Below are positions 1 through 64,000 of a stretch of 64,000 bases of DNA, piece after piece. The stretch lies in contig JAUNJL010000005.1 of assembly GCA_030533315.1 (NCBI GenBank), positions 8,570-72,569 on the forward strand. The letters run 5' to 3'. This stretch comes from Eubacteriales bacterium (GTDB lineage Bacteria > Bacillota_A > Clostridia > Lachnospirales > Lachnospiraceae). How positions within the stretch are numbered: position 1 is the first letter of the stretch; each line of letters starts with the position of its first letter. The position numbers were made by a program, and so were the translations under genes. The notes under the pieces were generated by a model, which did not search any database, was not told where the DNA came from, and saw nothing but the letters and a program-made list of their open reading frames with translations.

Positions 1-39
1 GAAGGAGAGCCTGGAGGGATCGCCGCAGCAAAAAAGTAA
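1..39 (+). CDS. C-terminal end of an unidentified upstream gene (partial)
   Basis: An open frame runs from the window edge to a TAA at 37-39 and would encode a short tail ending in two lysines. It is followed by an A-rich stretch and the next gene's ribosome binding site, so it would be the previous member of the glycerol-type operon. A glycerol kinase or similar gene is a common neighbour, but twelve codons are too few to identify anything, and the other two frames are also open here. Confidence 0.3.
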   Translation, partial: EGEPGGIAAAKK

Positions 40-60
40 AAAAAAAAAGAGGTTGTCAAA

Positions 61-1518
61 ATGTATGACGTTGTTGTGATCGGCGCCGGCGTGATCGGCT
101 CATCGGTGGCAAGATACCTGAGCCGGTATCACGCCCGGGTGTGTGTGGTGGAAAAGGAGGAGGATGTCTGCTGCGGGACATCGAAGGCGAACAGCGCCAT
201 CGTCCACGCAGGGTTTGACGCCAGGGAAAATTCCCTGAAGGCCAGATATAACGTGGCGGGAAGCAAGATGATGCCGGCCCTTGCCAGGGAGCTGGATTTT
301 CCTTACCGGCAGAACGGGAGCATCGTCCTCTGTCTGAGGGAGGAGGATCGCCCCAGGCTGGAGGCGCTCTATGAGAATGGAATCAAAAACGGGGTGGAGG
401 GGCTTCGGATCATGGAGCGGGAGGAGCTGCGAAAAAAGGAGCCCCACGTTTCGGAGAAGGCCGTCTGCGCCCTGTGGGCGCCTACGGGAGGCATCGTCTG
501 TCCCTTTCTTATGACCATCGCCATGGCCGAGAATGCTTATGCCAACGGCGTGGAATTTCGGTTCTGCACCCAGGTTTTGGGGATCCAAAAAGAGGAGGAA
601 GGCTGGAGGCTGGAGACGGATGGGGGAAGCATCCGCAGCGCCTGCGTGGTCAATGCGGCAGGCGTGTACAGCGACCGCTTCCACAATATGGTCAGCAGCC
701 ATAAGCTGCATATCACGCCCCGAAGGGGGGATTATTTTCTCCTGGATAAAGAAACCTGCGGGTTTGTGGAAAGCACCATATTCCAGCTCCCGGGCCAGAT
801 GGGCAAGGGGGTCCTGGTGAGCCCCACGGTCCACGGGAACACCATCGTGGGACCCACCGCCTTTGACATTGAGGACAGGGAAGGAGTCAATACCACGGCG
901 GAGGGTCTGGAGATGATTCGGGAGAAGGCCTCCGCCCTGGTGGAGGGCCTGCCCGTCCGCCAGGTGATCACCAGCTTTGCCGGACTCAGGGCCCATGAGG
1001 AGGGGCATGAGTTCCTTGTGGGGGAGGCGTCGGACGCACCTGGATTTTTTGACTGTGCCGGCATCGAGTCCCCAGGCCTGTCCTCCGCTCCGGCCATCGG
1101 ACAGGCCGTGGCGGAAATGGTGAGGGAGAAGCTGTCCCTTTCGGAAAAGCTGGATTTCGTCCCCACCAGGAAGGGGATCCTGGATCCAGATACCCTGAGC
1201 AGGGAGGAGTACCAGGCCCTCATCCGCAGGGAGCCGGCTTACGGCCAGATCATCTGCCGGTGCGAGAGGGTCACGGAGGGAGAGATCATAGACGCCATCC
1301 GCCGTCCCCTGGGGGCGAAGAGCCTGGACGGGGTAAAGCGCCGGGTCCGGGCCGGGATGGGCCGCTGTCAGTCCGGCTTTTGCAGTCCCAGGGTCATGGA
1401 GATCCTGGCACGGGAGCTGCAGGTGGATATCCGGGAGATCACCAAGAGCGGCGGAGATTCTCGGATCATCGCAGGGGTCACGAAGGAGGTCTGCCAGGAA
1501 GGGACTTCCTGTCAGTGA
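61..1518 (+). CDS. FAD-dependent glycerol-3-phosphate dehydrogenase-like protein with BFD-type [2Fe-2S] domain
   Basis: This 485-residue flavoprotein should oxidise glycerol-3-phosphate, or a related 2-hydroxy substrate, in the cytosol or at the inner face of the membrane. The N-terminus has the dinucleotide-binding motif GAGVIGSSVARYL (residues 8-20), followed by a DAO-type FAD fold with a CCGTSKANSAIVHAGFD segment typical of the GlpA/LhgO group. The last ~90 residues form a BFD-like [2Fe-2S] domain with cysteines in ICRCE and GRCQSGFC, as in anaerobic GlpA. An AGAGG motif precedes the ATG. It is followed after 80 bases by an FAD/NAD oxidoreductase and then a DUF1667 protein, the usual clostridial three-gene order. 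L-2-hydroxyglutarate oxidase-like activity is an alternative, but the operon favours glycerol-3-phosphate. Confidence 0.88.
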   Translation: MYDVVVIGAGVIGSSVARYLSRYHARVCVVEKEEDVCCGTSKANSAIVHAGFDARENSLKARYNVAGSKMMPALARELDFPYRQNGSIVLCLREEDRPRLEALYENGIKNGVEGLRIMEREELRKKEPHVSEKAVCALWAPTGGIVCPFLMTIAMAENAYANGVEFRFCTQVLGIQKEEEGWRLETDGGSIRSACVVNAAGVYSDRFHNMVSSHKLHITPRRGDYFLLDKETCGFVESTIFQLPGQMGKGVLVSPTVHGNTIVGPTAFDIEDREGVNTTAEGLEMIREKASALVEGLPVRQVITSFAGLRAHEEGHEFLVGEASDAPGFFDCAGIESPGLSSAPAIGQAVAEMVREKLSLSEKLDFVPTRKGILDPDTLSREEYQALIRREPAYGQIICRCERVTEGEIIDAIRRPLGAKSLDGVKRRVRAGMGRCQSGFCSPRVMEILARELQVDIREITKSGGDSRIIAGVTKEVCQEGTSCQ

Positions 1519-1597
1519 ACTCGGGAAAAGGGCGGATGATGACGGTGATGTGGGCGCCTGTGCGGCCAGTGCGCCATGAAAGGGGAAAATATAAGAT

Positions 1598-2860
1598 ATG
1601 TTGAATTATGATATGGTGATCGTTGGAGGCGGGCCGGCGGGTCTGGCGGCTGCCGCCAGCGCCTATGACGCGGGGGCCCGCAGCATCCTGATTCTGGAGC
1701 GGGATCGGGAGCTGGGAGGGATCCTGAATCAATGCATCCACAATGGCTTCGGCCTGCACACCTTCGGCCAGGAGCTGACCGGGCCGGAGTATGCGCAGCG
1801 GTTTATTGATATGGTACGGGAGCGGGGGATTGAATACAGGCTGGACACCATGGTCCTTAGTCTTAGCCCGGATAAGGTGGTCACCGCCGTGAACCGGAGG
1901 GACGGGCTTTTTGAGATCCAGGCAAAGGCCATTGTCCTGGCCATGGGCTGCCGGGAGAGAAGCCGGGGAGCCCTGAACATTCCAGGCTTCCGTCCGGCGG
2001 GGATCTTTTCCGCAGGGACGGCCCAGCGCTTGGTGAACATGGAGGGCTTTCTGCCTGGACGGGAGGTGGTCATTCTGGGCTCCGGGGACATCGGCCTGAT
2101 CATGGCCCGCCGTATGACTCTGGAGGGAGCCAAGGTCAAGGTGGTGGCAGAGCTGATGCCCTACTCCGGAGGACTGAAGCGGAACATCGTCCAGTGCTTG
2201 GACGATTTTGGCATTCCTCTGAAGCTGAGCCACACGGTGGTGGACATCCAGGGAAAGGAGAGGGTCACCGGAGTGACCATCGCACAGGTGGACGACCGGG
2301 GACGTCCCATGGCCGGAACGGAGGAGCATTATGACTGTGACACCCTGCTTTTGTCCTGCGGCCTGATCCCGGAGAACGAGCTTTCCCGGGAGATGGGAGC
2401 CAGAATCAGCCCCGTGACAAACGGTCCCGTGGTGGATGAGAGCCTGGAGACCTCCATTCCCGGGGTGTTCGCCGCGGGGAACGTGCTCCACGTCCACGAC
2501 CTGGTGGACTTTGTCTCCCAGGAGGCGGCCAGGGCGGGACGGGCCGCTGCCGCCTACGTCCGGGGGGAGGGGGCGAGAGAGGAAAGCCCCATCCAGATCG
2601 CCTTTGAGGGAGGCCCCCGGTACACGGTTCCCACCTTCATCTCCCCCTCCAGGGTGGGGGAGGAGGCCACGGTACGCTTCCGTGTGGGGAGCGTCATGAA
2701 GGACCGGTATATCAATGTTTATTTTGACGATCAGCGGGTGATCCACCGGAAGCGCCCCGTGATGGCGCCCGGTGAGATGGAAGAGGTGAGACTGAAAAGG
2801 TCCATGTTTGAAAACCATCCCGGCCTTTCCGGCATCACCATCAGGGTTGAGGAGGCATAG
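1598..2860 (+). CDS. FAD/NAD(P)-dependent oxidoreductase, partner of the glycerol-3-phosphate dehydrogenase
   Basis: A 420-residue pyridine nucleotide-disulfide oxidoreductase-type protein. The FAD motif GGGPAGLAAAASAYDAGA is at residues 9-26. A second dinucleotide fold begins at VVILGSGDIGLIMARRM (about residue 154) and should bind NAD(P). The C-terminal FAD-contact motif is VFAAGNVLHVHDLVD. There is no redox-active CxxxxC of the thioredoxin reductase type. Proteins of this kind sit directly after GlpA-like dehydrogenases in clostridia and probably pass electrons between the flavin/Fe-S dehydrogenase and a nicotinamide acceptor. The gene ends two bases before the next start, so the two are translationally linked. 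Confidence 0.85.
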   Translation: MLNYDMVIVGGGPAGLAAAASAYDAGARSILILERDRELGGILNQCIHNGFGLHTFGQELTGPEYAQRFIDMVRERGIEYRLDTMVLSLSPDKVVTAVNRRDGLFEIQAKAIVLAMGCRERSRGALNIPGFRPAGIFSAGTAQRLVNMEGFLPGREVVILGSGDIGLIMARRMTLEGAKVKVVAELMPYSGGLKRNIVQCLDDFGIPLKLSHTVVDIQGKERVTGVTIAQVDDRGRPMAGTEEHYDCDTLLLSCGLIPENELSREMGARISPVTNGPVVDESLETSIPGVFAAGNVLHVHDLVDFVSQEAARAGRAAAAYVRGEGAREESPIQIAFEGGPRYTVPTFISPSRVGEEATVRFRVGSVMKDRYINVYFDDQRVIHRKRPVMAPGEMEEVRLKRSMFENHPGLSGITIRVEEA

Positions 2861-2862
2861 AT

Positions 2863-3225
2863 ATGGAAATAAAAAATCTGACCTGTATCGGCTGTCCCAT
2901 GGGCTGCTCCCTGAAGGTGACCATGGGGCTGGAGAACATTTTCGTGGAAGGAAACATCTGTCCCCGGGGGGACGCCTACGCCCGGAAGGAGGTGACCAAT
3001 CCGACCAGGGTGGTCACCTCCACCGTCCGGGTGACGGGGAGCCGCACCGGAGCGGCGGCAGTCCCCTGTAAGACTGCGGGAGACATCCCCAAGGACAGGA
3101 TCTTTGCGGTGATGGAGGACATTGCCGGGGTGTCGGTTTTGGCTCCCGTCCATATAGGAGAGGTGGTCAAGGCCAACGTGGCCGGCACCGGGGTGGACAT
3201 GATAGCCACCAAGGAAATTGTATAA
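2863..3225 (+). CDS. DUF1667 cysteine-motif protein of the glycerol-3-phosphate dehydrogenase operon
   Basis: A 120-residue protein of the DUF1667 family, which occurs almost always beside GlpA-like dehydrogenases. The N-terminus carries CIGCPMGC and, further on, GNICPRGDAYARKE, giving four closely placed cysteines suited to an iron-sulfur cluster or zinc. By position it is the small electron-transfer or assembly subunit of the dehydrogenase complex, a role analogous to GlpC; this is inference. The ATG lies two bases after the previous stop. No obvious terminator follows; the next features are an AT-rich patch and the G-tract promoter. Confidence 0.85.
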   Translation: MEIKNLTCIGCPMGCSLKVTMGLENIFVEGNICPRGDAYARKEVTNPTRVVTSTVRVTGSRTGAAAVPCKTAGDIPKDRIFAVMEDIAGVSVLAPVHIGEVVKANVAGTGVDMIATKEIV

Positions 3226-3258
3226 AGCTTGTATATAGAAGAATCTTTATGAAACATA

Positions 3259-3288
3259 TTGACTATTTGTATGGGGGGGGGGTATTAT
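3259..3288 (+). promoter_or_regulatory. Candidate phase-variable promoter with a G10 tract in the spacer
   Basis: TTGACT (3259-3264) and TATTAT (3283-3288) are separated by 18 bases, of which the last ten (3273-3282) are an uninterrupted run of G. Slipped-strand mispairing in the tract would change the -35/-10 spacing and thus promoter strength. The promoter of the paralogous gene at 10608 has the same design with G11. Box positions are read directly; switching is inferred. Confidence 0.65.
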
Positions 3289-3333
3289 TAAATGAGCATT
3301 TAAAATGGGATATGATCGCTACGGATTTCAGAC

Positions 3334-3400
3334 AGACCGGGTTGGGAACCATGCATCCATCCGGTCTATGGTTCTTTGGGGGGAGGCTACCATAGACCGG
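3334..3400 (+). promoter_or_regulatory. 5' leader with mutually exclusive hairpins
   Basis: Three copies of one 7-base element lie in alternating orientation: AGACCGG (3334-3340), CCGGTCT (3361-3367) and AGACCGG (3394-3400). The middle copy can pair with either neighbour. The downstream pairing extends to a perfect 12-bp hairpin (3361-3372 with 3389-3400, 16-base loop). GAACCAT (3346-3352) can also pair with ATGGTTC (3368-3374). This resembles a leader with alternative folds, but no T-run follows, so any control would act on translation or RNA stability. No known riboswitch signature was recognised. Confidence 0.5.
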
Positions 3401-3450
3401 CACGGCGGTACCGGGGAAGATAGCGTTTGGAGGGACATGGGGAGGAAGGT

Positions 3451-6069
3451 ATGGAAAAGCTACTAAAGGATGAGTTTGGACTAGATAAAAAGCTGAGGCT
3501 TCGGCTGGGCGTGGGATTGGCAGTATTTTTGGGTGCGACGGTCCTGGCCTGCTTTGGCTTGTATTTCAGTACGAGATCGGTGATCGTGAAGCAGGTGACC
3601 AGCAACGTGGCCAACGTCAGTCAGCTGAATGAGGATTCCATCTCCAGGGCCATTGTGAATCGAAAGGTCCTGATGAGGGCGATCGCCGACCGGGTGGTGG
3701 AGAGGAATATTGAGGACGTGGATGCGATCCTTCGGGAGCTGGTGGCCTATGCAGGCTCTTATGGCTTCAGCAACATGGGAATCCTGGACGAAAAGGACCG
3801 GCTTTATACGACGGACAGCAAGGTGTTGGACGCATCGGATTTGACCTTTATTGATGAGGTGCGGTCGGACGATTTTTATATTTCCGAGAGCTACCAGCCC
3901 CTGGACGGCGGCAAGTACATGGTAAACATTTTTTCCTATCCTCTGTACCTGAAAAGCGGGAAGAGGTACCATATTTTGGCCACCTATTATTCCAGGAATC
4001 TGACGGAGCGGATGAACACCACCTCCCTCAGGGGAACGGGCTACACATTCATCATGAACAGCCAGGGGAAGGTGGTGATCTTTCCGCAGGATTATGAGGA
4101 TGAGACCTACAATGACCTGATGAATTTCCTGGACGACGGTCCAGAGATCATCCCCCAGGAAAGCGGGGATGGCTATTTCCAATACAAAGGGGAGCGCTAT
4201 TATGCGCACTTTGAAAAATTGGAGGTCAACGACTGGTACCTGATGACCTGCGCCAGAAGGGCGGACGCCTTTGCAGGCCTGCATGTGATCATTCGAAACG
4301 GCACGGTGGCCATCGTTTTGATGTGGTTCTTCATCCTTTTGGGTATCATTATCATGTTCGGCACCATTTTCCGTACCAACAGGGAGCGGCGAAACTTTGC
4401 CTTTTATGACGGCCTGCTGGGTATCGGCAATGGAAACGCTTTGGCCGTGACCTTCAAAAAGCTGTCCCCCAAGATCCGGAAGGATATGTATCTGGTGATC
4501 TTTGACATTGACCGGTTCAAGGAGTTCAACTATATCTACGGGGAGGAGGCGGGAGACCGGCTCTTGCAGTATATTGTCCAGGTGTTCCGGGAGGATTTTC
4601 CCGAGATTTATCTGTTTCGCTATTTTTCGGACTATTTTATCACCCTGGACAGGTGCCAGGATCAGAAGGTCTTTGAGGGAAAGATCGAACGGCTCATGGA
4701 AAGGTTCAAGGGGGACATCGACCGGGGGGAGGTGCAGCCCTTCGACGTCTCCATGGGCATCCGAAAGATCCAGGAGGGGGAGCCCCTGCAGAGGATCCTC
4801 AGCGATGCGCTGATCGCAAGAGGGGTCGTCAAGGGCAACCATATCCGGCATTATGCCTTCTATGACGATGAGATACGCCATAAGCGGGTCCGGTACATGG
4901 AGATGGAGACCAGCTTTCCCACGGCCCTGCAAAACAATGAGTTTCGGGTGTATTACCAGCCCAAGTACAATATGATCACCGGCGAGATCATAGGTGCGGA
5001 GGCTCTGGCCAGGTGGGTAAAGGACGACGGGACGGTGATCAGCCCCGGGGAGTTCATCCCCTGCTTCGAGCAGAGCCGCCAGGTCATTCTGCTGGATGAG
5101 ACCATTTTAAGGGGCGTGTGCCGCCAGATGCGGGAGATGCAGTCTGAGGGCATCCATGTGAAGCCGGTGTCGGTGAACCTTTCCCGGGTTCACCTGCGCC
5201 ACCCGGACATTCTGTCCAAGATCGAATCCATCGTGAAGGAATCAGGGATCGATCCTACTTTGCTGTCCTTTGAGATCACGGAGAGCGCCCTCTACGAGGA
5301 CAGCATTCCCCTAAAGACGATCGTGACCTACATCCACTCCCTGGGGTGCCAGGTGGATATGGACGACTACGGCGTGGGAGTCTCAGGGCCAAACGCCCTG
5401 GCCTCCAACAGCTTTGACACGGTGAAGCTGGACAAGTCCTTTGTGGATGGCCTGGGGAATGCCAGGATCGAGGACGTGATCCGCTCCACCGCCGCCATGG
5501 CCAAGAAGTGGGACATGAAGGTGATCGCCGAGGGCGTGGAGAATCCGGTGCAGATACGCAGCCTGGTGGGCCTTGGCTGTGTTCTGGGGCAGGGCTTTTA
5601 TTATTCCAGGCCGATGCCTGAGGAGGCCTACCGGACGCTTTTGAGGACGGCGCCCAGGGTTTCCGGCATGGGACTGGAGATTTCGGGCAATGCCAGGTAC
5701 TTTTCCAGGAGTGTCTGCCGCCTTCTGGACAGCAACCGGCTGCCCACCTACATCGTGGATCCGGAGCGGTTCATCGTCAGATACTGCAACGAGGCCATGT
5801 GCAAGGCCCTGGGCACGGATCCCACGGGAGGGCTGTGCTACCGCAGAATGCGGGGCCTGAGCCAGCCCTGCCAAGAATGCTCCGCCATGAGGCTCTACCG
5901 GGACGGAGACGATTCCCCCAAAGAGTTTCTCAGTATGCAGGGCATCTGGGTCATGCTCTATACCTCCTTCGTCCACTGGCAGGGCCGCAGCTCCATCCAG
6001 ATCACCTGCGTGGACATCTCAAAGCAAAAAGCCCTGGAAGAACAGCTGCGCCAGCTTCCCCAAAAATAA
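3451..6069 (+). CDS. Membrane cyclic-di-GMP phosphodiesterase: sensor, degenerate GGDEF, EAL and C-terminal cysteine PAS
   Basis: An 872-residue membrane signalling protein predicted to hydrolyse cyclic-di-GMP. In order: a transmembrane helix (about 20-38), a large extracytoplasmic dCache-like sensor (40-285), a second helix (286-308), a GGDEF fold whose signature is replaced by SDYF near residue 390 (so probably not a cyclase), an intact-looking EAL domain (about 483-730) and a C-terminal PAS domain (750-872). EAL residues seen include GAEALARW, VNLSR, EITES, the double-Asp loop MDDYGVG, VKLDK and AEGVE. The PAS carries CNEAMC, CYRR and PCQEC, matching the N-terminal PAS of the cyclases at 6521 and 13181. 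ATG 3451 is chosen because GGAGGAA lies just upstream; a TTG 24 bases earlier lacks a site. It is a close paralogue of the gene at 10608, which lacks the PAS. Confidence 0.88.
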   Translation: MEKLLKDEFGLDKKLRLRLGVGLAVFLGATVLACFGLYFSTRSVIVKQVTSNVANVSQLNEDSISRAIVNRKVLMRAIADRVVERNIEDVDAILRELVAYAGSYGFSNMGILDEKDRLYTTDSKVLDASDLTFIDEVRSDDFYISESYQPLDGGKYMVNIFSYPLYLKSGKRYHILATYYSRNLTERMNTTSLRGTGYTFIMNSQGKVVIFPQDYEDETYNDLMNFLDDGPEIIPQESGDGYFQYKGERYYAHFEKLEVNDWYLMTCARRADAFAGLHVIIRNGTVAIVLMWFFILLGIIIMFGTIFRTNRERRNFAFYDGLLGIGNGNALAVTFKKLSPKIRKDMYLVIFDIDRFKEFNYIYGEEAGDRLLQYIVQVFREDFPEIYLFRYFSDYFITLDRCQDQKVFEGKIERLMERFKGDIDRGEVQPFDVSMGIRKIQEGEPLQRILSDALIARGVVKGNHIRHYAFYDDEIRHKRVRYMEMETSFPTALQNNEFRVYYQPKYNMITGEIIGAEALARWVKDDGTVISPGEFIPCFEQSRQVILLDETILRGVCRQMREMQSEGIHVKPVSVNLSRVHLRHPDILSKIESIVKESGIDPTLLSFEITESALYEDSIPLKTIVTYIHSLGCQVDMDDYGVGVSGPNALASNSFDTVKLDKSFVDGLGNARIEDVIRSTAAMAKKWDMKVIAEGVENPVQIRSLVGLGCVLGQGFYYSRPMPEEAYRTLLRTAPRVSGMGLEISGNARYFSRSVCRLLDSNRLPTYIVDPERFIVRYCNEAMCKALGTDPTGGLCYRRMRGLSQPCQECSAMRLYRDGDDSPKEFLSMQGIWVMLYTSFVHWQGRSSIQITCVDISKQKALEEQLRQLPQK

Positions 6070-6070
6070 C

Positions 6071-6103
6071 ACGCCCCACACCCTGTGGGGCGTACACTTT
6101 TTT
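6071..6103 (+). terminator. Rho-independent terminator
   Basis: A perfect 10-bp stem (6071-6080 with 6084-6093, 3-base loop) begins just after the stop codon and is followed by ACTTTTTT. It should end the transcript of the EAL gene, so the cyclase at 6521 is probably transcribed on its own. Confidence 0.85.
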
Positions 6104-6153
6104 CAGAGCAAAATCCTCCCAGCCTCATAAGGCTCCTTCCCCCAAAAAACCAG

Positions 6154-6181
6154 TTGACTTTACCTTCCCCATCTGTTATCT
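6154..6181 (+). promoter_or_regulatory. Possible promoter for the cyclase at 6521
   Basis: TTGACT (6154-6159) and TTATCT (6176-6181) are 16 bases apart, just downstream of the previous gene's terminator. The -10 match is moderate. If used, it gives a leader of more than 300 bases that contains a terminator-like hairpin and the G9 tract. Confidence 0.35.
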
Positions 6182-6226
6182 TTGGATTAAAGAAAAACAC
6201 AACAGAACAACAGACAGATCGATCCT

Positions 6227-6263
6227 AGGCATAACTGTAAAAACCTGCAGCTATGCCTTTTTT
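6227..6263 (+). terminator. Terminator-like hairpin in the leader of the cyclase gene
   Basis: AGGCATA (6227-6233) pairs with TATGCCT (6252-6258), with an inner CTG/CAG pairing, followed directly by six T. It lies after the candidate promoter at 6154 and about 260 bases before the start codon, so it may be an attenuator or end a short RNA. A second hairpin follows (GTGAAGC 6265-6271 with GCTTCAC 6287-6293). Confidence 0.55.
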
Positions 6264-6423
6264 CGTGAAGCAAAGCTCCACATCCCGCTTCACGCCAGCT
6301 CTGTTCCCGCACCGTCTTAGGGGCCTGCGGGTACGGAGCCCCCATTTTCACTGATGGAAGCGCCCCCCTGCCCTTCCTGCCCTGTTCGGGGCCCGGGGAA
6401 GGGAGATGCCTGCACCAGTTCTG

Positions 6424-6472
6424 CCCCCGAAAAAAGCCGGGGGGGGGTAATCGCCCAGCTGTCTGGGCGATT
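6424..6472 (+). promoter_or_regulatory. G9 tract flanked by hairpins in the 5' leader
   Basis: A run of nine G (6439-6447) follows CCCCCG (6424-6429), so the run can form the 3' arm of a short hairpin in several registers. A perfect 10-bp hairpin (6449-6458 with 6463-6472, loop CTGT) comes directly after. The start codon of the cyclase is 49 bases further on. No -35 box at a proper distance was found, so the tract looks like a leader element, not a promoter spacer. Confidence 0.5.
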
Positions 6473-6520
6473 GCGTAAAGGACACCTTGAGGCAGGAGCC
6501 CAATGAGAGGAGGGTGCAGT

Positions 6521-9034
6521 ATGGAAAACAGCATGAAAAAGATCACAAAGAAAGAGTATGGTTCCGGCAAGGCGCTGGCAGCAGGAGTCGGAGCGGTTTC
6601 CTTTTTGGCGGGCTCCGCAGTCTACGGAAGCTTCGGTGTCAGGGGAAGCCTGTGGACGCTGGGGGCGGCCGCCCTTCTTGGGGCCGTTTATGCGGCATAT
6701 CACCGCCGGAAACACCCCTGCCAGGTCCCGTCGGATGAGAAAGCCCAAAAGGAATGCCCGGAGGCAGCTCAGGGGGCCGTTCAGGCGGTTTTTGATGGGC
6801 AGGAGGCGTCCCGGGAGGCTGTTCAGATGGCTCCTGATGGGCAGGAGGCGTCCCGGAAAGCGGCTCCGGAGGCCTGTGAGCTTCAGGATGAGGCCCTGGA
6901 GGCAGCCGCCCCCTACGGCGACTGTTTTTCCCAGGACTTTCGCACCGCACTGGATTCCACGGAGATCCCCATCTACATCATCGATCCCGTAAGCTTTGAG
7001 ATGCTTTACTGCAATGAGACACTGCGCCGGTACATGGGCCGGGCGCCTTTGGGGCAGATCTGCTACCAGGTGTTCCAGGGCAGAGGTGAGCCCTGCGTGG
7101 GCTGCCCCGTGGTGAAGCTTTTGCGGGAGGGCGTCAATGAGTCGGTGGAGTACAGGCGTCCAGGCGGCATCTGGGTGCTGGTGAAGGTTTCGCCTCTGGA
7201 CTGGCGGGGAAGGCAGCTTTACAAGGTGACCTGCACGGACATTACCGACCAGAAACGGCTGGAGGAGGAGCTGCGTCTTTACAACAAGGAGTACAGTGCG
7301 GTGGTGTACCAGAGCACCTCGGGCATCCTGCGGTACGACATTGGAACGGGGGAGGCCTCCGTCAACGTGGACAAGAGCCTGTGCCGTATTGCGGAGTATA
7401 CGGTTTCGGATTATGTGAACGCGGCCTGCAAAAGCGGCCTTCTGGACGAGGAAGGAATCCAGGTGGTGAGGACCATGTTCCAGGATATTCACAGCAGCCT
7501 TCCCAGCCGGGGCTATGACGTGCATCTGACCCTTCCCGGAGGAGAGATGCGCTGGTACCATCTGGATTACACCCTTTTGGAGGATCGGGAGGGAAAGCCC
7601 TACCGGGCGGTGGTTTCCTTTTACAATAACACGGAGAAGCGGGAGAAGGAGCTGGCCTACCAGCGGTGGAATGCCAGGCTGAATGCCCTGATGAACGATT
7701 ATACCGCCTACATGGAGGTGAACCTTAGCCAGGATCTCATAGAGGCCGAGGGCCGGTATGGCTCCTGGGCGGAGGAGTCCGGCGGGCGCCCCTACAGCAA
7801 ATCTCTGGAAAGTATGGCCCGCAAGGGGATCTTCGAGGAGGATCAGTCCAGCTTTCGGAAGTTTTTCCATCGGGAGCGGCTGCTGGGCCAGTTCCTTGCC
7901 GGGAAGCGGGAGGGCGTGCTGGAGTACCGCACCTTGATGGAAGGTTCCCTCCAGTGGTATAAGGCGGAGATCCAGATGGTGAGCGATCCCTCCAGCGGAG
8001 ATGTGATGGCGTCCATGATGATCAGCAACGTGGATGAGGACATGAGGGAGCGGGAGCATCTGAGGAACGAGGCGGAGCGGGACGCCATGACCAGGCTTTA
8101 CAACCACGCCGTGGCCGAGACGCTGATCCGCCAGGTGATGGAGCTGAGTACCGGGGAGCGCTGCTGCTTCCTGATCATCGACCTGGACGATCTGCGGGAT
8201 ATCAACAACACCCTGGGCCACCCCGAGGGGGACCGGGCCCTGAAGGCCATTGCGGATTCCATGAAGGCCCAGTTCCGAAAGAGCGACATCATGGGCCGTA
8301 TCGGCGGGGATGAGTTTGTGCTTCTTCTGCGGAACGCCCCCGAGATCGACCGGCTGCGGAGCTCCCTGTCCGCCTTTATGAAGCGTCTGAATGAGATTCG
8401 GATCGGCCCCTTGAACGACTGGCCGGTACATGCCAGCGTGGGAGGGACCATGGGAACGGCGGGGGTGGACGATTTTGAAACCATGTACCACCAGGCGGAT
8501 CTGGCCTTGTATTACACCAAGGCCACGGGGAAGAACGCTTTCCATATGTACGTGCCGGAGATGGAAAAACGAAATTTCAGCTACCAGCCCCGTCCTGCCT
8601 CCGGCCTGGCCAGCCTGGAGTCCTTTGACCCGGGGGAGATGAAACGGCTGCTTACGGCCGTGTCCACCTACTGTCCCATGGTGATCTCCGCCAACCTGAC
8701 AAAAAATACCTATCACATCATGGAGCATCTGGACCACGCATCCCATCGGGCCAGGGATGAGGGAAATTACGATCAGCTGGTGCGGGAGGAATGCAAGTTG
8801 GTTCATCCGGAGGACCGGCAGGGGTTTTTGGAGTGCTTCACAAGGGAAAGCCTTCTGCGGGCCTATGACTCCGGCAAGGGGATCGTTCATTATATGAACC
8901 GTCAGGCGGGGAAGAACGGTATATACCGGAGGATGAAGACCGCAGTGATCTTTATGGAGGATGAAAAAACGGGGGACGTCTGCGACATTTCCTTTACCCA
9001 CGTGATCCTTGCGGAGGAGGACGAGGAAAAATGA
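6521..9034 (+). CDS. PAS-GGDEF diguanylate cyclase with N-terminal membrane hairpin
   Basis: An 837-residue protein predicted to make cyclic-di-GMP. Two hydrophobic stretches (about 14-50) anchor it. An Ala/Gln/Glu-rich linker with a 14-residue repeat follows (about 85-125), then a cysteine PAS (141-255; motifs YCNE, CYQVF, PCVGC), further PAS-like segments (265-510), a GGDEF domain (520-680) with canonical RIGGDEF near 594, and a C-terminal PAS-like segment (690-837). No EAL domain is present. ATG 6521 is preferred because GAGAGGAGGG lies a few bases upstream; an in-frame ATG at 6503 has no such site. It is paralogous to the gene at 13181 and lies downstream of an EAL phosphodiesterase, so each locus pairs synthesis with breakdown. 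Confidence 0.88.
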   Translation: MENSMKKITKKEYGSGKALAAGVGAVSFLAGSAVYGSFGVRGSLWTLGAAALLGAVYAAYHRRKHPCQVPSDEKAQKECPEAAQGAVQAVFDGQEASREAVQMAPDGQEASRKAAPEACELQDEALEAAAPYGDCFSQDFRTALDSTEIPIYIIDPVSFEMLYCNETLRRYMGRAPLGQICYQVFQGRGEPCVGCPVVKLLREGVNESVEYRRPGGIWVLVKVSPLDWRGRQLYKVTCTDITDQKRLEEELRLYNKEYSAVVYQSTSGILRYDIGTGEASVNVDKSLCRIAEYTVSDYVNAACKSGLLDEEGIQVVRTMFQDIHSSLPSRGYDVHLTLPGGEMRWYHLDYTLLEDREGKPYRAVVSFYNNTEKREKELAYQRWNARLNALMNDYTAYMEVNLSQDLIEAEGRYGSWAEESGGRPYSKSLESMARKGIFEEDQSSFRKFFHRERLLGQFLAGKREGVLEYRTLMEGSLQWYKAEIQMVSDPSSGDVMASMMISNVDEDMREREHLRNEAERDAMTRLYNHAVAETLIRQVMELSTGERCCFLIIDLDDLRDINNTLGHPEGDRALKAIADSMKAQFRKSDIMGRIGGDEFVLLLRNAPEIDRLRSSLSAFMKRLNEIRIGPLNDWPVHASVGGTMGTAGVDDFETMYHQADLALYYTKATGKNAFHMYVPEMEKRNFSYQPRPASGLASLESFDPGEMKRLLTAVSTYCPMVISANLTKNTYHIMEHLDHASHRARDEGNYDQLVREECKLVHPEDRQGFLECFTRESLLRAYDSGKGIVHYMNRQAGKNGIYRRMKTAVIFMEDEKTGDVCDISFTHVILAEEDEEK
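6793..6876 (+). repeat. Two-copy 42-bp in-frame repeat in the linker
   Basis: A 22-base segment starting TGATGGGCAGGAGGCG occurs at 6793 and again at 6835, giving two 42-bp units encoding DGQEASREAVQMAP-like and DGQEASRKAAPEA-like sequence. Unequal exchange would change linker length in steps of 14 residues without breaking the frame. Confidence 0.7.
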
Positions 9035-9067
9035 GAAGGAAAGCAGGTGGCAAAGGGCGAGGAACTG

Positions 9068-9076
9068 TGCTATACT
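9068..9076 (+). promoter_or_regulatory. Possible extended -10 element upstream of the ApbE gene
   Basis: TG followed by one base and TATACT (9071-9076) forms an extended -10 about 150 bases before the ApbE start. No convincing -35 was seen. It lies in the 190-base gap after the cyclase gene, in which I found no terminator. Confidence 0.3.
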
Positions 9077-9226
9077 GCTGACAGAAAAATAAGGCCGGAA
9101 GGGCGAGGACAAAGTCTTCTCCGGCCGGCGGCAAGGAGAGATAGAAATGGCAGAAAGATATTTGGCAGTTTTTCATTGGCAGGAGGATCCTGGGGCGAAG
9201 GGCCCGGATCTGGCAGGAGGCATCTT

Positions 9227-10276
9227 ATGAAAAAGGGAGCTTTGTTCCCCGCCTGCGCCCTTTGTCTCTGCCTTCTTTTCCCCGCAGGGTGCGGGAGACC
9301 TGAGCGGGCTGAGGAAAAGAGGACGGGCACCGTCTTTGCCATGGACACGGTCATGGATCTTACCATTTATGGGGAGGAAGAGCTTTTCCATGAGGCCGAG
9401 GAAAAAATACTGGGCCTGGAAAAGCTTTTTTCCGCTACGGACGAGAACAGCGAGGTTTACCGTCTGAATCAGGGGGAGGACCAGCAGGTTTCCTGGGAGA
9501 CCATGGACATTTTGTCCCAGGCCCTGGAGCTTTGCAGGCGCACGGACGGGGCCCTGGATATCTCCATTTATCCCCTGGTGAGGGCCTGGGGCTTTACCAC
9601 CGGGGAGTACCGGGTTCCCTCTGAGGGGGAGCTCCAGGAGCTTCGGGGGCACGTGGGCTATGACAGGATCAGGCTTCGTCCCAAGGAGCGTACCGTCCGC
9701 CTGCCGGAGGGCATGGAGGTGGATCTGGGGGGCGTGGCGAAGGGGTACACCGGCGACGCCCTCATTTCCCTGTTCAGGGAAAGGGGAGTTTCCTCCGCTC
9801 TTTGCAATTTGGGAGGAAACGTCCAGGCACTGGGGAGAAAGCCGGATGGGAGCCGGTGGAGGATCGCCATCAAAAATCCCTTTGGGGAAGGAACGGTGGG
9901 TGTTTTGAAGGTCGATGGCCAGGCGGTGGTCACCTCCGGGGGCTACGAGCGGTACTTTGAGAGAGACGGCAAGGTGTACTGGCACATTCTGGATCCCGTC
10001 ACCGGCCGTCCCGCAGAGAAGGGCCTTGTCTCCGTCACCATCGTATCGGACAGCGGGCTTTTGTGCGACGGCCTGTCCACGGCTCTTTTTGTCATGGGGG
10101 AGGAAAAGGCCATAGATTTCTGGCGGGATTCCCAGGACTTTGAGATGATCCTGGTGGGAGAGGACAGGCACATGGCCGTGACGGAGGGGCTGGAGGAGTT
10201 TTTTACCCTCTCCCAGGACTCGCCCATCTCCAAGGAGGACTATCAGGTGATCGCGCGTGATCCAGACGAAGGGTGA
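9227..10276 (+). CDS. apbE: FAD:protein FMN transferase (ApbE family lipoprotein)
   Basis: A 349-residue ApbE-type enzyme that covalently attaches FMN from FAD to Ser/Thr of target flavoproteins outside the membrane. The start at 9227 has AGGAGG six bases upstream and gives a lipoprotein signal ending PAGC (Cys at about 22). Family motifs include TVFAMDTVMDLTIYG, a DLGGVAKGYTGD segment and GGNVQALGRKPDG, and the conserved TSGGYERYFE followed by HILDPVTGRP. The gene sits between the two phosphodiesterase-cyclase pairs; I see no obvious flavoprotein substrate (Rnf/Nqr or FMN-binding domain) in the window, so the target is probably elsewhere. A longer upstream open frame is not credible as a start. 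Confidence 0.92.
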   Translation: MKKGALFPACALCLCLLFPAGCGRPERAEEKRTGTVFAMDTVMDLTIYGEEELFHEAEEKILGLEKLFSATDENSEVYRLNQGEDQQVSWETMDILSQALELCRRTDGALDISIYPLVRAWGFTTGEYRVPSEGELQELRGHVGYDRIRLRPKERTVRLPEGMEVDLGGVAKGYTGDALISLFRERGVSSALCNLGGNVQALGRKPDGSRWRIAIKNPFGEGTVGVLKVDGQAVVTSGGYERYFERDGKVYWHILDPVTGRPAEKGLVSVTIVSDSGLLCDGLSTALFVMGEEKAIDFWRDSQDFEMILVGEDRHMAVTEGLEEFFTLSQDSPISKEDYQVIARDPDEG

Positions 10277-10346
10277 GCTGGGGATTTTGGGCCTGTGGAC
10301 GGTGACGGCTATGGAATATTGTAGACATAACGAATATAGAATATTG

Positions 10347-10377
10347 TTGACAATCTGCATGGGGGGGGGGGTAAAAT
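10347..10377 (+). promoter_or_regulatory. Candidate phase-variable promoter with a G11 tract in the spacer
   Basis: TTGACA (10347-10352) and TAAAAT (10372-10377) are separated by 19 bases, of which the last eleven (10361-10371) are all G. The sequence before the tract (TTGACAATCTGCAT) matches that of the promoter at 3259 (TTGACTATTTGTAT), so the two are copies of one element that differ in tract length. A 19-base spacer is longer than optimal; loss of one or two G would bring it to 18 or 17. The 230-base leader that follows holds a small imperfect hairpin near 10421-10455 and no gene. Confidence 0.68.
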
Positions 10378-10607
10378 TAGACTGAATTTTTGGTCGGATT
10401 TTACAGAAGACGGAGCTGCTGGCCGCAGGACGGCCATGGGAGGCAGCCGCAGACATCTTTCGTTTCCGGCGTGAGGATATGTGGCGCTCGAAGGACGTTG
10501 GCCCGATCGATCTTGCATGGAATGACCCTTTTTATCCGCAGGGGTACGGAATGTTTGGATGTTGTTTTATGTGATAAGGATGGAAAGACAAAGGAGAAAG
10601 GATATTT

Positions 10608-12851
10608 ATGGAAAAGGCGATCAGGGGCGAGTTTGTGATGAGCAAAACGCAGAGAAGGCTGTGGCTGCTGGGACTGACCGTGTTTTTGGGCTTGTCTGTT
10701 TTTATTTATTTCAAATTGTATGCCAACGTCATGGACATTGTGAGAAGCCAGGCGGTAAACAGCATTACCAATATCAGCGAGCTGAATGAGGATTCCCTCT
10801 CCCGTTCCATCCGCAACAGGGAGCTGCTTATAGAGATGATCTCCTACCGGCTGTCAAAGAGAGAGGTGGAGGACGTGGACATTATCCTCCGGGAGCTTCA
10901 GGATTTCGTCGGTTATTATGAGTTTTACAACATGGGCGTCATGGATGTGGATAAAACCTTGTACCTGACCGACGGGAGGGTCCTGGATGTGGCGGGGGTG
11001 CCTCTTTATGAGGATGCCTGGAGCGAGGAGTTCCACCTGTCGCCCAGCTACATCCCCAAGGACGGGGACGGGTACGCCCTCAACGTGTTCTCCTATCCGA
11101 TCTACCTGGACGGGGAGGTGAGGTACGTTCTGACCGCCACCTACCGCTCCAGCAACCTGACGGAGCGGATGAACATCAACTCCATGGGAGGGAAGGGCTA
11201 CAATTTTATCCTGAACTGCCAGGGGGAGGTGGTCATTTATCCCCGGCATTATGAGAACCATGATTACAACAGCCTGATGGAGTACATCAACGACATATCG
11301 GGGATCATTCCCGATGACAGCGGGGACAGGTTCTTTACATACGATGGGGATCCCTACTACGCTCATTTTGAGCGCCTGGGGATCAACAACTGGTTTTTGA
11401 TGACCTGCGCCAGGGAGGCCGACGTGTTTGCGGATGCAAACGCCATCAGCCGGAACGTGATGACGGGGATGGGGCTTTTGTGGATGATGGTGCTGGCGGC
11501 CATATTGGCGGCGATCCTCTCCCTGATCCAGTCCAAGAGCCAGCTGCGAAAGGCGGTGTTTTATGATGAGCTGCTGAACGTGGGAAATGGAAACCTTCTG
11601 CCGGTGTTCTTCAAAAGCCTGCCCAGGGACGTGATGTCCAGGATGACGCTGACCATCTTTGATATTGATAAGTTCAAGGAATTTAATTATATATACGGGG
11701 AAGAGTGCGGGGACAACCTGCTGAAATACATTGTCCGGGCCTTTCAGGAGGAGCTTCCGGGGGAGCATCTGTTCCGCTACCTGGCCGATCACTTCGTGGC
11801 TTTGATCCAGTGCAGCGGCAGGGAGGAGTTCAAGACCAAGATGGATCGTTTCCTGCACCGATGTGAGGAGGACATCGGCAATGGAAAGATCCAGCCCTTC
11901 GACATCTCGGCGGGGGTCCGGCGGGTGAGGGAGGGGGATTCCTTCCGCAGGGTGGTCAGCGACGCTCTGGTGGCCAAGGGGACCGTCAAGGGGATCCAGC
12001 TGCAGCAGTATGCCTTCTACGAGGAGGCGGTGCTTCAGAAGCGTATGCACTACATGGAGATGGAGTCGGATTTTTCCAGGGCACTGAAGGCCCACGAGTT
12101 TCAAGTGTTCTACCAGCCCAAGTATGATATGATCACGGGCAGGATCATCGGTGCGGAGGCGCTGGTGCGCTGGGTGAAGGCCGACGGCTCCGTCATCTCC
12201 CCGGGGGCCTTTATCCCCTGCTTTGAGGCCAGCCGCCAGATCATCCTGATGGATGAGGCCATGCTGGAGGCGGTCTGCAGCCAGATGAACGAGATGAAGG
12301 CGGATGGGCTTCCGGTGAAGAGGGTGTCCGTCAACCTTTCCCGGGTTCACCTAAGGCATCATGGCATTTTGCCCAAGATCGAGAGGATCGTGAAAAGCTC
12401 CGGGGTTGATGCGGACAAGCTGTCCTTTGAGATCACGGAGAGCGCCCTTTATGAGGACAGCATCCCTCTGAAGCACATTGTGGATTTTCTCCACCAGCTG
12501 GGCTGCCAGGTGGATATGGACGATTACGGCATCGGGGTGTCCGGTCCCAGTGCGCTGGCGGCCAACCGGTTTGACGTCCTGAAGATGGACAAGTCCTTCA
12601 TCGACGGTATCGGGGATCCCAGAATGGAGGCGGTGATCAAGTCCACCATCACTCTTACCAAGACGCTGGGAATGGAGGTCCTGGCGGAGGGTGTGGAGGA
12701 AAAGCACCAGGCGGACTGTCTGGCGGAGTGGGGCTGCACCCAGGCCCAGGGCTTTTATTATTCCAGGCCGGTTCCCCAGGAGGAGTACCGAAGGCTTCTG
12801 ATGGCGGAGAGCCGCAGGGATCAGCGGAGGGCCCCAGGGGATAGGCCATAG
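10608..12851 (+). CDS. Membrane cyclic-di-GMP phosphodiesterase: sensor, degenerate GGDEF and EAL
   Basis: A 747-residue paralogue of the protein at 3451 without the C-terminal PAS. It has a transmembrane helix (about 17-35), an extracytoplasmic dCache-like sensor (36-280), a second helix (about 285-305), a GGDEF fold with the signature changed to ADHF near residue 394, and an EAL domain (about 480-735). EAL features are GAEALVRW, VNLSR, EITES, MDDYGIG, LKMDK and AEGVE, so hydrolytic activity is likely while cyclase activity is not. The ATG is preceded by AAGGAGAAAGG. It has its own G-tract promoter 230 bases upstream and a cyclase paralogue downstream. Confidence 0.88.
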   Translation: MEKAIRGEFVMSKTQRRLWLLGLTVFLGLSVFIYFKLYANVMDIVRSQAVNSITNISELNEDSLSRSIRNRELLIEMISYRLSKREVEDVDIILRELQDFVGYYEFYNMGVMDVDKTLYLTDGRVLDVAGVPLYEDAWSEEFHLSPSYIPKDGDGYALNVFSYPIYLDGEVRYVLTATYRSSNLTERMNINSMGGKGYNFILNCQGEVVIYPRHYENHDYNSLMEYINDISGIIPDDSGDRFFTYDGDPYYAHFERLGINNWFLMTCAREADVFADANAISRNVMTGMGLLWMMVLAAILAAILSLIQSKSQLRKAVFYDELLNVGNGNLLPVFFKSLPRDVMSRMTLTIFDIDKFKEFNYIYGEECGDNLLKYIVRAFQEELPGEHLFRYLADHFVALIQCSGREEFKTKMDRFLHRCEEDIGNGKIQPFDISAGVRRVREGDSFRRVVSDALVAKGTVKGIQLQQYAFYEEAVLQKRMHYMEMESDFSRALKAHEFQVFYQPKYDMITGRIIGAEALVRWVKADGSVISPGAFIPCFEASRQIILMDEAMLEAVCSQMNEMKADGLPVKRVSVNLSRVHLRHHGILPKIERIVKSSGVDADKLSFEITESALYEDSIPLKHIVDFLHQLGCQVDMDDYGIGVSGPSALAANRFDVLKMDKSFIDGIGDPRMEAVIKSTITLTKTLGMEVLAEGVEEKHQADCLAEWGCTQAQGFYYSRPVPQEEYRRLLMAESRRDQRRAPGDRP

Positions 12852-12932
12852 GGATCAAAGGGCGAAATGTGGACCGCAAAGGAGCGCTGATTGAGAAGTG
12901 GAGCAGTTTTGTAAAATATTTCCCCAACGGCC

Positions 12933-12961
12933 TTGACAATGGGGCCGTCATCCCTTACCAT
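12933..12961 (+). promoter_or_regulatory. Promoter upstream of the second PAS-GGDEF cyclase
   Basis: TTGACA (12933-12938) and TACCAT (12956-12961) are 17 bases apart. The -35 lies inside a small inverted repeat (ACGGCC and GGCCGT). Transcription would start near 12968, some 210 bases before the cyclase ATG, and would first meet the terminator-like hairpin at 13010. Confidence 0.55.
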
Positions 12962-13009
12962 GAGTAGGAATACAGAAGCACACATCGAAATAGAATGACG
13001 GAAAAGAAA

Positions 13010-13038
13010 GGCACCCGGGACGTGAAGGGTGTCTTTTT
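13010..13038 (+). terminator. Terminator-like hairpin between promoter and cyclase gene
   Basis: GGCACCC (13010-13016) pairs with GGGTGTC (13027-13033), with one G-U pair, and five T follow. A-rich sequence on the 5' side could pair with the T-run. It may end the transcript of the EAL gene (stop at 12851), attenuate the promoter at 12933, or both. Confidence 0.6.
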
Positions 13039-13047
13039 CCAGTCGTT

Positions 13048-13150
13048 CCGGCAGGCATACATGCCTGCATAGACACACGCCGACTGCCGGGAGGATTACC
13101 CCCCCCCGCAGTTTACAGGCCCGCCGCCCGGACAGGACGCTTGTCCGGGC
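13048..13150 (+). promoter_or_regulatory. C9 tract and alternative hairpins in the cyclase leader
   Basis: A run of nine C spans 13099-13107. CCGGCAG (13048-13054) can pair with CTGCCGG (13084-13090), while the overlapping GCAGGCAT (13051-13058) pairs with ATGCCTGC (13061-13068), so the two folds exclude each other. Downstream a 9-bp hairpin (13126-13134 with 13142-13150) lies just before the ribosome binding site. On the minus strand the tract reads G9 followed by TAATC, like the tract at 6439. Confidence 0.45.
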
Positions 13151-13180
13151 CATGTGGGGATACTTTAGGAGGGGATCCTT

Positions 13181-15379
13181 ATGGGTGAAACAACGAAAGA
13201 AAAACAACTGCTGAAAAACGATTTGGAGATATCAAAAGAGGAAGAGGAGGAAGAGGCTGCCGTCTCCAGCATCTTTTCTGAGGATTTTTGTGCGGCCCTG
13301 GACAGCACCACGCTGGCCACCTACATCATAGACCCGGACAGCTTCAAGATGTGCTACTGCAATGATTTTCTGCGGAAATATCTGGGCTGGAATCCCATCG
13401 GGCAGCCCTGTTACAAGGCCATTCAGAACCTGGATGAGCCCTGTCCCAACTGTGTGGCCAGGAAGCTGTACCAGGAGGGGGTCAATGAGACGACGGAGTA
13501 TTGCACGGACCGGGGAAAGTGGGTTCTGGTGCGGGTCTCTCCCCTGATGTGGAGGGGAAAGGAATTTTATAAGCTGATCGCCATTGACATCACCCGGCAG
13601 AAGGAGCTGGAGGCCGAGCTGCGCCTGCGGAACAAGGAATATGCGGCGGTGACCCGCCAATGCACCTCCGGCATTCTGCGCTACGACCTTGCGACGGGCG
13701 CCGCATCGGTCAATGTGGACCGCTGCCTCAACCGGGTTGAGGAGCATGTCATCCAGGATTATGTGGAGGTGGCCCGAAACAGCGGCATCATAGATCCGGG
13801 CAGTCTTCCCACGGCGGCGGCCATGCTGGAGGACATCCGCGGAGGACGGCCCAGCAAGGGCTATGATCTTCGCCTGATCCTGGAACAGGGAACCCGGTGC
13901 TGGTGTCACCTGGATTATGCCTTGATCCAGGATGATGAGGGCCGGCCTTACCGGGCCGTGGTTTCTTTTTACGACAACACGGAGCAGCGGGAGAGAGAGC
14001 TGGCCTATCAGCGGTGGAATGCCAGGCTGGAGACCCTGATGGAAGGGTACATCGCTTACTTTGAAGTCAACCTCACCCAGGACGTGATCGAGGCGGAGGT
14101 GCGCTCCGGCTCCTGGGGCCAGGATCTGGGCAGACACGGCTATGGGGAATCTGTGCTCAAGATGGAGATGGACGAGGTCTTCGTGGACGACAGGCTGGCT
14201 TTCCGGGAGTTTTTTGACAGAGACCGTCTGTTGGGAAGATTTCACGCAGGGGAGAGAGAGGGCTACCTGGAATACCGCATTTTGGCGGAGCAGGGGCCCC
14301 TGTGGTACCGGGCGGAGCTTCAGATGGTACGGGAGCCCTCCAGTGATGATGTGAAGTGCTCCGTTGTGCTCAGCAACGTGGACGTGAAGCTGCGGGAGCG
14401 GGAGAGTCTGAGGAACAAGGCGGAGCGGGATATTATGACGGGGCTTTATAACCATGCCACGGCGGAGAGCCTGATTCAGGAGGCGCTGAGGCAGGATGGC
14501 GGGGAGCGTTGCTGTCTGCTGATCATCGATCTGGACGATCTGCGGGAGATCAACAGCTCCCTGGGGCACCCAGAGGGGGATCGGGCGCTGCAGCTGGTGG
14601 CGGAGTGTATGAGAACCCATTTTGGGGAAGAAAACATCCTGGGGCGCATCGGAGGGGATGAGTTTGTGGCCCTGCTTCGGGACGTGCCGGAGGGGATGGA
14701 TCTGCACGCTCTGGTTTCCGGCTTCCTGGGAAGGATGAACCGGTGCCGCATTGGGGTGGAAAACGACTGGAAGATCCATGCCAGCGTGGGCGGCGCCGTA
14801 GGCACGGCGGGCAGCGCAGACTTCAAAACGCTTTACCATCAGGCGGATCTGGCCTTGTTTTACACCAAGGCCATGGGGAAAAACGACTTTAACCTGTATG
14901 TGCCGGAGCTGGAGAAGAGGGAGTTCCTTTATCAGCCTCATTCCACAGCCACCCTGTCCAGGATGGACGCCTTCGATTCCTCGGAGTTTAAAAAGCTGCT
15001 CCAGGCGGTATCCGCCTATTTCCCCATGGTGATCTCCGTCAACCTGACTCAGAACACCTACTATATGATGGAGTATATGTCCTACGGGATGCAAAAGCAC
15101 AGGGATCACGGCAATTTTGACAATCTGATCGTGGACGGCGCAGACAGCTTCCACCCGGAGGACAGGGAGAGCTTTATCCAGGCCTTTTCCCGGGAGAGGC
15201 TTCTGGAGGCTTATGCCAGGGGAGAGCGGTTCGTGCGGCACAAGGGCAGACAGCTGGGGGATGATGGGATCTATCGCCCGACGAAGGGCGTGGTGATCTT
15301 TGTGGACGATGAAAATTCAGAGGATATCTGCGAGATCACCTTCTCCCACATGTCGGCCAGGGGGACGGAGGATCTGTAG
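13181..15379 (+). CDS. Soluble PAS-GGDEF diguanylate cyclase
   Basis: A 732-residue protein predicted to synthesise cyclic-di-GMP, paralogous along its length to the protein at 6521 but without the membrane hairpin and repeat linker. The N-terminal ~35 residues are acidic. A cysteine PAS follows (about 36-150; YCND, CYKA, PCPNC), then PAS-like segments (160-410), a GGDEF domain (415-580) with canonical RIGGDEF near 489, and a PAS-like C-terminal segment (590-732). The ATG has GGAGG eight bases upstream. The same CY...PCxxC pattern ends the EAL protein at 3451, so one ligand or redox cue may control both synthesis and degradation; that link is inference. Confidence 0.87.
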   Translation: MGETTKEKQLLKNDLEISKEEEEEEAAVSSIFSEDFCAALDSTTLATYIIDPDSFKMCYCNDFLRKYLGWNPIGQPCYKAIQNLDEPCPNCVARKLYQEGVNETTEYCTDRGKWVLVRVSPLMWRGKEFYKLIAIDITRQKELEAELRLRNKEYAAVTRQCTSGILRYDLATGAASVNVDRCLNRVEEHVIQDYVEVARNSGIIDPGSLPTAAAMLEDIRGGRPSKGYDLRLILEQGTRCWCHLDYALIQDDEGRPYRAVVSFYDNTEQRERELAYQRWNARLETLMEGYIAYFEVNLTQDVIEAEVRSGSWGQDLGRHGYGESVLKMEMDEVFVDDRLAFREFFDRDRLLGRFHAGEREGYLEYRILAEQGPLWYRAELQMVREPSSDDVKCSVVLSNVDVKLRERESLRNKAERDIMTGLYNHATAESLIQEALRQDGGERCCLLIIDLDDLREINSSLGHPEGDRALQLVAECMRTHFGEENILGRIGGDEFVALLRDVPEGMDLHALVSGFLGRMNRCRIGVENDWKIHASVGGAVGTAGSADFKTLYHQADLALFYTKAMGKNDFNLYVPELEKREFLYQPHSTATLSRMDAFDSSEFKKLLQAVSAYFPMVISVNLTQNTYYMMEYMSYGMQKHRDHGNFDNLIVDGADSFHPEDRESFIQAFSRERLLEAYARGERFVRHKGRQLGDDGIYRPTKGVVIFVDDENSEDICEITFSHMSARGTEDL

Positions 15380-15503
15380 GAGCCGGCGGATTTTGGCGCA
15401 GGATTTCTCCGGTTTTTGGAGGGCCGTGCCTGTGGAAGGACTGTATAGGAGCGCCGCTATGAGAAGCTTATGAAAAACTGTATGAAAGAGTGTAGTTTTT
15501 GAG

Positions 15504-15533
15504 TTGACCGACAGTCAGGTGTTCGGGTATAAT
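15504..15533 (+). promoter_or_regulatory. Promoter for the EAL gene at 15610
   Basis: TTGACC (15504-15509) and a perfect TATAAT (15528-15533) are 18 bases apart. There is no G tract in this spacer. The start would be near 15540, giving a 70-base leader. Confidence 0.7.
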
Positions 15534-15609
15534 AGGAATATCAATGACGTTTTTCGACACCTGCCGGCGAGATCGCTCCTCAGGACGAAAGGCATTGTAG
15601 GGGGGCCCT

Positions 15610-18030
15610 ATGAGTTCGCAGAAAAAGCACAAGAGAAATAAAACTAAATTGTTTAGCACCGGCAATGTTTTTGTTGCCGTTTTTCTGGGGATTGCCCTGC
15701 TGATCGGGACCGTCCTCATGGCGGGGAACATCAGGACCAACATACGGGCCACCTCCTACGAAAGCCTGCGCAGCGTTTCCGCTGAGAGTGCAAAGTCTGT
15801 CACCGGGATCCTGCAGAGCCGGATCGGTTATCTGAGAAGTCTTTGGATCCAGCTGAGGGATACCCCGCCGGATATGAGGGAAAAGGTGCTCCTCCAGCAC
15901 CAGGAGAGGAGCAGCATTTACGGCTTCGACTGGATCGGCTGTGCGGATGCCTCCGGAAGGGACTTCAAAAGCAACGGAGAAGTGGCAAACATCAAAAAGG
16001 GCAGCCTGTTCCAGAGCAGTATGCAGGGCAACATCGGCATCGCCCTGCGTCCGGTGCTCCATCCAGACGGGGAGAAACGGGACGGTATCATCCTGAGCAT
16101 CCCCATTTATGCGGATGGGCCGGATCCGGTGGGCTGCCTTTACCAGTCCTTTTCCCCGGAGAATTTCTCCAATCTTCTGGAGGTGGGCGCCTTCAACGGA
16201 AATGCCTATGTGACCCTTTTGGGGCCGGACGGGATGGTCCTGGCGGCCACGGCGAAGCATGTCCTGAACGTGGGAGAGAACGTTCTGGAGCGTCTCGGAG
16301 AGAAGGAGGAGAATCGGGAATATGCGGATTCTCTGGAGCATTCCATCCGCACCATGAAGGGCGGGGAGGGATTTTTCCGGATGAAGGGCTCCAGCTGGTG
16401 CTGCTACTACACCCCCATTACCCTGGAGTGCGGAGAGGCGACCATGAATCTGGGAGTCTTAAGCGTGGTGCCGGGAAGCTTCGTGTCCCAGCAGACCGGC
16501 CGCACCTTCCGCCTGGTGCTTTATCTGGCGGGCATGGTGGCGGCCACCATCCTGATGCTGGGGATCTGGCTGTACCGGTCCCTGCGCCAGAACAAGAAGG
16601 AGCTGGAGAGGCTGGCTTACCGGGACATCCTTACCGGCCAGGATAATTATGAGGCCTTCAAGCGGGATTTTGAGTATCTGAAGGACGAGACCGGTATTTT
16701 TCTGATCTGCGATCTGGTGGATTTCAAGCTGATCAACCGTTATTTCGGCTCCGACAAGGGGGATCTGGTGCTCCAGGAGATGGGAAGGCTTTTTGTGGGG
16801 ATGAGAGGCAGCGACAATCTGACGGCCCGGGTTTCGGACGACCAGTTCGTGTTCTTTTTCTCCAGCATGAAGATGAACGAGGCCCCGGAGAAGTGCCGGG
16901 AGCTCCAGGGGCAGGTGCTGTCCCTTCTCCGCCACCTGAAGGTGCGGATCAGCAGCCCCGTCTTTGGCTATTGTCTGGTGAAGGGCAACAAGCCCATCGA
17001 GTGGTACCGCAGCAGGGTGATGTTTGCCAAGAATCTGGCCAAGCAGAGAGGAAAGCTTTACTGGGCCTATGACGAGGAGACGGCCGCCGAGCTGACGGAG
17101 ACGGACCAGCTTTTGAATACCTTTGAGCAGGCCATCCGGGAGGAGCGGCTGGAGGTTTGGTATCAGCCCAAATACCTGGTGAGAGAGAAGAGGATCGGCG
17201 GTGCGGAGGCCCTTGTCCGCTGGAGGGGCGAGGATGGAGAGCTGATCTCCCCGGCAAGGTTTATCAGCCTGTTGGAGGAGTATGGAAAGATCGCCGCTTT
17301 GGATGAATATGTTTTCACCAAGGTCTGCAAAATGCAGAAGGTGTGGAGGGATGCGGGGCTTGACCCGGTTCAGGTGTCGGTGAACCTTTCCCGCAGCAGC
17401 CTGGTGGATGCGTCTCTTCCCGAAAAATACCGAAAGATCGTGGAGGACACCTGTGGGGACCAAAGCCTGATCTCCCTGGAGATCACGGAGGACTCCGTGC
17501 AGAAGGACGTGATGGACGTGATCCGGGCCTTTCGGGAGCAGGGCTTCTTCCTTCTGATGGACGATTTCGGAAAGGGAAGCTCCAATTTGGCAAACCTCCG
17601 CAAGGATCTTTTCTCCGGCGTCAAGCTGGATAAGAGCCTGGTGGAGCTGGTGGGAACGGGAGACGAGGGCCTGCTTTCCGGTTCCATGCAGATGATCCAT
17701 TCCCTGGGGATGTGGATCACCGCCGAGGGCGTGGAACGGCAGGAGGAGGTCAGCTTCCTGGAGGAAACCTACTGCGACGACATCCAGGGCTACTTCTACT
17801 ACCGTCCCATGGAGGACTACTCCTTTGCAGGTCTTCTGAAGGAAGCCGTCTCTTTTTATGGGGGGGGCAGAAGCCAGGGCATTTTAGGAGCGTCCATGGG
17901 AAGCCGCAGGAGCCTGCCGTCCGGTGACGATATGGGAGGCCGGCGGGAGGAAGGGGGTTCCGCGAACAGACGGGGCCCCTTCCCGTCCGGTGACGGGATC
18001 GGGAGCCGCAGAGTCAGAGTCCTTTTGTAA
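15610..18030 (+). CDS. Membrane EAL phosphodiesterase with degenerate GGDEF and slippage-prone C-terminal tail
   Basis: An 806-residue protein. One transmembrane helix (about 20-43), an extracytoplasmic sensor (45-298), a second helix (300-322), a degenerate GGDEF fold (335-490; SDDQF in place of GGDEF near 409), and an EAL domain (500-745) with GGAEALVRW, VNLSR, EITED, MDDFGKG, VKLDK and AEGVE. It should degrade cyclic-di-GMP. A ~55-residue Gly/Arg/Ser-rich tail follows the EAL domain and begins at a G8 run (17860-17867). The tail contains a 13-base direct repeat (17917 and 17983), giving two PSGDxxGxRR-like units. Start ATG 15610 follows TAGGGGG. It ends before a bidirectional terminator shared with the opposing kinase gene. 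Confidence 0.85.
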   Translation: MSSQKKHKRNKTKLFSTGNVFVAVFLGIALLIGTVLMAGNIRTNIRATSYESLRSVSAESAKSVTGILQSRIGYLRSLWIQLRDTPPDMREKVLLQHQERSSIYGFDWIGCADASGRDFKSNGEVANIKKGSLFQSSMQGNIGIALRPVLHPDGEKRDGIILSIPIYADGPDPVGCLYQSFSPENFSNLLEVGAFNGNAYVTLLGPDGMVLAATAKHVLNVGENVLERLGEKEENREYADSLEHSIRTMKGGEGFFRMKGSSWCCYYTPITLECGEATMNLGVLSVVPGSFVSQQTGRTFRLVLYLAGMVAATILMLGIWLYRSLRQNKKELERLAYRDILTGQDNYEAFKRDFEYLKDETGIFLICDLVDFKLINRYFGSDKGDLVLQEMGRLFVGMRGSDNLTARVSDDQFVFFFSSMKMNEAPEKCRELQGQVLSLLRHLKVRISSPVFGYCLVKGNKPIEWYRSRVMFAKNLAKQRGKLYWAYDEETAAELTETDQLLNTFEQAIREERLEVWYQPKYLVREKRIGGAEALVRWRGEDGELISPARFISLLEEYGKIAALDEYVFTKVCKMQKVWRDAGLDPVQVSVNLSRSSLVDASLPEKYRKIVEDTCGDQSLISLEITEDSVQKDVMDVIRAFREQGFFLLMDDFGKGSSNLANLRKDLFSGVKLDKSLVELVGTGDEGLLSGSMQMIHSLGMWITAEGVERQEEVSFLEETYCDDIQGYFYYRPMEDYSFAGLLKEAVSFYGGGRSQGILGASMGSRRSLPSGDDMGGRREEGGSANRRGPFPSGDGIGSRRVRVLL
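17860..17867 (+). repeat. Coding G8 tract at the end of the EAL domain
   Basis: Eight G follow TTTTTAT and encode Tyr-Gly-Gly-Gly. By my translation, loss of one G gives a stop about ten residues later (ending in ARAF), and gain of one G gives a different 24-residue tail ending at 17927. The current eight-G state reads through to the long tail ending at 18030. Confidence 0.75.
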
Positions 18031-18033
18031 ATC

Positions 18034-18086
18034 AAAACAGGCGCTTTTTGCTTCTGAGATACAGAGGCAAGGGGCGCCTGTTTTTT
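18034..18086. terminator. Bidirectional terminator between convergent genes
   Basis: AAAACAGGCGC (18034-18044) pairs with GCGCCTGTTTT (18074-18084) around an inner loop, with T-runs on both strands. It separates the plus-strand EAL gene from the minus-strand sugar kinase. Confidence 0.85.
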
Positions 18087-18094
18087 CTATGTAT

Positions 18095-19237
18095 TTACGA
18101 AAGGGATCCGGGGCTGCCTGGGTTTTTGGCCCACCCTGCCTGGATCTTCTTTTCCAGTTCCTCGAAGCTTTTCAGGCCGCCGAGGGCGTCGTAGGCGGCC
18201 ACGCAGGAGGCGCCGGTCCCGGCGGCCAGATGCAGGCAGTCCTCCAGGCTGCGGCCCATGAGCATGGCCGTCAGGAAGGCGGCGATGCTGGTATCTCCCG
18301 CCCCGGTCCCGGACAGGATGCAGTCCGGCACGTAGCTTTGCTCAAAGCCCTCCTTGCCGGCCCAGGCCGCCAGATCCAGGTCCACCCGCCGGCTGATCTG
18401 GGCCAGCCGGGCCTCACAGGAGGTTTGATAGTACATGCCCGGCGCTCCGCATTTGATAAGGAGCACCTTGGCTCCCAGATCCATGCATTGCTGTGCCAAG
18501 GGACGGACGTCCTGCTCCACGTCCAGGATCTCCGTGATGTCCCTGCCTGCCGCCCGTTCCTGCCAGAGGGCGAAGCGCTCCCGGTCCAGCATGAAGCACA
18601 GCTCCTCCACGCTGGGGACGAAAAAGTCCACGTAGGGGATGACGGCTTCCAGTATGCTCCGCCAGTTTGCCTCCCCCGCCTTGGAGGAGGCGTCCACCGC
18701 AGCCATGTCCAGGGAGGTGGCTGCCCCGGCCTCCTTGGCCATGCGGAAGATCTTCACCAGCTCCTTTCCCCCCTCCTGGTACATCCTCCTCATGAGGGGA
18801 GGGTAGCCGAAGTGGAAAAGGGCGGCGTCCTCAAGGGCCTTTGCCGGGATGTTCTCTGCGCAGAAGGTGTCGTTGGCGCCGGGGCCGTGAAGGAAGATCC
18901 TATCGATCCCGGGCACGGCCAGCACCACGGTGTAGGAGGTGGATTCCCCCGGGGACACCAGCAGGTTTCCCCCCGCCCCATACTCCTCCAGGATCCTTTG
19001 TATCATGGAGCCAAAGGCGTCGTCCCCCACCTTTCCCATGAGGGACACGTCCGCCCCCAAAAGCTTCATGGCCAGCCCCGTATTTGCCACAGAGCCTCCT
19101 GTATGGATCTCCGCCTTCTCCATTTGGATCAGATTTCCCGGCCTTAGGAGCGCATCCAGGCGGCTGACCTTTTTTCCCGGGAAAACCGGGGTGATATCCA
19201 GAGAGATGTGTCCCGCTGCGATCACTTTTTTGTTCAT
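18095..19237 (-). CDS. PfkB-family carbohydrate kinase
   Basis: A 380-residue ribokinase-like kinase that should phosphorylate a sugar, sugar phosphate or nucleoside with ATP in the cytosol. PfkB features seen are the N-terminal GGSVANTGLAMKLLG signature (residues ~46-60) and the C-terminal GTGAGDTSIAAFL anion-hole and catalytic Asp motif (about 311-323). It is longer than a typical 300-320 residue member. The ATG at 19237 has GGAGGGAC directly upstream. It is divergent from a class II ketose-bisphosphate aldolase, which suggests a shared pathway in which the kinase makes a sugar phosphate that the aldolase splits. The substrate cannot be read from sequence. Confidence 0.85.
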   Translation of the reverse strand: MNKKVIAAGHISLDITPVFPGKKVSRLDALLRPGNLIQMEKAEIHTGGSVANTGLAMKLLGADVSLMGKVGDDAFGSMIQRILEEYGAGGNLLVSPGESTSYTVVLAVPGIDRIFLHGPGANDTFCAENIPAKALEDAALFHFGYPPLMRRMYQEGGKELVKIFRMAKEAGAATSLDMAAVDASSKAGEANWRSILEAVIPYVDFFVPSVEELCFMLDRERFALWQERAAGRDITEILDVEQDVRPLAQQCMDLGAKVLLIKCGAPGMYYQTSCEARLAQISRRVDLDLAAWAGKEGFEQSYVPDCILSGTGAGDTSIAAFLTAMLMGRSLEDCLHLAAGTGASCVAAYDALGGLKSFEELEKKIQAGWAKNPGSPGSLS

Positions 19238-19254
19238 ATGTCCCTCCGATCTCA

Positions 19255-19287
19255 GCAGGGAGGACAGACGCCGCCTGTCCTCCCTGC
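19255..19287. promoter_or_regulatory. Perfect hairpin in the leader of the PfkB kinase gene
   Basis: A 12-bp perfect inverted repeat (19255-19266 with 19276-19287) ends 18 bases before the kinase start codon. On the plus strand it is followed by a T-rich stretch, so it could stop antisense transcription; on the minus strand it lies immediately before the ribosome binding site and could limit translation. Confidence 0.5.
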
Positions 19288-19546
19288 CTTATATTTTTTT
19301 GATTTCCGCAGGGCCCTGGAGCTCTTGCAGCCGATCCTCATCAGAAGCTCCCTGCATTTTTGGGTCATTCAGATCCCCTGTCTCTGGAAGACAGACGTCC
19401 TTTGGCCGGGGGCTTTTGTGAGCGTCCTGGCGGCTCAGGCGAGAGTCCTGCCTTTTGGAGAGGGAGGGCTCTTTCCAGCCGCCTATGGTACCATCATATC
19501 GTATTCCCTGCCCATTTGCAACATCAATGGGAGAATATGAGCAATT

Positions 19547-19558
19547 TTGTATGTACAA
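19547..19558 (+). promoter_or_regulatory. Possible GntR-type operator
   Basis: TTGTA and TACAA flank a two-base centre (TTGTATGTACAA), about 100 bases before the aldolase start. Such elements are typical of GntR-family operators, but no GntR gene is in the window. Confidence 0.3.
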
Positions 19559-19650
19559 GTGAGGAAAAAAAGGATAAAATGGAGATATCTGCAGAAAGAT
19601 TGCCGCAGGCTTTTTCGTCTGCGGCGGAATTGGAAGTAGGAGGAAAAAAG

Positions 19651-20535
19651 ATGCTTGTTACATTAAAAGAAATCCTGGATCTATGTGAAGCAAAAAAATG
19701 CGCCGCAGGCGCCTTTAACACCCCGAATCTGGAATCGCTTATGGGAGTTCTCTCGGCGGCGGAGGAGCTGGACGTGCCGGTCATCATCCAGCACGCACAG
19801 GTGCACGAGGAGCTGGTGCCGCTGGACATCATAGGGCCTATCATGGTGGACATGGCAAAGAAGGCCTCGGTTCCCGTGGCCGTTCATCTGGATCACGGCG
19901 AGTCCCTTCCCTATCTCCAAAGGGCGCTGAACATGGGCTTTACCTCCGTGATGTATGACGGCTCCACCCTTTCCTATGAGGAGAATGTGGCCAACACCCG
20001 GCTGGCGGTCTCCATGGCCAGGCGGACGGGCGCCTCCGTGGAGGCGGAGTTGGGCTGCATGGGAAAACGGGAGAACGGCAGCGGAAGCGCCGGAGAGGGA
20101 GTGGACCCGGATAAGATCTACACCGATCCGGATCAGGCCAAGCTGTTTGTGGAGGCCACGGGGATCGATGCCCTGGCCTGCTCCTTTGGAACCACCCACG
20201 GCGTGTACCTGAGCCAGCCTCAGCTGGATTTTGGCGTGGTGGAGAAGGTCAGGGAGAAGGCCCTTGTGCCGGTGGTGATGCACGGAGGCTCCGGCGTCAG
20301 TGAGGAGGACTTCCGCCAGGCTATCCGAAAGGGCGTGCGGAAGATCAATTATTATACGTACATGGCCATGGCCGGAGGGGAAAGCGCCGCCAGCCATTTG
20401 GCCGGCAGCTGCGATCTGGCGGCCTCGGAGGGGAAGGGAGGAGCACCCATCATGTACCACGACATCGTCCGGTGGGGCATGGAGGCCATGAAGGAAAATT
20501 GTAAGAAGGCCATGGAGGTCTTCTCCATGCGGTAG
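19651..20535 (+). CDS. Class II ketose-bisphosphate aldolase
   Basis: A 294-residue zinc-dependent aldolase of the FbaA/GatY/KbaY family, splitting fructose- or tagatose-1,6-bisphosphate (or a similar ketose phosphate) into dihydroxyacetone phosphate and an aldehyde. Zinc and catalytic motifs seen are VAVHLDHGES (about 79-88), VEAELGCMG (about 133-141), SFGTTHGVY and VVMHGGSGV. ATG 19651 is chosen because TAGGAGG lies seven bases upstream; the open frame extends further 5' without plausible sites. It is divergent from the PfkB kinase. Tagatose versus fructose specificity is not decided. Confidence 0.9.
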   Translation: MLVTLKEILDLCEAKKCAAGAFNTPNLESLMGVLSAAEELDVPVIIQHAQVHEELVPLDIIGPIMVDMAKKASVPVAVHLDHGESLPYLQRALNMGFTSVMYDGSTLSYEENVANTRLAVSMARRTGASVEAELGCMGKRENGSGSAGEGVDPDKIYTDPDQAKLFVEATGIDALACSFGTTHGVYLSQPQLDFGVVEKVREKALVPVVMHGGSGVSEEDFRQAIRKGVRKINYYTYMAMAGGESAASHLAGSCDLAASEGKGGAPIMYHDIVRWGMEAMKENCKKAMEVFSMR

Positions 20536-20931
20536 ACGGGGCCTTGTGACGTCAGTTTCGCCGGAAGCTTTTTTGCAGGTTAGACAAGGCTTCCCCCTTT
20601 GCCCTTTCTTTTTTCGCAGGGTGCTCTTCTTCTCCGGAAGGGAACATACCGGGCAGGGAATTTTGCAGAATCGGATGAAAGGACAGCTCCGTCAGGCCTT
20701 TTGGGGTCTGGCGGAGCTGTTTCTCAGGGGTCGGCGCAGCTGGGAAAATAGTGTGGGATGGGCTGATTTTCCTTGGATTTTCCGGTAAAATCCGTAGACA
20801 AATGGGTGAAATTGTGGTAGTTTATGTGTAGTATTTTCTATCTTGACAGATTATTGAGACAGACGGGGGCGAGAGGCTTCTGAGTACATGCTGCGACGCC
20901 TGAGGGTGTGGCGGCGGCAGGGGGGAAGACA
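20536..20931. other. Intergenic stretch without a recognised gene
   Basis: About 400 bases between the aldolase and the GGDEF gene. It holds the terminator at 20683-20723 and a TTGACA at 20843-20848 with no good -10 at 17 bases. No coding frame with a credible start was found. Confidence 0.6.
20683..20723 (+). terminator. Probable terminator downstream of the aldolase
   Basis: ACAGCTCCG (20683-20691) pairs with CGGAGCTGT (20712-20720), extended inward by imperfect pairing, and a short T-rich tract follows. Confidence 0.6.
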
Positions 20932-22302
20932 TTGAGAAGAGAGACAGCATCGCCCGTACACGGGATTAAGATCAGAAGGATCGCAAATATCTGCATCGTG
21001 CTTTGTCTGGCCTTTATGGCCATTATTTACACGGAGATCGGCAAGGTGGACGAGAGCTACCGGCGTTTGATCAGTACGACGCAGGACTGTTTTGAGGGGC
21101 AGAAGTGCGCGATCTCCCTGGAGCGCTCCTCGGATTACCTGACCAGGCAGGTGCGCCTGTTCGTGGTGGAGAGGAAGCTGGAGGATATGTACCTCTACTT
21201 TGACGAGGTGGAGGGACAGAATCGAGAAAAGATGGTGGCGGATCTGGAGGCGCTGTACGGTGACATCGATCCGGAGACGGTGGCGAAGCTGGATAGCGCT
21301 CTCCAGGAGTCCAAGGCCCTGGAGCAGCTGGAGGTGCACGCCATGTGCCTGATGTCCTATGCCTTGGGGACCAAGAAGGAGGATGTGCCGGAGGCGGTGG
21401 CCCAGTGGGAGATGACGGAAGAAGAGAAGAAGATGTCCGAGGAGGAGCTGATCGATAAGGCTTATGACCTGGTCTACGGAAAAGAGTACCTTGTGGAGAA
21501 GCAGCTGATCAAATCCAACATCCAGGGGACTCTGGATCTTTTGGCGGAAAATATGGGCAGGAGACAGGCCCGGAGCAGGGAGGCGCTGGAGAAAGCCTTC
21601 CAGGATCAGAGGTTCTTTATCTTTTTGATCCTGGCCATGGTCTGTATCGTGTTTTGGCTGACCGGTTCACTGATCATATATCCGGTGGGGGAGCATGTGC
21701 GCTCCATTCAGGCCGACCGGAAGTGGAAGATTCTGGGAGCCTACGAGATGCGGTATCTGGCATTTATCTACAACCGCCTGTATGACAAAAACGAGGCCTA
21801 CAAGAAGGAGCTGGAGTACCGGGCGGATCATGACGGGATGACGGGGATCTACAACAGGGCGGCCTTCGAGAAAAAGGGGGACGAGCTGAAGGACAGGCGC
21901 GTCGATGTGGGCCTGATCCTTGTGGACGTGGATGAATTTAAAGGAGTCAATGACACAAAGGGCCATGACGCGGGGGACGAGGCGCTGAAAATGGTGGCCA
22001 AGCTGCTGAACGGCCTTGCCCTGGAGAACCGGTACTGCATCGCCCGCATCGGAGGAGACGAGTTTGCCCTGATCCTCCAGGGGACCAAAAAGGACTGCTT
22101 CCCCGCCATTGAGAAGGAGATCGAGAGGATGAACCAGGTTTTGGGAACCGGGGAGGGCGCTGTGCCCAAGCTCTCTGTCAGCGTGGGAGTGGCCTTTTCG
22201 GAGAACGGATATTCCAAGGATCTGTTCCGACAGGCGGATCAGGCCCTGTACGAAACAAAGAAGCAGGGAGGCGGAAGCTGCCACATGTATCAGGGCGCCT
22301 AG
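20932..22302 (+). CDS. Membrane diguanylate cyclase (GGDEF)
   Basis: A 456-residue cyclase. A transmembrane helix (about 16-34) and a second (about 222-245) bound an extracytoplasmic, mostly helical, charge-rich sensor of ~185 residues without a recognisable family. The C-terminal GGDEF domain (about 285-450) carries DHDGMTGIYNR, VDVDEFKGVND and canonical RIGGDEF near 372, so it should be active. The TTG at 20932 is chosen because AGGGGGGAAG lies just upstream; a GTG at 20908 has no properly spaced site. It converges on the EAL gene at 22501, forming another synthesis/breakdown pair. Confidence 0.85.
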   Translation: MRRETASPVHGIKIRRIANICIVLCLAFMAIIYTEIGKVDESYRRLISTTQDCFEGQKCAISLERSSDYLTRQVRLFVVERKLEDMYLYFDEVEGQNREKMVADLEALYGDIDPETVAKLDSALQESKALEQLEVHAMCLMSYALGTKKEDVPEAVAQWEMTEEEKKMSEEELIDKAYDLVYGKEYLVEKQLIKSNIQGTLDLLAENMGRRQARSREALEKAFQDQRFFIFLILAMVCIVFWLTGSLIIYPVGEHVRSIQADRKWKILGAYEMRYLAFIYNRLYDKNEAYKKELEYRADHDGMTGIYNRAAFEKKGDELKDRRVDVGLILVDVDEFKGVNDTKGHDAGDEALKMVAKLLNGLALENRYCIARIGGDEFALILQGTKKDCFPAIEKEIERMNQVLGTGEGAVPKLSVSVGVAFSENGYSKDLFRQADQALYETKKQGGGSCHMYQGA

Positions 22303-22366
22303 GAGGGCGGAGGATCGATGCGGCACACCGCCCTGGATGAAGGGAGCGGCAGGCGGCGCTCTGCAG

Positions 22367-22404
22367 AAAAAATGGCTGGGGATGGGCTCCCCGGCCATTT
22401 TTTT
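22367..22404. terminator. Bidirectional terminator
   Basis: A-run plus TGGCTGGGG (22367-22381) pairs with CCCCGGCCA plus a T-run (22389-22404), with one mismatch region. It lies between the convergent GGDEF and EAL genes and can serve both. Confidence 0.75.
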
Positions 22405-22500
22405 CGGACTTTTTTATTTTTTGCCTGCAGAGTCCCTGGAGCGGGGCCTGCCGGTGTCTTTAGGCGATTCTTTTTTCAGGTTCCTTTCTTTGGGGCCTCT

Positions 22501-24882
22501 CTATGCTTTCGTGCATGTTTTTGTGGCGCTTCTGGCGCACTGTCCTGTAAATTCCCTCATGCACCGTCTTGCCAAGTCCTTCATGCACTGTCCCGTGGAT
22601 TCTCTCATGCACTGCTCCGTAAATTCCTTCGCATACCGGGCCGTGAAATCCTTTTCGCTGATGGGGCGGCTGTAGAGGTAGCCCTGGCCGTAATCGCACC
22701 CGAGGCTGCGGATGAGGGCCTCGTCCTCCGGGGTCTCCACACCCTCCGTCACGGTGGAGATGTGCAGATTCCTGCTGAGGGTCATGATGCTGGCCATGAT
22801 GGTCTGGAAACGGGCGGATTTTCCTTTGGATACGTCCATCAGAAAGCTTCGGTCCAGCTTCAGCTCATCGATCTCCAGATTTCCCAGGGTGTTGAAGGAG
22901 GAATAGCCGCATCCAAAATCATCCATGGATATCTTGAAGCCCATGGCTCTTAAGTCTTGCAGCTTGTCGTTCAGATCCTCCCCGTGCTCCAGGGCCAGAC
23001 CCTCCAGAATCTCCAGGGTGATCAGGCCGGGAGGCACCTGGTAGCGGTCCGTGCAGGCCTTCAGGCGGCTCAGGTAATCAGACTGATAAAAGAGGAGCTT
23101 GGACTGGTTCACGGAGATGGGAATGGGGCAAAGTCCTTGATCCATCCAGGAGCGCATCAGGCGGCAGACCTGTTCCACCATGTACAGATCCAGCTGCACG
23201 CAGAAGCCGTTCCGCTCAAACTGAGGGATGAACACATCGGGATAGATCATTCCCTTGTCCTGGGAAACCCACCGGACCAGAGCCTCCGCACCTCCCAGCC
23301 GATTGCTTTTCAGATCGATCTTCGGCTGCAGGTATACCTGGAACTCGCCGTCATGGAGGGCCTGTTCCATGTGGCCTTCCACGTAATTCTTCATCTCATC
23401 TTTGTTCTTCAGAATATTGTCGTAAAACTTTATGGTTTCCATGGGGGCGCTCCAGCAGGAATCCGAGGCGAAGGAGACCCTGGATAAAAGCTGCTTGCCG
23501 GAAAGGGGGCAGGAGGCCTCCTCCTGGTGGATGTAGGCGCCGGCGTACAGGCGCAGGCGAAAATCCCGTTTTTCGTTGTGCTCGTGGGTGCAGATGTCCT
23601 GGATCATGGCCTTCATTCTCCGGGAGAGGGCTTCTTCGTCCGTCTGGCGGAGGCAGAGATAAAAGCAGTCAGAATTTTCCCGGGCAAAAAACTCGCCCTC
23701 CCGCAGGGAGCAGGCGATCCAGCGGCTGATGCCCTGCAAAAGCCTGTCCGAGGCCTCCTCCCCGTACATTTCGTTGATAAGCTTGAACTGGCGCACCCGG
23801 AGGGAGACCAGGCAAAATGCCTCTTCTCCGGCCCGGGCGGCCTCCAGATTTTTTTCAAAGCGGATCATGTTGTCTGCCCCGGTGAGGGGATCCTTGAAGG
23901 CCAGCTCCATCAGGAAGCCTTTGCTCTTTCGCAGCATCCGGTTGGTGAAGGCCAGGAGGAATAAAAGGATCAGGATCAGCGCCAGGAATACCATGGTGAT
24001 GATTCGGATGATGGCGTTGGCCGTGCTGTGGGCGTTTTTGTTGTCGTGGACGCAGAGGATGTACCAGTCGTTCACGCCCAGGGATTTCATACAGGCGGTG
24101 AAGACGCCGGCCTTTGCGTTCAGGGACACATACCCATATTTCTGGGAGCTTTTGGTCACCTTTTTCAGTTCCTCCTGGTCCTTGGGGGAGAGGTAGCCGT
24201 CAGAAAACAGGTTCCCTCCCTTGTCCAGGCGGCGGGAGGAGATGAGGATGGTGCCGCTTCCGTCGATCAGGTGGATGGACCCATTTCCATTGAGGACCAT
24301 CCCCTCATTGAGGGAGCTGTCAAAGGCCTCCACATAATCGCTGCAGGCCAGAACCGCCGTGACCTGGTCACCCTCCATCACGGGCACGCAGTAGATGAAC
24401 ACCCGCCTGTTGGAAACCTCGCTTTCAAAAAGGTCGGACATATTTTGGTGCCCCTTATAGGCCAGGTCCATGCTTTCGATCACCTGGGGGGACAGACTTC
24501 GGTAATTGATGCTTCGGCGGACCCCCAGATCCGGGTGGGCGATGGCCCCGATCCCGTCCCGGTCAAAGTAGCCGATGGTAACAAAATCGTTGCTTTGGTT
24601 GGTTTGGGCAAGCATCTTGATGAGGTCGGGCTCTTGGGTCATACCGCTGCTTTGCAGGAAGGAAACCAAGGTGCCCATGGTCTGAAAATCCTTCTGGATC
24701 TGCTTCGTGATCCGGTCACTGTAATCGATGATCTCGGCCTGCATCTGATCCTTTCGGAGGCCGACCAGGGACGCCTGCAGCTGCACAAGGGTAAAGCCGC
24801 CCACAAGGATCACGATCAGTGCTGCGACGCCGCAAAAGATGCTGCCCTTCCAGATGTTCCTCGTTATCATTTTCTCGTCCAA
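22501..24882 (-). CDS. Membrane EAL phosphodiesterase with cysteine-repeat C-terminus
   Basis: A 793-residue protein. A transmembrane helix (about 12-32), an extracytoplasmic dCache-like sensor (33-282), a second helix (about 285-308), a degenerate GGDEF fold (335-480; ENSDCF where GGDEF should be) and an EAL domain (500-740) with GGAEALVRW, VNQSK, EILEG, MDDFGCG, LKLDR and TEGVE. It is probably a phosphodiesterase, though EILEG departs from the usual ExTE. The last ~48 residues are a tandem eight-residue repeat with one cysteine in most units. The TTG at 24882 is preferred because GAAGAGG lies eight bases upstream; ATG 24870 is the alternative. Confidence 0.85.
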   Translation of the reverse strand: MDEKMITRNIWKGSIFCGVAALIVILVGGFTLVQLQASLVGLRKDQMQAEIIDYSDRITKQIQKDFQTMGTLVSFLQSSGMTQEPDLIKMLAQTNQSNDFVTIGYFDRDGIGAIAHPDLGVRRSINYRSLSPQVIESMDLAYKGHQNMSDLFESEVSNRRVFIYCVPVMEGDQVTAVLACSDYVEAFDSSLNEGMVLNGNGSIHLIDGSGTILISSRRLDKGGNLFSDGYLSPKDQEELKKVTKSSQKYGYVSLNAKAGVFTACMKSLGVNDWYILCVHDNKNAHSTANAIIRIITMVFLALILILLFLLAFTNRMLRKSKGFLMELAFKDPLTGADNMIRFEKNLEAARAGEEAFCLVSLRVRQFKLINEMYGEEASDRLLQGISRWIACSLREGEFFARENSDCFYLCLRQTDEEALSRRMKAMIQDICTHEHNEKRDFRLRLYAGAYIHQEEASCPLSGKQLLSRVSFASDSCWSAPMETIKFYDNILKNKDEMKNYVEGHMEQALHDGEFQVYLQPKIDLKSNRLGGAEALVRWVSQDKGMIYPDVFIPQFERNGFCVQLDLYMVEQVCRLMRSWMDQGLCPIPISVNQSKLLFYQSDYLSRLKACTDRYQVPPGLITLEILEGLALEHGEDLNDKLQDLRAMGFKISMDDFGCGYSSFNTLGNLEIDELKLDRSFLMDVSKGKSARFQTIMASIMTLSRNLHISTVTEGVETPEDEALIRSLGCDYGQGYLYSRPISEKDFTARYAKEFTEQCMRESTGQCMKDLARRCMREFTGQCARSATKTCTKA
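22510..22653 (-). repeat. 24-bp coding minisatellite (six 8-residue units)
   Basis: Read on the minus strand the units are KDFTARYA, KEFTEQCM, RESTGQCM, KDLARRCM, REFTGQCA and RSATKTCT, just before a final KA and stop. The first unit overlaps the normal end of the EAL domain, so the array may have grown by duplication of that end. Five of the six units have a cysteine at position seven. Confidence 0.85.
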
Positions 24883-25105
24883 TCAAAGTACCTCTTCCAT
24901 AATGATGTGCGACTCTAAGCTGTCTTCTTTATTCTATCGAAAAAGACAACCTTTTTCCACTGTTTTTTCGTGGATTTTTTGATTTTTTTGGAAAACTCTT
25001 GGGGAGCCGGTCACGGAGGATTTTCCGACGAAGGGATTGTGCAGGGCCGTACAGAAAAAGTGGGGCTTTTTTGTGTGATATGTGAATTTTATCCCCCCTA
25101 CGGGG

Positions 25106-25134
25106 TTGTGGTGTATGAGGGAAACTGCTATCCT
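25106..25134 (+). promoter_or_regulatory. Probable promoter of the nickel/peptide ABC operon
   Basis: TTGTGG (25106-25111) and TATCCT (25129-25134) are 17 bases apart, with TGC before the -10. The leader contains a 9-bp hairpin with one G-U pair (25202-25225) just before the first gene. The wider gap 24883-25250 holds no other feature I could support. Confidence 0.5.
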
Positions 25135-25250
25135 GTTTACATGAACCAGCAGAGACTGCTTTCGTTCTGTGCAGAAAGGGACAAAAGCAGCCGCAAAGGA
25201 TGGCGGCCCGGATGAGCGGGCTGCCGCTGCGAAAGAGAAAGGAGAACATT

Positions 25251-26762
25251 ATGAGAATTGCAAAAAGAATCGCTGCCCTGCTTGCGGCATCCACCCTTGT
25301 CATGGGACAGACGGCCTGGGCCGGCGAGGGAGAGCCGAAGATCCTGCATATCGCAGAAAGCTTTGCTTATCCCAGCCTGGACGCCCACGTGGAATACTAC
25401 GGCTGGTATACCTCGATGTACGGCGTTACGGAATCCCTTTTCCGCATTGGGGACGACAGCTCCATCCAGCCCTGTCTGGCAGAAAAGGCCGAGGCGGACG
25501 AATCCGGCCTTGTTTGGACAGTGACCTTGAAGGACGGGGTGTGCTTTTCCAACGGGAACCCGCTGACTGCCGACATGGTGATCCAGAACATCCAGCGCCT
25601 GGCAGAAAAGAATGAGCGCTTTGCATATCTGAATGATTTCCAGTATGAGGCAGTGGACGATAAGACCTTTACCATCACCACGGAGGAGGTTTACCCCACC
25701 ATGACCAATACGCTGGCCAGCCCGGAGATGGCCATGATGGACCTGGAGGGCACCCAGGACTTTGACAATGCTCCCGTGGGAACCGGCCCCTTTGTGATCC
25801 AGAGCTTTGAGCCGGAGGGAACGGTGACGGTGGACAAGAACGACGCCTATTGGGACGGCGAGGTGAAGCTGGACGGTGCCGTGATTTACTACATGCAGGA
25901 TGACGATTCCAAGCTGATGGCGATGCAGAACGGGGAAATCGACGGCTACGGAAGCGTTACCGCGGCGGCCCTCGAGATCTTTGGCGCTGACCCGGCCGCC
26001 TACCAGGTCACCACCATCCCGGCTACCCGCCTTCAGTTCTACATTCTCAACGAGAACACCCTGAGCGACGGTCTTCGGGAGGCGGTCAACCTGACGGTGG
26101 ACTGCACGGCCATTGCTGAGTATCTGAACAATACAGTGGTTCCGGCGGTGGGCCCCTTCGGAGAGGCGACCCCTTATGGAAAGGTGAGCAAACCGGCTCC
26201 CGATGCAGAGGCGGCCAAGGCTCTCATCGAGGGAGAGGGCTATACCCTCAATGGGGACGGCATCTATGAGAAGGACGGAGAGCCTCTCTGCCTGAATATC
26301 TGCTATTATGCGGCCCGTTCCCTGGATACCATCGCTATCGTGATGCAGGAGCAGCTGAAGCAGATCGGCATCGATTCGGTTCTGACCTGTGAGGAGGATC
26401 CGGATTCCACCTACATTGCAACCGGCGACTTTGACATTGCCCTTTACTGCATGATCGCAGACAAGGACGGCGATCCCTACTACTTCATCAATTCCACCCT
26501 TCGGGACGGAAGCTACTATGACTGCGGCGGCTTTGACGACGAGGAGTGCGAGGCTCTGATCGATGAGCTGGAGTATGAGACGGATGCGGATAAGAGGGCG
26601 GATCTGGCGAACCAGATCGTGCAGATCGCCATTGACGACAATGCCTTTGGCTATGTGGGACTTTTCAGCAAGACCACGGTCATGCGCACGGGAGTCAGCG
26701 GTATTTCCGAGACCTGTCCCTTTGACTTCTACCGGTTAAATGCGGATACGGACATGGAATAG
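25251..26762 (+). CDS. ABC transporter substrate-binding protein, family 5 (nickel/peptide type)
   Basis: A 503-residue extracytoplasmic binding protein with a signal peptide ending near AWA-GEGEP (residue ~24); no lipobox cysteine, so anchoring is unclear. Family 5 hallmarks are PSLDAHVEYYGWYTSMYGV, CLAEKAE, VTLKDGVCFSNGNPLTADMV and APVGTGPF. Such proteins capture oligopeptides, nickel or nickel chelates. The partner ATPases are short and separate, as in NikD/NikE, which favours a nickel or metallophore ligand, but peptides remain possible. ATG 25251 follows AAAGGAGAA. A hairpin separates it from the permease genes, which usually lets the binding protein be made in excess. Confidence 0.85.
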   Translation: MRIAKRIAALLAASTLVMGQTAWAGEGEPKILHIAESFAYPSLDAHVEYYGWYTSMYGVTESLFRIGDDSSIQPCLAEKAEADESGLVWTVTLKDGVCFSNGNPLTADMVIQNIQRLAEKNERFAYLNDFQYEAVDDKTFTITTEEVYPTMTNTLASPEMAMMDLEGTQDFDNAPVGTGPFVIQSFEPEGTVTVDKNDAYWDGEVKLDGAVIYYMQDDDSKLMAMQNGEIDGYGSVTAAALEIFGADPAAYQVTTIPATRLQFYILNENTLSDGLREAVNLTVDCTAIAEYLNNTVVPAVGPFGEATPYGKVSKPAPDAEAAKALIEGEGYTLNGDGIYEKDGEPLCLNICYYAARSLDTIAIVMQEQLKQIGIDSVLTCEEDPDSTYIATGDFDIALYCMIADKDGDPYYFINSTLRDGSYYDCGGFDDEECEALIDELEYETDADKRADLANQIVQIAIDDNAFGYVGLFSKTTVMRTGVSGISETCPFDFYRLNADTDME

Positions 26763-26776
26763 TGAGAGCTTGATGG

Positions 26777-26802
26777 GCGAGGGCGGTTCAGGCCGCCCTC
26801 GC
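26777..26802 (+). terminator. Intra-operon hairpin (attenuator or RNA-stabilising)
   Basis: A perfect 10-bp stem (26777-26786 with 26793-26802, six-base loop) is followed by TTTATTG, directly after the binding-protein gene and before the permease ribosome binding site. It probably lowers expression of the distal genes. Confidence 0.65.
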
Positions 26803-26828
26803 TTTATTGAAAAAAGGAGGGCAGTGCC

Positions 26829-27764
26829 ATGAGTAAAGGAAAAAGCATCGGGAAGCGGCTTTTGCAGCTGATTCCCATCATCCTTGGATTGACGTTCCTG
26901 ACTTTTCTCCTGATGTACATCACCCCGGGGGATCCCGCGGTGAAGAAGCTGGCGGCCCAGGGAACGGCGATCAACGGGGAGGTGCTGGAGCAGACCAGGG
27001 AGGCCATGGGCCTGAACCGCCCCTTTCTGGTTCGCTATCTGGACTGGCTTTTGGGGATGCTTCGGGGAGATTTTGGCCTTTCCTATAAGGATAACCTTCC
27101 GGTGGCGGCAAAGCTGGTGTCCGGTCTTGGCAACACGGCGCTGCTGGCGCTTACCAGTCTGGCATTGTCCCTTTTGGTCTCCATCCCCGCGGGGATCGTG
27201 ACGGCGGTGAGAAAGGACGGGATCCTGGATCATGTCCTGCGGCTGTTCAGCTTTCTGGGAAATTCCCTCCCCAATTTTTTGATCTCGGTAATCCTCATGT
27301 ACGTTCTGTGCATCCGCATGAAGCTTCTGCCTGTGATTGCGAACCGGAGCCTGAAGGGGCTCTGTCTTCCCTGCCTGGCCTTGGCCATCCCCATGACGGG
27401 CCGTTTTATCCGTCAGATACGGGCGGAGGTTTTGGAGCAGCTGGGAAAGCCTTATGTGATGGGGGCCCGTATGCGAGGTGTGCGGGAGCGGGACGTGCTT
27501 TTTAAAAACGTGCTCCGCAGCGCCTGGGTGGGGATTTTTACCATCGTGGGACTTTCCGTGGGAACCTTGATGGGGGGAAGCGTGGTGATCGAGACGATCT
27601 TTGGATGGCCGGGGCTGGGAAAGCTGGCCATGGATGCCATTTCCGACAGGGATTACCCGGTGATCCAGGGTTTTGTGGTGCTGATGGCGGTGATCTACGT
27701 GCTGGTGAATCTTCTGACGGATCTTAGCTACCGCTGGATCGACCCGAGAATGGACGGTGAGTGA
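26829..27764 (+). CDS. ABC transporter permease (NikB/OppB/DppB type)
   Basis: A 311-residue inner-membrane permease with about six hydrophobic helices. The N-terminal IILGLTFLTFLLMYITPGDP is typical of the DppB/NikB family, and the cytoplasmic coupling loop carries GARMRGVRERDVLFKN. AAAAAAGGAGG precedes the ATG. It forms the channel with the permease encoded next (five bases away) and is energised by the two ATPases downstream. Confidence 0.9.
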   Translation: MSKGKSIGKRLLQLIPIILGLTFLTFLLMYITPGDPAVKKLAAQGTAINGEVLEQTREAMGLNRPFLVRYLDWLLGMLRGDFGLSYKDNLPVAAKLVSGLGNTALLALTSLALSLLVSIPAGIVTAVRKDGILDHVLRLFSFLGNSLPNFLISVILMYVLCIRMKLLPVIANRSLKGLCLPCLALAIPMTGRFIRQIRAEVLEQLGKPYVMGARMRGVRERDVLFKNVLRSAWVGIFTIVGLSVGTLMGGSVVIETIFGWPGLGKLAMDAISDRDYPVIQGFVVLMAVIYVLVNLLTDLSYRWIDPRMDGE

Positions 27765-27768
27765 GGCT

Positions 27769-28620
27769 ATGAAAAAGAGAAAGATCATAAACAGAAAAAA
27801 GAGCTTGTATCTCCGCCTGGGGATTCTGGGGACCCTGGCCGGAGGGCTGACCCTTCTGAGTCTGGCAGCTCCCCTTGCGGCACCCAATGATCCCTACGCC
27901 ACGTCGGCTCTGTACATGAACAAGCCTCCCTCGGGAATGTTTCCCATGGGGACGGACCGTTACGGCAGGTGCGTGTTCTCCCGGATCCTCATGGGGGCCC
28001 GCACCTCCATCTGGTCGGCGGTGTCCCTGGTGCTGATCATGTTTTTGGTGGGGACGGCCCTGGGGATGCTCTGCGGGTACTACGGAGGCGTCCTGGACAA
28101 CTGCATCATGCGTCTGGCGGACATTTTGCTGGCCTTTCCCCAGATGGTGCTGGCCATCGCCGTGGCGGGCATCCTGGGAGGAGGGATCGGGAATGCCATG
28201 ATCGCCCTGGGCGTGACGGGGTGGACGCTGTACGCCCGCCTTGCCAGGAGCCAGACCATGGCCTTGAAGGAGGAGGCCTACGTGCTGGCGGCCCGCATGG
28301 GGGGAAGCTCCGGGGTGCGGATCCTGATGCGCCATATTTTTCCCAACATCGCAGGCTCTCTGGCGGTGAACGCCGCCGCCCAGCTGGGGACGGTGATGAT
28401 CGGGATCGCCGGCCTGTCCTTTCTGGGGATCGGCGTGGTGCCGCCCCAGGCAGAATGGGGGAGCATGATCAATGAGAGCCGGGCGTACATGCAGCTGGCT
28501 CCCTGGGCCGTGCTTTTTCCCGCAGGGGCCATCCTGGTGACCGTGATGGTGTTTAATTATCTGGGGGACACCGTGCGGGATCTGGCGGCGGTGGAGGAGT
28601 ATTCCCAGGGTGCGCAGTAG
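27769..28620 (+). CDS. ABC transporter permease (NikC/OppC/DppC type)
   Basis: A 283-residue permease, the second channel subunit. The family signatures MGTDRYGRCVFSRILMGART and AARMGGSSGVRILMRHIFPN (coupling loop) are clear, with about six helices. ATG 27769 is five bases after the previous stop; an upstream GTG overlapping the previous gene is an alternative. The next gene follows after 33 bases, so all are one operon. Confidence 0.9.
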   Translation: MKKRKIINRKKSLYLRLGILGTLAGGLTLLSLAAPLAAPNDPYATSALYMNKPPSGMFPMGTDRYGRCVFSRILMGARTSIWSAVSLVLIMFLVGTALGMLCGYYGGVLDNCIMRLADILLAFPQMVLAIAVAGILGGGIGNAMIALGVTGWTLYARLARSQTMALKEEAYVLAARMGGSSGVRILMRHIFPNIAGSLAVNAAAQLGTVMIGIAGLSFLGIGVVPPQAEWGSMINESRAYMQLAPWAVLFPAGAILVTVMVFNYLGDTVRDLAAVEEYSQGAQ

Positions 28621-28653
28621 GGCCGGAGTGTTCCGGCAGGAAAGGAGAGCTTT

Positions 28654-29433
28654 ATGGAAAGGCTTTTGTGGGTGGAAAAGCTGAATATCGCCTATGGCCA
28701 GGAGACGGTGGTCCGGGATGTTTCCTTTTCCCTGGAGGAGGGGAAGATCCTCTGCCTGGCGGGGGAGAGCGGAAGCGGAAAGAGCACGGTCCTAAAGGCC
28801 TTGACAGGGATCGATCCTTCGGTCCAGGCGGAGGGAGGGATCTTCTGGAGGGGAGAAAACATGATCGGCCGGCCCTACAGGGAGAGAAGAAGGCTCTGCG
28901 GGCGCAGCATCGCCGTCATCACCCAGGATCCCGGCTCCTCCTTCCATCCCGTCCGCCCCTACGGGGCACAGCTGAAGGAGATGCTAAAAAGCCTGGAAAT
29001 GTATGATCGGGAGGCCTTCCGGAGGGATGTGCGGGAGATTTTTTGCAAGCTGGGGCTGGAGGACTGGGAGCGGATCCTGAAAAGCTGTCCCTACGAGATG
29101 AGCGGGGGAATGAATCAGCGGATCGCCATTGGGGCGGTGATGCTGCTGAGGCCCCAGCTGCTGTTGGCGGATGAGCCTACCAGCGCTTTGGACGTGACGG
29201 TCCAGAAGCAGACGGCCATAGAGCTTCTGCGGCTTCGGGAGGCCTACGGGATATCCCAGATCATCGTGACCCACAATCTGGGCCTGGCCGCCTTTATGGC
29301 GGATCAGATCGGGATCATGCAGAAGGGGCGGCTGATCGAGTATGGGGCGGCCAGGGAGATCCTCTCCCGGCCGAAGCAGGAGTACACCCGTCAGCTTCTT
29401 AAGGCCGTGCCAAGGCTTCCAGAGGAGGGATAG
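28654..29433 (+). CDS. ABC transporter ATP-binding protein (NikD type)
   Basis: A 259-residue ATPase. Walker A is GESGSGKST (about 39-47), the signature is MSGGMNQR, Walker B is LLLADEPTSALD, followed by the H-loop ThrHis. The length matches NikD-like ATPases and is shorter than OppD/DppD (~330), which carry a C-terminal oligopeptide-binding extension. It is directly abutted by the second ATPase gene. Confidence 0.88.
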   Translation: MERLLWVEKLNIAYGQETVVRDVSFSLEEGKILCLAGESGSGKSTVLKALTGIDPSVQAEGGIFWRGENMIGRPYRERRRLCGRSIAVITQDPGSSFHPVRPYGAQLKEMLKSLEMYDREAFRRDVREIFCKLGLEDWERILKSCPYEMSGGMNQRIAIGAVMLLRPQLLLADEPTSALDVTVQKQTAIELLRLREAYGISQIIVTHNLGLAAFMADQIGIMQKGRLIEYGAAREILSRPKQEYTRQLLKAVPRLPEEG

Positions 29434-30195
29434 ATGGAGAGATTGCTGGAATGTAAAAACATAAAAAAAACCTTTGCCCGGGGGCGGATGAGGGTGGAGG
29501 CCCTAAGGGGCGTCAGCCTGACCCTGGAGAAGGGATGCGCCCTGGGGATCGTGGGGGAGAGCGGAAGCGGAAAGAGCACCCTGCTGCGGATCATCGCAGG
29601 GCTGGAACGGGCGGACTGGGGAGAGATGACCTTTCTTGGGAAAAGACTGGGCCCCCGACGCACCAGGGAGGAGCTGAGGGAGATGCAGATGATCTTCCAG
29701 AACGCCGCAGCCTCCTTCAATCCCAGGCTGCGGATCTACACCTCCATAGGGGAGACAATGAAAAACCTGACCGGCAGCTCCCCGGAGGAGGAGATCCGCA
29801 GTCTTGCCTTGGCCGTAGGCCTTGAGCCGGAGCTTTGCAGCCGCTATCCCTCCCAGCTGAGCGGAGGACAGTGTCAGCGTTTCGCCATCGCCAGGGCCAT
29901 ATCGGTCCGTCCCAGCCTCCTTCTCTGCGACGAGATCACCAGCGCCCTGGACGTGACCACCCAGGCCCAGATCCTGGAGCTTCTGAGGAACATGAGATCA
30001 GAAGGGGAGATGTCCATGATCTTTGTATCCCACGACCTGGCAGTGGTGGGAGAGATCTGCGACCAGATCCTGGTCATGCGAAGAGGAGAGATCGTGGAAG
30101 CCGGTGAAAGCCGAAGACTTCTCAAAAACCCCAGGCACGAATACACAAGACTCCTCCTGGACTCCGTGCTAAAGCTGGAAAAAGAGACGCCGTAA
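29434..30195 (+). CDS. ABC transporter ATP-binding protein (NikE type)
   Basis: A 253-residue ATPase forming a heterodimer with the preceding one. Walker A is GESGSGKST, the signature is LSGGQCQR, Walker B is LLLCDEITSALD and the H-loop follows in FVSHD. The gene starts at the base after the previous stop. It ends the five-gene operon, just before a strong bidirectional terminator. Confidence 0.88.
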   Translation: MERLLECKNIKKTFARGRMRVEALRGVSLTLEKGCALGIVGESGSGKSTLLRIIAGLERADWGEMTFLGKRLGPRRTREELREMQMIFQNAAASFNPRLRIYTSIGETMKNLTGSSPEEEIRSLALAVGLEPELCSRYPSQLSGGQCQRFAIARAISVRPSLLLCDEITSALDVTTQAQILELLRNMRSEGEMSMIFVSHDLAVVGEICDQILVMRRGEIVEAGESRRLLKNPRHEYTRLLLDSVLKLEKETP

Positions 30196-30210
30196 GGGCA
30201 GATATGGATA

Positions 30211-30244
30211 AAAAAAAGATGGTTAAGGACAACCATCTTTTTTT
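30211..30244. terminator. Bidirectional terminator overlapping the end of the PIN gene
   Basis: A-run plus GATGGTT (30211-30224) pairs perfectly with AACCATC plus a T-run (30231-30244). The 3' end of the minus-strand PIN gene (stop at 30223) lies within this hairpin. Confidence 0.9.
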
Positions 30245-30744
30245 CTGACCCTTTGCAGCCTTATTTCCAGCTCATGCTTCGGCAAACGTACCCTTCCTCC
30301 ATTTTCGCAGATCAAGCTTTGAAGGCATTCCATATATTCTTCATCTTCTATGTATGTTCCCTGATGTAGTTGGTCAAGGATCCCTATCGTTCCCATGATG
30401 TTCACGCCCTCTGCCGCCGCCTTTCTAAGGGGGCCATCGCCAGTCAAAAGCGTTAGTCCCCGGATTTTGGCTATGGCAAGCGCAATACGATCATAAACAG
30501 AAAGCCTTGCATATTTTGATGCCAGCGCTTCAGCCAGGTAAAACTCTTCCTCCGTAAGCTCTGTTTTCTGCAGCCCCATCTGCAGCAATTCATCATTGAG
30601 TCCAGGGGGATTCAGCAGCTCATCTTCAACGGTCTCATCATTCATGAGATAGATATATGGCAGCAGGAACGGAAGATGTAATTTTTTGATCGCTGCAAAG
30701 TCAATCCATACATTTGTATCACTGCTGATATACTCCATGTCCAT
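30223..30744 (-). CDS. PIN-domain protein (putative toxin ribonuclease)
   Basis: A 173-residue protein with a PIN-like layout: SSDTNVWIDF near the N-terminus (Asp9), acidic residues around Glu40/Glu42, YDRIALAIAK (Asp85) and LLTGDGPLRKAA (Asp103). These could form the Mg-binding nuclease site. It lies three bases after the XRE-ImmA/IrrE gene, with its ribosome binding site inside that gene, so the two are cotranscribed. By family and context it is the likely toxin or effector. The base composition is visibly more AT-rich than that of the flanking transporter genes, which suggests acquisition by transfer. Confidence 0.75.
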   Translation of the reverse strand: MDMEYISSDTNVWIDFAAIKKLHLPFLLPYIYLMNDETVEDELLNPPGLNDELLQMGLQKTELTEEEFYLAEALASKYARLSVYDRIALAIAKIRGLTLLTGDGPLRKAAAEGVNIMGTIGILDQLHQGTYIEDEEYMECLQSLICENGGRVRLPKHELEIRLQRVRKKDGCP

Positions 30745-30747
30745 CGG

Positions 30748-31788
30748 CTATCCCTCTGCGGCAAAGCAGTGATCAGCCACAAATTGATAGGACTGTTTTA
30801 ATAGCTCTGCACCTTTCTGAACAGTTATCTCGTTTTCACTGATTGCCCGAAATACAAGCTGCTCAAATAAGAATGGCACTTCTGGGGCGCTCCGAACAGG
30901 CTCGTTCTTTTTCCAGCCGGCCTGCCCTGCTTTTACATAGAAATCCTTCTCGATACTGTTTGTAATGATGCCGCAAAGGGCGGCTCTCTTTACCAGCAGA
31001 TACATGGAAATGCCATACTCCCGGCAGACCCATTCCATATCTTTGCTGATCCTGGTTCTTCTCAGGCCAAGCTCTCTTTTTGCATCTGCCTCTGGAAAAA
31101 GGAAAGCCCCACTGACAGCGGTGGCCATCTTTTCAACTTCTTTTTCGCCCATCTCCTCTGGCCAGACAAAAATAAAATGTGCCATTTCGTGCGCGATCGT
31201 GGAGCGGATCCTTTCCGGGCTCATATGCCGGTTAAATATGATATAGGGTCTTTTGTTGACTTGGCCATTCATACCAGAAAAGGAATCATTTTCTATACTG
31301 TAGGCGTACACCAAAATTCCTCTGTTCTCCAGGAGCTGAACCAGGTTTCCAATCGGGCCAGACGCAGAAACTCCAAGATAGTCTCTCATTTTTTGGGCAT
31401 TTTCCTCCGGGCTTCCTGCAAGCATGAGTTCATGAACCTTTGGCGCATCTGACATCACCTCACCGCCTAGAATATCGACTACCGAATAAAATCTTCCCAT
31501 GTACTCCTCTACAGCTTCACGGATATATTCCTGCTGACCAGCGGTGAGCTTACTGTTCTTTCGGAATTTGCCATGTACAAACGCAAGATTTTCGCTGCGG
31601 CTGCTTAAAAAATCAGTAATCCTCACGTCCAGCGCTTTTGCCATGGCCTTGATGGTTTTCATGTCCGGCGTTCTTTCGCCATTTTCGTAATGGGTGACTG
31701 CCATGGGGGTTACCCCGATCCGTGAGGCGAGCTCCTTTTTTGATATTTGTTTCTTTAAGCGGTAATACTTTAAATTTTTATGGAACAT
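30748..31788 (-). CDS. XRE-family HTH fused to ImmA/IrrE metallopeptidase
   Basis: A 346-residue protein. Residues 5-60 form a Cro/CI-type helix-turn-helix (KKELASRIGVTPMAVTHYEN). The central domain has the zinc-peptidase motif HEMAH at 200-204 and a downstream glutamate around 219 in EKMATAVSGAFLFP, as in ImmA/IrrE enzymes. Fusions of this kind regulate mobile elements or act as antitoxins whose protease activity controls a partner. Here the partner is the PIN protein encoded next. The promoter is bracketed by a perfect inverted repeat, which fits autorepression through the HTH domain. It resembles two-gene defence/toxin-antitoxin modules with ImmA/IrrE antitoxins; exact class not decided. 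Confidence 0.85.
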   Translation of the reverse strand: MFHKNLKYYRLKKQISKKELASRIGVTPMAVTHYENGERTPDMKTIKAMAKALDVRITDFLSSRSENLAFVHGKFRKNSKLTAGQQEYIREAVEEYMGRFYSVVDILGGEVMSDAPKVHELMLAGSPEENAQKMRDYLGVSASGPIGNLVQLLENRGILVYAYSIENDSFSGMNGQVNKRPYIIFNRHMSPERIRSTIAHEMAHFIFVWPEEMGEKEVEKMATAVSGAFLFPEADAKRELGLRRTRISKDMEWVCREYGISMYLLVKRAALCGIITNSIEKDFYVKAGQAGWKKNEPVRSAPEVPFLFEQLVFRAISENEITVQKGAELLKQSYQFVADHCFAAEG

Positions 31789-31801
31789 GTCATCGCCTCC
31801 T

Positions 31802-31846
31802 CTCCTGTTTATATTATAGCATTTTGTGGTGAAAAGTAAACAGGAG
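31802..31846 (-). promoter_or_regulatory. Promoter of the XRE-PIN pair bracketed by a perfect inverted repeat
   Basis: On the minus strand TTTACT (31840-31835) and TATAAT (31818-31813) are 16 bases apart. CTCCTGTTTA (31802-31811) and its exact complement (31837-31846) flank the promoter, one arm overlapping the -35 and the other lying just past the -10. This is a plausible operator for the encoded XRE protein. Confidence 0.7.
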
Positions 31847-31895
31847 CGGACGAAAAGCTATAAAGATTTTCGGTGTGGGCGCTGAAGCCGCACCG

Positions 31896-32783
31896 TCAAA
31901 GGTTGCTTTCTGTCTGGTTGATGCTTTTTCTCAGCCAGTTTCCCAGGTTGGTCATGCACATGAGGAGGGTGACCAAAAAGGCGCCGGGGATGAGGATGAT
32001 CCACCAGGCGCCGGTCATGAGCGCCTTGTCGGCCAGGGAGAGCATACTTCCCCAGGAGATGATCTCCAGGGGCAGGCCCATTCCCATGAAGCTGAGGGTG
32101 GATTCTGACACGATGGCGGAGCGCACGTTCATCACCACCATGAACATGATGGAGGAGACGAAGTTGGGGGCCAGGTGCTTTCTCAGGATGTGGAAAAAGC
32201 CGCCGCCCATGCACCGGGAGGCCACCACGTACTCGCTGCACCGGAGCTGGCGCACCTCGGTGCGGATCACCTTTGCGATGCTGCACCAGCTGGTGATGCC
32301 GATGACGAAGGCGATGGACAGCACGTTTGGCTCCCCCAGGACAGCCTGGATAAAAATGATGATCAGCAGTGTGGGGACGCTCAGGAGGATCTCCGTCAGG
32401 CGCATCATCAGGGTATCCAGCCACTGGGGGGCGATTCCGCAGAGGGATCCGTAAACCACGGCGATCACCGTGGAGATGGCCGTGGCAAAGATCCCGATAA
32501 AGAGGGAGATCCGCCCGCCGTGCCAGATGCAGGAAAAAATATCCCGTCCCAGGGTGTCGGTGCCAAAGAGAAACTCCCGGTCTGGGGCGTGGGTGTAGTT
32601 CATAAGGTCCAGATAGGTGGGATCCTTGGAGGACAAAGCCCCGGCAAAAAGGCAGCCCAGGATGATGGCGGCCAGCAGGATCACGGAGATCAGGGGAGGG
32701 GAGGAGCGCTGGGGCTTTCCCGTCCTGGTCTGGCTTTTTGGGGAGCGGATCCCCACAATGGCAAACAATTCCTGATCCTTCAT
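31896..32783 (-). CDS. ABC transporter permease (OppC/DppC type)
   Basis: A 295-residue permease, last gene of a four-gene minus-strand operon. It has an N-terminal cytoplasmic stretch, a first helix at about 30-50, FLFGTDTLGRDIFSCIWHGG and the coupling-loop sequence VVASRCMGGGFFHILRKHL. Its ATG overlaps the stop of the preceding permease gene. It forms the channel with that partner for oligopeptides, nickel or a similar solute. Confidence 0.88.
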   Translation of the reverse strand: MKDQELFAIVGIRSPKSQTRTGKPQRSSPPLISVILLAAIILGCLFAGALSSKDPTYLDLMNYTHAPDREFLFGTDTLGRDIFSCIWHGGRISLFIGIFATAISTVIAVVYGSLCGIAPQWLDTLMMRLTEILLSVPTLLIIIFIQAVLGEPNVLSIAFVIGITSWCSIAKVIRTEVRQLRCSEYVVASRCMGGGFFHILRKHLAPNFVSSIMFMVVMNVRSAIVSESTLSFMGMGLPLEIISWGSMLSLADKALMTGAWWIILIPGAFLVTLLMCMTNLGNWLRKSINQTESNL

Positions 32784-33790
32784 AGGGTCTTCACCTCCGA
32801 TCCTTCCACGATCTCAGAAGCCCGGATCCGGGGATCGATACGCTCGTTGAGGATCTGTCCCAGGAGGCTGCAGAAGATCACCACAATGCCGGTCATCATG
32901 CAGAGGACCATCAGCATGTTGTAATCCGCATACCTGGCGCTCTCGTAGGATAACGTCCCGATGCCGGGGTAGGCAAACACGGTTTCAATGATGTAGGTGC
33001 CCCCCAGGATGTGGGGGACGGAAATGGCCATGATGCTGATGTAGGAGGGCAGGATGTTTCGGACACAGTGGCGGAACAGGATCTGCCTCTTCGTCAGGCC
33101 CTTGGCCTTTCCCAGAAGAACATAATCGGCCCGAACCTCCTCCAGAAGCTTGTTGCGGATCATGTAGGCATAGTACCAGAGGTGGGAAAACAGGACGATG
33201 GTCATGGGGAGGATCAGATGGAGGATCCGGTCCCTGATGCTGTCTGCGTTTCCCACGCTGTAGGCGCCGCTGCTGGGGAGCCAGTGGAGGGTCACGCAGA
33301 AGATGAGGATGAGCACAAGGGAAAACCAAAATTCTGGGATGCAGCTGGTAAGGGTGCCAAGCTTACACAGGATCCGGTCTATGAGCCGGTCCTCAAACCA
33401 GGCGCAGAGGATCCCCAGAAGCAAGGCGGCGGCGAAGGTCAGGACAAACCCGATCCCTCCCAGAACCAGGGTGTTGCCGATGCGCAGCCGGATGATCTCC
33501 AGCACGTCCTGCTTGTACTTGTAGGAGATGCCAAAGTCCCCGGACAGGGCGTTTTTGGCCCAGCGGACGTACTGGATGCAGATGGGGTCGTTCAGGCCCA
33601 GCTTGTCCCGGGCCGTCTCCTTTTCCTCCACGCTCATTTTTTCCACCCGCTCCCCGTAGTAGGACTGAAGGGGATCCGTGGGGGTCAGGCGGGAGATGAA
33701 AAACACCAGGATGGACAGGACGAAAACACTGGCCGCAAAGACCAGAAGCTTGGTCCCATAATAGAGAGCCTTGTTCTTTTTTATCATCAT
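32780..33790 (-). CDS. ABC transporter permease (OppB/DppB type)
   Basis: A 336-residue permease with the family N-terminus LVFFISRLTPTDPLQSYYGE, about six helices and the coupling segment GKAKGLTKRQILFRH. Its start overlaps the stop of the upstream ATPase gene as ATGA, indicating translational coupling. It is slightly longer than the OppB-type subunit of the other importer and the two are not close paralogues. Confidence 0.88.
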   Translation of the reverse strand: MMIKKNKALYYGTKLLVFAASVFVLSILVFFISRLTPTDPLQSYYGERVEKMSVEEKETARDKLGLNDPICIQYVRWAKNALSGDFGISYKYKQDVLEIIRLRIGNTLVLGGIGFVLTFAAALLLGILCAWFEDRLIDRILCKLGTLTSCIPEFWFSLVLILIFCVTLHWLPSSGAYSVGNADSIRDRILHLILPMTIVLFSHLWYYAYMIRNKLLEEVRADYVLLGKAKGLTKRQILFRHCVRNILPSYISIMAISVPHILGGTYIIETVFAYPGIGTLSYESARYADYNMLMVLCMMTGIVVIFCSLLGQILNERIDPRIRASEIVEGSEVKTL

Positions 33791-35667
33791 AACCAGTCCT
33801 CCTTAAAATCCATTCGTTTTCGTTTTCGCTCCTGCAGGGGATCAGGAATGGGGATGGCGGACAGGAGCGCTTTTGTGTAGGCATGGCGGGGATTTTGGAA
33901 CAGGTCCCTGGTTTTTCCGGTCTCCACCAGATGCCCCCGGTACATCACGCCTACCCGGTCGCAGAGAAATTCCACCATGGAAAGATCGTGGGCGATAAAG
34001 AGGATGGAGAAGCCCTGCTCCTCCCGCAGCCGGCGGAAAAGATTGACGATCTGGGCCTGTATGGAGACGTCCAGGGAGGCGATGGGCTCGTCCGCCACCA
34101 GCAGCCGGGGCTTCATGGAAAGGGCCCGGGCGATGGCCACCCGCTGGCGCTGCCCTCCAGACAGCTGGGAAGGATATTTGTCCAGGAAGCTTTCGTCCAT
34201 GCCCACATAATGAAGCTGGTAGGCGGCCTCCTCCCGAAGGCTTCCCCGCTCCGGCGTGATGTGGTGGATGGAAAGAGGCTCGGTGATGATGTCCGCCACT
34301 CTCATGCGCTGGTTCAGGCTGGAGGTGGAATCCTGGAAGACGATCTGCCTCTCCGTCTCCAGGCGGCGCCTGTTGGCCCGGCGCTGGCCCTTATCGCAAA
34401 GATCGATCCCGTCATAAAGGATCTGTCCCTGGGAGGGGGAGTAGACGTTCATGACGCAGCGGGCCACGGTGGATTTTCCGGAGCCGGATTCGCCCACAAG
34501 GCCGAAAATCTCTCCCTGGCGGATCTGAAAGGAAACGTCGTCCACGGCGTTGATGGCCGTTTTTCGGGAGAGACGGAAGCGATGGGTGAGATGCCGCACG
34601 TCCAGAAGAGCTTTTTGCCCGCTCTCATTGTTTGCCGCCTTCTCGTCCCCGGGAGGGGAGGGGGGAGCGGGACGCCTTCTCCAGTGGATCTGGGGCGCCC
34701 GGGGATCCAGAAGCCAGGTGGCCGCATAATGGGTGGGGGAAACCTGGAACATGGGAGGCTCCTGCTCGTAGTCGATGGCGAGAGCGTATTCGTTGCGGTA
34801 GGCGAAGGCGTCTCCCTTTGGCGGAGCTGTGAGATCCGGGGGCATCCCGGGAATGGCGTAAAGCTCCCTCTGCCCTCTGGAGAGAGCGGGCAGGGCCTGG
34901 AGGAGACTCCAGGTGTAGGGATGGCGGGGGTCGTGGTAGACCTCCTCTGCGGTGCCGATCTCCACGATCTTCCCGGCATACATGATGGCCATCCGGTCAG
35001 CCGCCCGGGCCACCACCCCCAGGTCGTGGGAGACGAGGATGGTGGCGGTTCCCAGCTTTTTTTGGATCTCCCGCAAAAGATCCAGGATCTGGGCCTGGAT
35101 GGTCACGTCCAGGGCCGTGGTGGGCTCGTCCGCCAGCAGGATCCTGGGGTTTCCCGCCAGGGCCATGGCCATGACGCTTCTCTGGCGCATACCGCCGGAA
35201 AAGTTGTGGGGATAAAGGCCGTACCGCTCCTTGGGATTCTGGATTCCCACCAGCTCCATGAGCTGAAGGACACGGTTTTTCACCTCTTCCCTTGGCATCC
35301 GCCGGTTGTGCACCAGCACGGCCTCCGCGATCTGCGCCCCGATGGACATGGTGGGATCCAGGGAGGTCATGGGATCCTGGAAGATCATGGAAAAGAGGCG
35401 CCCACGAAGCTTGGCCATGTCCCGGTCCGTGTACCCGGCGATATCGGTGCCCTCCACCAGGATCCTTCCCTCATCTATGGAGGCCCGCTTTGGGAGAAGC
35501 TTCATGATGGACTTGCACAGCATACTTTTTCCGCAGCCCGACTCCCCCACAATGGCCAGCACCTCTCCGGCCTGGAGGGTCAGGCTTACGTCCCGAACGG
35601 CCCTCACCACGCCCAGAGGGGAGGAGATGCTGACGGATAGATTTTTGATTTCAAGTAACTCTGACAT
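33787..35667 (-). CDS. Fused double ATPase of an oligopeptide/nickel-type ABC importer
   Basis: A 626-residue fusion of two ATPase domains, as in GsiA-like proteins. The first half has Walker A GESGCGKSM (about 38-46), signature FSGGMRQR and Walker B LLADEPTTALD, followed by the OppD-type extension PGMPPDLTAPPKGDAF. The second half has GESGSGKST, LSGGQRQR and LVADEPIASLD. The third residue after the Walker A lysine in the first domain is ordinary, so both sites may be active. It energises the two permeases encoded directly downstream and pairs with the binding protein upstream. Confidence 0.9.
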   Translation of the reverse strand: MSELLEIKNLSVSISSPLGVVRAVRDVSLTLQAGEVLAIVGESGCGKSMLCKSIMKLLPKRASIDEGRILVEGTDIAGYTDRDMAKLRGRLFSMIFQDPMTSLDPTMSIGAQIAEAVLVHNRRMPREEVKNRVLQLMELVGIQNPKERYGLYPHNFSGGMRQRSVMAMALAGNPRILLADEPTTALDVTIQAQILDLLREIQKKLGTATILVSHDLGVVARAADRMAIMYAGKIVEIGTAEEVYHDPRHPYTWSLLQALPALSRGQRELYAIPGMPPDLTAPPKGDAFAYRNEYALAIDYEQEPPMFQVSPTHYAATWLLDPRAPQIHWRRRPAPPSPPGDEKAANNESGQKALLDVRHLTHRFRLSRKTAINAVDDVSFQIRQGEIFGLVGESGSGKSTVARCVMNVYSPSQGQILYDGIDLCDKGQRRANRRRLETERQIVFQDSTSSLNQRMRVADIITEPLSIHHITPERGSLREEAAYQLHYVGMDESFLDKYPSQLSGGQRQRVAIARALSMKPRLLVADEPIASLDVSIQAQIVNLFRRLREEQGFSILFIAHDLSMVEFLCDRVGVMYRGHLVETGKTRDLFQNPRHAYTKALLSAIPIPDPLQERKRKRMDFKEDWL

Positions 35668-35688
35668 GGGATACCTACCTTTACAAGG

Positions 35689-35764
35689 GGCCGCAGGGAT
35701 CCTCCTGCGGCCTGAAAAATATCTGTGAACGATACAAGGGGGACTGCTTTTTTCAGTCCCCCTC
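35689..35764 (-). terminator. Two tandem hairpins between binding-protein and ATPase genes
   Basis: Reading the minus strand, a perfect 10-bp hairpin (35738-35747 with 35755-35764) is followed by a perfect 9-bp hairpin (35689-35697 with 35705-35713). No long T-run follows on the minus strand. They probably stabilise the binding-protein message or reduce read-through. Confidence 0.6.
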
Positions 35765-35778
35765 AGGTATCATGGTTT

Positions 35779-37329
35779 TCAGCCTTCCATGGTCCAGTCG
35801 CAGACATTCCAGAAAATGCCTACGCCGTGATGGCCAAGAACTGTGTCGGCGGCGATCCCCTGAAGGGCGCTGTCGGCCACATACATGGCGTCGATATAGC
35901 AGAAGAAGGTGTAGGCAGGGGTGTTGGCCAGCTCCGTCTGGAACTTGGCGTAGGCCTCGGCCCTTTCCTCTGGAACCTCCGTCTGACGCGCCTCCGTCAG
36001 ATACTGATCCACCAGGGTGTTGGAATAGCTGGAATAGTTTGCTCCCTTGTCCGTGCCGAATACCTTGTAGGTGTGGTCGTCGGCGTCAAAGGGGGAGCCC
36101 CACCCGATGATGCAGCACTCCTGTCCGCCCCAGTCGATGCCCTCTGCGGGAACATTGGCCTTTACGTCCAGACCCAGCTGTACCAGCTGCTGTGCGGCGA
36201 TCTGAGCCATGTCCACCCGAACCTGGTCTCCAGGGGTGGCATTGATGGTGAAGGAGATCCGCTCACCGCTGCGGCACCAGAAGCCTTCCTCATCCTTCTC
36301 GCAGCCGGCCTGGGTCAGAGCCTCCTCCGCCTTCTGGGGATCGTAGTCATAGTGCTCCACGTCCTCATAGTTGTATACATTTCGCTGCAAGGGCCCGTAG
36401 GCGATGTCGCCGCAGCCAAGGAGCACGGCGTCCAGGATGGCCTGACGGTCGATGGCGTAGTTGATGGCGGGGATCAGGTCGGCGTTCTCCTGCCAGTATT
36501 CGTTTCCGAAGTTGTAGAGGATGCCCCGGTAGTCGGAGGTGGTCATGTCGTACAGGGTGAAGCCCTCCTTGTCCTCAAAGGTGGAGGAGTCCTTGGGGGT
36601 CACCTGCGCCAGATCCAGCTCTCCAGATTGCAGCTGCAGGGCCTTTGCGTTGTCGTCGGTGACGATCTTGAAGATGATGGTGCCGATGTTTGCCGGGCCT
36701 GCGAAATAGTCCGGGTTCTTGGTCATGGTGATGGACTGTCCCACGTCCCATTCTTCCAGCTTATAGGGGCCGGTTCCCACGGGGGCCCGGAAAAAGTCGG
36801 ATTCCTGCCAGTCCTCCCCCTCCAGGAGATGCTTGGGCATCACGGCCATGGTCATGTACTCCAGGAAAGCGGTGTTGACCGCGGAAAGGCGGAAGGAAAC
36901 GGTGTGGTCGTCCACCACGGTGATCTCCTCCACGTCCTCATAGTTGGGGGCGTTCTCGGAGGCATTCTCCGGATCCATGATGGCCTCGAAGGTGAACTTG
37001 ACGTCCTCTGCGGTGAAGGGCTCGCCGTCATGCCAGGTGACGTCCTCCTCCAGATGGAAGGTGTAGGTCATGGTCTCCTGGTCGTACTCCCAGCTCTTGG
37101 CCAGGCGGGGAACGATGTTGTTGTCCCCGTCGTGGTCGGTAAGGCCGTCGAACAGAAGGACGTTGATCTCACAGTGCTCATCCATGGCAGGGTTGATGCG
37201 GGTGTAATCTCCGCTTCCATAAACCAGGGTGGAATCGCTTTCACTCTCGGCCATGGCCGTGGTGGGGGCTGCGCCCAGACACATCACGGAGGCGAGAAGA
37301 AGCGCCAGGATCTTGTTTTTGTTTTTCAT
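35779..37329 (-). CDS. ABC transporter substrate-binding protein, family 5
   Basis: A 516-residue binding protein with a signal peptide (KNKNKILALLLASVMCLG, cut near AMA). Family 5 features are VPRLAKSWEYD, TFHLEEDVTWHDGEPFTAED and APVGTGPY. ATG 37329 follows GAGAGG; the frame stays open upstream but without a credible site. It is the first gene of the importer operon 37329-31896. The ligand may be an oligopeptide, nickel or an opine-like molecule; nothing visible decides this. Confidence 0.87.
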   Translation of the reverse strand: MKNKNKILALLLASVMCLGAAPTTAMAESESDSTLVYGSGDYTRINPAMDEHCEINVLLFDGLTDHDGDNNIVPRLAKSWEYDQETMTYTFHLEEDVTWHDGEPFTAEDVKFTFEAIMDPENASENAPNYEDVEEITVVDDHTVSFRLSAVNTAFLEYMTMAVMPKHLLEGEDWQESDFFRAPVGTGPYKLEEWDVGQSITMTKNPDYFAGPANIGTIIFKIVTDDNAKALQLQSGELDLAQVTPKDSSTFEDKEGFTLYDMTTSDYRGILYNFGNEYWQENADLIPAINYAIDRQAILDAVLLGCGDIAYGPLQRNVYNYEDVEHYDYDPQKAEEALTQAGCEKDEEGFWCRSGERISFTINATPGDQVRVDMAQIAAQQLVQLGLDVKANVPAEGIDWGGQECCIIGWGSPFDADDHTYKVFGTDKGANYSSYSNTLVDQYLTEARQTEVPEERAEAYAKFQTELANTPAYTFFCYIDAMYVADSALQGIAADTVLGHHGVGIFWNVCDWTMEG

Positions 37330-37390
37330 AAGGAAACCTCTCTTTCTTGAATGGCCGCTTTCTTTCATGAGAGCGGCTGTACACTTTCTG

Positions 37391-37436
37391 ACTATATCAT
37401 CTTTGATATCCCCCCACAAGCTGGGTGGGGGGATAT
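37391..37436 (-). promoter_or_regulatory. Promoter with overlapping 12-bp inverted repeat
   Basis: On the minus strand TTGTGG (37419-37414) and TATAGT (37396-37391) are 17 bases apart, about 60 bases before the binding-protein start. A perfect 12-bp inverted repeat (37406-37417 with 37425-37436) covers the -35 box, so a regulator could bind there and block or recruit polymerase. Confidence 0.55.
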
Positions 37437-37516
37437 TTTCGGAGGAAAATTGGGGAAAAATGCGGCTTTTTTTGGATTCGGCCGGCTGCCTGGAATTCTA
37501 CATTACAAATGTCATC

Positions 37517-37567
37517 TGAAATTGATTACATATTGCATTTGTCCCTTTTTTTCGTCCGGGGTACAAT
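37517..37567 (+). promoter_or_regulatory. Promoter of the sugar ABC operon with possible cre-like site
   Basis: TTGTCC (37539-37544) and TACAAT (37562-37567) are 17 bases apart and precede the binding-protein gene by about 35 bases. TGAAATTGATTACA (37517-37530) resembles a catabolite-responsive element with two mismatches; that part is weak. Confidence 0.6.
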
Positions 37568-37599
37568 ATAGTCATCAATCAAGTACAGGAGGAAACAAC

Positions 37600-38556
37600 A
37601 TGAAAAGAAAAGTTTTAAGCGTAGTTTTAAGCGCAGCCGTATTGGCATCCATGACTGCAGGAATGGCCGTAAACGTAAATGCAGAGGACAAGGAGCCCCG
37701 TAAATTCGGCTACACCTGTATGGACGGGACGAACCCCTTCTTCGTGACCATCGAGGCAGCCATCCGCGAGGCTGTTGAGGCAAACGGCGACGAGCTGATC
37801 GCTACGGATCCGGCAAACGACGTATCTCTTCAGATCACCCAGATCGAGGACATGATCGCTCAGGATCTGGACGGTATCTTCCTGAACCCGGCAGAGGCAG
37901 AGGGCATCCTTCCGGCTCTGGACGCTCTGAAGGAGGCCGGAGTTCCCATCGTGAACTTTGACACAGAGGTTGCCGACATGGAATACGTGGCATCCTACAC
38001 CGGATCTGACAACTACAACGCCGGCAAGGTGTGCGGCGAGGACCTGGTAAAGAAATGCCCGGACGGCGGCCCCATCATCGTTCTGGATTCTCCCACCATG
38101 AACTCCGTGGTTGACCGTACCAACGGTTTCCTGGAGGCAATCGATGGCCACGGCTTTGAGGTGGTGGCACAGCAGGATGCAAAGGGAAATCTTGAGGTTT
38201 CCATGGGAATCGCAGAGGACCTTCTTCAGGCACACAGCGACGTGGTAGCCATCTTCGGCGGAAATGATCCCACAGCCCTGGGCGCTCTTGCAGCCGCAAA
38301 CGCAGCCGGACTGGAGAAGGGCAAATGCCTCATCTACGGCGTTGACGGTTCCCCGGACATCAAGTCTGAGATCGCTTCCGGCGAGTCTCTCATCGAGGGC
38401 AGCGGCGCGCAGTCTCCGGTAGCCATCGCTGAGAAGAGCGTTGAGATCATGTATGACCTGATGGAAGGCAAAGAAGTAGACGAGAGATATCCGGTTGAGA
38501 CCTTCCTCATCACCGCTGACAACGTTGAGGAGTACGGCACAGACGGATGGCAGTAA
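37600..38556 (+). CDS. Sugar ABC transporter substrate-binding protein (RbsB/YtfQ type)
   Basis: A 318-residue periplasmic-binding-protein-like lipid-free receptor with a signal peptide cut near VNVNA-ED (residue ~28). Peripla_BP_4 features include KFGYTCMDGTNPFFVTIEA, GIFLNPAEA, VNFDTEVAD and GGNDPTALGAL. It binds a pentose, hexose or polyol and feeds the importer encoded by the next two genes. ATG 37600 has AGGAGGAAA directly upstream. The 290-base gap after it with strong hairpins is typical for a binding protein made in excess. The anchored protein at 41505 is a close paralogue. Confidence 0.9.
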   Translation: MKRKVLSVVLSAAVLASMTAGMAVNVNAEDKEPRKFGYTCMDGTNPFFVTIEAAIREAVEANGDELIATDPANDVSLQITQIEDMIAQDLDGIFLNPAEAEGILPALDALKEAGVPIVNFDTEVADMEYVASYTGSDNYNAGKVCGEDLVKKCPDGGPIIVLDSPTMNSVVDRTNGFLEAIDGHGFEVVAQQDAKGNLEVSMGIAEDLLQAHSDVVAIFGGNDPTALGALAAANAAGLEKGKCLIYGVDGSPDIKSEIASGESLIEGSGAQSPVAIAEKSVEIMYDLMEGKEVDERYPVETFLITADNVEEYGTDGWQ

Positions 38557-38847
38557 AGCATCCCCAAAATCCTGTCGCCGAGACAGTGACCTGGGAAGAC
38601 CAGGCTGCGGTCCTGGCCCCGTGAGCCTCACCTGCTGAGGAGCGGGGACGGGCGCAGTCAGAGAATCCGGCCCTTCGCCGCAGACGGCACAGAACGGGCC
38701 GGATTCGTGGCTATCGCAGATACCCGCAGATGGTGCGGCCGCTCCGGTATCGGAACGGCTGCCAAATAGTCAGAAAACCAGATCCCCGGGAGCCGAAGAG
38801 GACTTGACTCCCGGGGATTTGAGAGAAAAGGGAAGAGGGTGTGAGGA
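38557..38847 (+). other. Gap with two strong hairpins between binding-protein and ATPase genes
   Basis: It contains a perfect 10-bp inverted repeat (38664-38673 with 38696-38705) and a perfect 11-bp one (38782-38792 with 38808-38818). Neither has a T-run, so mRNA stabilisation or processing is more likely than full termination. No coding frame was found. Confidence 0.6.
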
Positions 38848-40332
38848 TTGAGCGAGCAAGTTTTGTTGAAGATGAGAGGCATTCACAAAAAGTTTCCCGG
38901 CGTGTATGCCTTGAATGACGTCAGCTATGAATTGAGAGCCGGGGAAGTACATGCGTTGTTGGGAGAGAACGGAGCCGGAAAGTCTACGCTGATCAAGGTT
39001 CTGGGCGGTATTTACACGGCGGATGCCGGAGAGATTTTTATCAATGGAAAAAAGGTGGAGATCCGGGGAGTCAAGGACGCCCAGGAGAATGGAATTGCCA
39101 TCATCCACCAGGAGCTGGTTCTTGTTCCGCACATGACGGTTGCGGAAAATATTTTTTTAGGCAGGGAGGCCGGAAGCGGCGCCCTGGTCAATCACGGGAA
39201 AATGAGAAAAAATGCGCAGGATCTGCTTGACGCATATGATATGGATATAGATGCCAGAGCCTTGGTCAAGGATCTGACCATTGCACAGCAGCAGATGGTG
39301 GAGATCGTGAAGGCCATTTCCTACGATTCCAAGATTCTGGTCATGGACGAGCCCACCTCCTCCATCTCCGACAAGGAGGTGGCCGGCCTGTTTCGGATCA
39401 TGAGGAACCTGACCAGCAAGGGGGTTGGTATCGTTTACATCTCCCACAAGATGAGCGAGCTGGAGGAGATCTGCGACCGGGTGACGGTCATGCGGGACGG
39501 CCAGTACGTGGGAACGCGGGTGGTGAAGGAGACCAGCAAGGACGACCTGATCGCCATGATGGTGGGCCGGGAGCTGACCAATTATTATACCCGGGATTAC
39601 CTCACCCCGGGGAAGGAGCTGCTCCGGTGCGAGCATATCAGCGACGGCAACATGGTCCAGGACGCCAGCTTCGTGGTGAACAGCGGAGAGATCGTGGGCT
39701 TCGCCGGGCTGGTGGGTGCGGGCAGAAGCGAGACCATGAAGGCCATCTTCGGCCTGTCCCCCAAGTCCACCGGTGACGTGTACGTGGAGGGACAGAAGGT
39801 GAAGATCCATTCTCCTGTGGACGCCATGAAGTATGGCATCGGCCTGGTTCCCGAGGACCGCAAGCTGGAGGGCCTGTACAAGCTTCAGAGCGTGCGCTAC
39901 AATTCCACCATCGAGGTGCTTTCCCAGTTTATCCATGCGATCCGGGTGGACAGCAGGAAGGAGAGGGAGATCACCCAGAAATACATTGACATGATGGCCA
40001 CCAAGACCCCCACCCAGGAGCAGGTGATCGGAAATCTTTCCGGGGGAAACCAGCAGAAGGTGATCATCGGGAGGTGGCTGGCCACCCATCCCAAGATCCT
40101 GATCCTGGACGAGCCTACCCGAGGGGTGGACGTGGGTGCAAAGTCAGAGATCTATGCGATCATGAACGAACTGGTAAAGAAAGGGATCGCCATCATTATG
40201 ATCTCTTCCGAGCTGCCTGAGATCATCAATATGAGCGACCGCGTCTACGTCATGGCGGAGGGCCGGGTGGCCGGATGCCTGGACAGGCAGGAAGTGACCC
40301 AGGAAAAAGTCATGCAGCTTGCAGCGAAATAG
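38848..40332 (+). CDS. Sugar ABC transporter ATP-binding protein (RbsA/MglA type)
   Basis: A 494-residue ATPase with two nucleotide-binding domains. The first has Walker A GENGAGKSTL (about 38-47), QQQMVEIVKA and Walker B ILVMDEPTSS. The second has a degenerate Walker A (GLVGAGRSE), LSGGNQQK and LILDEPTRG, the usual RbsA pattern. The start is a TTG at 38848 with AGAGGG upstream; the next ATG would cut into the first strand of the domain. The permease gene begins 13 bases after its stop. Confidence 0.9.
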   Translation: MSEQVLLKMRGIHKKFPGVYALNDVSYELRAGEVHALLGENGAGKSTLIKVLGGIYTADAGEIFINGKKVEIRGVKDAQENGIAIIHQELVLVPHMTVAENIFLGREAGSGALVNHGKMRKNAQDLLDAYDMDIDARALVKDLTIAQQQMVEIVKAISYDSKILVMDEPTSSISDKEVAGLFRIMRNLTSKGVGIVYISHKMSELEEICDRVTVMRDGQYVGTRVVKETSKDDLIAMMVGRELTNYYTRDYLTPGKELLRCEHISDGNMVQDASFVVNSGEIVGFAGLVGAGRSETMKAIFGLSPKSTGDVYVEGQKVKIHSPVDAMKYGIGLVPEDRKLEGLYKLQSVRYNSTIEVLSQFIHAIRVDSRKEREITQKYIDMMATKTPTQEQVIGNLSGGNQQKVIIGRWLATHPKILILDEPTRGVDVGAKSEIYAIMNELVKKGIAIIMISSELPEIINMSDRVYVMAEGRVAGCLDRQEVTQEKVMQLAAK

Positions 40333-40345
40333 GAGGATCGAGAAA

Positions 40346-41335
40346 ATGTCAAACAACAATAAGAAAAAAAACATGGCTCCCACCAATCCGGTAGCCATCT
40401 ATCTTAAAGAAAATCTGGGAATCTTGGTGGCCCTGCTCATCTTGTGCATGTTCCTGTCCGTCTTTCCAAAGACCAGCGCATCCTTTGTGAGCGTAAAAAA
40501 CATTTTTAACGTGCTGCGCCAGATTTCCACCAACATGCTCCTTGCCTGTGGAATGACCATGGTCATCATCCTGGGAGGGATCGACCTTTCCGTTGGTTCG
40601 GTCATCGCCCTCTCCGGCGTGATCTCCGCCGGGTGCGTCTCCCGCTACGGCCTGCCCATCCCGGCGGCGATGCTGGTAGGCGTTCTCATCGGCCTGATCA
40701 TCGGATGCTTCAACGGCGTGGTGATCGCATCCACCACCATACCTCCCTTTATCGTGACCCTTGCCACCATGAACATTGCCAGGGGTCTGGCGAAGGTTTA
40801 CACAGGCGGTTCCCCCGTCCGGGTGGTATCCAAGGAGTGGCAGTTTTTGGGAGCCGGATATTTCGGGCCGGTGCCGGTGCCCGTGATCATCATGCTTCTG
40901 GTGCTGATCGTCTCGGCCATCATCATGAACAAGACCAAGATGGGCCGGCATATCTATGCGGTGGGCGGAAACGCCCAGGCGGCGGTTTTCTCCGGTATCA
41001 AGGTGGCAAATGTCAAGTTCTTCGTTCATGCCTTCTCCGGTGTGATGGCCGGTATCGCAGGTATCATCCTGGCTTCCCGTATGTATTCCGGCCAGCCCAC
41101 TGCCGGTGACGGGGCGGAGATGGACGCCATCGCCGCCGTTGTGGTAGGCGGTACCTCCATGGCCGGCGGTGCCGGAAAGATCGGAGGGACCATCATCGGC
41201 GCCCTGATCATCGGTATCCTGAACAATGGACTGAACCTTCTGAACGTGGATTCCTTCTGGCAGACGGTGGTAAAGGGCGTCGTGATCCTTCTGGCCGTGT
41301 TCCTGGATTACATCCGTACCCAGAAAGGGAATTAA
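40346..41335 (+). CDS. Sugar ABC transporter permease (RbsC type)
   Basis: A 329-residue permease with about eight to ten hydrophobic helices. The family signature GMTMVIILGGIDLSVGS is near residue 70, and GGNAQAAVFSGIKV forms the coupling region. ATG 40346 has AGGAGG nine bases upstream; the first in-frame ATG at 40319 overlaps the ATPase gene without a site. It completes a three-gene ribose/galactose-type importer and is followed by a leader terminator-like hairpin. Confidence 0.9.
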   Translation: MSNNNKKKNMAPTNPVAIYLKENLGILVALLILCMFLSVFPKTSASFVSVKNIFNVLRQISTNMLLACGMTMVIILGGIDLSVGSVIALSGVISAGCVSRYGLPIPAAMLVGVLIGLIIGCFNGVVIASTTIPPFIVTLATMNIARGLAKVYTGGSPVRVVSKEWQFLGAGYFGPVPVPVIIMLLVLIVSAIIMNKTKMGRHIYAVGGNAQAAVFSGIKVANVKFFVHAFSGVMAGIAGIILASRMYSGQPTAGDGAEMDAIAAVVVGGTSMAGGAGKIGGTIIGALIIGILNNGLNLLNVDSFWQTVVKGVVILLAVFLDYIRTQKGN

Positions 41336-41442
41336 AGGCGGTGCTTTTTGACGGAAAATAGGGTATAATGGGGACAGGAAGAGCCCCGGTGCAGGATGGG
41401 AGGGCTGCGGCTTTTCTGCGGCCTCATGATCTTGCGGCTTTC

Positions 41443-41480
41443 AGGGGCATGGACCTTTCCATGCCCCTTCATTCATTTTT
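41443..41480 (+). terminator. Terminator after the ABC operon or in the sensor-operon leader
   Basis: A perfect 11-bp stem (41443-41453 with 41458-41468, four-base loop) is followed by TCATTCATTTTT. A TATAAT at 41364-41369 upstream lacks a proper -35, so the following operon could start there with activator help and be attenuated here. Confidence 0.6.
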
Positions 41481-41504
41481 CGGAAAAGGATTCACAAAGA
41501 GCTT

Positions 41505-42464
41505 ATGAAAAAGAAATTATCGCAGGCCGCCTTTACCGCCATGGGGATCGCGGGGGCGGCCGCCGCCATCTGCATCCCCATCCGGGCCATACGGAAGCAG
41601 GCGGAAAAGGCCCCGAGGAAGTTCGGGGCTACCTACATGACCATGAACAACCCCTATTTTGAGGTTTTGGACGAGAGCATCCGGGAGAGCGTGGAGGCCA
41701 ACGGGGACATCCTCATCACCCGGGATCCCGCCCAGAGCCAGGAGAGGCAAAACCAGCAGATCAGGGACATGATCGACGAGGGGGTGACTGCCATCTTCCT
41801 GAATCCGGTGGACTGGAAGGCGGTCTCGGAGGGGCTGAGGCTTTGCCGGGAGGCGGGGATCCCCGTTTTCAACGTGGACTCCAACGTGTACGATCAGGAA
41901 TACGTGGTCTCCGTGATCCAGTCGGACAATTATAAGGCGGGGGTGCAGTGCGCCCAGGACATGATGGAGAAGAAGGAGGAGGCCAGGATCCTGGTGATGA
42001 CTCACGAGAACATCCAGTCCACCAACCTGCGCATACAGGGCTTTTTGGACACCATAGAGGGGCATCCGCAGTACCAGGTGGTGGGCGAGGCGAAAAGCAC
42101 CTCGGAGTTTGAGACTTCCATGGAGGCCATGGACCTGATTCTGAGGGAGAGCCTGGAATTTGACGTGGTGATCGGGGGGAACGATCCCACGGCTTTGGGG
42201 GCGCTGGCCGCCCTGCAGTCCTCCCATGTGGAGGATAACATCCTGATCTACGGCATCGACGGCTCTCCCGACGCCAAGGCCATGATCCGAAAGGGGCTTC
42301 TGGAGGGGACCAGCTCCCAGCTTCCGGTGGAGATGGGAAAGATCGCCGTGGATACCGCCTATGCCCACCTGAAGGGGGAGACGGTAAAGAGCAGCATCCT
42401 GGTGGACGTGGTGATGGTCACGGAGGAGAATCTGGACAGTGTTGGCGTAGACGGGTGGCTTTGA
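41505..42464 (+). CDS. Membrane-anchored sugar-binding sensor protein
   Basis: A 319-residue Peripla_BP_4 protein whose N-terminal hydrophobic stretch (about 8-28) lacks a lipobox or clear cleavage site, so it probably stays anchored. It closely resembles the importer's binding protein at 37600, e.g. NPYF...ESVEANGD, AIFLNPVD, NVDSNV and GGNDPTALGAL. The stop overlaps the kinase start by one base (TGATG), so it should be made with the kinase. By analogy with XylFII-LytS in Clostridium, it likely reports sugar binding to the kinase instead of feeding a transporter. Confidence 0.85.
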   Translation: MKKKLSQAAFTAMGIAGAAAAICIPIRAIRKQAEKAPRKFGATYMTMNNPYFEVLDESIRESVEANGDILITRDPAQSQERQNQQIRDMIDEGVTAIFLNPVDWKAVSEGLRLCREAGIPVFNVDSNVYDQEYVVSVIQSDNYKAGVQCAQDMMEKKEEARILVMTHENIQSTNLRIQGFLDTIEGHPQYQVVGEAKSTSEFETSMEAMDLILRESLEFDVVIGGNDPTALGALAALQSSHVEDNILIYGIDGSPDAKAMIRKGLLEGTSSQLPVEMGKIAVDTAYAHLKGETVKSSILVDVVMVTEENLDSVGVDGWL

Positions 42465-43792
42465 TGAAACGATTACCAAAAATGATTCGGACGATGACAT
42501 ATCTGTTTTTGGGGCTGACGGTGTTTTCCGTGCTGGCGGTGACCTTTTTTATCCAGTACACCACCGGTATTATCTGCGAAAGCTGCCAGGCCAGGGATTT
42601 TCTGAAGCAGGTGGATGCGATCCCATGGGATACGAAATTTCTTTCCCTGCGCATACTGTTTTGCCTGGCCATCCTTCTGGTCTCCTTCTTCATCCGCAGC
42701 TACTGTACGGGAGACAGCACGAAGGCCTTTTATGCCCTGATCCTTCTGGAGTTTGGGGTGTCCATGGCGGTGGTGGCCCTTCTCCATTTCAACTACAACG
42801 GGATCATCCTGTGGAGCTTTGCCAACATCATCAGCCATAAGAAAAAGGGAGCGGGCCTGTACCTGTTTTCCGTCCTGGGAAGCTTCAGCTACGGGCTTAC
42901 GGATTACGGGATCCTGGCGGTCAGCAGAAGGCTGTTCAGCGTCCAGGATTACATCGAGGTGTACGACGCCTGGGCCCAGCCCTATCTTCTGGCCTCCTAC
43001 AAGATCCTGATGGGAGTGAATATTTTGGTCTTTATTTTGTACTGCGTCCTCACCATCCAGGACGAGAGGGGGACTATCGAGGAGGCCAACGAGCTGTACC
43101 GGCAGCTGTCCAGGGCAAACGAGGACCTGCGGGACGCCAACCGGGAGCTGGAAAAGTACGCCGTCATGAAGGAAAAAATGGGGGAGACCAAGGAGCGGAA
43201 CCGCCTGGCCAGGGAGATTCACGACACCCTGGGGCACACTCTGACGGGGATCGCCACGGGGCTGGAGGCCTGTAAGACCATCATTGAGATCCGGCCGGAG
43301 GCGGCCAGGCAGCAGCTGGAGCTTTTGGAGAACGTGACCAGGGAGGGGCTGACGGAGGTGCGAAGGTCCGTGAACCAGCTGAGGCCGGACGCCCTTGCCC
43401 GGTTCAGCCTGGAGAATGCCATCCGCAGGCTGGTGGACAATACCAACTCCGTGTCAGATGCGGAGGTGGAGTTTATCTGCATGGCTCCCATACTGAAATT
43501 TGACGAGGATGAGGAAAACGCCATTTACCGGGTGGTCCAGGAGGGCATCACCAACGCCATCCGCCATGGCCATGCGAAGCATATCCGCATCACCCTGCGG
43601 AAGGAGGATGGGAATATCCATCTGAACATCCGGGACGACGGGCAGGGGTGCCAGGAGATCAAGCCTGGCTTTGGGACGCAGCATATCACCGAGCGTATCC
43701 GTATGCTGAATGGCAACGTGCATTTTGATGGCAGCGATGGCTTTACCATAGACGCCATCATACCGATCCGATGGGGGGAAACATATGATTAA
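42464..43792 (+). CDS. Sensor histidine kinase (HisKA_3, NarL/DegS type)
   Basis: A 442-residue kinase with about six N-terminal hydrophobic segments (up to residue ~200) and almost no extracytoplasmic domain, so it probably relies on the anchored binding protein for ligand sensing. A coiled-coil (EEANELYRQLSRANEDLRDA) leads to the dimerisation domain with the phospho-acceptor in LAREIHDTLGHTLTG, and a C-terminal ATPase domain with the N-box VQEGITNAIRHGHAK and IRDDGQGC. It phosphorylates the response regulator whose gene overlaps its 3' end by eight bases. Confidence 0.9.
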   Translation: MKRLPKMIRTMTYLFLGLTVFSVLAVTFFIQYTTGIICESCQARDFLKQVDAIPWDTKFLSLRILFCLAILLVSFFIRSYCTGDSTKAFYALILLEFGVSMAVVALLHFNYNGIILWSFANIISHKKKGAGLYLFSVLGSFSYGLTDYGILAVSRRLFSVQDYIEVYDAWAQPYLLASYKILMGVNILVFILYCVLTIQDERGTIEEANELYRQLSRANEDLRDANRELEKYAVMKEKMGETKERNRLAREIHDTLGHTLTGIATGLEACKTIIEIRPEAARQQLELLENVTREGLTEVRRSVNQLRPDALARFSLENAIRRLVDNTNSVSDAEVEFICMAPILKFDEDEENAIYRVVQEGITNAIRHGHAKHIRITLRKEDGNIHLNIRDDGQGCQEIKPGFGTQHITERIRMLNGNVHFDGSDGFTIDAIIPIRWGETYD

Positions 43793-44453
43793 AGTATTGA
43801 TTGCGGATGACCAGGAGCTCATCCGACAGAGTTTGAAGATCGTGCTGGACAGCCGGCCGGGCATCCAGGTGCTGGATACGGCGGCTGACGGCCAGGAGGT
43901 GATCGGCTGTGTGAGGAGGGAGAAGCCGGACGTGATCCTCATGGACATTCGGATGCCGAAGATGGACGGGGTTCAGTGCACCCAGATCATCAAGGAGAAC
44001 TACCCGCAGATCAAGATCATCATCCTTACCACCTTCGACGATGATGAGTACGTGTACAACGCCCTGAAATTCGGCGCCAGCGGCTATCTTCTGAAGGGGA
44101 TTTCCATGGATGAGCTGGTGAATGCCATTGAGATCGTCCACAGCGGGCGGGCCATGATCAATCCAGACATCGCCTCGAAGGTTTTATCCCTTTTTTCCCA
44201 GATGGCCAGGTTTGATTATTCCATTCCCATCCAGGAAAAGCAGATCCAGGAGCTGACGAAAACGGAGTGGAAGATCATCCACCAGGTGAAGTGCGGGGCC
44301 TCCAACAAGGAGATCTCGGACGCCCTGTCCCTCTCCGAGGGGACGGTCCGCAATTACATCAGCACCATCCTGAACAAGCTGGAGCTTCGAGACCGGACGC
44401 AGCTGGCCATCTGGGCCGTGCAGACGGGTGCCGTGGGCAGAAGGATGGATTGA
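43785..44453 (+). CDS. LuxR/NarL-family response regulator
   Basis: A 222-residue regulator. The receiver domain has acidic residues at IADDQ, the phospho-acceptor in ILMDIRMPKMDG (Asp near 54) and the lysine in LLKG. The C-terminal HTH is KEISDALSLSEGTVRNYIS. It pairs with the histidine kinase, and the obvious targets are the sugar importer operon upstream and its own operon. A GGGG-rich site precedes the ATG inside the kinase gene. Confidence 0.92.
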   Translation: MIKVLIADDQELIRQSLKIVLDSRPGIQVLDTAADGQEVIGCVRREKPDVILMDIRMPKMDGVQCTQIIKENYPQIKIIILTTFDDDEYVYNALKFGASGYLLKGISMDELVNAIEIVHSGRAMINPDIASKVLSLFSQMARFDYSIPIQEKQIQELTKTEWKIIHQVKCGASNKEISDALSLSEGTVRNYISTILNKLELRDRTQLAIWAVQTGAVGRRMD

Positions 44454-44454
44454 T

Positions 44455-45765
44455 ATGGAGAAAAAAAGGATGGCGGCAGCGGCTTTTGCGGGATTGCTGG
44501 GGCTGATGGGCCTGGCCCTTTTTGCCGCGGAACACAAAAGGCCAAGGATCCTGGAGATCGGCATTCTGGGCAACAGCTACTGGGACGTGGCCTGTGCGGA
44601 TCCCTACCGGATCATCGACCACGCCATTGAAAAATTTGAAAAATCCCACCCGGATACCCGGGTGCATTACTACAGCGGCATTTCCAAGAAGGACTACTCC
44701 GAGTGGCTCTCCGAGAGGATCCTGAAGGGGGAGACGCCGGACGTCTTCATGGTGCTGTCCCAGGATTTCCGGGGGCTGGTGTCCCTGGGGGTTCTTGAGA
44801 ACCTGGATGGGAGGATGGGGGAGGATCCCGGCTTTTCCAGAAAGGACTTTTATGATACGGCCCTTGAGGCGGGGCTGGTGAACGGCAGCCAGTATGCCCT
44901 TCCCTATGAGACGGTCCCCATGCTCATGTTCGTGAACCGGAGCCTTCTGGAAAAGGAAGGGATCCGGCTTCCCTCCTCGGATTGGACCTGGGAGGAGATG
45001 TATCAGATCTGTGAGAGGGTCACCTATGACGGGGACGGGGACGGCCGGAAGGATCAGTTCGGCACCTACAATTACAGCTGGCTGGAGGCGCTGTACTCAA
45101 ACGGAGGCCGGGTCTTTGACCATGAAGGGAAGAAGTGCTACCTGGACGGGGAGAGGACCCTGGAGGCAGTTCGCTTTCTGGACCGGCTGGGGAGCCTGTA
45201 TCAGCGGGAGCGGGTGACTCAGGAAACCTTCGATCAGGGAAACGTGGCCTTCATGCCCATGTCCTTTGCCCAGTACCGCACCTACAAGACCTATCCCTAC
45301 AGGATCAAGAAATACAGCAATTTCCAGTGGGAGTGCACCACCCTCCCTGCCGGTCCTCAGGGCGGGAACATTTCCAGGGTGGACAGCCTTCTTCTGGGGA
45401 TCAGCAGCAAAAGCCGCCAGAAGGACCTGGCCTGGGAGTTTCTGAAGCTGATGACCGGCGACCGGGAGATCCAGATGGAGCTCTTTTTGTATTCCCAGGG
45501 AGCCTCCGTCCTAAAAAGCGTCACCAACTCCCTGGAGGCGGAGGAGATTCTGAAAAAGGACACCGATGAGAAGGACAAGATCATCAGCCACACCCTTTTG
45601 AACCAGGTAATCGAAAACGGCTGCGTGATTCAGGAATTTTCCAAATACAGCGAGGCCATGGCCCTCTCGGACGGCGAGGTGGAAAAGATCTTCAGCACCG
45701 GCAGCACCATGGAGGAATCTCTGAAAATATCAAAACGGATGGTGGAGGCGGTTTTACAAAAATAA
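44455..45765 (+). CDS. Extracytoplasmic family 1 substrate-binding protein linked to the two-component system
   Basis: A 436-residue MalE/UgpB-type protein. The N-terminal hydrophobic stretch (about 6-22, AAAAFAGLLGLMGLALFAA) has no cysteine, so it is either an anchor or a signal peptide. Typical features are FEKSHPDTRVHYYSG, GETPDVFMV, ALPYETVPMLMFVNR and the C-terminal helical lobe. No family 1 permease genes are nearby, so it may be a second ligand receptor for the kinase or may share a distant importer. It starts one base after the regulator stop and ends at a strong terminator. Confidence 0.82.
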   Translation: MEKKRMAAAAFAGLLGLMGLALFAAEHKRPRILEIGILGNSYWDVACADPYRIIDHAIEKFEKSHPDTRVHYYSGISKKDYSEWLSERILKGETPDVFMVLSQDFRGLVSLGVLENLDGRMGEDPGFSRKDFYDTALEAGLVNGSQYALPYETVPMLMFVNRSLLEKEGIRLPSSDWTWEEMYQICERVTYDGDGDGRKDQFGTYNYSWLEALYSNGGRVFDHEGKKCYLDGERTLEAVRFLDRLGSLYQRERVTQETFDQGNVAFMPMSFAQYRTYKTYPYRIKKYSNFQWECTTLPAGPQGGNISRVDSLLLGISSKSRQKDLAWEFLKLMTGDREIQMELFLYSQGASVLKSVTNSLEAEEILKKDTDEKDKIISHTLLNQVIENGCVIQEFSKYSEAMALSDGEVEKIFSTGSTMEESLKISKRMVEAVLQK

Positions 45766-45808
45766 AAGCTGCCGTTTGCGGGATGAACCGTAAACGGCAG
45801 CTTTTTTT
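45764..45808 (+). terminator. Rho-independent terminator
   Basis: A perfect 14-bp stem (45764-45777 with 45792-45805) overlaps the stop codon of the binding-protein gene and ends in a seven-T run. Confidence 0.92.
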
Positions 45809-45871
45809 GGAGCCCTGGGATGTGGAGGGGCGATGATTCTTTATAGGCGAAGGACCGGGGGGCCTTCGGGG

Positions 45872-47128
45872 CTAAATGCTTTTGCCATGGGTTTCCTTCA
45901 AAAGGCAGGCGGCTGCGATCCCTATGCCTGTGACCGCCATGGCGCCTATGAGGATGTTCCGGTAGGCCGTCAGCTCCCCTGCCGGGATGCTGGCGCTGTA
46001 GATCTGTCCCGCCACCGTGGGTACCAGGATGCTGCCCAGGTAGCCTCCCATGTTGGCGATGGAGGTGGAGATCCCCACGTAATCTGGATGGTTGCACTCC
46101 TTCACCGCCGACCAGCACACGGCGTAGGCGGTGCTGAAAAAGCCCAGGGCAAAGATCAGGGGGTACATCAGAGCCAGGCTGCCCTTTCCGATCAGGAAAA
46201 ACAGCAGAACCCAGCTGATGAAAAACAGGATCCCGCAAAACAGCTGTGGGCGCTTCCGCTGGGAAAGGCGGTCCGCCAGAATGTCCACCGCCACGCTTCC
46301 CACGGCGCAGCCCAGGACCGCAAAGGTGATCACCGAGGAGGCGGCCACACTGCTGCATCCGTAGAAGGCCTGGAGCATACTGGAGCCGTAAAGGCCGCTG
46401 ACCAGAAGATAGGCCCCGTAAAAGCACCCGTAGGAGATGAAGGGCGGCCAGGTCCACTTGTTTTTCAGGACGCTTCCCACGGCCTGGATCAAGGAGAAGG
46501 AGGCCGCCGTCTTTTCTCTGGCCACGGGAGCAAAGCCCAACTGCTGGGGGCTGTCCCGGACGACGAGAAGGACCAGGATGGCCACGGCGAAGATCACTGC
46601 GCCCAGGCCCCGGTAGATGGTCTGCCAGGACAGAAGGCTTCCCAGGGCTGCCATGGGCGCCTGGGCCGCCATGGCGCCCATCATTCCCACGAAGCAGGTG
46701 ACGCCGGACATGGTGCAGAACACCTTCTCCGAAAACCAGCTGGCGCTGATCTTTAGGATGGACAGAAAGCTGACGGAGCAGCCCAGTCCCACGATGGCCC
46801 GACCCAGCAAAAGGACGGGAAAGCTTCCCCCTGCGGACAGGATCAGCGTACCCAGGGCCGCCGTTAGGGCTCCGGCCACGGACACCCTTTTTGCCCCAAA
46901 ATAATCCAGCAGGATGCCCGCCGGGATCTGCATCACCATGTAGGTGTAGGAAAACATGTTGGTCAGCAGCACGAACTGATTTTCAGACAGGTGAAACTGG
47001 CTGATCAGCTCCTGGCGGATCACTCCCATGGCCACGGCGTGAAAGGTGTTGAACATGTAGGTGAGGATCATGATGCCCCACATGACCCAGGCCATGACCG
47101 CCCGCTTTTTTTCATTTTTCATTGTCAT
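45872..47128 (-). CDS. MFS transporter
   Basis: A 418-residue major facilitator superfamily carrier with about twelve helices. Typical MFS features are DYFGAKRVSVAGAL after the second helix and the repeated charged loop LADRLSQRKRP. It is similar in outline to OxlT/NarK-like organic acid carriers. It follows the NhaC gene on the minus strand, after a hairpin, and could carry the amino acid, oxo acid or branched-chain acid handled by this locus; the substrate is not evident. Confidence 0.85.
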   Translation of the reverse strand: MTMKNEKKRAVMAWVMWGIMILTYMFNTFHAVAMGVIRQELISQFHLSENQFVLLTNMFSYTYMVMQIPAGILLDYFGAKRVSVAGALTAALGTLILSAGGSFPVLLLGRAIVGLGCSVSFLSILKISASWFSEKVFCTMSGVTCFVGMMGAMAAQAPMAALGSLLSWQTIYRGLGAVIFAVAILVLLVVRDSPQQLGFAPVAREKTAASFSLIQAVGSVLKNKWTWPPFISYGCFYGAYLLVSGLYGSSMLQAFYGCSSVAASSVITFAVLGCAVGSVAVDILADRLSQRKRPQLFCGILFFISWVLLFFLIGKGSLALMYPLIFALGFFSTAYAVCWSAVKECNHPDYVGISTSIANMGGYLGSILVPTVAGQIYSASIPAGELTAYRNILIGAMAVTGIGIAAACLLKETHGKSI

Positions 47129-47140
47129 AGTCCTAAAAGC

Positions 47141-47172
47141 CCAGGGCCGTCATAGATTCATGACGGCCCTGG
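47141..47172 (-). terminator. Hairpin terminator after the NhaC gene
   Basis: A perfect 13-bp stem (47141-47153 with 47160-47172) is followed on the minus strand by GCTTTTAGG. It lies between NhaC and the MFS gene and is likely a partial terminator, as the T-run is short. Confidence 0.7.
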
Positions 47173-47182
47173 TATTCCTTTC

Positions 47183-48601
47183 TTATGCAGTCTTTTCTTT
47201 TGATTCCTTGTCTCCGTCCTCCGTCAGCAGGCTGAAGCCTGTCAGTGGCAGGAGGGCGCCCAGGATCGGCGTCAGCCAGTTCAAAATGGCATAGGGGGCG
47301 TACACGAAGGGATGGACACCCAGTGCCGCATACATATAAGCCCCACAGGTGGTCCAGGGGAAGAAGGAGGAGGTTACGGTGGCGCTTTCCTCCACGCATC
47401 TGGAAAGCATCTGCCGCTTCAGTCCCGCCTTGGGGTAAGCGTCCTTGTAAAGCTCGGCCGTCACCACGATGCTCATGTACTGCTCGCCCAGGCAGCCGCA
47501 GCCCAGGATACCGGTGATGATGGTGCACATGGGAAGGAATCTCCGGCTGGGGAGCCTTTCGATCAGCTTCCCGATGAGCACCTGCAGAATGCCGGATTTG
47601 GTGATGAGGCCGCCCAGCACCAGGGCAAAGACGCCCAGGGAGAAGGTCCACATCATCTCCTGGATACCGCCCCGGTTCACCAGCTCGTCAACGGCTGCAA
47701 CGCCTGTCTCGTAGGAGTTGCCATAGTTGATGACCTCAAAGAACTGAGAGAGGCTGGTGCCCTGCAGAATGGCGGAAATAGGATAGGCCACGATGACGCT
47801 GATGGCAAGTCCGGGGATGGCCGGGAATTTTGCAATACTCAGCACAAGGAGCAGGACGATGGGAAGGAGCACGATGGGGTTGATCTTAAAATTGTCCATG
47901 ATGGCATTCTGGATCTCCGTGATGTCCGCCGTGTTCAAAGCGTTGTCGGCGTACCGCAGTCCCAGGAAGAAATACACCACCAGGGTGACCACGAAGGCCG
48001 GAGCGGCAGTCCACATCATGGCCCGAACATGGCTCAGCACGTCCGTTCCCGCAATGGCAGGAGCCAGGTTGGTGGTATCGGACATGGGGGACATCTTATC
48101 CCCGAAGAAGGCGCCGGACACGATGCAGCCGGCGATCAGGGGAGCCGGGATGCCCATGGTGACGCCGATGCCAAGGAGCACCACGCCCACGGTGCCTGCC
48201 GTGGTCCAGGAGCTGCCAATACAGATGGCCACCAGGCTGCAGATGATAAGGGTCGCCGGCAGGAACCAGCCGGGGGACAGGATCATCAGTCCATAGTGGA
48301 TCAGCCCAGGCAGCGTGCCGCAGTTCACCCATGCCCCCACGGCGGCGCCGATGAGGAAAAAGAAGAACAGGGCGGCAAGTGCCTTGGTGACTCCTGCGAT
48401 CATGGCTTCCTGGATCTCGCTCCAGGAGTAGCCCAGGATAAGACAGGCGATGCTCATTACGACGATGCAGCAAAGCAGGAGCACGTGCTCATCCAGCTTA
48501 AAGGCCAGGATCCCGGCCATCAGGATGCCGACGATGAGCAGAAGGTTGACGACAGCAAAGCCGAAGCTTGGGGTTTTCCCTTTTGTACCTTTTTCTTCCA
48601 T
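47183..48601 (-). CDS. nhaC: Na+/H+ antiporter, NhaC family
   Basis: A 472-residue polytopic membrane protein with about eleven to twelve helices and NhaC-family segments such as GSSWTTAGTVGVVLLGIG and GAFFGDKMSPMSDTTNLAP. It exchanges sodium for protons or, in some relatives, a metabolite pair such as malate/lactate. ATG 48601 has AGGAGG nine bases upstream. Within an operon for amino-acid fermentation it may balance acid production or drive uptake; this is inference. Confidence 0.87.
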   Translation of the reverse strand: MEEKGTKGKTPSFGFAVVNLLLIVGILMAGILAFKLDEHVLLLCCIVVMSIACLILGYSWSEIQEAMIAGVTKALAALFFFFLIGAAVGAWVNCGTLPGLIHYGLMILSPGWFLPATLIICSLVAICIGSSWTTAGTVGVVLLGIGVTMGIPAPLIAGCIVSGAFFGDKMSPMSDTTNLAPAIAGTDVLSHVRAMMWTAAPAFVVTLVVYFFLGLRYADNALNTADITEIQNAIMDNFKINPIVLLPIVLLLVLSIAKFPAIPGLAISVIVAYPISAILQGTSLSQFFEVINYGNSYETGVAAVDELVNRGGIQEMMWTFSLGVFALVLGGLITKSGILQVLIGKLIERLPSRRFLPMCTIITGILGCGCLGEQYMSIVVTAELYKDAYPKAGLKRQMLSRCVEESATVTSSFFPWTTCGAYMYAALGVHPFVYAPYAILNWLTPILGALLPLTGFSLLTEDGDKESKEKTA

Positions 48602-48634
48602 AACAAATAACCTCCTCTTGTCTGTCACCAGCCA

Positions 48635-49816
48635 TTACATGTGCTTTTTGAAAACGTCTCCCAGGATCCGGATGCCTTCTCGGATCTGCTCTTCGGACAC
48701 GGTCGTGTAGTTCATGCGGATGGTGTTTTTGGGACCCTCGTTTGCGTAGAAGGAATCTCCCGGGATGTAAGCGACTCCCGCCTCGATGGCCTCATCCAGG
48801 ATCTCGTTGGCATCCAGCTCCTCTGGCAGCTCAAGCCACAGGAACATACCGCCCTCCGGCTCCGTGTACTTGACGGAGGCGGGGAAATATTTCCGGATCA
48901 TCTCCAGCATCAGGTCGGAACGCCTTTTGTAGGTGTCCTGGATCTTCTTGATGTGAGCGTCGATGTCGAAGTTGTTCAGATAGGAAACCACCTGCATCTG
49001 GGTAAACTCGGGGCTCTGGAGATCCATGGTCTCCTTCATGCACTCTGCCATGGCGGCTACCTGGGGAGAGGCGCAGATCCATGCCACTCGGATGCCCGGA
49101 CAGAGGATCTTGGAGAAGGAGCCCAGGTATACCACCTGTCCCTTTTTGTCCAGGGCCTTCAGGCTGGGGACGAACTCACCCTTGAAGCGGATCTCACCGT
49201 AGGGATTGTCCTCCAATACCATGACGTCGTATTTGGACACGACCTCCATAAATTGCTTTCTGCGCTCCAGGGACCAGGCTTTGCCCGTGGGATTCTGGAA
49301 GTTGGGGATCACGTAGATCATCTTTACCCGGGGATTCTCTGCGAGAACCTTCTCCAGGTCCTGGATGACCATTCCCTCGTCGTCCGTGTCCACGCCCATG
49401 AAGATGGGAGCATAGGGGCGGCAGGCATTGATGGCGCCCAGATAGCTGGGATTCTCAGCGATCACGATGTCTCCCTCGTCTACGAACATCATGGCGGCCA
49501 GGGCAAGACCCTGCTGAGAGCCGCTGGTGATGGTGATATTGTCTCTGGTGCACTCCACGCCCTCTTTTTCCTGCATCCTCTTTGCAAGAAGATCGATGAG
49601 GGGACCGTAGCCCTTGGTCAGGCCGTAGGAAAATGCCTTCATCCCGTCCTGGTCGATCATCTTGTCCGTGGCCGTCTTTAAGTCGGCCAGGGGATAGAGC
49701 TTAGGATCAGGAAGGCCTGCGGCAAAGGAGATCACCCCTGGCTTCTGGGCGATCTTTTTCTGGACAGCTCGGATACCGGATGCCTTCGTGCGGCTCATAC
49801 GTATAGAAAAACTCAT
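48635..49816 (-). CDS. PLP-dependent aminotransferase class I/II
   Basis: A 393-residue fold type I aminotransferase of the 2-aminoadipate/aromatic/branched-chain group. Seen are FAAGLPDP near the N-terminus, the cofactor-binding ITSGSQQGLAL, the NFQNPTGKAW motif and the PLP lysine in LGSFSKILCPGIRVAW. ATG 49816 follows AAGGAGG. In this operon it should convert an amino acid, most likely valine, leucine, isoleucine or an aromatic one, to the 2-oxo acid used by the ferredoxin oxidoreductase encoded across the divergent promoter. Confidence 0.9.
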   Translation of the reverse strand: MSFSIRMSRTKASGIRAVQKKIAQKPGVISFAAGLPDPKLYPLADLKTATDKMIDQDGMKAFSYGLTKGYGPLIDLLAKRMQEKEGVECTRDNITITSGSQQGLALAAMMFVDEGDIVIAENPSYLGAINACRPYAPIFMGVDTDDEGMVIQDLEKVLAENPRVKMIYVIPNFQNPTGKAWSLERRKQFMEVVSKYDVMVLEDNPYGEIRFKGEFVPSLKALDKKGQVVYLGSFSKILCPGIRVAWICASPQVAAMAECMKETMDLQSPEFTQMQVVSYLNNFDIDAHIKKIQDTYKRRSDLMLEMIRKYFPASVKYTEPEGGMFLWLELPEELDANEILDEAIEAGVAYIPGDSFYANEGPKNTIRMNYTTVSEEQIREGIRILGDVFKKHM

Positions 49817-49835
49817 AATCAAAAAAACCTCCTTC

Positions 49836-50741
49836 TCAATTTTCAGTCTTGTCGGCGGCCAGACATGCCAGCGCAATGGAATTGATCTTGATCTCAGGGG
49901 TGTCTGAACGGGAACCCAGGATCACGGGAGCGGACGCTCCAAGCACGATTCCGGCCCATTTTGCCCGGTCAAAGTACAGCCAGGACTTGCCCATCACGTT
50001 TCCTGTCTCGATATTGGGGAACACCAGGAAGTCCGGGTCTCCCGAAATCTGGCTCTCAAAGCCCTTGTGCTCTGCGGCGTGCTTGTCAAAGGCCACGTCA
50101 AAGCTCAGGGGTCCCTCTGCGATACAGGGCGGGATCTCCCCATTTTTTACCATTTCCACAAGGCGGACCGCATCATAGGAGGCAGATACCTTGTCATTGG
50201 GAACCTCGTTGGCCGCCAGAAGGGCCGTCTTCGGGTTTTCAAGACCCAGATTCTTCATGGCCAGCAGGGCGTTGGTCATAATGTCCTTTTTCTGCATCAG
50301 GTCGGGGGCCACGTTGATGCCGCTGTCCGAGCAGTAGATGAGCTTATGGTAGCCCGGGTGCTCGTAGACGGCCAAAAGGCTCAGAAGTCTTCCTGTGCGA
50401 AGCCCCCACTCTTTGTTAAGGATGCCTCTCAGATAGGGAGTCGTGTTGACGATTCCCTTCATCAGCACCTCGGCTTCCCCGTCCCGTACCAGGCGGACCG
50501 CTTTTTCCACGGCGGCCGTCTCATCCGGGGCATGGACCAGGCGATATCCTGTCAGGCCCACCTCTGCGGCGATGGCGTCGATCTTCTCACCGTCGCCCAC
50601 CAGAATGGGGTGGAGCAGCCCGATCTCGGCGGCGTCCCGGATGGTCTCTAGCACCACCTTGTCCTCCGCCACGGCCACGCTGACGGTCCTGGTCCTTTCG
50701 GTCTTTGCTTTTTCCAGTAATTCCTGAAAATTATGTATCAT
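49836..50741 (-). CDS. ptb: Phosphate butyryltransferase-like enzyme
   Basis: A 301-residue phosphate acyltransferase that converts butyryl-CoA or a branched-chain acyl-CoA plus phosphate to acyl phosphate. Family segments include VLMKGIVNTTPYLRGILNKE, VCSD-like YCSDSGINVAPD and GKSWLYFDRAKWAGIVLGA. The start at 50741 has GGAGAAGG upstream. It lies 20 bases after butyrate kinase, the partner that makes ATP from the acyl phosphate. Given the adjacent 2-oxoacid oxidoreductase, the natural substrate may be isobutyryl- or isovaleryl-CoA. Confidence 0.93.
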   Translation of the reverse strand: MIHNFQELLEKAKTERTRTVSVAVAEDKVVLETIRDAAEIGLLHPILVGDGEKIDAIAAEVGLTGYRLVHAPDETAAVEKAVRLVRDGEAEVLMKGIVNTTPYLRGILNKEWGLRTGRLLSLLAVYEHPGYHKLIYCSDSGINVAPDLMQKKDIMTNALLAMKNLGLENPKTALLAANEVPNDKVSASYDAVRLVEMVKNGEIPPCIAEGPLSFDVAFDKHAAEHKGFESQISGDPDFLVFPNIETGNVMGKSWLYFDRAKWAGIVLGASAPVILGSRSDTPEIKINSIALACLAADKTEN

Positions 50742-50761
50742 ATGTAACACCTTCTCCAAAC

Positions 50762-51820
50762 TTAATAAACTTTGCTTTCCTCCTGGCCTCTGAGCACTCG
50801 AAGGGCTCCTAAGGCAAGGGCGGTCATCTCAAATTCTCCGGCGACCACCTCCACGGGGGCCAGGAAGGAGGTCAGGCGGGTCACCTCCTGGGTCACATAG
50901 GAGGAGTGGGCGATCCCGCCTGTGAGGACGATGCACTCCACCCTGCCGTCGAAGGCCGGCGCCAGGGCACAGATCTCCTTGGCCACGTTGTAGGCGTAGG
51001 CGTCGTACACCAGCTTTGCCTTCTCGTCTCCCTGGCGGATGCGCTCCTCGATCTCCTGGGCGTCCTTCGTCCCAAGGTGGTCGTAGAAGCCGGACAGCCC
51101 GCTTACCTTCTGGATCATTTCCTCCCGGGTATATTCCCCGGAGTAGCAAAGCTGGATCAGGGGATAGGTGGGAAGGCCGCCGCACCGCTCGGGAGAGAAG
51201 GCTCCGTTGGTGCGCCCGCCGGTCCCGTCCACCATTTGTCCGTCCCTGTGGGCCACGATGGAATTGCCGGACCCCAGATGGGCCACGATCAGGTTCATCT
51301 CTTCATATTTCTTTCCGTGTTTGGCCGCGGTCCATCTGGCCACCGCCTTTTGGTTCAGGGCGTGGAACCAGCTGGGGCGCTCCAGCTGGGCCATGCCGGA
51401 GATCCTTGCCTTGTCCATCATCTCGTCCACGGCCACGGGATCCACCACGAAGGAGGGCTTGCCGTACCGGTCCCCCAGATCCTTTGCGATCACGGCCCCC
51501 AGGTTGGACGCATGTTCTCCGGCCACGGCATTCTTCAGGTCCTGGATCATCCGGTCATTGACGGAGTAGGTGCCGCCGGGAATGGAGCGGACCAATCCGC
51601 CTCTGCCTACAAAGCAGTCGAAGTCGGATAACTGGTATCCCTCCTTCTCCAGCTGGGCGGTGATCAGTCCCTGCCGGTAGGCGTACTGGTCAAACACGTG
51701 AGGATACTCCTTCAAATCCTCCGCCGTATGAGGGATGGAAGTCTTGAAAACCTCTTTCTCATCCTCATACACCGCAAGCTTTGTGGAAGTACCGCCCGGA
51801 TTCAAAATTAACAGTCGCAT
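50762..51820 (-). CDS. buk: Butyrate kinase (or branched-chain fatty acid kinase)
   Basis: A 352-residue acetokinase-family enzyme that transfers phosphate from acyl phosphate to ADP. The N-terminal phosphate-binding LLILNPGGTSTKLAVYED, the central NLIVAHLGSGNSI and DGTGGRTNGAFSPERCG region and the C-terminal VLTGGIAHS are characteristic. AGGAGGT lies eight bases before the ATG. It is the first gene of the minus-strand arm, driven by the promoter at 51986-51958. Confidence 0.95.
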   Translation of the reverse strand: MRLLILNPGGTSTKLAVYEDEKEVFKTSIPHTAEDLKEYPHVFDQYAYRQGLITAQLEKEGYQLSDFDCFVGRGGLVRSIPGGTYSVNDRMIQDLKNAVAGEHASNLGAVIAKDLGDRYGKPSFVVDPVAVDEMMDKARISGMAQLERPSWFHALNQKAVARWTAAKHGKKYEEMNLIVAHLGSGNSIVAHRDGQMVDGTGGRTNGAFSPERCGGLPTYPLIQLCYSGEYTREEMIQKVSGLSGFYDHLGTKDAQEIEERIRQGDEKAKLVYDAYAYNVAKEICALAPAFDGRVECIVLTGGIAHSSYVTQEVTRLTSFLAPVEVVAGEFEMTALALGALRVLRGQEESKVY

Positions 51821-51930
51821 GGGCTCTTACCTCCTGTTCAGCAAGCTTTTGACCGAATCCGAAAAATCTTCCTCCAGCAAAGGTCCAGCCTGCAAAATTA
51901 ATTTTGTTAAAATATTTACAATGTTCTGCT

Positions 51931-51986
51931 TGTCGGAACAGCGTTCTATATTTTCGCATGATATCACATCCGTTTTCCCCTGTCAA
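51931..51986 (-). promoter_or_regulatory. Minus-strand promoter with operator at the transcription start
   Basis: On the minus strand TTGACA (51986-51981) and TATCAT (51963-51958) are 17 bases apart. Immediately downstream lies TGTCGGAACAGCGTTCT (51931-51947 on the plus strand), which differs at only two positions from the element at the facing promoter. A repressor bound there would block the butyrate kinase operon. Confidence 0.75.
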
Positions 51987-52001
51987 TTCTTTTTTTCAGA
52001 C

Positions 52002-52053
52002 TTGACGAATCTGGTTTTTCTGTGTATAATTCCTATTGTCGGAACAATGTTCT
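52002..52053 (+). promoter_or_regulatory. Plus-strand promoter with matching operator
   Basis: TTGACG (52002-52007) and a perfect TATAAT (52025-52030) are 17 bases apart. TGTCGGAACAATGTTCT (52037-52053) lies at the expected start point and contains the inverted GAAC/GTTC arms; further GTTCT and AGAAC half-sites follow to 52065. The IclR-family regulator at the end of this operon is the natural candidate to bind it. Confidence 0.8.
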
Positions 52054-52121
52054 GTAGAACAGAACTTAAAAAGAACTTAAAATGATGATTTATAATTTTT
52101 TATTGAGGGATGTTTAGCTGT

Positions 52122-52319
52122 ATGGAAAAAATCAGAACAAGTGTGGAAAGATGCAAGGGCTGCTACCTTTGTGTGGCGAACTGCAGAGCCGGGGCTTTGT
52201 CCATCTCTGATGAGACGAACGGCAAGGGCGTGAAGGTCGTACATGTGGATCAGGAGAAATGTGTCCAGTGCGGTTCCTGTTATGCCATGTGTCCCGACCT
52301 GGTATATGAGATCCTTTAA
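52122..52319 (+). CDS. vorD: 2-oxoacid:ferredoxin oxidoreductase, ferredoxin-like delta subunit
   Basis: A 65-residue protein with two [4Fe-4S] motifs, CKGCYLCVANC and CVQCGSCYAMC, each ending in CP or CR. It carries electrons from the thiamine-containing core to ferredoxin. ATG 52122 fits the GAGGG site better than ATG 52110, which is too close to it. First gene of the four-subunit operon. Confidence 0.9.
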   Translation: MEKIRTSVERCKGCYLCVANCRAGALSISDETNGKGVKVVHVDQEKCVQCGSCYAMCPDLVYEIL

Positions 52320-52379
52320 GTAAGGGATCCGTCGGGACCAAAGAGAGTTAGGATATTAAGGATTTAGGAGATAACAAAC

Positions 52380-53453
52380 ATGGAAAAAAGAATAATGAAA
52401 GGCAATGAAGCTCTGGCAGAGGGCGCCGTTCGCGGCGGATGTCGGTTTTACGCCGGATATCCCATTACGCCCCAGTCCGAAATCCTGGAATGGATGTCCT
52501 GGAGACAGGCCGAGGTGGGTGGAACCTTTATTCAGGGCGAATCTGAAATCGCAAGCGTGAACATGACCTTCGCAGCTAGGGCCCTGGGCGCCCGAGCGCT
52601 GACCAGTACCTCCGGACCAGGCTTTTCCTTATATCAGGAGGGTATCGCATACTGGGTTTCCGCAGGAGTGCCCGCAGTGGCGGCCTGCGTCCAGAGATTC
52701 GGTATCGGCGACGGCTTTATCTGCGCTGGGCAGGATAACTACTGGCAGGCGGTGAAGGGCGGCGGGAACGGCGACTATCACCTGATCACTCTGGCACCCA
52801 ACTCCGTTCAGGAGAACATGGACATGGCCTACGAGTCCTTTGAGCTGGCAGAAAAATGGATGCACCCGGTACTGATCCTTTCAGACGGCACCATCGGACA
52901 GATGGTGGAGCCCTGCGTGATTCCGCCCATGAAGGAGTATGACATGAACCAGCCCTGGGCTGTGCAGGGGTGCAAGAAGGGAGAGGTCAATAAGGTCATT
53001 ACGGACATTACCTATTTCCAGGATATTGACGAGTGGAACGCCGGCTATCTGAAGAAGATGCGGGAGATCAGCGAGACGGAGCAGAGATGGGAGAGCATCT
53101 GCGTGGAGGATGCGGACATCGTGCTGGTGGCATACGGAATCTCCTCCCGAGTGGCGGAGGGCGCCGTGAACCAGGCCCGGGAGGAGGGCTTCAAGCTGGG
53201 TCTTATCCGGCCTATTACCCTTTGGCCCTATCCTCGCAAGGCCTTCGCAGAGATCCCGGATACCTGCCGCGGTATCATCACGGTGGAGGTGAATATGATG
53301 GGACAGATGCGGGACGACGTGATCATCACCGTGAAGGGCAAGTTCCCCACCTACGCCCTTACCACCAATCAGAGGGTGGCAAAGGTGGACCAGGTGGTTG
53401 CCTACGCAAAAGACGTGTATGACGGAAAAGTGAAAGAAGAGGAGGTATATTAA
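52380..53453 (+). CDS. vorB: 2-oxoacid:ferredoxin oxidoreductase, alpha subunit (VorB type)
   Basis: A 357-residue subunit with the pyrimidine-binding thiamine diphosphate domain. Typical sequence includes GNEALAEGAVRGGCRFYAGY, PITPQSEILEWM, TSTSGPGFSLYQEG and the C-terminal transketolase-like domain. Together with the other subunits it oxidatively decarboxylates a 2-oxo acid to acyl-CoA while reducing ferredoxin. The subunit order delta-alpha-beta-gamma is that of 2-oxoisovalerate or 2-oxoglutarate enzymes. Context with Ptb-Buk and an aminotransferase favours a branched-chain substrate. The start follows TTAGGAGA. Confidence 0.9.
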   Translation: MEKRIMKGNEALAEGAVRGGCRFYAGYPITPQSEILEWMSWRQAEVGGTFIQGESEIASVNMTFAARALGARALTSTSGPGFSLYQEGIAYWVSAGVPAVAACVQRFGIGDGFICAGQDNYWQAVKGGGNGDYHLITLAPNSVQENMDMAYESFELAEKWMHPVLILSDGTIGQMVEPCVIPPMKEYDMNQPWAVQGCKKGEVNKVITDITYFQDIDEWNAGYLKKMREISETEQRWESICVEDADIVLVAYGISSRVAEGAVNQAREEGFKLGLIRPITLWPYPRKAFAEIPDTCRGIITVEVNMMGQMRDDVIITVKGKFPTYALTTNQRVAKVDQVVAYAKDVYDGKVKEEEVY

Positions 53454-53454
53454 T

Positions 53455-54180
53455 ATGGCTCCCAGAAAAGCACCGGAAATAATGTATTGTGAAAACAGGT
53501 TCTGTGCAGGCTGCGGCCATCCGATCTTTGACCGGATCCTGGGCGAAGTGCTGACAGAGATGGATATCATACAGGATACCATCATGTGCTCCGATATCGG
53601 ATGTAACCATCAGTTCCAGTTCTGTATGCGGGTGGATACCATCGTTCCTCCCCATGGAAAGATGGGCGCTGCCCTTACGGCTCAGAAGAAGGTCCGTCCA
53701 GACAAGTACGCCATCACCATTGCGGGAGACGGCGGGGCTTATGCCATCGGGCTGGGTGAGACCATGGCAGCCGCCACCAGAAATGAGAACGTGACCTTCT
53801 TTGTTATGAACAACACGGTCTTTGGCATGACGGGCGGGCAGATGGCGCCCACCACCCAGATCGGCCAGAAGACCTCCTCCTCACCGGCGGGACGTTCCGT
53901 GGAGGTGAATGGCCAGGACTTCGACGTGTTCCAGGTCATGAGGAACCTGGACATCGCATATTTGGCCAGGACTTCCGTCACCAGCCCCGCAAACGTGGCC
54001 AAGACCAAGAAGATGGTCCGCAAGGCCATTGAGAAGCAGAGAGACAACAAGGGCTTTTCCCTGGTGGAGGTACTGGTACCCTGTCCCACCAACTGGGGAA
54101 TGAAGCCTGTCGCCGCCATGAAGCATATCGACGAGGTGATCGCCAAGCGGTATGAGATGGGCGAGATTATTGATCGATAA
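53455..54180 (+). CDS. vorA: 2-oxoacid:ferredoxin oxidoreductase, beta subunit (TPP-binding)
   Basis: A 241-residue subunit carrying the thiamine diphosphate site: FCAGCGHPIF near the N-terminus, the GDGGAYAIGLGE motif and VMNNTVFGMTGGQ. Its ATG is one base after the alpha-subunit stop, so the two are coupled. The short length with no iron-sulfur cysteines matches the separate-ferredoxin form of the enzyme. Confidence 0.92.
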   Translation: MAPRKAPEIMYCENRFCAGCGHPIFDRILGEVLTEMDIIQDTIMCSDIGCNHQFQFCMRVDTIVPPHGKMGAALTAQKKVRPDKYAITIAGDGGAYAIGLGETMAAATRNENVTFFVMNNTVFGMTGGQMAPTTQIGQKTSSSPAGRSVEVNGQDFDVFQVMRNLDIAYLARTSVTSPANVAKTKKMVRKAIEKQRDNKGFSLVEVLVPCPTNWGMKPVAAMKHIDEVIAKRYEMGEIIDR

Positions 54181-54191
54181 GGAGGCTGGCT

Positions 54192-54728
54192 ATGTTAGAA
54201 AGAATCATTTGTGCAGGCCTTGGAGGCCAGGGTGTCCTGACCCAGGGTAAGATCATGATGTACGCCGCATACGCCAAAGACCTTATGGTGACCTGGTTCC
54301 CGGCGTACGGCAACGAGATGCGGGGCGGCAACGCCAGCTGCAACGTCATCATCAGCGACAAAAGGATCGCAAGTCCCTATGCGGACCATCCAGATCTGGT
54401 GATGGCCATGAGCGAGTCTGCCGTGGATCTCTTTGAGGAGGCCATGGCCCCGGGAGGGAAGCTTTTTGTCAACAGCTCCCTGGTAAGTGAGGATCGTACC
54501 TACCGGTCCGACATCACCGTCATCAAGGCGCCCGTGACCGAGGTGGCCCAGAAGCTGAACAGTGAGCGCAACGCAAACCTTTGTATGCTGGGAAAGGTCA
54601 TCAAGGAGACCTCTCTTTTCGATATCGACTTCTTTGAGAAGGCCATGTGCGACTATTTTGAGGAGCAGGGCAAAGGGAAGTTCAATGCGAAAAACTGTGA
54701 AGTGCTGAGAGCCGGCTACCAGCTGTAA
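54192..54728 (+). CDS. vorC: 2-oxoacid:ferredoxin oxidoreductase, gamma subunit
   Basis: A 178-residue subunit of the POR gamma family. It begins ERIICAGLGGQGVLTQGKIM, the conserved glycine-rich start, and has WFPAYGNEMRGGNASCNVII, the typical second motif. It completes the complex. TAAGGAGG lies just before the ATG. The IclR gene follows after 126 bases. Confidence 0.92.
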   Translation: MLERIICAGLGGQGVLTQGKIMMYAAYAKDLMVTWFPAYGNEMRGGNASCNVIISDKRIASPYADHPDLVMAMSESAVDLFEEAMAPGGKLFVNSSLVSEDRTYRSDITVIKAPVTEVAQKLNSERNANLCMLGKVIKETSLFDIDFFEKAMCDYFEEQGKGKFNAKNCEVLRAGYQL

Positions 54729-54854
54729 TCCCGGCCGCCTCCCTTTTTCCCTCTTTTCAAATGCCCCAAGATGTGCTAGAATCAAGATTGTCAGAGATTT
54801 GACGAAAAACATGATGGAAGGAAGGAGGCTGCCAAGGATCGGGCAGTCGGATAT

Positions 54855-55634
54855 ATGGTAGAGATCAATACATCAGTTCTTATTCATTCCGTCAACCGGG
54901 CCCTGGATATTCTGGAATATCTGTTCAGGGCCGAAAAGGAAGTGTCGATCTCCCAGATCAGCAAGGACCTGGGCATTTACAAGAGCACGGTCTACCGCTC
55001 TCTGGCCACCTTGCAGAGCCGGGGCTATGTAAGGCAGAACCCTCAGACAGACTGTTACTCTCTGGGGATCAAGACCTTCACCCTTGGCTCCGGCAGAAGT
55101 ATCGAATCGGAGCTGGAGCAGGTGGCCCGGCCTTATATGGAGGAGCTGAGTGAGCGCTTTCAGGAGTTCGTCAATCTTTCTATGATGACGGTGGGTCCTG
55201 ACGGGGTTTACAAGAGCCTGATCGTCTCCAAGATGGACGGCAAGCTGAGCCTGTCCGCAAACACCTCCATTGGCTCCATGAATGAGTGCCACTGTTCCGC
55301 CGTGGGGAAATGCCTTCTGGCCTTTTCCCGGGATGTGGACCTAAGCGTCTACGAGACGCATCCCATGGAGAAGTTTACCGATACCACCATTGTCTCCGTG
55401 GGCGCTCTCCAGGCGGAGTTGGATTCCATACGGGATCTGGGCTACGCCATCGACAATGAGGAGCGGGAGGTGGGGCTTTACTGCATCGGCGTACCCATTC
55501 TTCAGAATGGGGCGGCTGTGGCGGCGCTTTCCCTGTCCGGACCTGCGGCCCGGATGTGCGGCCCTGATCTGGAGGAGCGTATCTCCTGCGTGAAGCAGAC
55601 GGGCGCTCAGATCAGCAGGGAGATATCAATTTAA
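54855..55634 (+). CDS. IclR-family transcriptional regulator
   Basis: A 259-residue regulator. The N-terminal winged HTH is VSISQISKDLGIYKSTVYRS (about 31-50) and the C-terminal effector domain has the family pattern CHCSAVGKCLLAF and GLYCIGVPI. It should sense a small acid or other metabolite of the pathway and control the divergent promoters through the paired GGAACA-GTTCT elements; this is inference from position. The ATG has only a weak ribosome binding site; the strong AAGGAAGGAGG lies 27 bases upstream with no in-frame start next to it. Confidence 0.9.
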   Translation: MVEINTSVLIHSVNRALDILEYLFRAEKEVSISQISKDLGIYKSTVYRSLATLQSRGYVRQNPQTDCYSLGIKTFTLGSGRSIESELEQVARPYMEELSERFQEFVNLSMMTVGPDGVYKSLIVSKMDGKLSLSANTSIGSMNECHCSAVGKCLLAFSRDVDLSVYETHPMEKFTDTTIVSVGALQAELDSIRDLGYAIDNEEREVGLYCIGVPILQNGAAVAALSLSGPAARMCGPDLEERISCVKQTGAQISREISI

Positions 55635-55656
55635 TGAAAACACGCAAAGAGAAAAT

Positions 55657-55689
55657 GGCTCCAGAGTCTAAGCTCCGGGAGCCTTTTTT
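55657..55689 (+). terminator. Rho-independent terminator
   Basis: GGCTCC (55657-55662) pairs with GGAGCC (55678-55683), followed by six T, about 20 bases after the IclR stop. Confidence 0.75.
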
Positions 55690-56044
55690 CTTTATCATCC
55701 TCTCTTTATGGTCCTCTCGCGTGCATAGGCGTCATGCTGATGGATATCTATGGAACGGGGGACGTATCAATCCTGCGCATAAGGACATATGTGAAATTAA
55801 GAACGTATGCGGACCGAAGAGATGGACATAATGATAGGAAGATTTTCGATATTGGGTTAAATGTGTCTGAAATATGAACAAAAGACCGGCGGTGGAAAAT
55901 GATGCCTGAAGGAAAGGGGGAATGCTTGGCCTGGGAGGGGAGAACGCCCGTATTTACTTGTTTTATTTCTGTTTGGAGCCCCGATGAATTACCAGATAAT
56001 ACTAAATAAGTATCTTCTGATGATTTATATCTATACCATATTTA

Positions 56045-56073
56045 TTGACAATTACAAAAGGGTAGAGTACAAT
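56045..56073 (+). promoter_or_regulatory. Strong sigma-A promoter
   Basis: TTGACA (56045-56050) and TACAAT (56068-56073) are 17 bases apart, giving a leader of about 115 bases before the ATG at 56194. Confidence 0.8.
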
Positions 56074-56136
56074 GAAAATGAATAATCTGTTACTATTGTG
56101 TAAAGAGATTTAGGCGGCAGACGCCCGGTCTCTCCT

Positions 56137-56145
56137 GGGGGGGGG
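56137..56145 (+). repeat. G9 tract in the 5' leader
   Basis: Nine G follow TCTCCT in the leader, 49-57 bases before the start codon. C-rich sequence just upstream (GCCCGG near 56123) can pair with the run in several registers inside a larger hairpin closed by GGCAGAC and GTCTGTGCC. Slippage would alter the fold, not the promoter. Confidence 0.6.
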
Positions 56146-56193
56146 CGGAGTCTGTGCCGTGTGGCACGACTATGGGGAACAGGGGAAATTGCA

Positions 56194-59100
56194 ATGAACG
56201 AAAAAGAGACATTAAAGCTGGACCGGGAAGCATTGCTGGAACAGTATGAAGAAATGAAAGAGATTGCTGCAAGAGACTCCCTGACGAGACTATTAAACAG
56301 AGGGGCTCTGGAAAGTGAGATCAATAAACGCCTGGACAGCATGGCAGACACGGATCTGTGCGCCTTGTTCCTGGTGGATCTGGATGATTTCAAGGCGGTG
56401 AACGACACTCTTGGCCATCAAAGCGGGGATGACGTCCTGGAAAAGACGGCTGCGCTGTTGGCGAAGACCTTTCGGTCCACGGATGTTGTGGGCGGCTTGG
56501 GAGGCGACGAGTTCGCCGTGTTTCTCAGCGGGAACCTCACGGAGGAGATGGTCAACGGAAAGGCCCAGGTCATCTGCGACCAGCTCCAGTTTGCCATGGG
56601 GCTCAGCTCCACGATCACGGTGACGGCCAGCGTGGGTATCTACCTGTCCGTGGGAAAGACCAGTTTTGAGTATATGTACCGGTCGGCGGATCTTGCCCTC
56701 TATAAGGCGAAGAAAAATGGAAAACAGAGCTACTGCATCAAGAGGAGTGCGGATGGTCAGGAGGAGCTGGCGCCGGAGATCTACACGCCGGTCAACGCTA
56801 TCCGGATCCGCTCCCTGCTGGATTACATCGACAGCGGCGTGGCCATGATCGAGGTGGGAGAGACCATGAAGCTGGTGTACGCCAGCTCTGCGTTTTCCCG
56901 TATGCTGGGGATGGAGGGGGAGGAACTGGCCGAGATGGAAGGGATGGCTTTCGTTCACCCGGAGGAGCGGAAGGAGATGGAGGACTTCCTGAGAAGGCTT
57001 GTTTTTGGTAGCAGTGAGGCCGTGAGCCATGTGACTCGGGTGGTGGGCCACAATGGAGAGGTGATGTGGTGGCGGATACACGCCTCCCGCATCGAGTATC
57101 ACGAAAAGAAGTCCGTCGTTCTCATCACGGTGGTGGACGTTTCAGATCTGAAGGAGAAGGTGTCTTCGATCCAGATGGACAAAAGTCTTTTCCAGGTGGC
57201 CGTGGACCAGGTGGCCCAGGGGATCTGGGAGGTGGACTGGCTGTCCAGATCCTTCCGAATCATCGGGGAAAACAAGAGCTTTCCTGAGGAGCTGACGGAG
57301 CAGCTGCGTTTCCCGGAGGAGCTGATTGAGAGAAACTGGATACACCCGGACTGTGCGGAGAGCTTCCGAGGCTTTGCCAGGGAGATTTTCAGCGGCAGGA
57401 CTCAGGGGTATGCCAATTTCCGGGTCAAGTTCCGAAAAACAGACAACTATGGATGGGCGTCCTTCTCTTACCGGACGGTGTTTGACGAGGATGGCTGCCC
57501 GGCCCGGGTGGTGGGCGTCATAGAGGGAATGAAGCAGGCGGACGTGGGAATGACGGAGGGCATGAAGGGGGCGATCCTCCCGGAGAGCCTGATGGAGTCT
57601 GTGATCCTGCAGATGAATGGAAACCTGACGAAGGATATGGTGGAGCTTTGCTGGCTGGAAGGAAAGGACGTGACCGGCAAAGAGTCCTACGGGACGTGCT
57701 CGGAGATCTTTCTGGCGGAGACGGATCATGCTTTTGCCCCGGGAGGAGGGGAGAGGCTGCCCGGTTATCTTTCCCGGGACCGGCTGATCCATGATTTCCT
57801 CGAGGGAGGACAGAGATGGAACCGCAGAGAGTACCGGCGGATCGACAAAAACGGGACGATACAGTGGGTGTCCAGCGTGATCCACCTTTATGAGGATGTG
57901 GAGAGCGGGGACGTGCACATGTCCCTGTGGATCAGCGAGCTGGAGCAGCGCCATCAGTGGGAGACCAAATATGGGATCAGTATCTACCGGGATCCTCTCA
58001 CAAGGCTGTACACCAGATCCACGGCCAGGGAGCTGGCCATGCGGATCCTGGAATCCAGGAAGCACAAGCTCTGCGCCATGGTTCTGGTGGAGATCAACGG
58101 TATGGCGAAGCTGTACGCCCAGTCCTCCAACAACGTGGACGAGAAGAGAAAGGCCATCATTGAGGCTTTCCTTCTTGCGGTGGGGACGAGCTGTATCCCC
58201 GGACATTTCGGCACGGACAGATACCTGCTGTTTTTCCCGGAGATCAAAAGCGAGAGCTATCTGAAGCGGAAGCTGGAGCAGGCCTTTTTGTTCGTGAGGA
58301 GCATTACCTCCGACCTGGTGGACGGCGGCATGGTGCGCTTCGTGGCGGCGGGGATCTGCCGGTACCAGAATGAGACGGACTATGCCCTTCTGATGCGAAA
58401 GACCCAGGTTTTGTGCCAGAGATGGAACCGGGCCTCGGGAGACCGGGTGGTCTTTGCGGATGAGGAGGGGGAGGGCTTCAGCCAGATCCGGCGCAGTACG
58501 GAGGGGGATCACGTGCGGGTGCTCCAGGAGGAGATGATGCGCCCCCTTTCCGAGAGGGAAAAGGACGTGGCCTTCAGCTTCGTGCTGGAGATGCTGAACT
58601 CCAATACCCAGGAGGAGGCCACCAGGTGTATGCTGAAATCCCTGGGAGAATATTACGATGCGGATCGGACCTACGTCCTGTCTCTCTCGGAGGACGGGCA
58701 GGTGGTCAGGATGGCCGATGAGTGGACGTCCTGTCAGAAGCACAGCATACAGCAGGTGGTGTCCGGAATGCTCACGGAGAAGTTTCCCTTGCTGGAGCGG
58801 TGCATGAGGGAGGACAAGCCGGTCTTCCTGGCGAGAAAGGCTGAGAAAAAGAAGGGTGCCGTGCCGGAGGAGGAGAAGTCCTCCTGGAGGTACGCCATCT
58901 TCCCCATGAGGGAGGATGGGAGCACGCTGGCTTATCTGTGTATTGAGAACGGGCGGAACTATATTTCGGACGCCACTCTCCCGTTCCTGCTCAGCTCCTG
59001 TCTGCTGAAGGGGCAGAGGCGGTGCTACAATCATGCGAGAAGGTATGTCCGGGAGGAAGCGCTTTCCGTCGTAGAGCTGCCTAACAACAGCGCTTACCTG

Positions 59101-60330
59101 TCTGCCATCCACAAATTCAATTCAGACGTCTACAGCTCTCTGGGAACGGTCAGCGTGGATGTTCCGGAGCTGTCCTTTATAAACGGAAGCAGAGGCTTTG
59201 ACGCCGGACAGAAGATCCTTCGGTACATTATCCAGATGATTGCGGATATTTTTGGAAGGAATATGATCTACCGCACCTGGGATGCGGAGTTCGTGGCCCT
59301 CTGTCCCAACACGACGCAGCAGGTGTTCTATGGAAAATGTGCCCGGCTGAGCTCGGCCCTTACCAGGCGGTATGCCAAGGAGATCCGGGTGGGATATGCC
59401 TGGTCGGACAACGTGTTCACGGGAAAAGAGCTGGTGGAAGAGTCCAAGACCATGATGAAGTACAACAATCCTGTGAAGAAAAAGGCTTGCATCAGGCACA
59501 TTCCCGAGTCCCTTGCCGTCTTTGGCTCCGTTGGGGAGATGATCAATGCGGAGCGCTTTACGGTATTCTTCCAGCCAAAGGTCGATATGGAGACCAACCG
59601 GCTTGTGGGGGCGGAGGCGCTGGTGAGAGGCCTGGACGAGGAAGGGAAGCTGATCTTTCCCGTTCAGTTTGTGGAGGCCTTTGAAAAGGAAGGCACCATC
59701 CGGGACCTGGATCTTTACGTGCTGGCCTGCGCCATGAAGACGCTGGACGGCTGGAGGAGGGAAGGGAAGGAGCTGGTTCCCATCTCTGTGAATTTTTCCA
59801 GGGGGACGCTGCTGGATCTTCGCATCCGAGCCTCCGTGCTGGCCATCCAGAGCCGCTACCCGGAGCTTTCCCCGGATCTCATCGAGCTGGAGATCACGGA
59901 GAGTGCGGGGATCGTCAGCTACCAGACCCTGGCCAAGGCCATGGAGGGGCTGCGGGAGTACGGGGTCACCTTTGCGCTGGACAACTTCGGGTCAAAGTAT
60001 GCGAACCTGGCCATTTTCGCCAACGTGGATTTTGACACGGTGAAGCTGGACCGAAGCCTGATCGGGGATATTGTGACGAACGAAAACAGCCGCATGATCA
60101 TTCGGGACATTGTAGGTATCTGCAACCGCAAAAAGATCCGCTGTATTGCGGAGGGAGTGGAGACCAAGGAACAGATCGACGTACTTTTAGACATGGGGTG
60201 CAGGTGCGCCCAGGGATATTATTATGACAGGCCCTTGCCTGAGAGATTGTTTTTCCACAAATACATCGATATTGGACAGGTGGAATTACTGCGGGAGGAG
60301 CAGGGCGGCGATCCGGACAGCGGAGCATAA
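56194..60330 (+). CDS. Giant GGDEF-PAS-GAF-EAL cyclic-di-GMP signalling protein
   Basis: A 1378-residue soluble protein. In order: an N-terminal GGDEF domain (about 25-180) with canonical LGGDEF near 102 and DLDDFKAVNDTLGH; PAS-like domains (205-585); a degenerate GGDEF fold (590-740; GTDRY); a GAF-like domain (790-940); a second degenerate GGDEF fold (960-1090; WDAEF); and a C-terminal EAL domain (1110-1365). The EAL domain keeps GAEALVR, VNFSR, EITES, VKLDR and AEGVE, but the loop 6 double Asp is LDNFGSKYAN, so hydrolysis may be weak or lost. No membrane helices. ATG 56194 has AGGGGA upstream; an in-frame GTG at 56161 is less likely. Followed after 73 bases by a CheB-CheR hybrid. Confidence 0.85.
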   Translation: MNEKETLKLDREALLEQYEEMKEIAARDSLTRLLNRGALESEINKRLDSMADTDLCALFLVDLDDFKAVNDTLGHQSGDDVLEKTAALLAKTFRSTDVVGGLGGDEFAVFLSGNLTEEMVNGKAQVICDQLQFAMGLSSTITVTASVGIYLSVGKTSFEYMYRSADLALYKAKKNGKQSYCIKRSADGQEELAPEIYTPVNAIRIRSLLDYIDSGVAMIEVGETMKLVYASSAFSRMLGMEGEELAEMEGMAFVHPEERKEMEDFLRRLVFGSSEAVSHVTRVVGHNGEVMWWRIHASRIEYHEKKSVVLITVVDVSDLKEKVSSIQMDKSLFQVAVDQVAQGIWEVDWLSRSFRIIGENKSFPEELTEQLRFPEELIERNWIHPDCAESFRGFAREIFSGRTQGYANFRVKFRKTDNYGWASFSYRTVFDEDGCPARVVGVIEGMKQADVGMTEGMKGAILPESLMESVILQMNGNLTKDMVELCWLEGKDVTGKESYGTCSEIFLAETDHAFAPGGGERLPGYLSRDRLIHDFLEGGQRWNRREYRRIDKNGTIQWVSSVIHLYEDVESGDVHMSLWISELEQRHQWETKYGISIYRDPLTRLYTRSTARELAMRILESRKHKLCAMVLVEINGMAKLYAQSSNNVDEKRKAIIEAFLLAVGTSCIPGHFGTDRYLLFFPEIKSESYLKRKLEQAFLFVRSITSDLVDGGMVRFVAAGICRYQNETDYALLMRKTQVLCQRWNRASGDRVVFADEEGEGFSQIRRSTEGDHVRVLQEEMMRPLSEREKDVAFSFVLEMLNSNTQEEATRCMLKSLGEYYDADRTYVLSLSEDGQVVRMADEWTSCQKHSIQQVVSGMLTEKFPLLERCMREDKPVFLARKAEKKKGAVPEEEKSSWRYAIFPMREDGSTLAYLCIENGRNYISDATLPFLLSSCLLKGQRRCYNHARRYVREEALSVVELPNNSAYLSAIHKFNSDVYSSLGTVSVDVPELSFINGSRGFDAGQKILRYIIQMIADIFGRNMIYRTWDAEFVALCPNTTQQVFYGKCARLSSALTRRYAKEIRVGYAWSDNVFTGKELVEESKTMMKYNNPVKKKACIRHIPESLAVFGSVGEMINAERFTVFFQPKVDMETNRLVGAEALVRGLDEEGKLIFPVQFVEAFEKEGTIRDLDLYVLACAMKTLDGWRREGKELVPISVNFSRGTLLDLRIRASVLAIQSRYPELSPDLIELEITESAGIVSYQTLAKAMEGLREYGVTFALDNFGSKYANLAIFANVDFDTVKLDRSLIGDIVTNENSRMIIRDIVGICNRKKIRCIAEGVETKEQIDVLLDMGCRCAQGYYYDRPLPERLFFHKYIDIGQVELLREEQGGDPDSGA

Positions 60331-60403
60331 CCATTGATCAAAATACGGAAATTTGCTGGAAAGACGCGGGAAACATGTCGCAGCAGAGAAGAAAGGACAG
60401 CAG

Positions 60404-62986
60404 ATGAAAAAAGAGTACGAGAATGTGACAAATGAAGAAGAACGAAAGGAAGAAACTCCTGTGATCATTGCCATAGGAGCTTCTGCCGGAGGCGTGGAGG
60501 CGCTTCAGCTGTTGTTTGAGTGTATGCCGGATAACAGTGGCTTTGTGTTCGTGGTCATCCAGCATCTCTCCCCGGATTATAAGAGCCTGATGGCGGATAT
60601 TTTGAAGAGAAATACCAGGATGGAGATCTATGAAGCGGAGGAGAACATCAGCCTGCGGCCCAACACCATTTATCTGAACCCGGCCAAGACTTATTTATCC
60701 CTGACGGAAAACCGCACCCTTCACCTGACCCAGGTGGAGGCGGGTACTCTGAACCACCCCATCGACGCATTTTTTGATTCCCTGGCGGAAAGGGAGTTGG
60801 AGCGTTCCGTGGCAGTGGTGCTGTCGGGCACCGGCTCGGACGGAACCAACGGCATCAAGAAGATCAAGGAGCGGGGCGGCCTGGTCATTGCCCAGGAGCT
60901 GTCCAGCGCAAAATTCGATGGGATGCCCAGAAGCGTCATTGCCACCGGGCTGGCGGATTTCATCCTGCCCCCGGAGGGGATCGTGGAGGAGCTGCTGAAT
61001 TTTTCGGAGGCGCCAACTCTTCTGGCGGTAAAAAACGAGGACGGAAACCTGTCGGATGACGACATCTTCTCCACGGAGGAGGAGAGCCTGGGGCATATTT
61101 ACGCCATCCTGAAGGGAGCCAGCAAGATTGACTTCACCTATTACAAGCGGTCCACCATCCTGCGCCGGATCGAGCGCCGGATGATCGTGACCCACACCAA
61201 GACCCTTGCGGAGTTTGCCCGTATGCTGAGCGAGCATCCCGAGGAGGTATCCATCCTGGTGAAGGAGATCCTCATCGGCGTCACCAACTTTTTCCGGGAT
61301 TCCATGTTCTTCGAGGCGCTGAAGGAGTACGTGGTGTACCCGGTGATCGAGCGGACGGGGGAGAATGAGGCCATCCGTATTTGGAGCGCCGGCTGCTCCA
61401 CCGGTGAGGAGGCTTACTCCGTGGCGATCCTTTTTAAGGAGGCCCTGGAGGATCTGAACGTAAAAAGAGACATCAAGATCTTTGCCACGGACGTGGACGA
61501 CCGCGCGGTGGAGGCTGCAGGGAAGGGAATTTATCCAGAGAGCATCGAGGACGACGTGTCCTCGGAGCGTCTGATGAAGTATTTTAAGAGGCAGAATGAG
61601 CATTACATCGTGTCCAAGGAGATCCGCAGGATGATCATTTTTGCCAGCCACAACATGTTTTCAGATCCGCCCTTTGGGAAGCTGGATCTGATCGTCTGCC
61701 GAAACGTGATGATCTACTTCCAGCCTCTCATGCGCCGGGGGATGTTCTCCATCTTCAACACGGCACTGAAGAAGGACGGCTATCTGTTCCTGGGCAAGAG
61801 CGAGACGGCCAGCGAGTACATAAGCCTGTTCAAGCCGGTGTGCAGCATGGAGAAGATCTACGTCCATACCGGAAAGGGGAAGATCGAGAACTTTACCCCG
61901 CCGGCCTTCAACGTGCCGGACGTGCAGGCCATCCAGAGCAGGGAGGTTTATCCCGGGCGGAGGACGGTGACACCGGTTCCCTCGGAGGAGATCTACACCC
62001 GGTTTTTGGAGTCCCGCCTGCCTGCCTCCGCGATCCTGGACGCAGACAACAACGTGGTTCATTTCTTCGGCAACCACAAGGATTATTTCACCTTTGCCAG
62101 CGGAAAGGCTACCCTGAATTTCTTCCAGATCGTGCACCCGGATCTGAGCCTTGCCGCCTCCACGGCCATCAGTCGGTGCAGGGAGGAGAAGAGAATCCTC
62201 ACCTACACGGACATTGCGGTGGACTGTGCGGACGGACGGCGGGTGATCAACCTGGAGGTGGAGCCTGTGCGGACGCCTTACGGGGACGACAGCGGGATGG
62301 TGGCCGTCCTGTTTATTGAGAGCGGCACCGAGAAGGCCCGGGGCGACGTGGAGAAGTACGACATCAACAAGACGGCTGCCCGCCGGATCGCAGATCTGGA
62401 GAGGGAGTTCAACGTGTCCCAGAATGACCTTCGGGCCACCATTCAGAGGCTGGAGACGGTGAACGGGGAGCTTCAGGCGGCCAATGAGGAGCTGCTGACG
62501 GCCAATGAGGAGCTGCAGAGCTCCACGGAGGAGCTGCAGTCCGTGAATGAGGAGCTGTACACCGTCAACACGGAGCACCAGCTGAAGCTGGACGAGCTGA
62601 CCACCATCACCAACGACCTTTCCAACTTCCTGTCCTCCACCATGATCGGGATCCTGTTCGTGGACAGCAGGCTGAACATCCGAAAGTTTACGGAATATGT
62701 GGGGCGGGAGTTCCAGCTGATGGAACACGACGTGGGACGTCCCGTGCGCATTTTCGCCCACAGCTTCCCCGATGAGCGGATCGAGGAGGACTGCCGGGAG
62801 GTTCTGAAAAACCTTCTTTCCATAGACCGGGAGGTGACCGCCCTGAACGGAAGGTTCTACACTCTCCGTATCGCACCCTATCGGACCACGGAGAACAACA
62901 TCCGGGGACTGGTGATCACCATCATCGACAGCCTGGGAGCGGAGGGAAAGATGCGGCGGAACGCCGGTGAGAGGGCAGAGTCGTAG
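60404..62986 (+). CDS. CheB-CheR hybrid with PAS domains
   Basis: An 860-residue soluble fusion. Residues ~20-195 are a CheB-type methylesterase without a receiver domain: catalytic Ser in IGASAGGVEAL, His in IQHLSPDY and Asp in GTGSDGTNG. Residues ~215-480 are a CheR-type methyltransferase with GVTNFFRD, the SAM site IWSAGCSTGEEAYSVA and DLIVCRNVMIYF. Then come a PAS-like segment (about 545-640), a long coiled coil of ANEELLTANEELQ-type repeats (about 655-730) and a C-terminal PAS (735-850). No chemoreceptor, CheA or CheW gene is nearby, so its targets are elsewhere or it signals otherwise. ATG 60404 follows GAAAGGA. Confidence 0.9.
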   Translation: MKKEYENVTNEEERKEETPVIIAIGASAGGVEALQLLFECMPDNSGFVFVVIQHLSPDYKSLMADILKRNTRMEIYEAEENISLRPNTIYLNPAKTYLSLTENRTLHLTQVEAGTLNHPIDAFFDSLAERELERSVAVVLSGTGSDGTNGIKKIKERGGLVIAQELSSAKFDGMPRSVIATGLADFILPPEGIVEELLNFSEAPTLLAVKNEDGNLSDDDIFSTEEESLGHIYAILKGASKIDFTYYKRSTILRRIERRMIVTHTKTLAEFARMLSEHPEEVSILVKEILIGVTNFFRDSMFFEALKEYVVYPVIERTGENEAIRIWSAGCSTGEEAYSVAILFKEALEDLNVKRDIKIFATDVDDRAVEAAGKGIYPESIEDDVSSERLMKYFKRQNEHYIVSKEIRRMIIFASHNMFSDPPFGKLDLIVCRNVMIYFQPLMRRGMFSIFNTALKKDGYLFLGKSETASEYISLFKPVCSMEKIYVHTGKGKIENFTPPAFNVPDVQAIQSREVYPGRRTVTPVPSEEIYTRFLESRLPASAILDADNNVVHFFGNHKDYFTFASGKATLNFFQIVHPDLSLAASTAISRCREEKRILTYTDIAVDCADGRRVINLEVEPVRTPYGDDSGMVAVLFIESGTEKARGDVEKYDINKTAARRIADLEREFNVSQNDLRATIQRLETVNGELQAANEELLTANEELQSSTEELQSVNEELYTVNTEHQLKLDELTTITNDLSNFLSSTMIGILFVDSRLNIRKFTEYVGREFQLMEHDVGRPVRIFAHSFPDERIEEDCREVLKNLLSIDREVTALNGRFYTLRIAPYRTTENNIRGLVITIIDSLGAEGKMRRNAGERAES

Positions 62987-63016
62987 GAGCGCAGAGGAAA
63001 TGGGAGGAAACAGTTT

Positions 63017-63694
63017 ATGAAGCTGATCATTGACGATGCACAGATCCAGCGGATCAAGGAGATTTATCAGTATTATCCAGTGGACGGCGTGACCACGAAC
63101 CCATCCATTCTGGCGAAGAGCGGAAGGGCTCCCTATGAGGTCTTGAAGGAGATTCGGGCCTTCATCGGGGAGGAGGCGGAGCTGCATGTCCAGGCCGTGT
63201 CCCTGGACGCCCAGACCATGCTCCAGGAGGCTCATCGGATCGTGGAGGAGCTGGGAGAGAGTACCTATGTGAAGATCCCGGCCATTCCCGAGGGCTTTCA
63301 GGCCATGAAGGCTCTTCATGGGGAGGGGCTGCGGGTGACGGCCACCGCCATCTACACCCCCATGCAGGCCTTCCTGGCGGCAAAGTGCGGTGCGGATTAT
63401 GCGGCGCCTTATGTCAACCGCATCGACAACATGGGCTATAACGGTATCCAGATCACGAAGAATATCCACGACATTTTCCGGAACAACCAGCTGAAGACGC
63501 AGGTTCTGGCTGCCAGCTTCAAGAACTCCCAGCAGGTGCTGGAGCTGTGCGAGTACGGGATCGGGGCGTCCACCGCAGCGCCGGACATCATCGAGAGCTT
63601 TGTGAAAAACCAGGCCGTGACGGCGGCAGTGGAGGACTTTATCCGGGATTTTGAAGCGCTGACCGGAAAAGGGCAGAACATGATCACCTGCTGA
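63017..63694 (+). CDS. Fructose-6-phosphate aldolase/transaldolase-like protein
   Basis: A 225-residue TalC/FSA-family enzyme, shorter than classical transaldolases. VDGVTTNPSILAKSGR (about 23-38) and TYVKIPA (Schiff-base Lys near 86) are present, with GADYAAPYVNRIDNMG further on. It should cleave or transfer a dihydroxyacetone unit. A run GGGAGGAAACAG precedes the ATG. It follows the CheB-CheR gene by 30 bases and may be cotranscribed, though the functions are unrelated. Confidence 0.9.
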   Translation: MKLIIDDAQIQRIKEIYQYYPVDGVTTNPSILAKSGRAPYEVLKEIRAFIGEEAELHVQAVSLDAQTMLQEAHRIVEELGESTYVKIPAIPEGFQAMKALHGEGLRVTATAIYTPMQAFLAAKCGADYAAPYVNRIDNMGYNGIQITKNIHDIFRNNQLKTQVLAASFKNSQQVLELCEYGIGASTAAPDIIESFVKNQAVTAAVEDFIRDFEALTGKGQNMITC

Positions 63695-63831
63695 GAAAGG
63701 CAGGGAGCATTGGGGAGGCGGTGAGTTGCAAATTCCAGAAGGGTGCGGGCCTGATGGGTGCGCTGCATTGCTTTCCGGCTTACTGCAAAAACGAGGAAAG
63801 GATTCCAGGCCAAGGCCTGGGACGGCACAGG

Positions 63832-63878
63832 AAAAGGCGTCCTGCTCCAGAGGAAATCTGGGGCGGGGCGCCTTTTTT
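63832..63878 (+). terminator. Rho-independent terminator
   Basis: AAAAGGCG (63832-63839) pairs with CGCCTTTT (63869-63876), with an inner CCAGA/TCTGG stem, and a six-T run. It lies about 140 bases after the aldolase; a smaller 7-bp hairpin is at 63805-63820. The remaining 120 bases hold nothing I can assign except a TTGACA near the window edge. Confidence 0.8.
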
Positions 63879-64000
63879 GGTATCGCTGAGAAGGGGCGGA
63901 CGGCTCATTTTTGGGTCAGTGAGTACGGTGGGTATAAAAAATTGCCGCAATGCTTTTGGAAGGGGGCGGATGGAGGCGGTTTGCCTTGACAATCCAGAGG

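Follow-up and report, generated by a model that had tools for sequence, protein, structure and literature searches.

Poly-G tracts at predicted cyclic-di-GMP genes: a candidate slippable promoter spacer in a 64-kb stretch of bacterial DNA

In the meningococcus, the transcript level of PorA tracks the number of G's in the promoter spacer (PMC3899988). A 2025 review (PMC11868660) further describes phase variation of phosphodiesterases by DNA inversion, as in pdcB and pdcC, and, in Escherichia coli, by an epigenetic switch, and another study reports that c-di-GMP is lowered by a locked-ON pdcB (PMC9286219). A term search of the review's main text returned neither Lachnospiraceae, nor Firmicutes, nor spacer. 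Among the matches listed from the open-licence literature, we found no paper in which a c-di-GMP enzyme is switched through a homopolymer and none on poly-G promoters in the Lachnospiraceae.

The locus described here lies in a 64-kb window, by which we mean the whole stretch of DNA that was analyzed, and would combine spacer slippage with phase variation of phosphodiesterases, both of them already known; we offer this combination as a well-supported prediction. We consider it probable that a G10 tract in the window is a slippable spacer in the sigma-70-type promoter of a predicted c-di-GMP phosphodiesterase gene, causing heritable and random switching between high and low expression, with a similar promoter on a paralog possibly switching independently.

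Two poly-G promoters and the genes downstream

An earlier note on this DNA had described a TTGACT box and a TATTAT box separated by an 18-nt spacer, in which ten G's abut the second box, and this description proved exact at 3259-3288, the spacer consisting of ATTTGTAT followed by G10 (Table 1). The ATG of gene 1 is located 162 nt downstream of the -10 box. In a second promoter in the window, the 8 nt ATCTGCAT stand between the -35 box and G11, and gene 2 starts 230 nt further downstream. Both loci contain one of the features expected of a homopolymer promoter-spacer contingency locus, namely a homopolymer of about eight or more between boxes at a usable distance (G10 in 18 nt and G11 in 19 nt). 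The second promoter, the tracts at four other c-di-GMP genes and the use of the design elsewhere had been omitted from the earlier note.

Judging from its sequence, the product of gene 1 is likely to be active as a phosphodiesterase. Pfam matches were obtained to EAL (1.3e-60), GGDEF (1.1e-12) and dCache_1 (7.6e-12), and the EAL domain scored 205 bits compared with a curated cut-off of 31.3, which places it within the family. The residues E517, N576, E608, D638, D639, K659, E694 and Q714 (gene 1 numbering) were invariant in 10/10 aligned members, and we take these eight to be the metal-binding and catalytic set. The GGDEF signature of the protein is degenerate (FRYFSDYFIT), and MucR, DosP and RocR are among its relatives of solved structure.

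Table 1. Positions of the poly-G promoters, G/C tracts and c-di-GMP genes in the window
Feature	Position	Strand	Details	Basis
-35 box, promoter 1	3259..3264	+	TTGACT, 5/6 match to TTGACA	direct reading
G10 tract, promoter 1	3273..3282	+	3' part of 18-nt spacer	direct reading
-10 box, promoter 1	3283..3288	+	TATTAT, abutting the tract	direct reading
Gene 1	3451..6069	+	dCache-GGDEF(degenerate)-EAL, 872 aa, predicted c-di-GMP phosphodiesterase	Pfam, alignment
G9 tract	6439..6447	+	56 nt upstream of first ATG of PAS-GGDEF gene 6503-9034; no promoter box assigned	
PAS-GGDEF gene	6503-9034		first ATG at 6503	
Promoter 2	10347..10377	+	TTGACA, ATCTGCAT, G11 (10361-10371), TAAAAT; spacer 19	direct reading
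Gene 2	10608..12851	+	dCache-GGDEF-EAL, 747 aa, gene 1 paralog	53% identity; dCache_1 below Pfam cut-off
C9 tract (G9 on opposite strand)	13099..13107	+	74 nt upstream of PAS-GGDEF gene 13181-15379	
PAS-GGDEF gene	13181-15379			
Gene 3	15610-18030		dCache-GGDEF-EAL; EAL domain at residues 504-733	
G8 tract	17860..17867	+	within gene 3, codons 751-753, past the EAL domain	
GGDEF gene	20908-22302		no tract of 8+	
dCache-GGDEF-EAL gene	22501-24882	minus	no tract of 8+	
G9 tract	56137..56145	+	16 nt upstream of first possible start GTG 56161, GGDEF-PAS-EAL gene	
GGDEF-PAS-EAL gene	56161-60330		first possible start GTG 56161	

Another explanation is that promoter 1 is switched by DNA inversion, as is pdcB in Clostridioides difficile, and that the G tract is incidental. 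A similar target gene in a related class is on record (PMC9286219). However, the two inverted pairs identified in the segment 2950-3500 (2988-3021 and 3361-3400) do not bracket 3259-3288, and promoter 2 is associated with a single weak pair of 14 nt (86%), one arm of which lies within the tract itself. Bracketing inverted repeats are the hallmark of an invertible promoter of the pdcB type, and we have therefore rejected this candidate and give it almost no credence.

The pair at 3361-3400 is a perfect 12-nt inverted repeat in the leader of gene 1, with a 16-nt loop that contains GGGGGGAGG. The folding of this leader (166 nt) gave no extra stability (z 0.28), and an Rfam scan of the window yielded zero matches at the gathering cut-off; two sub-threshold matches fall within 3200-13300, both distant from the poly-G promoters. 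The DUF1667 gene upstream of promoter 1 has its end at 3225, and the interval from there to the promoter contains no listed terminator-like site, so that read-through could mask a switch at promoter 1. Among the best 120 of 7865 matches of the upstream oxidoreductase, identity to other proteins reaches 73% at most, and the two organism names given are Faecousia.

The window contains eight GGDEF/EAL genes, identified by scanning 44 ORFs with Pfam and by searching all six frames. There are six G or C runs with a length of at least eight, each at a different one of these genes (6/8), with five located at most 260 nt upstream of the start and one inside gene 3. The promoter of the earlier note is one case of this wider pattern. 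A length change in the G8 of gene 3 (17860-17867) would affect only the C-terminal tail. The GGDEF-PAS-EAL gene is followed by a CheB-CheR-PAS gene both in the window (56161-62986) and at L084 (C136) in the related MAG G001; the tract upstream of the former gene has nine G's in the window and ten in L084, where an additional G8 is found within the CheB-CheR gene.

Some of these features are expected by chance. Promoter-like hexamers are near their chance level in the region 2800-6600 (4 vs 2.3 +/- 1.4 in shuffles), G8 words are not in excess (14 overlapping matches vs 18.1 expected), and promoter 1 is by itself only moderately unusual. It could thus be argued that promoter 1 is an ordinary promoter whose tract, either inherited or tolerated against a G-rich background, stays constant in practice. 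The window contains 31% G, G or C runs at least ten long arise 1.64 times per shuffle on average, and a single length is on record at the locus itself, which is represented by one contig. We regard this alternative as unlikely, because all runs of nine or more (5/5) are located within 260 nt upstream of GGDEF/EAL genes, in zones that represent 3.25% of the window. In these same zones, runs of length six are mildly enriched (4/23). The distribution of run lengths in the window includes 23 runs of six, none of seven, one of eight and five of nine or more. The placement of the tracts is non-random: with distance limits that were picked after seeing the data, the probability of at least five of the six tracts falling in upstream zones is 2e-7 under uniform placement. 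Furthermore, a -35 box with at most one mismatch, a spacer of 15-20 nt that includes at least G8, and a -10 box, a combination whose criteria were fixed after the sites were known, occurs twice in the window, compared with at least one site in 6/300 dinucleotide shuffles and two sites in 0/300.

The promoter design in related genomes

The EAL protein family is small, with 41 matches at 1e-50 among the 7991 candidates scored, including the window protein itself on a contig of 72,569 bp; the organism name given for its members is Eubacteriales. Family members are represented by 14 distinct genes or gene pieces listed in the MAG G001 and by 5 in the MAG G002. Tracts of G8 to G10 were identified upstream of EAL genes at three places in G001 (C111, C128 and C159) and at one in G002 (C113), and -35 and -10 boxes fit three of these four, C159 being ambiguous in that a box pair without a tract stands upstream of its tract. 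In G001, C138 is a GGDEF-PAS-EAL gene with a tract in a promoter spacer 545 nt before the start and another at 40 nt. Counted strictly, there are three promoter-type sites in G001 and one in G002, all of which precede EAL or GGDEF-PAS-EAL genes. A long tract was absent from the other EAL homologs of the two MAGs, the closest homolog in G001 having merely GGGG before its -10 box, and the 23 genus mates of G001 yielded no site of the poly-G promoter design.

Tracts of eight or more at any location number 25 in G001 (distinct, after merging), including 8 upstream of 7 GGDEF/EAL genes, one of which (C1) falls inside a longer possible reading frame. G002 has 11 such tracts, 4 of them upstream of 3 GGDEF/EAL genes and two of these as C runs on the gene strand. 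Elsewhere in the two MAGs, a C12 run is located in the leader of a prepilin-like gene in G002 (L098 2712-2723, C59), the frame of which is broken at the assembled length, and in G001 the gene for a PAS - histidine kinase - receiver protein, a further signaling gene with a long tract, has a C9 run in its coding sequence (L088 3409-3417, C164). Two G runs in G001 are placed inside the coding sequences of adjacent genes (L100 6281-6288 and 4149-4157, C13), and by eye one of these genes resembles the C-terminal end of a hexapeptide-repeat acetyltransferase. On inspection, many long G runs in G001, in promoters or not, are followed by TA.

The flanks of six promoters were compared, and 28/30 comparisons were inside the shuffled range, the exceptions being the upstream flanks of the two window promoters and the downstream flanks of C128 and C111. 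Since the flanks are mostly unalignable, the core has either persisted, or arisen repeatedly, amid changing surroundings, which also speaks against a fixed tract.

A broader survey was made with the pattern TTGACW-N(2-12)-G8-N(0-5)-TANNNT, using the reversed pattern as a control. In the family of G001, which is probably the Lachnospiraceae because a protein encoded by a genus mate of the family member G418 has its named matches in Lachnospiraceae, Kineothrix and Blautia, the pattern was found in 49/397 genomes and the control in 1, giving 74 distinct sites after overlaps were merged. The corresponding numbers are 3/87 genomes in the family of G002 (control 1) and 21/77 in the genus of G418 (control 0). 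At the 71 sites examined outside G001, the tract is 8 to 11 long and is abutted by the -10 box in 61.

These sites bear on the alternative that tract length is read otherwise than by box spacing, through binding of a protein to G-rich DNA, G-quadruplex formation or transcriptional slippage. Other GGDEF genes do have tracts that are not part of a promoter spacer but lie in the leader or only a few bases ahead of the start codon, and spacing can therefore not be the sole mode of tract action. Yet in 60 of the 71 sites the boxes are 16-20 nt apart around the tract, a register that such readings do not require, and we find them very unlikely as an account of the G10 tract.

The poly-G promoter type is common in parts of G001's family, mostly before secreted-looking genes. 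As classified by a crude signal-peptide script, 44/67 of the first downstream genes are secreted-looking vs 41/122 of the later genes in the same stretches. Four of the 71 sites are excluded from these gene counts, one being without a gene and three having first ORFs of 86, 83 and 58 aa, and the first genes were picked mechanically, with those at L160, L166, L167 and L179 probably not being true targets. Among the 25 of 62 Pfam families listed for the 67 first genes are Big_2 (Ig-like; 9), LRR_5 (6), ABC_tran (4), Choline_bind_3 (4), SBP_bac_1 (3) and GGDEF (1), and a phmmer search of the surveyed first genes with the window EAL domain gave zero matches. Clear sites are associated with c-di-GMP genes in 6/6 cases in the window and the two MAGs vs 1/67 in the family survey, as compared by a Fisher test that was designed after the pattern was noticed and from which the ambiguous C159 site was left out. 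We do not claim that 19 is the best spacer length for poly-G promoters: among 89 sites, 19 is the most frequent value and 16 forms a second peak, and the control lacking a tract comprises only 10 sites. Near-identical poly-G promoters (TTGACAAAAGCTGT-W-G10-TAGAAT) occur at two places in the genome G078 (L160 and L162), which suggests duplicated promoter cassettes.

Tract length and the proposed switch

Differences in tract length were observed in assemblies from the loci of other species. In the genus of G418, a sugar ABC permease gene is preceded by the promoter TTGACAGAAGGCA-Gn-TAAAGT, which occurs four times, spread over three genomes, with n = 10, 10, 11 and 10. The orthologous promoter regions L214 and L215 (3027 bp, 92.5% identity) show a sole indel, G11 vs G10 in the tract, although L215 contains N's and an assembly slip is possible. 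For homologous pairs elsewhere in the family, tract length is unequal in 7/13, or in 5/8 groups when related pairs are merged, which argues against an invariant tract, with homopolymer assembly errors being possible. The proposal of the earlier note that a slippable spacer drives a predicted c-di-GMP phosphodiesterase gene thereby finds comparative support in the second copy, the two MAGs, the family and the G11/G10 indel, and is a prediction for its own locus.

Promoters are sensitive to single-base changes in spacer length. According to the slippable-spacer hypothesis, replication slippage would add or remove a G in the G10 tract, and the changed G count would shift the spacer onto or off a length that is well used by RNA polymerase. 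Cells would then switch randomly and heritably between high and low enzyme expression, c-di-GMP would fall when gene 1 is ON, and promoter 2 on the paralog gene 2 could switch independently. Slippage in clones of the window organism, its effect on transcription and the fall in c-di-GMP are what we infer for this locus. The effect may be a change in level rather than an ON/OFF switch, since spacers of 18 and 19 are both near usable lengths. The suggestion that a whole second-messenger state would be switched, also made in the earlier note, is probably too strong: with eight GGDEF/EAL genes in the window and 29 GGDEF matches in G001, a single switch more likely contributes one input among many.

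Tracts in leaders or near start codons (C1, C95 and C136 in G001; 6439 and 56137 in the window) cannot work via spacer length, and may act on translation. We tentatively suggest, as a possibility of which we are less than convinced, that the whole c-di-GMP network functions as a contingency system in this lineage. Its cyclases and phosphodiesterases would then, in many cases, have their own slippable G/C tract, in a promoter spacer, a leader, a start-codon region or a coding sequence, and a clone would continually sample combinations of enzymes. The origin of such a system might be the poly-G promoter type that is used elsewhere in the family, mostly on surface proteins.

Comparison with known systems

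Interest in phase-variable c-di-GMP phosphodiesterases is recent. If the prediction is correct, homopolymer slippage would join inversion and epigenetics as a third source of random and heritable diversity in a global messenger, and it could be read from the G counts in ordinary sequencing reads. Recurrent poly-G promoter spacers in a family of the Clostridia may also matter more widely, and their tract lengths could be surveyed in existing isolates and reads.

As in porA of Neisseria meningitidis, a G run is placed between the -35 and -10 boxes, whereas the target here is a predicted c-di-GMP enzyme in a Clostridia-like host, there are several copies, and the effect on transcription is a proposed one. 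The proposed link between phosphodiesterase expression and a reversible DNA change at the promoter is shared with PdcB and PdcC of C. difficile, but their promoters invert by site-specific recombination, whereas those in the window are without bracketing inverted repeats. A phosphodiesterase gene in the sfa fimbrial operon of E. coli is likewise phase-variable (PMC11868660), although through an epigenetic switch rather than a repeat tract as in the window. Finally, the many poly-G/C tracts per genome, in promoters as well as in coding sequences, resemble the G/C-tract contingency loci of Campylobacter and Helicobacter, with the difference that surface structures are stressed in published abstracts on those loci, whereas the targets in the window are signaling enzymes.
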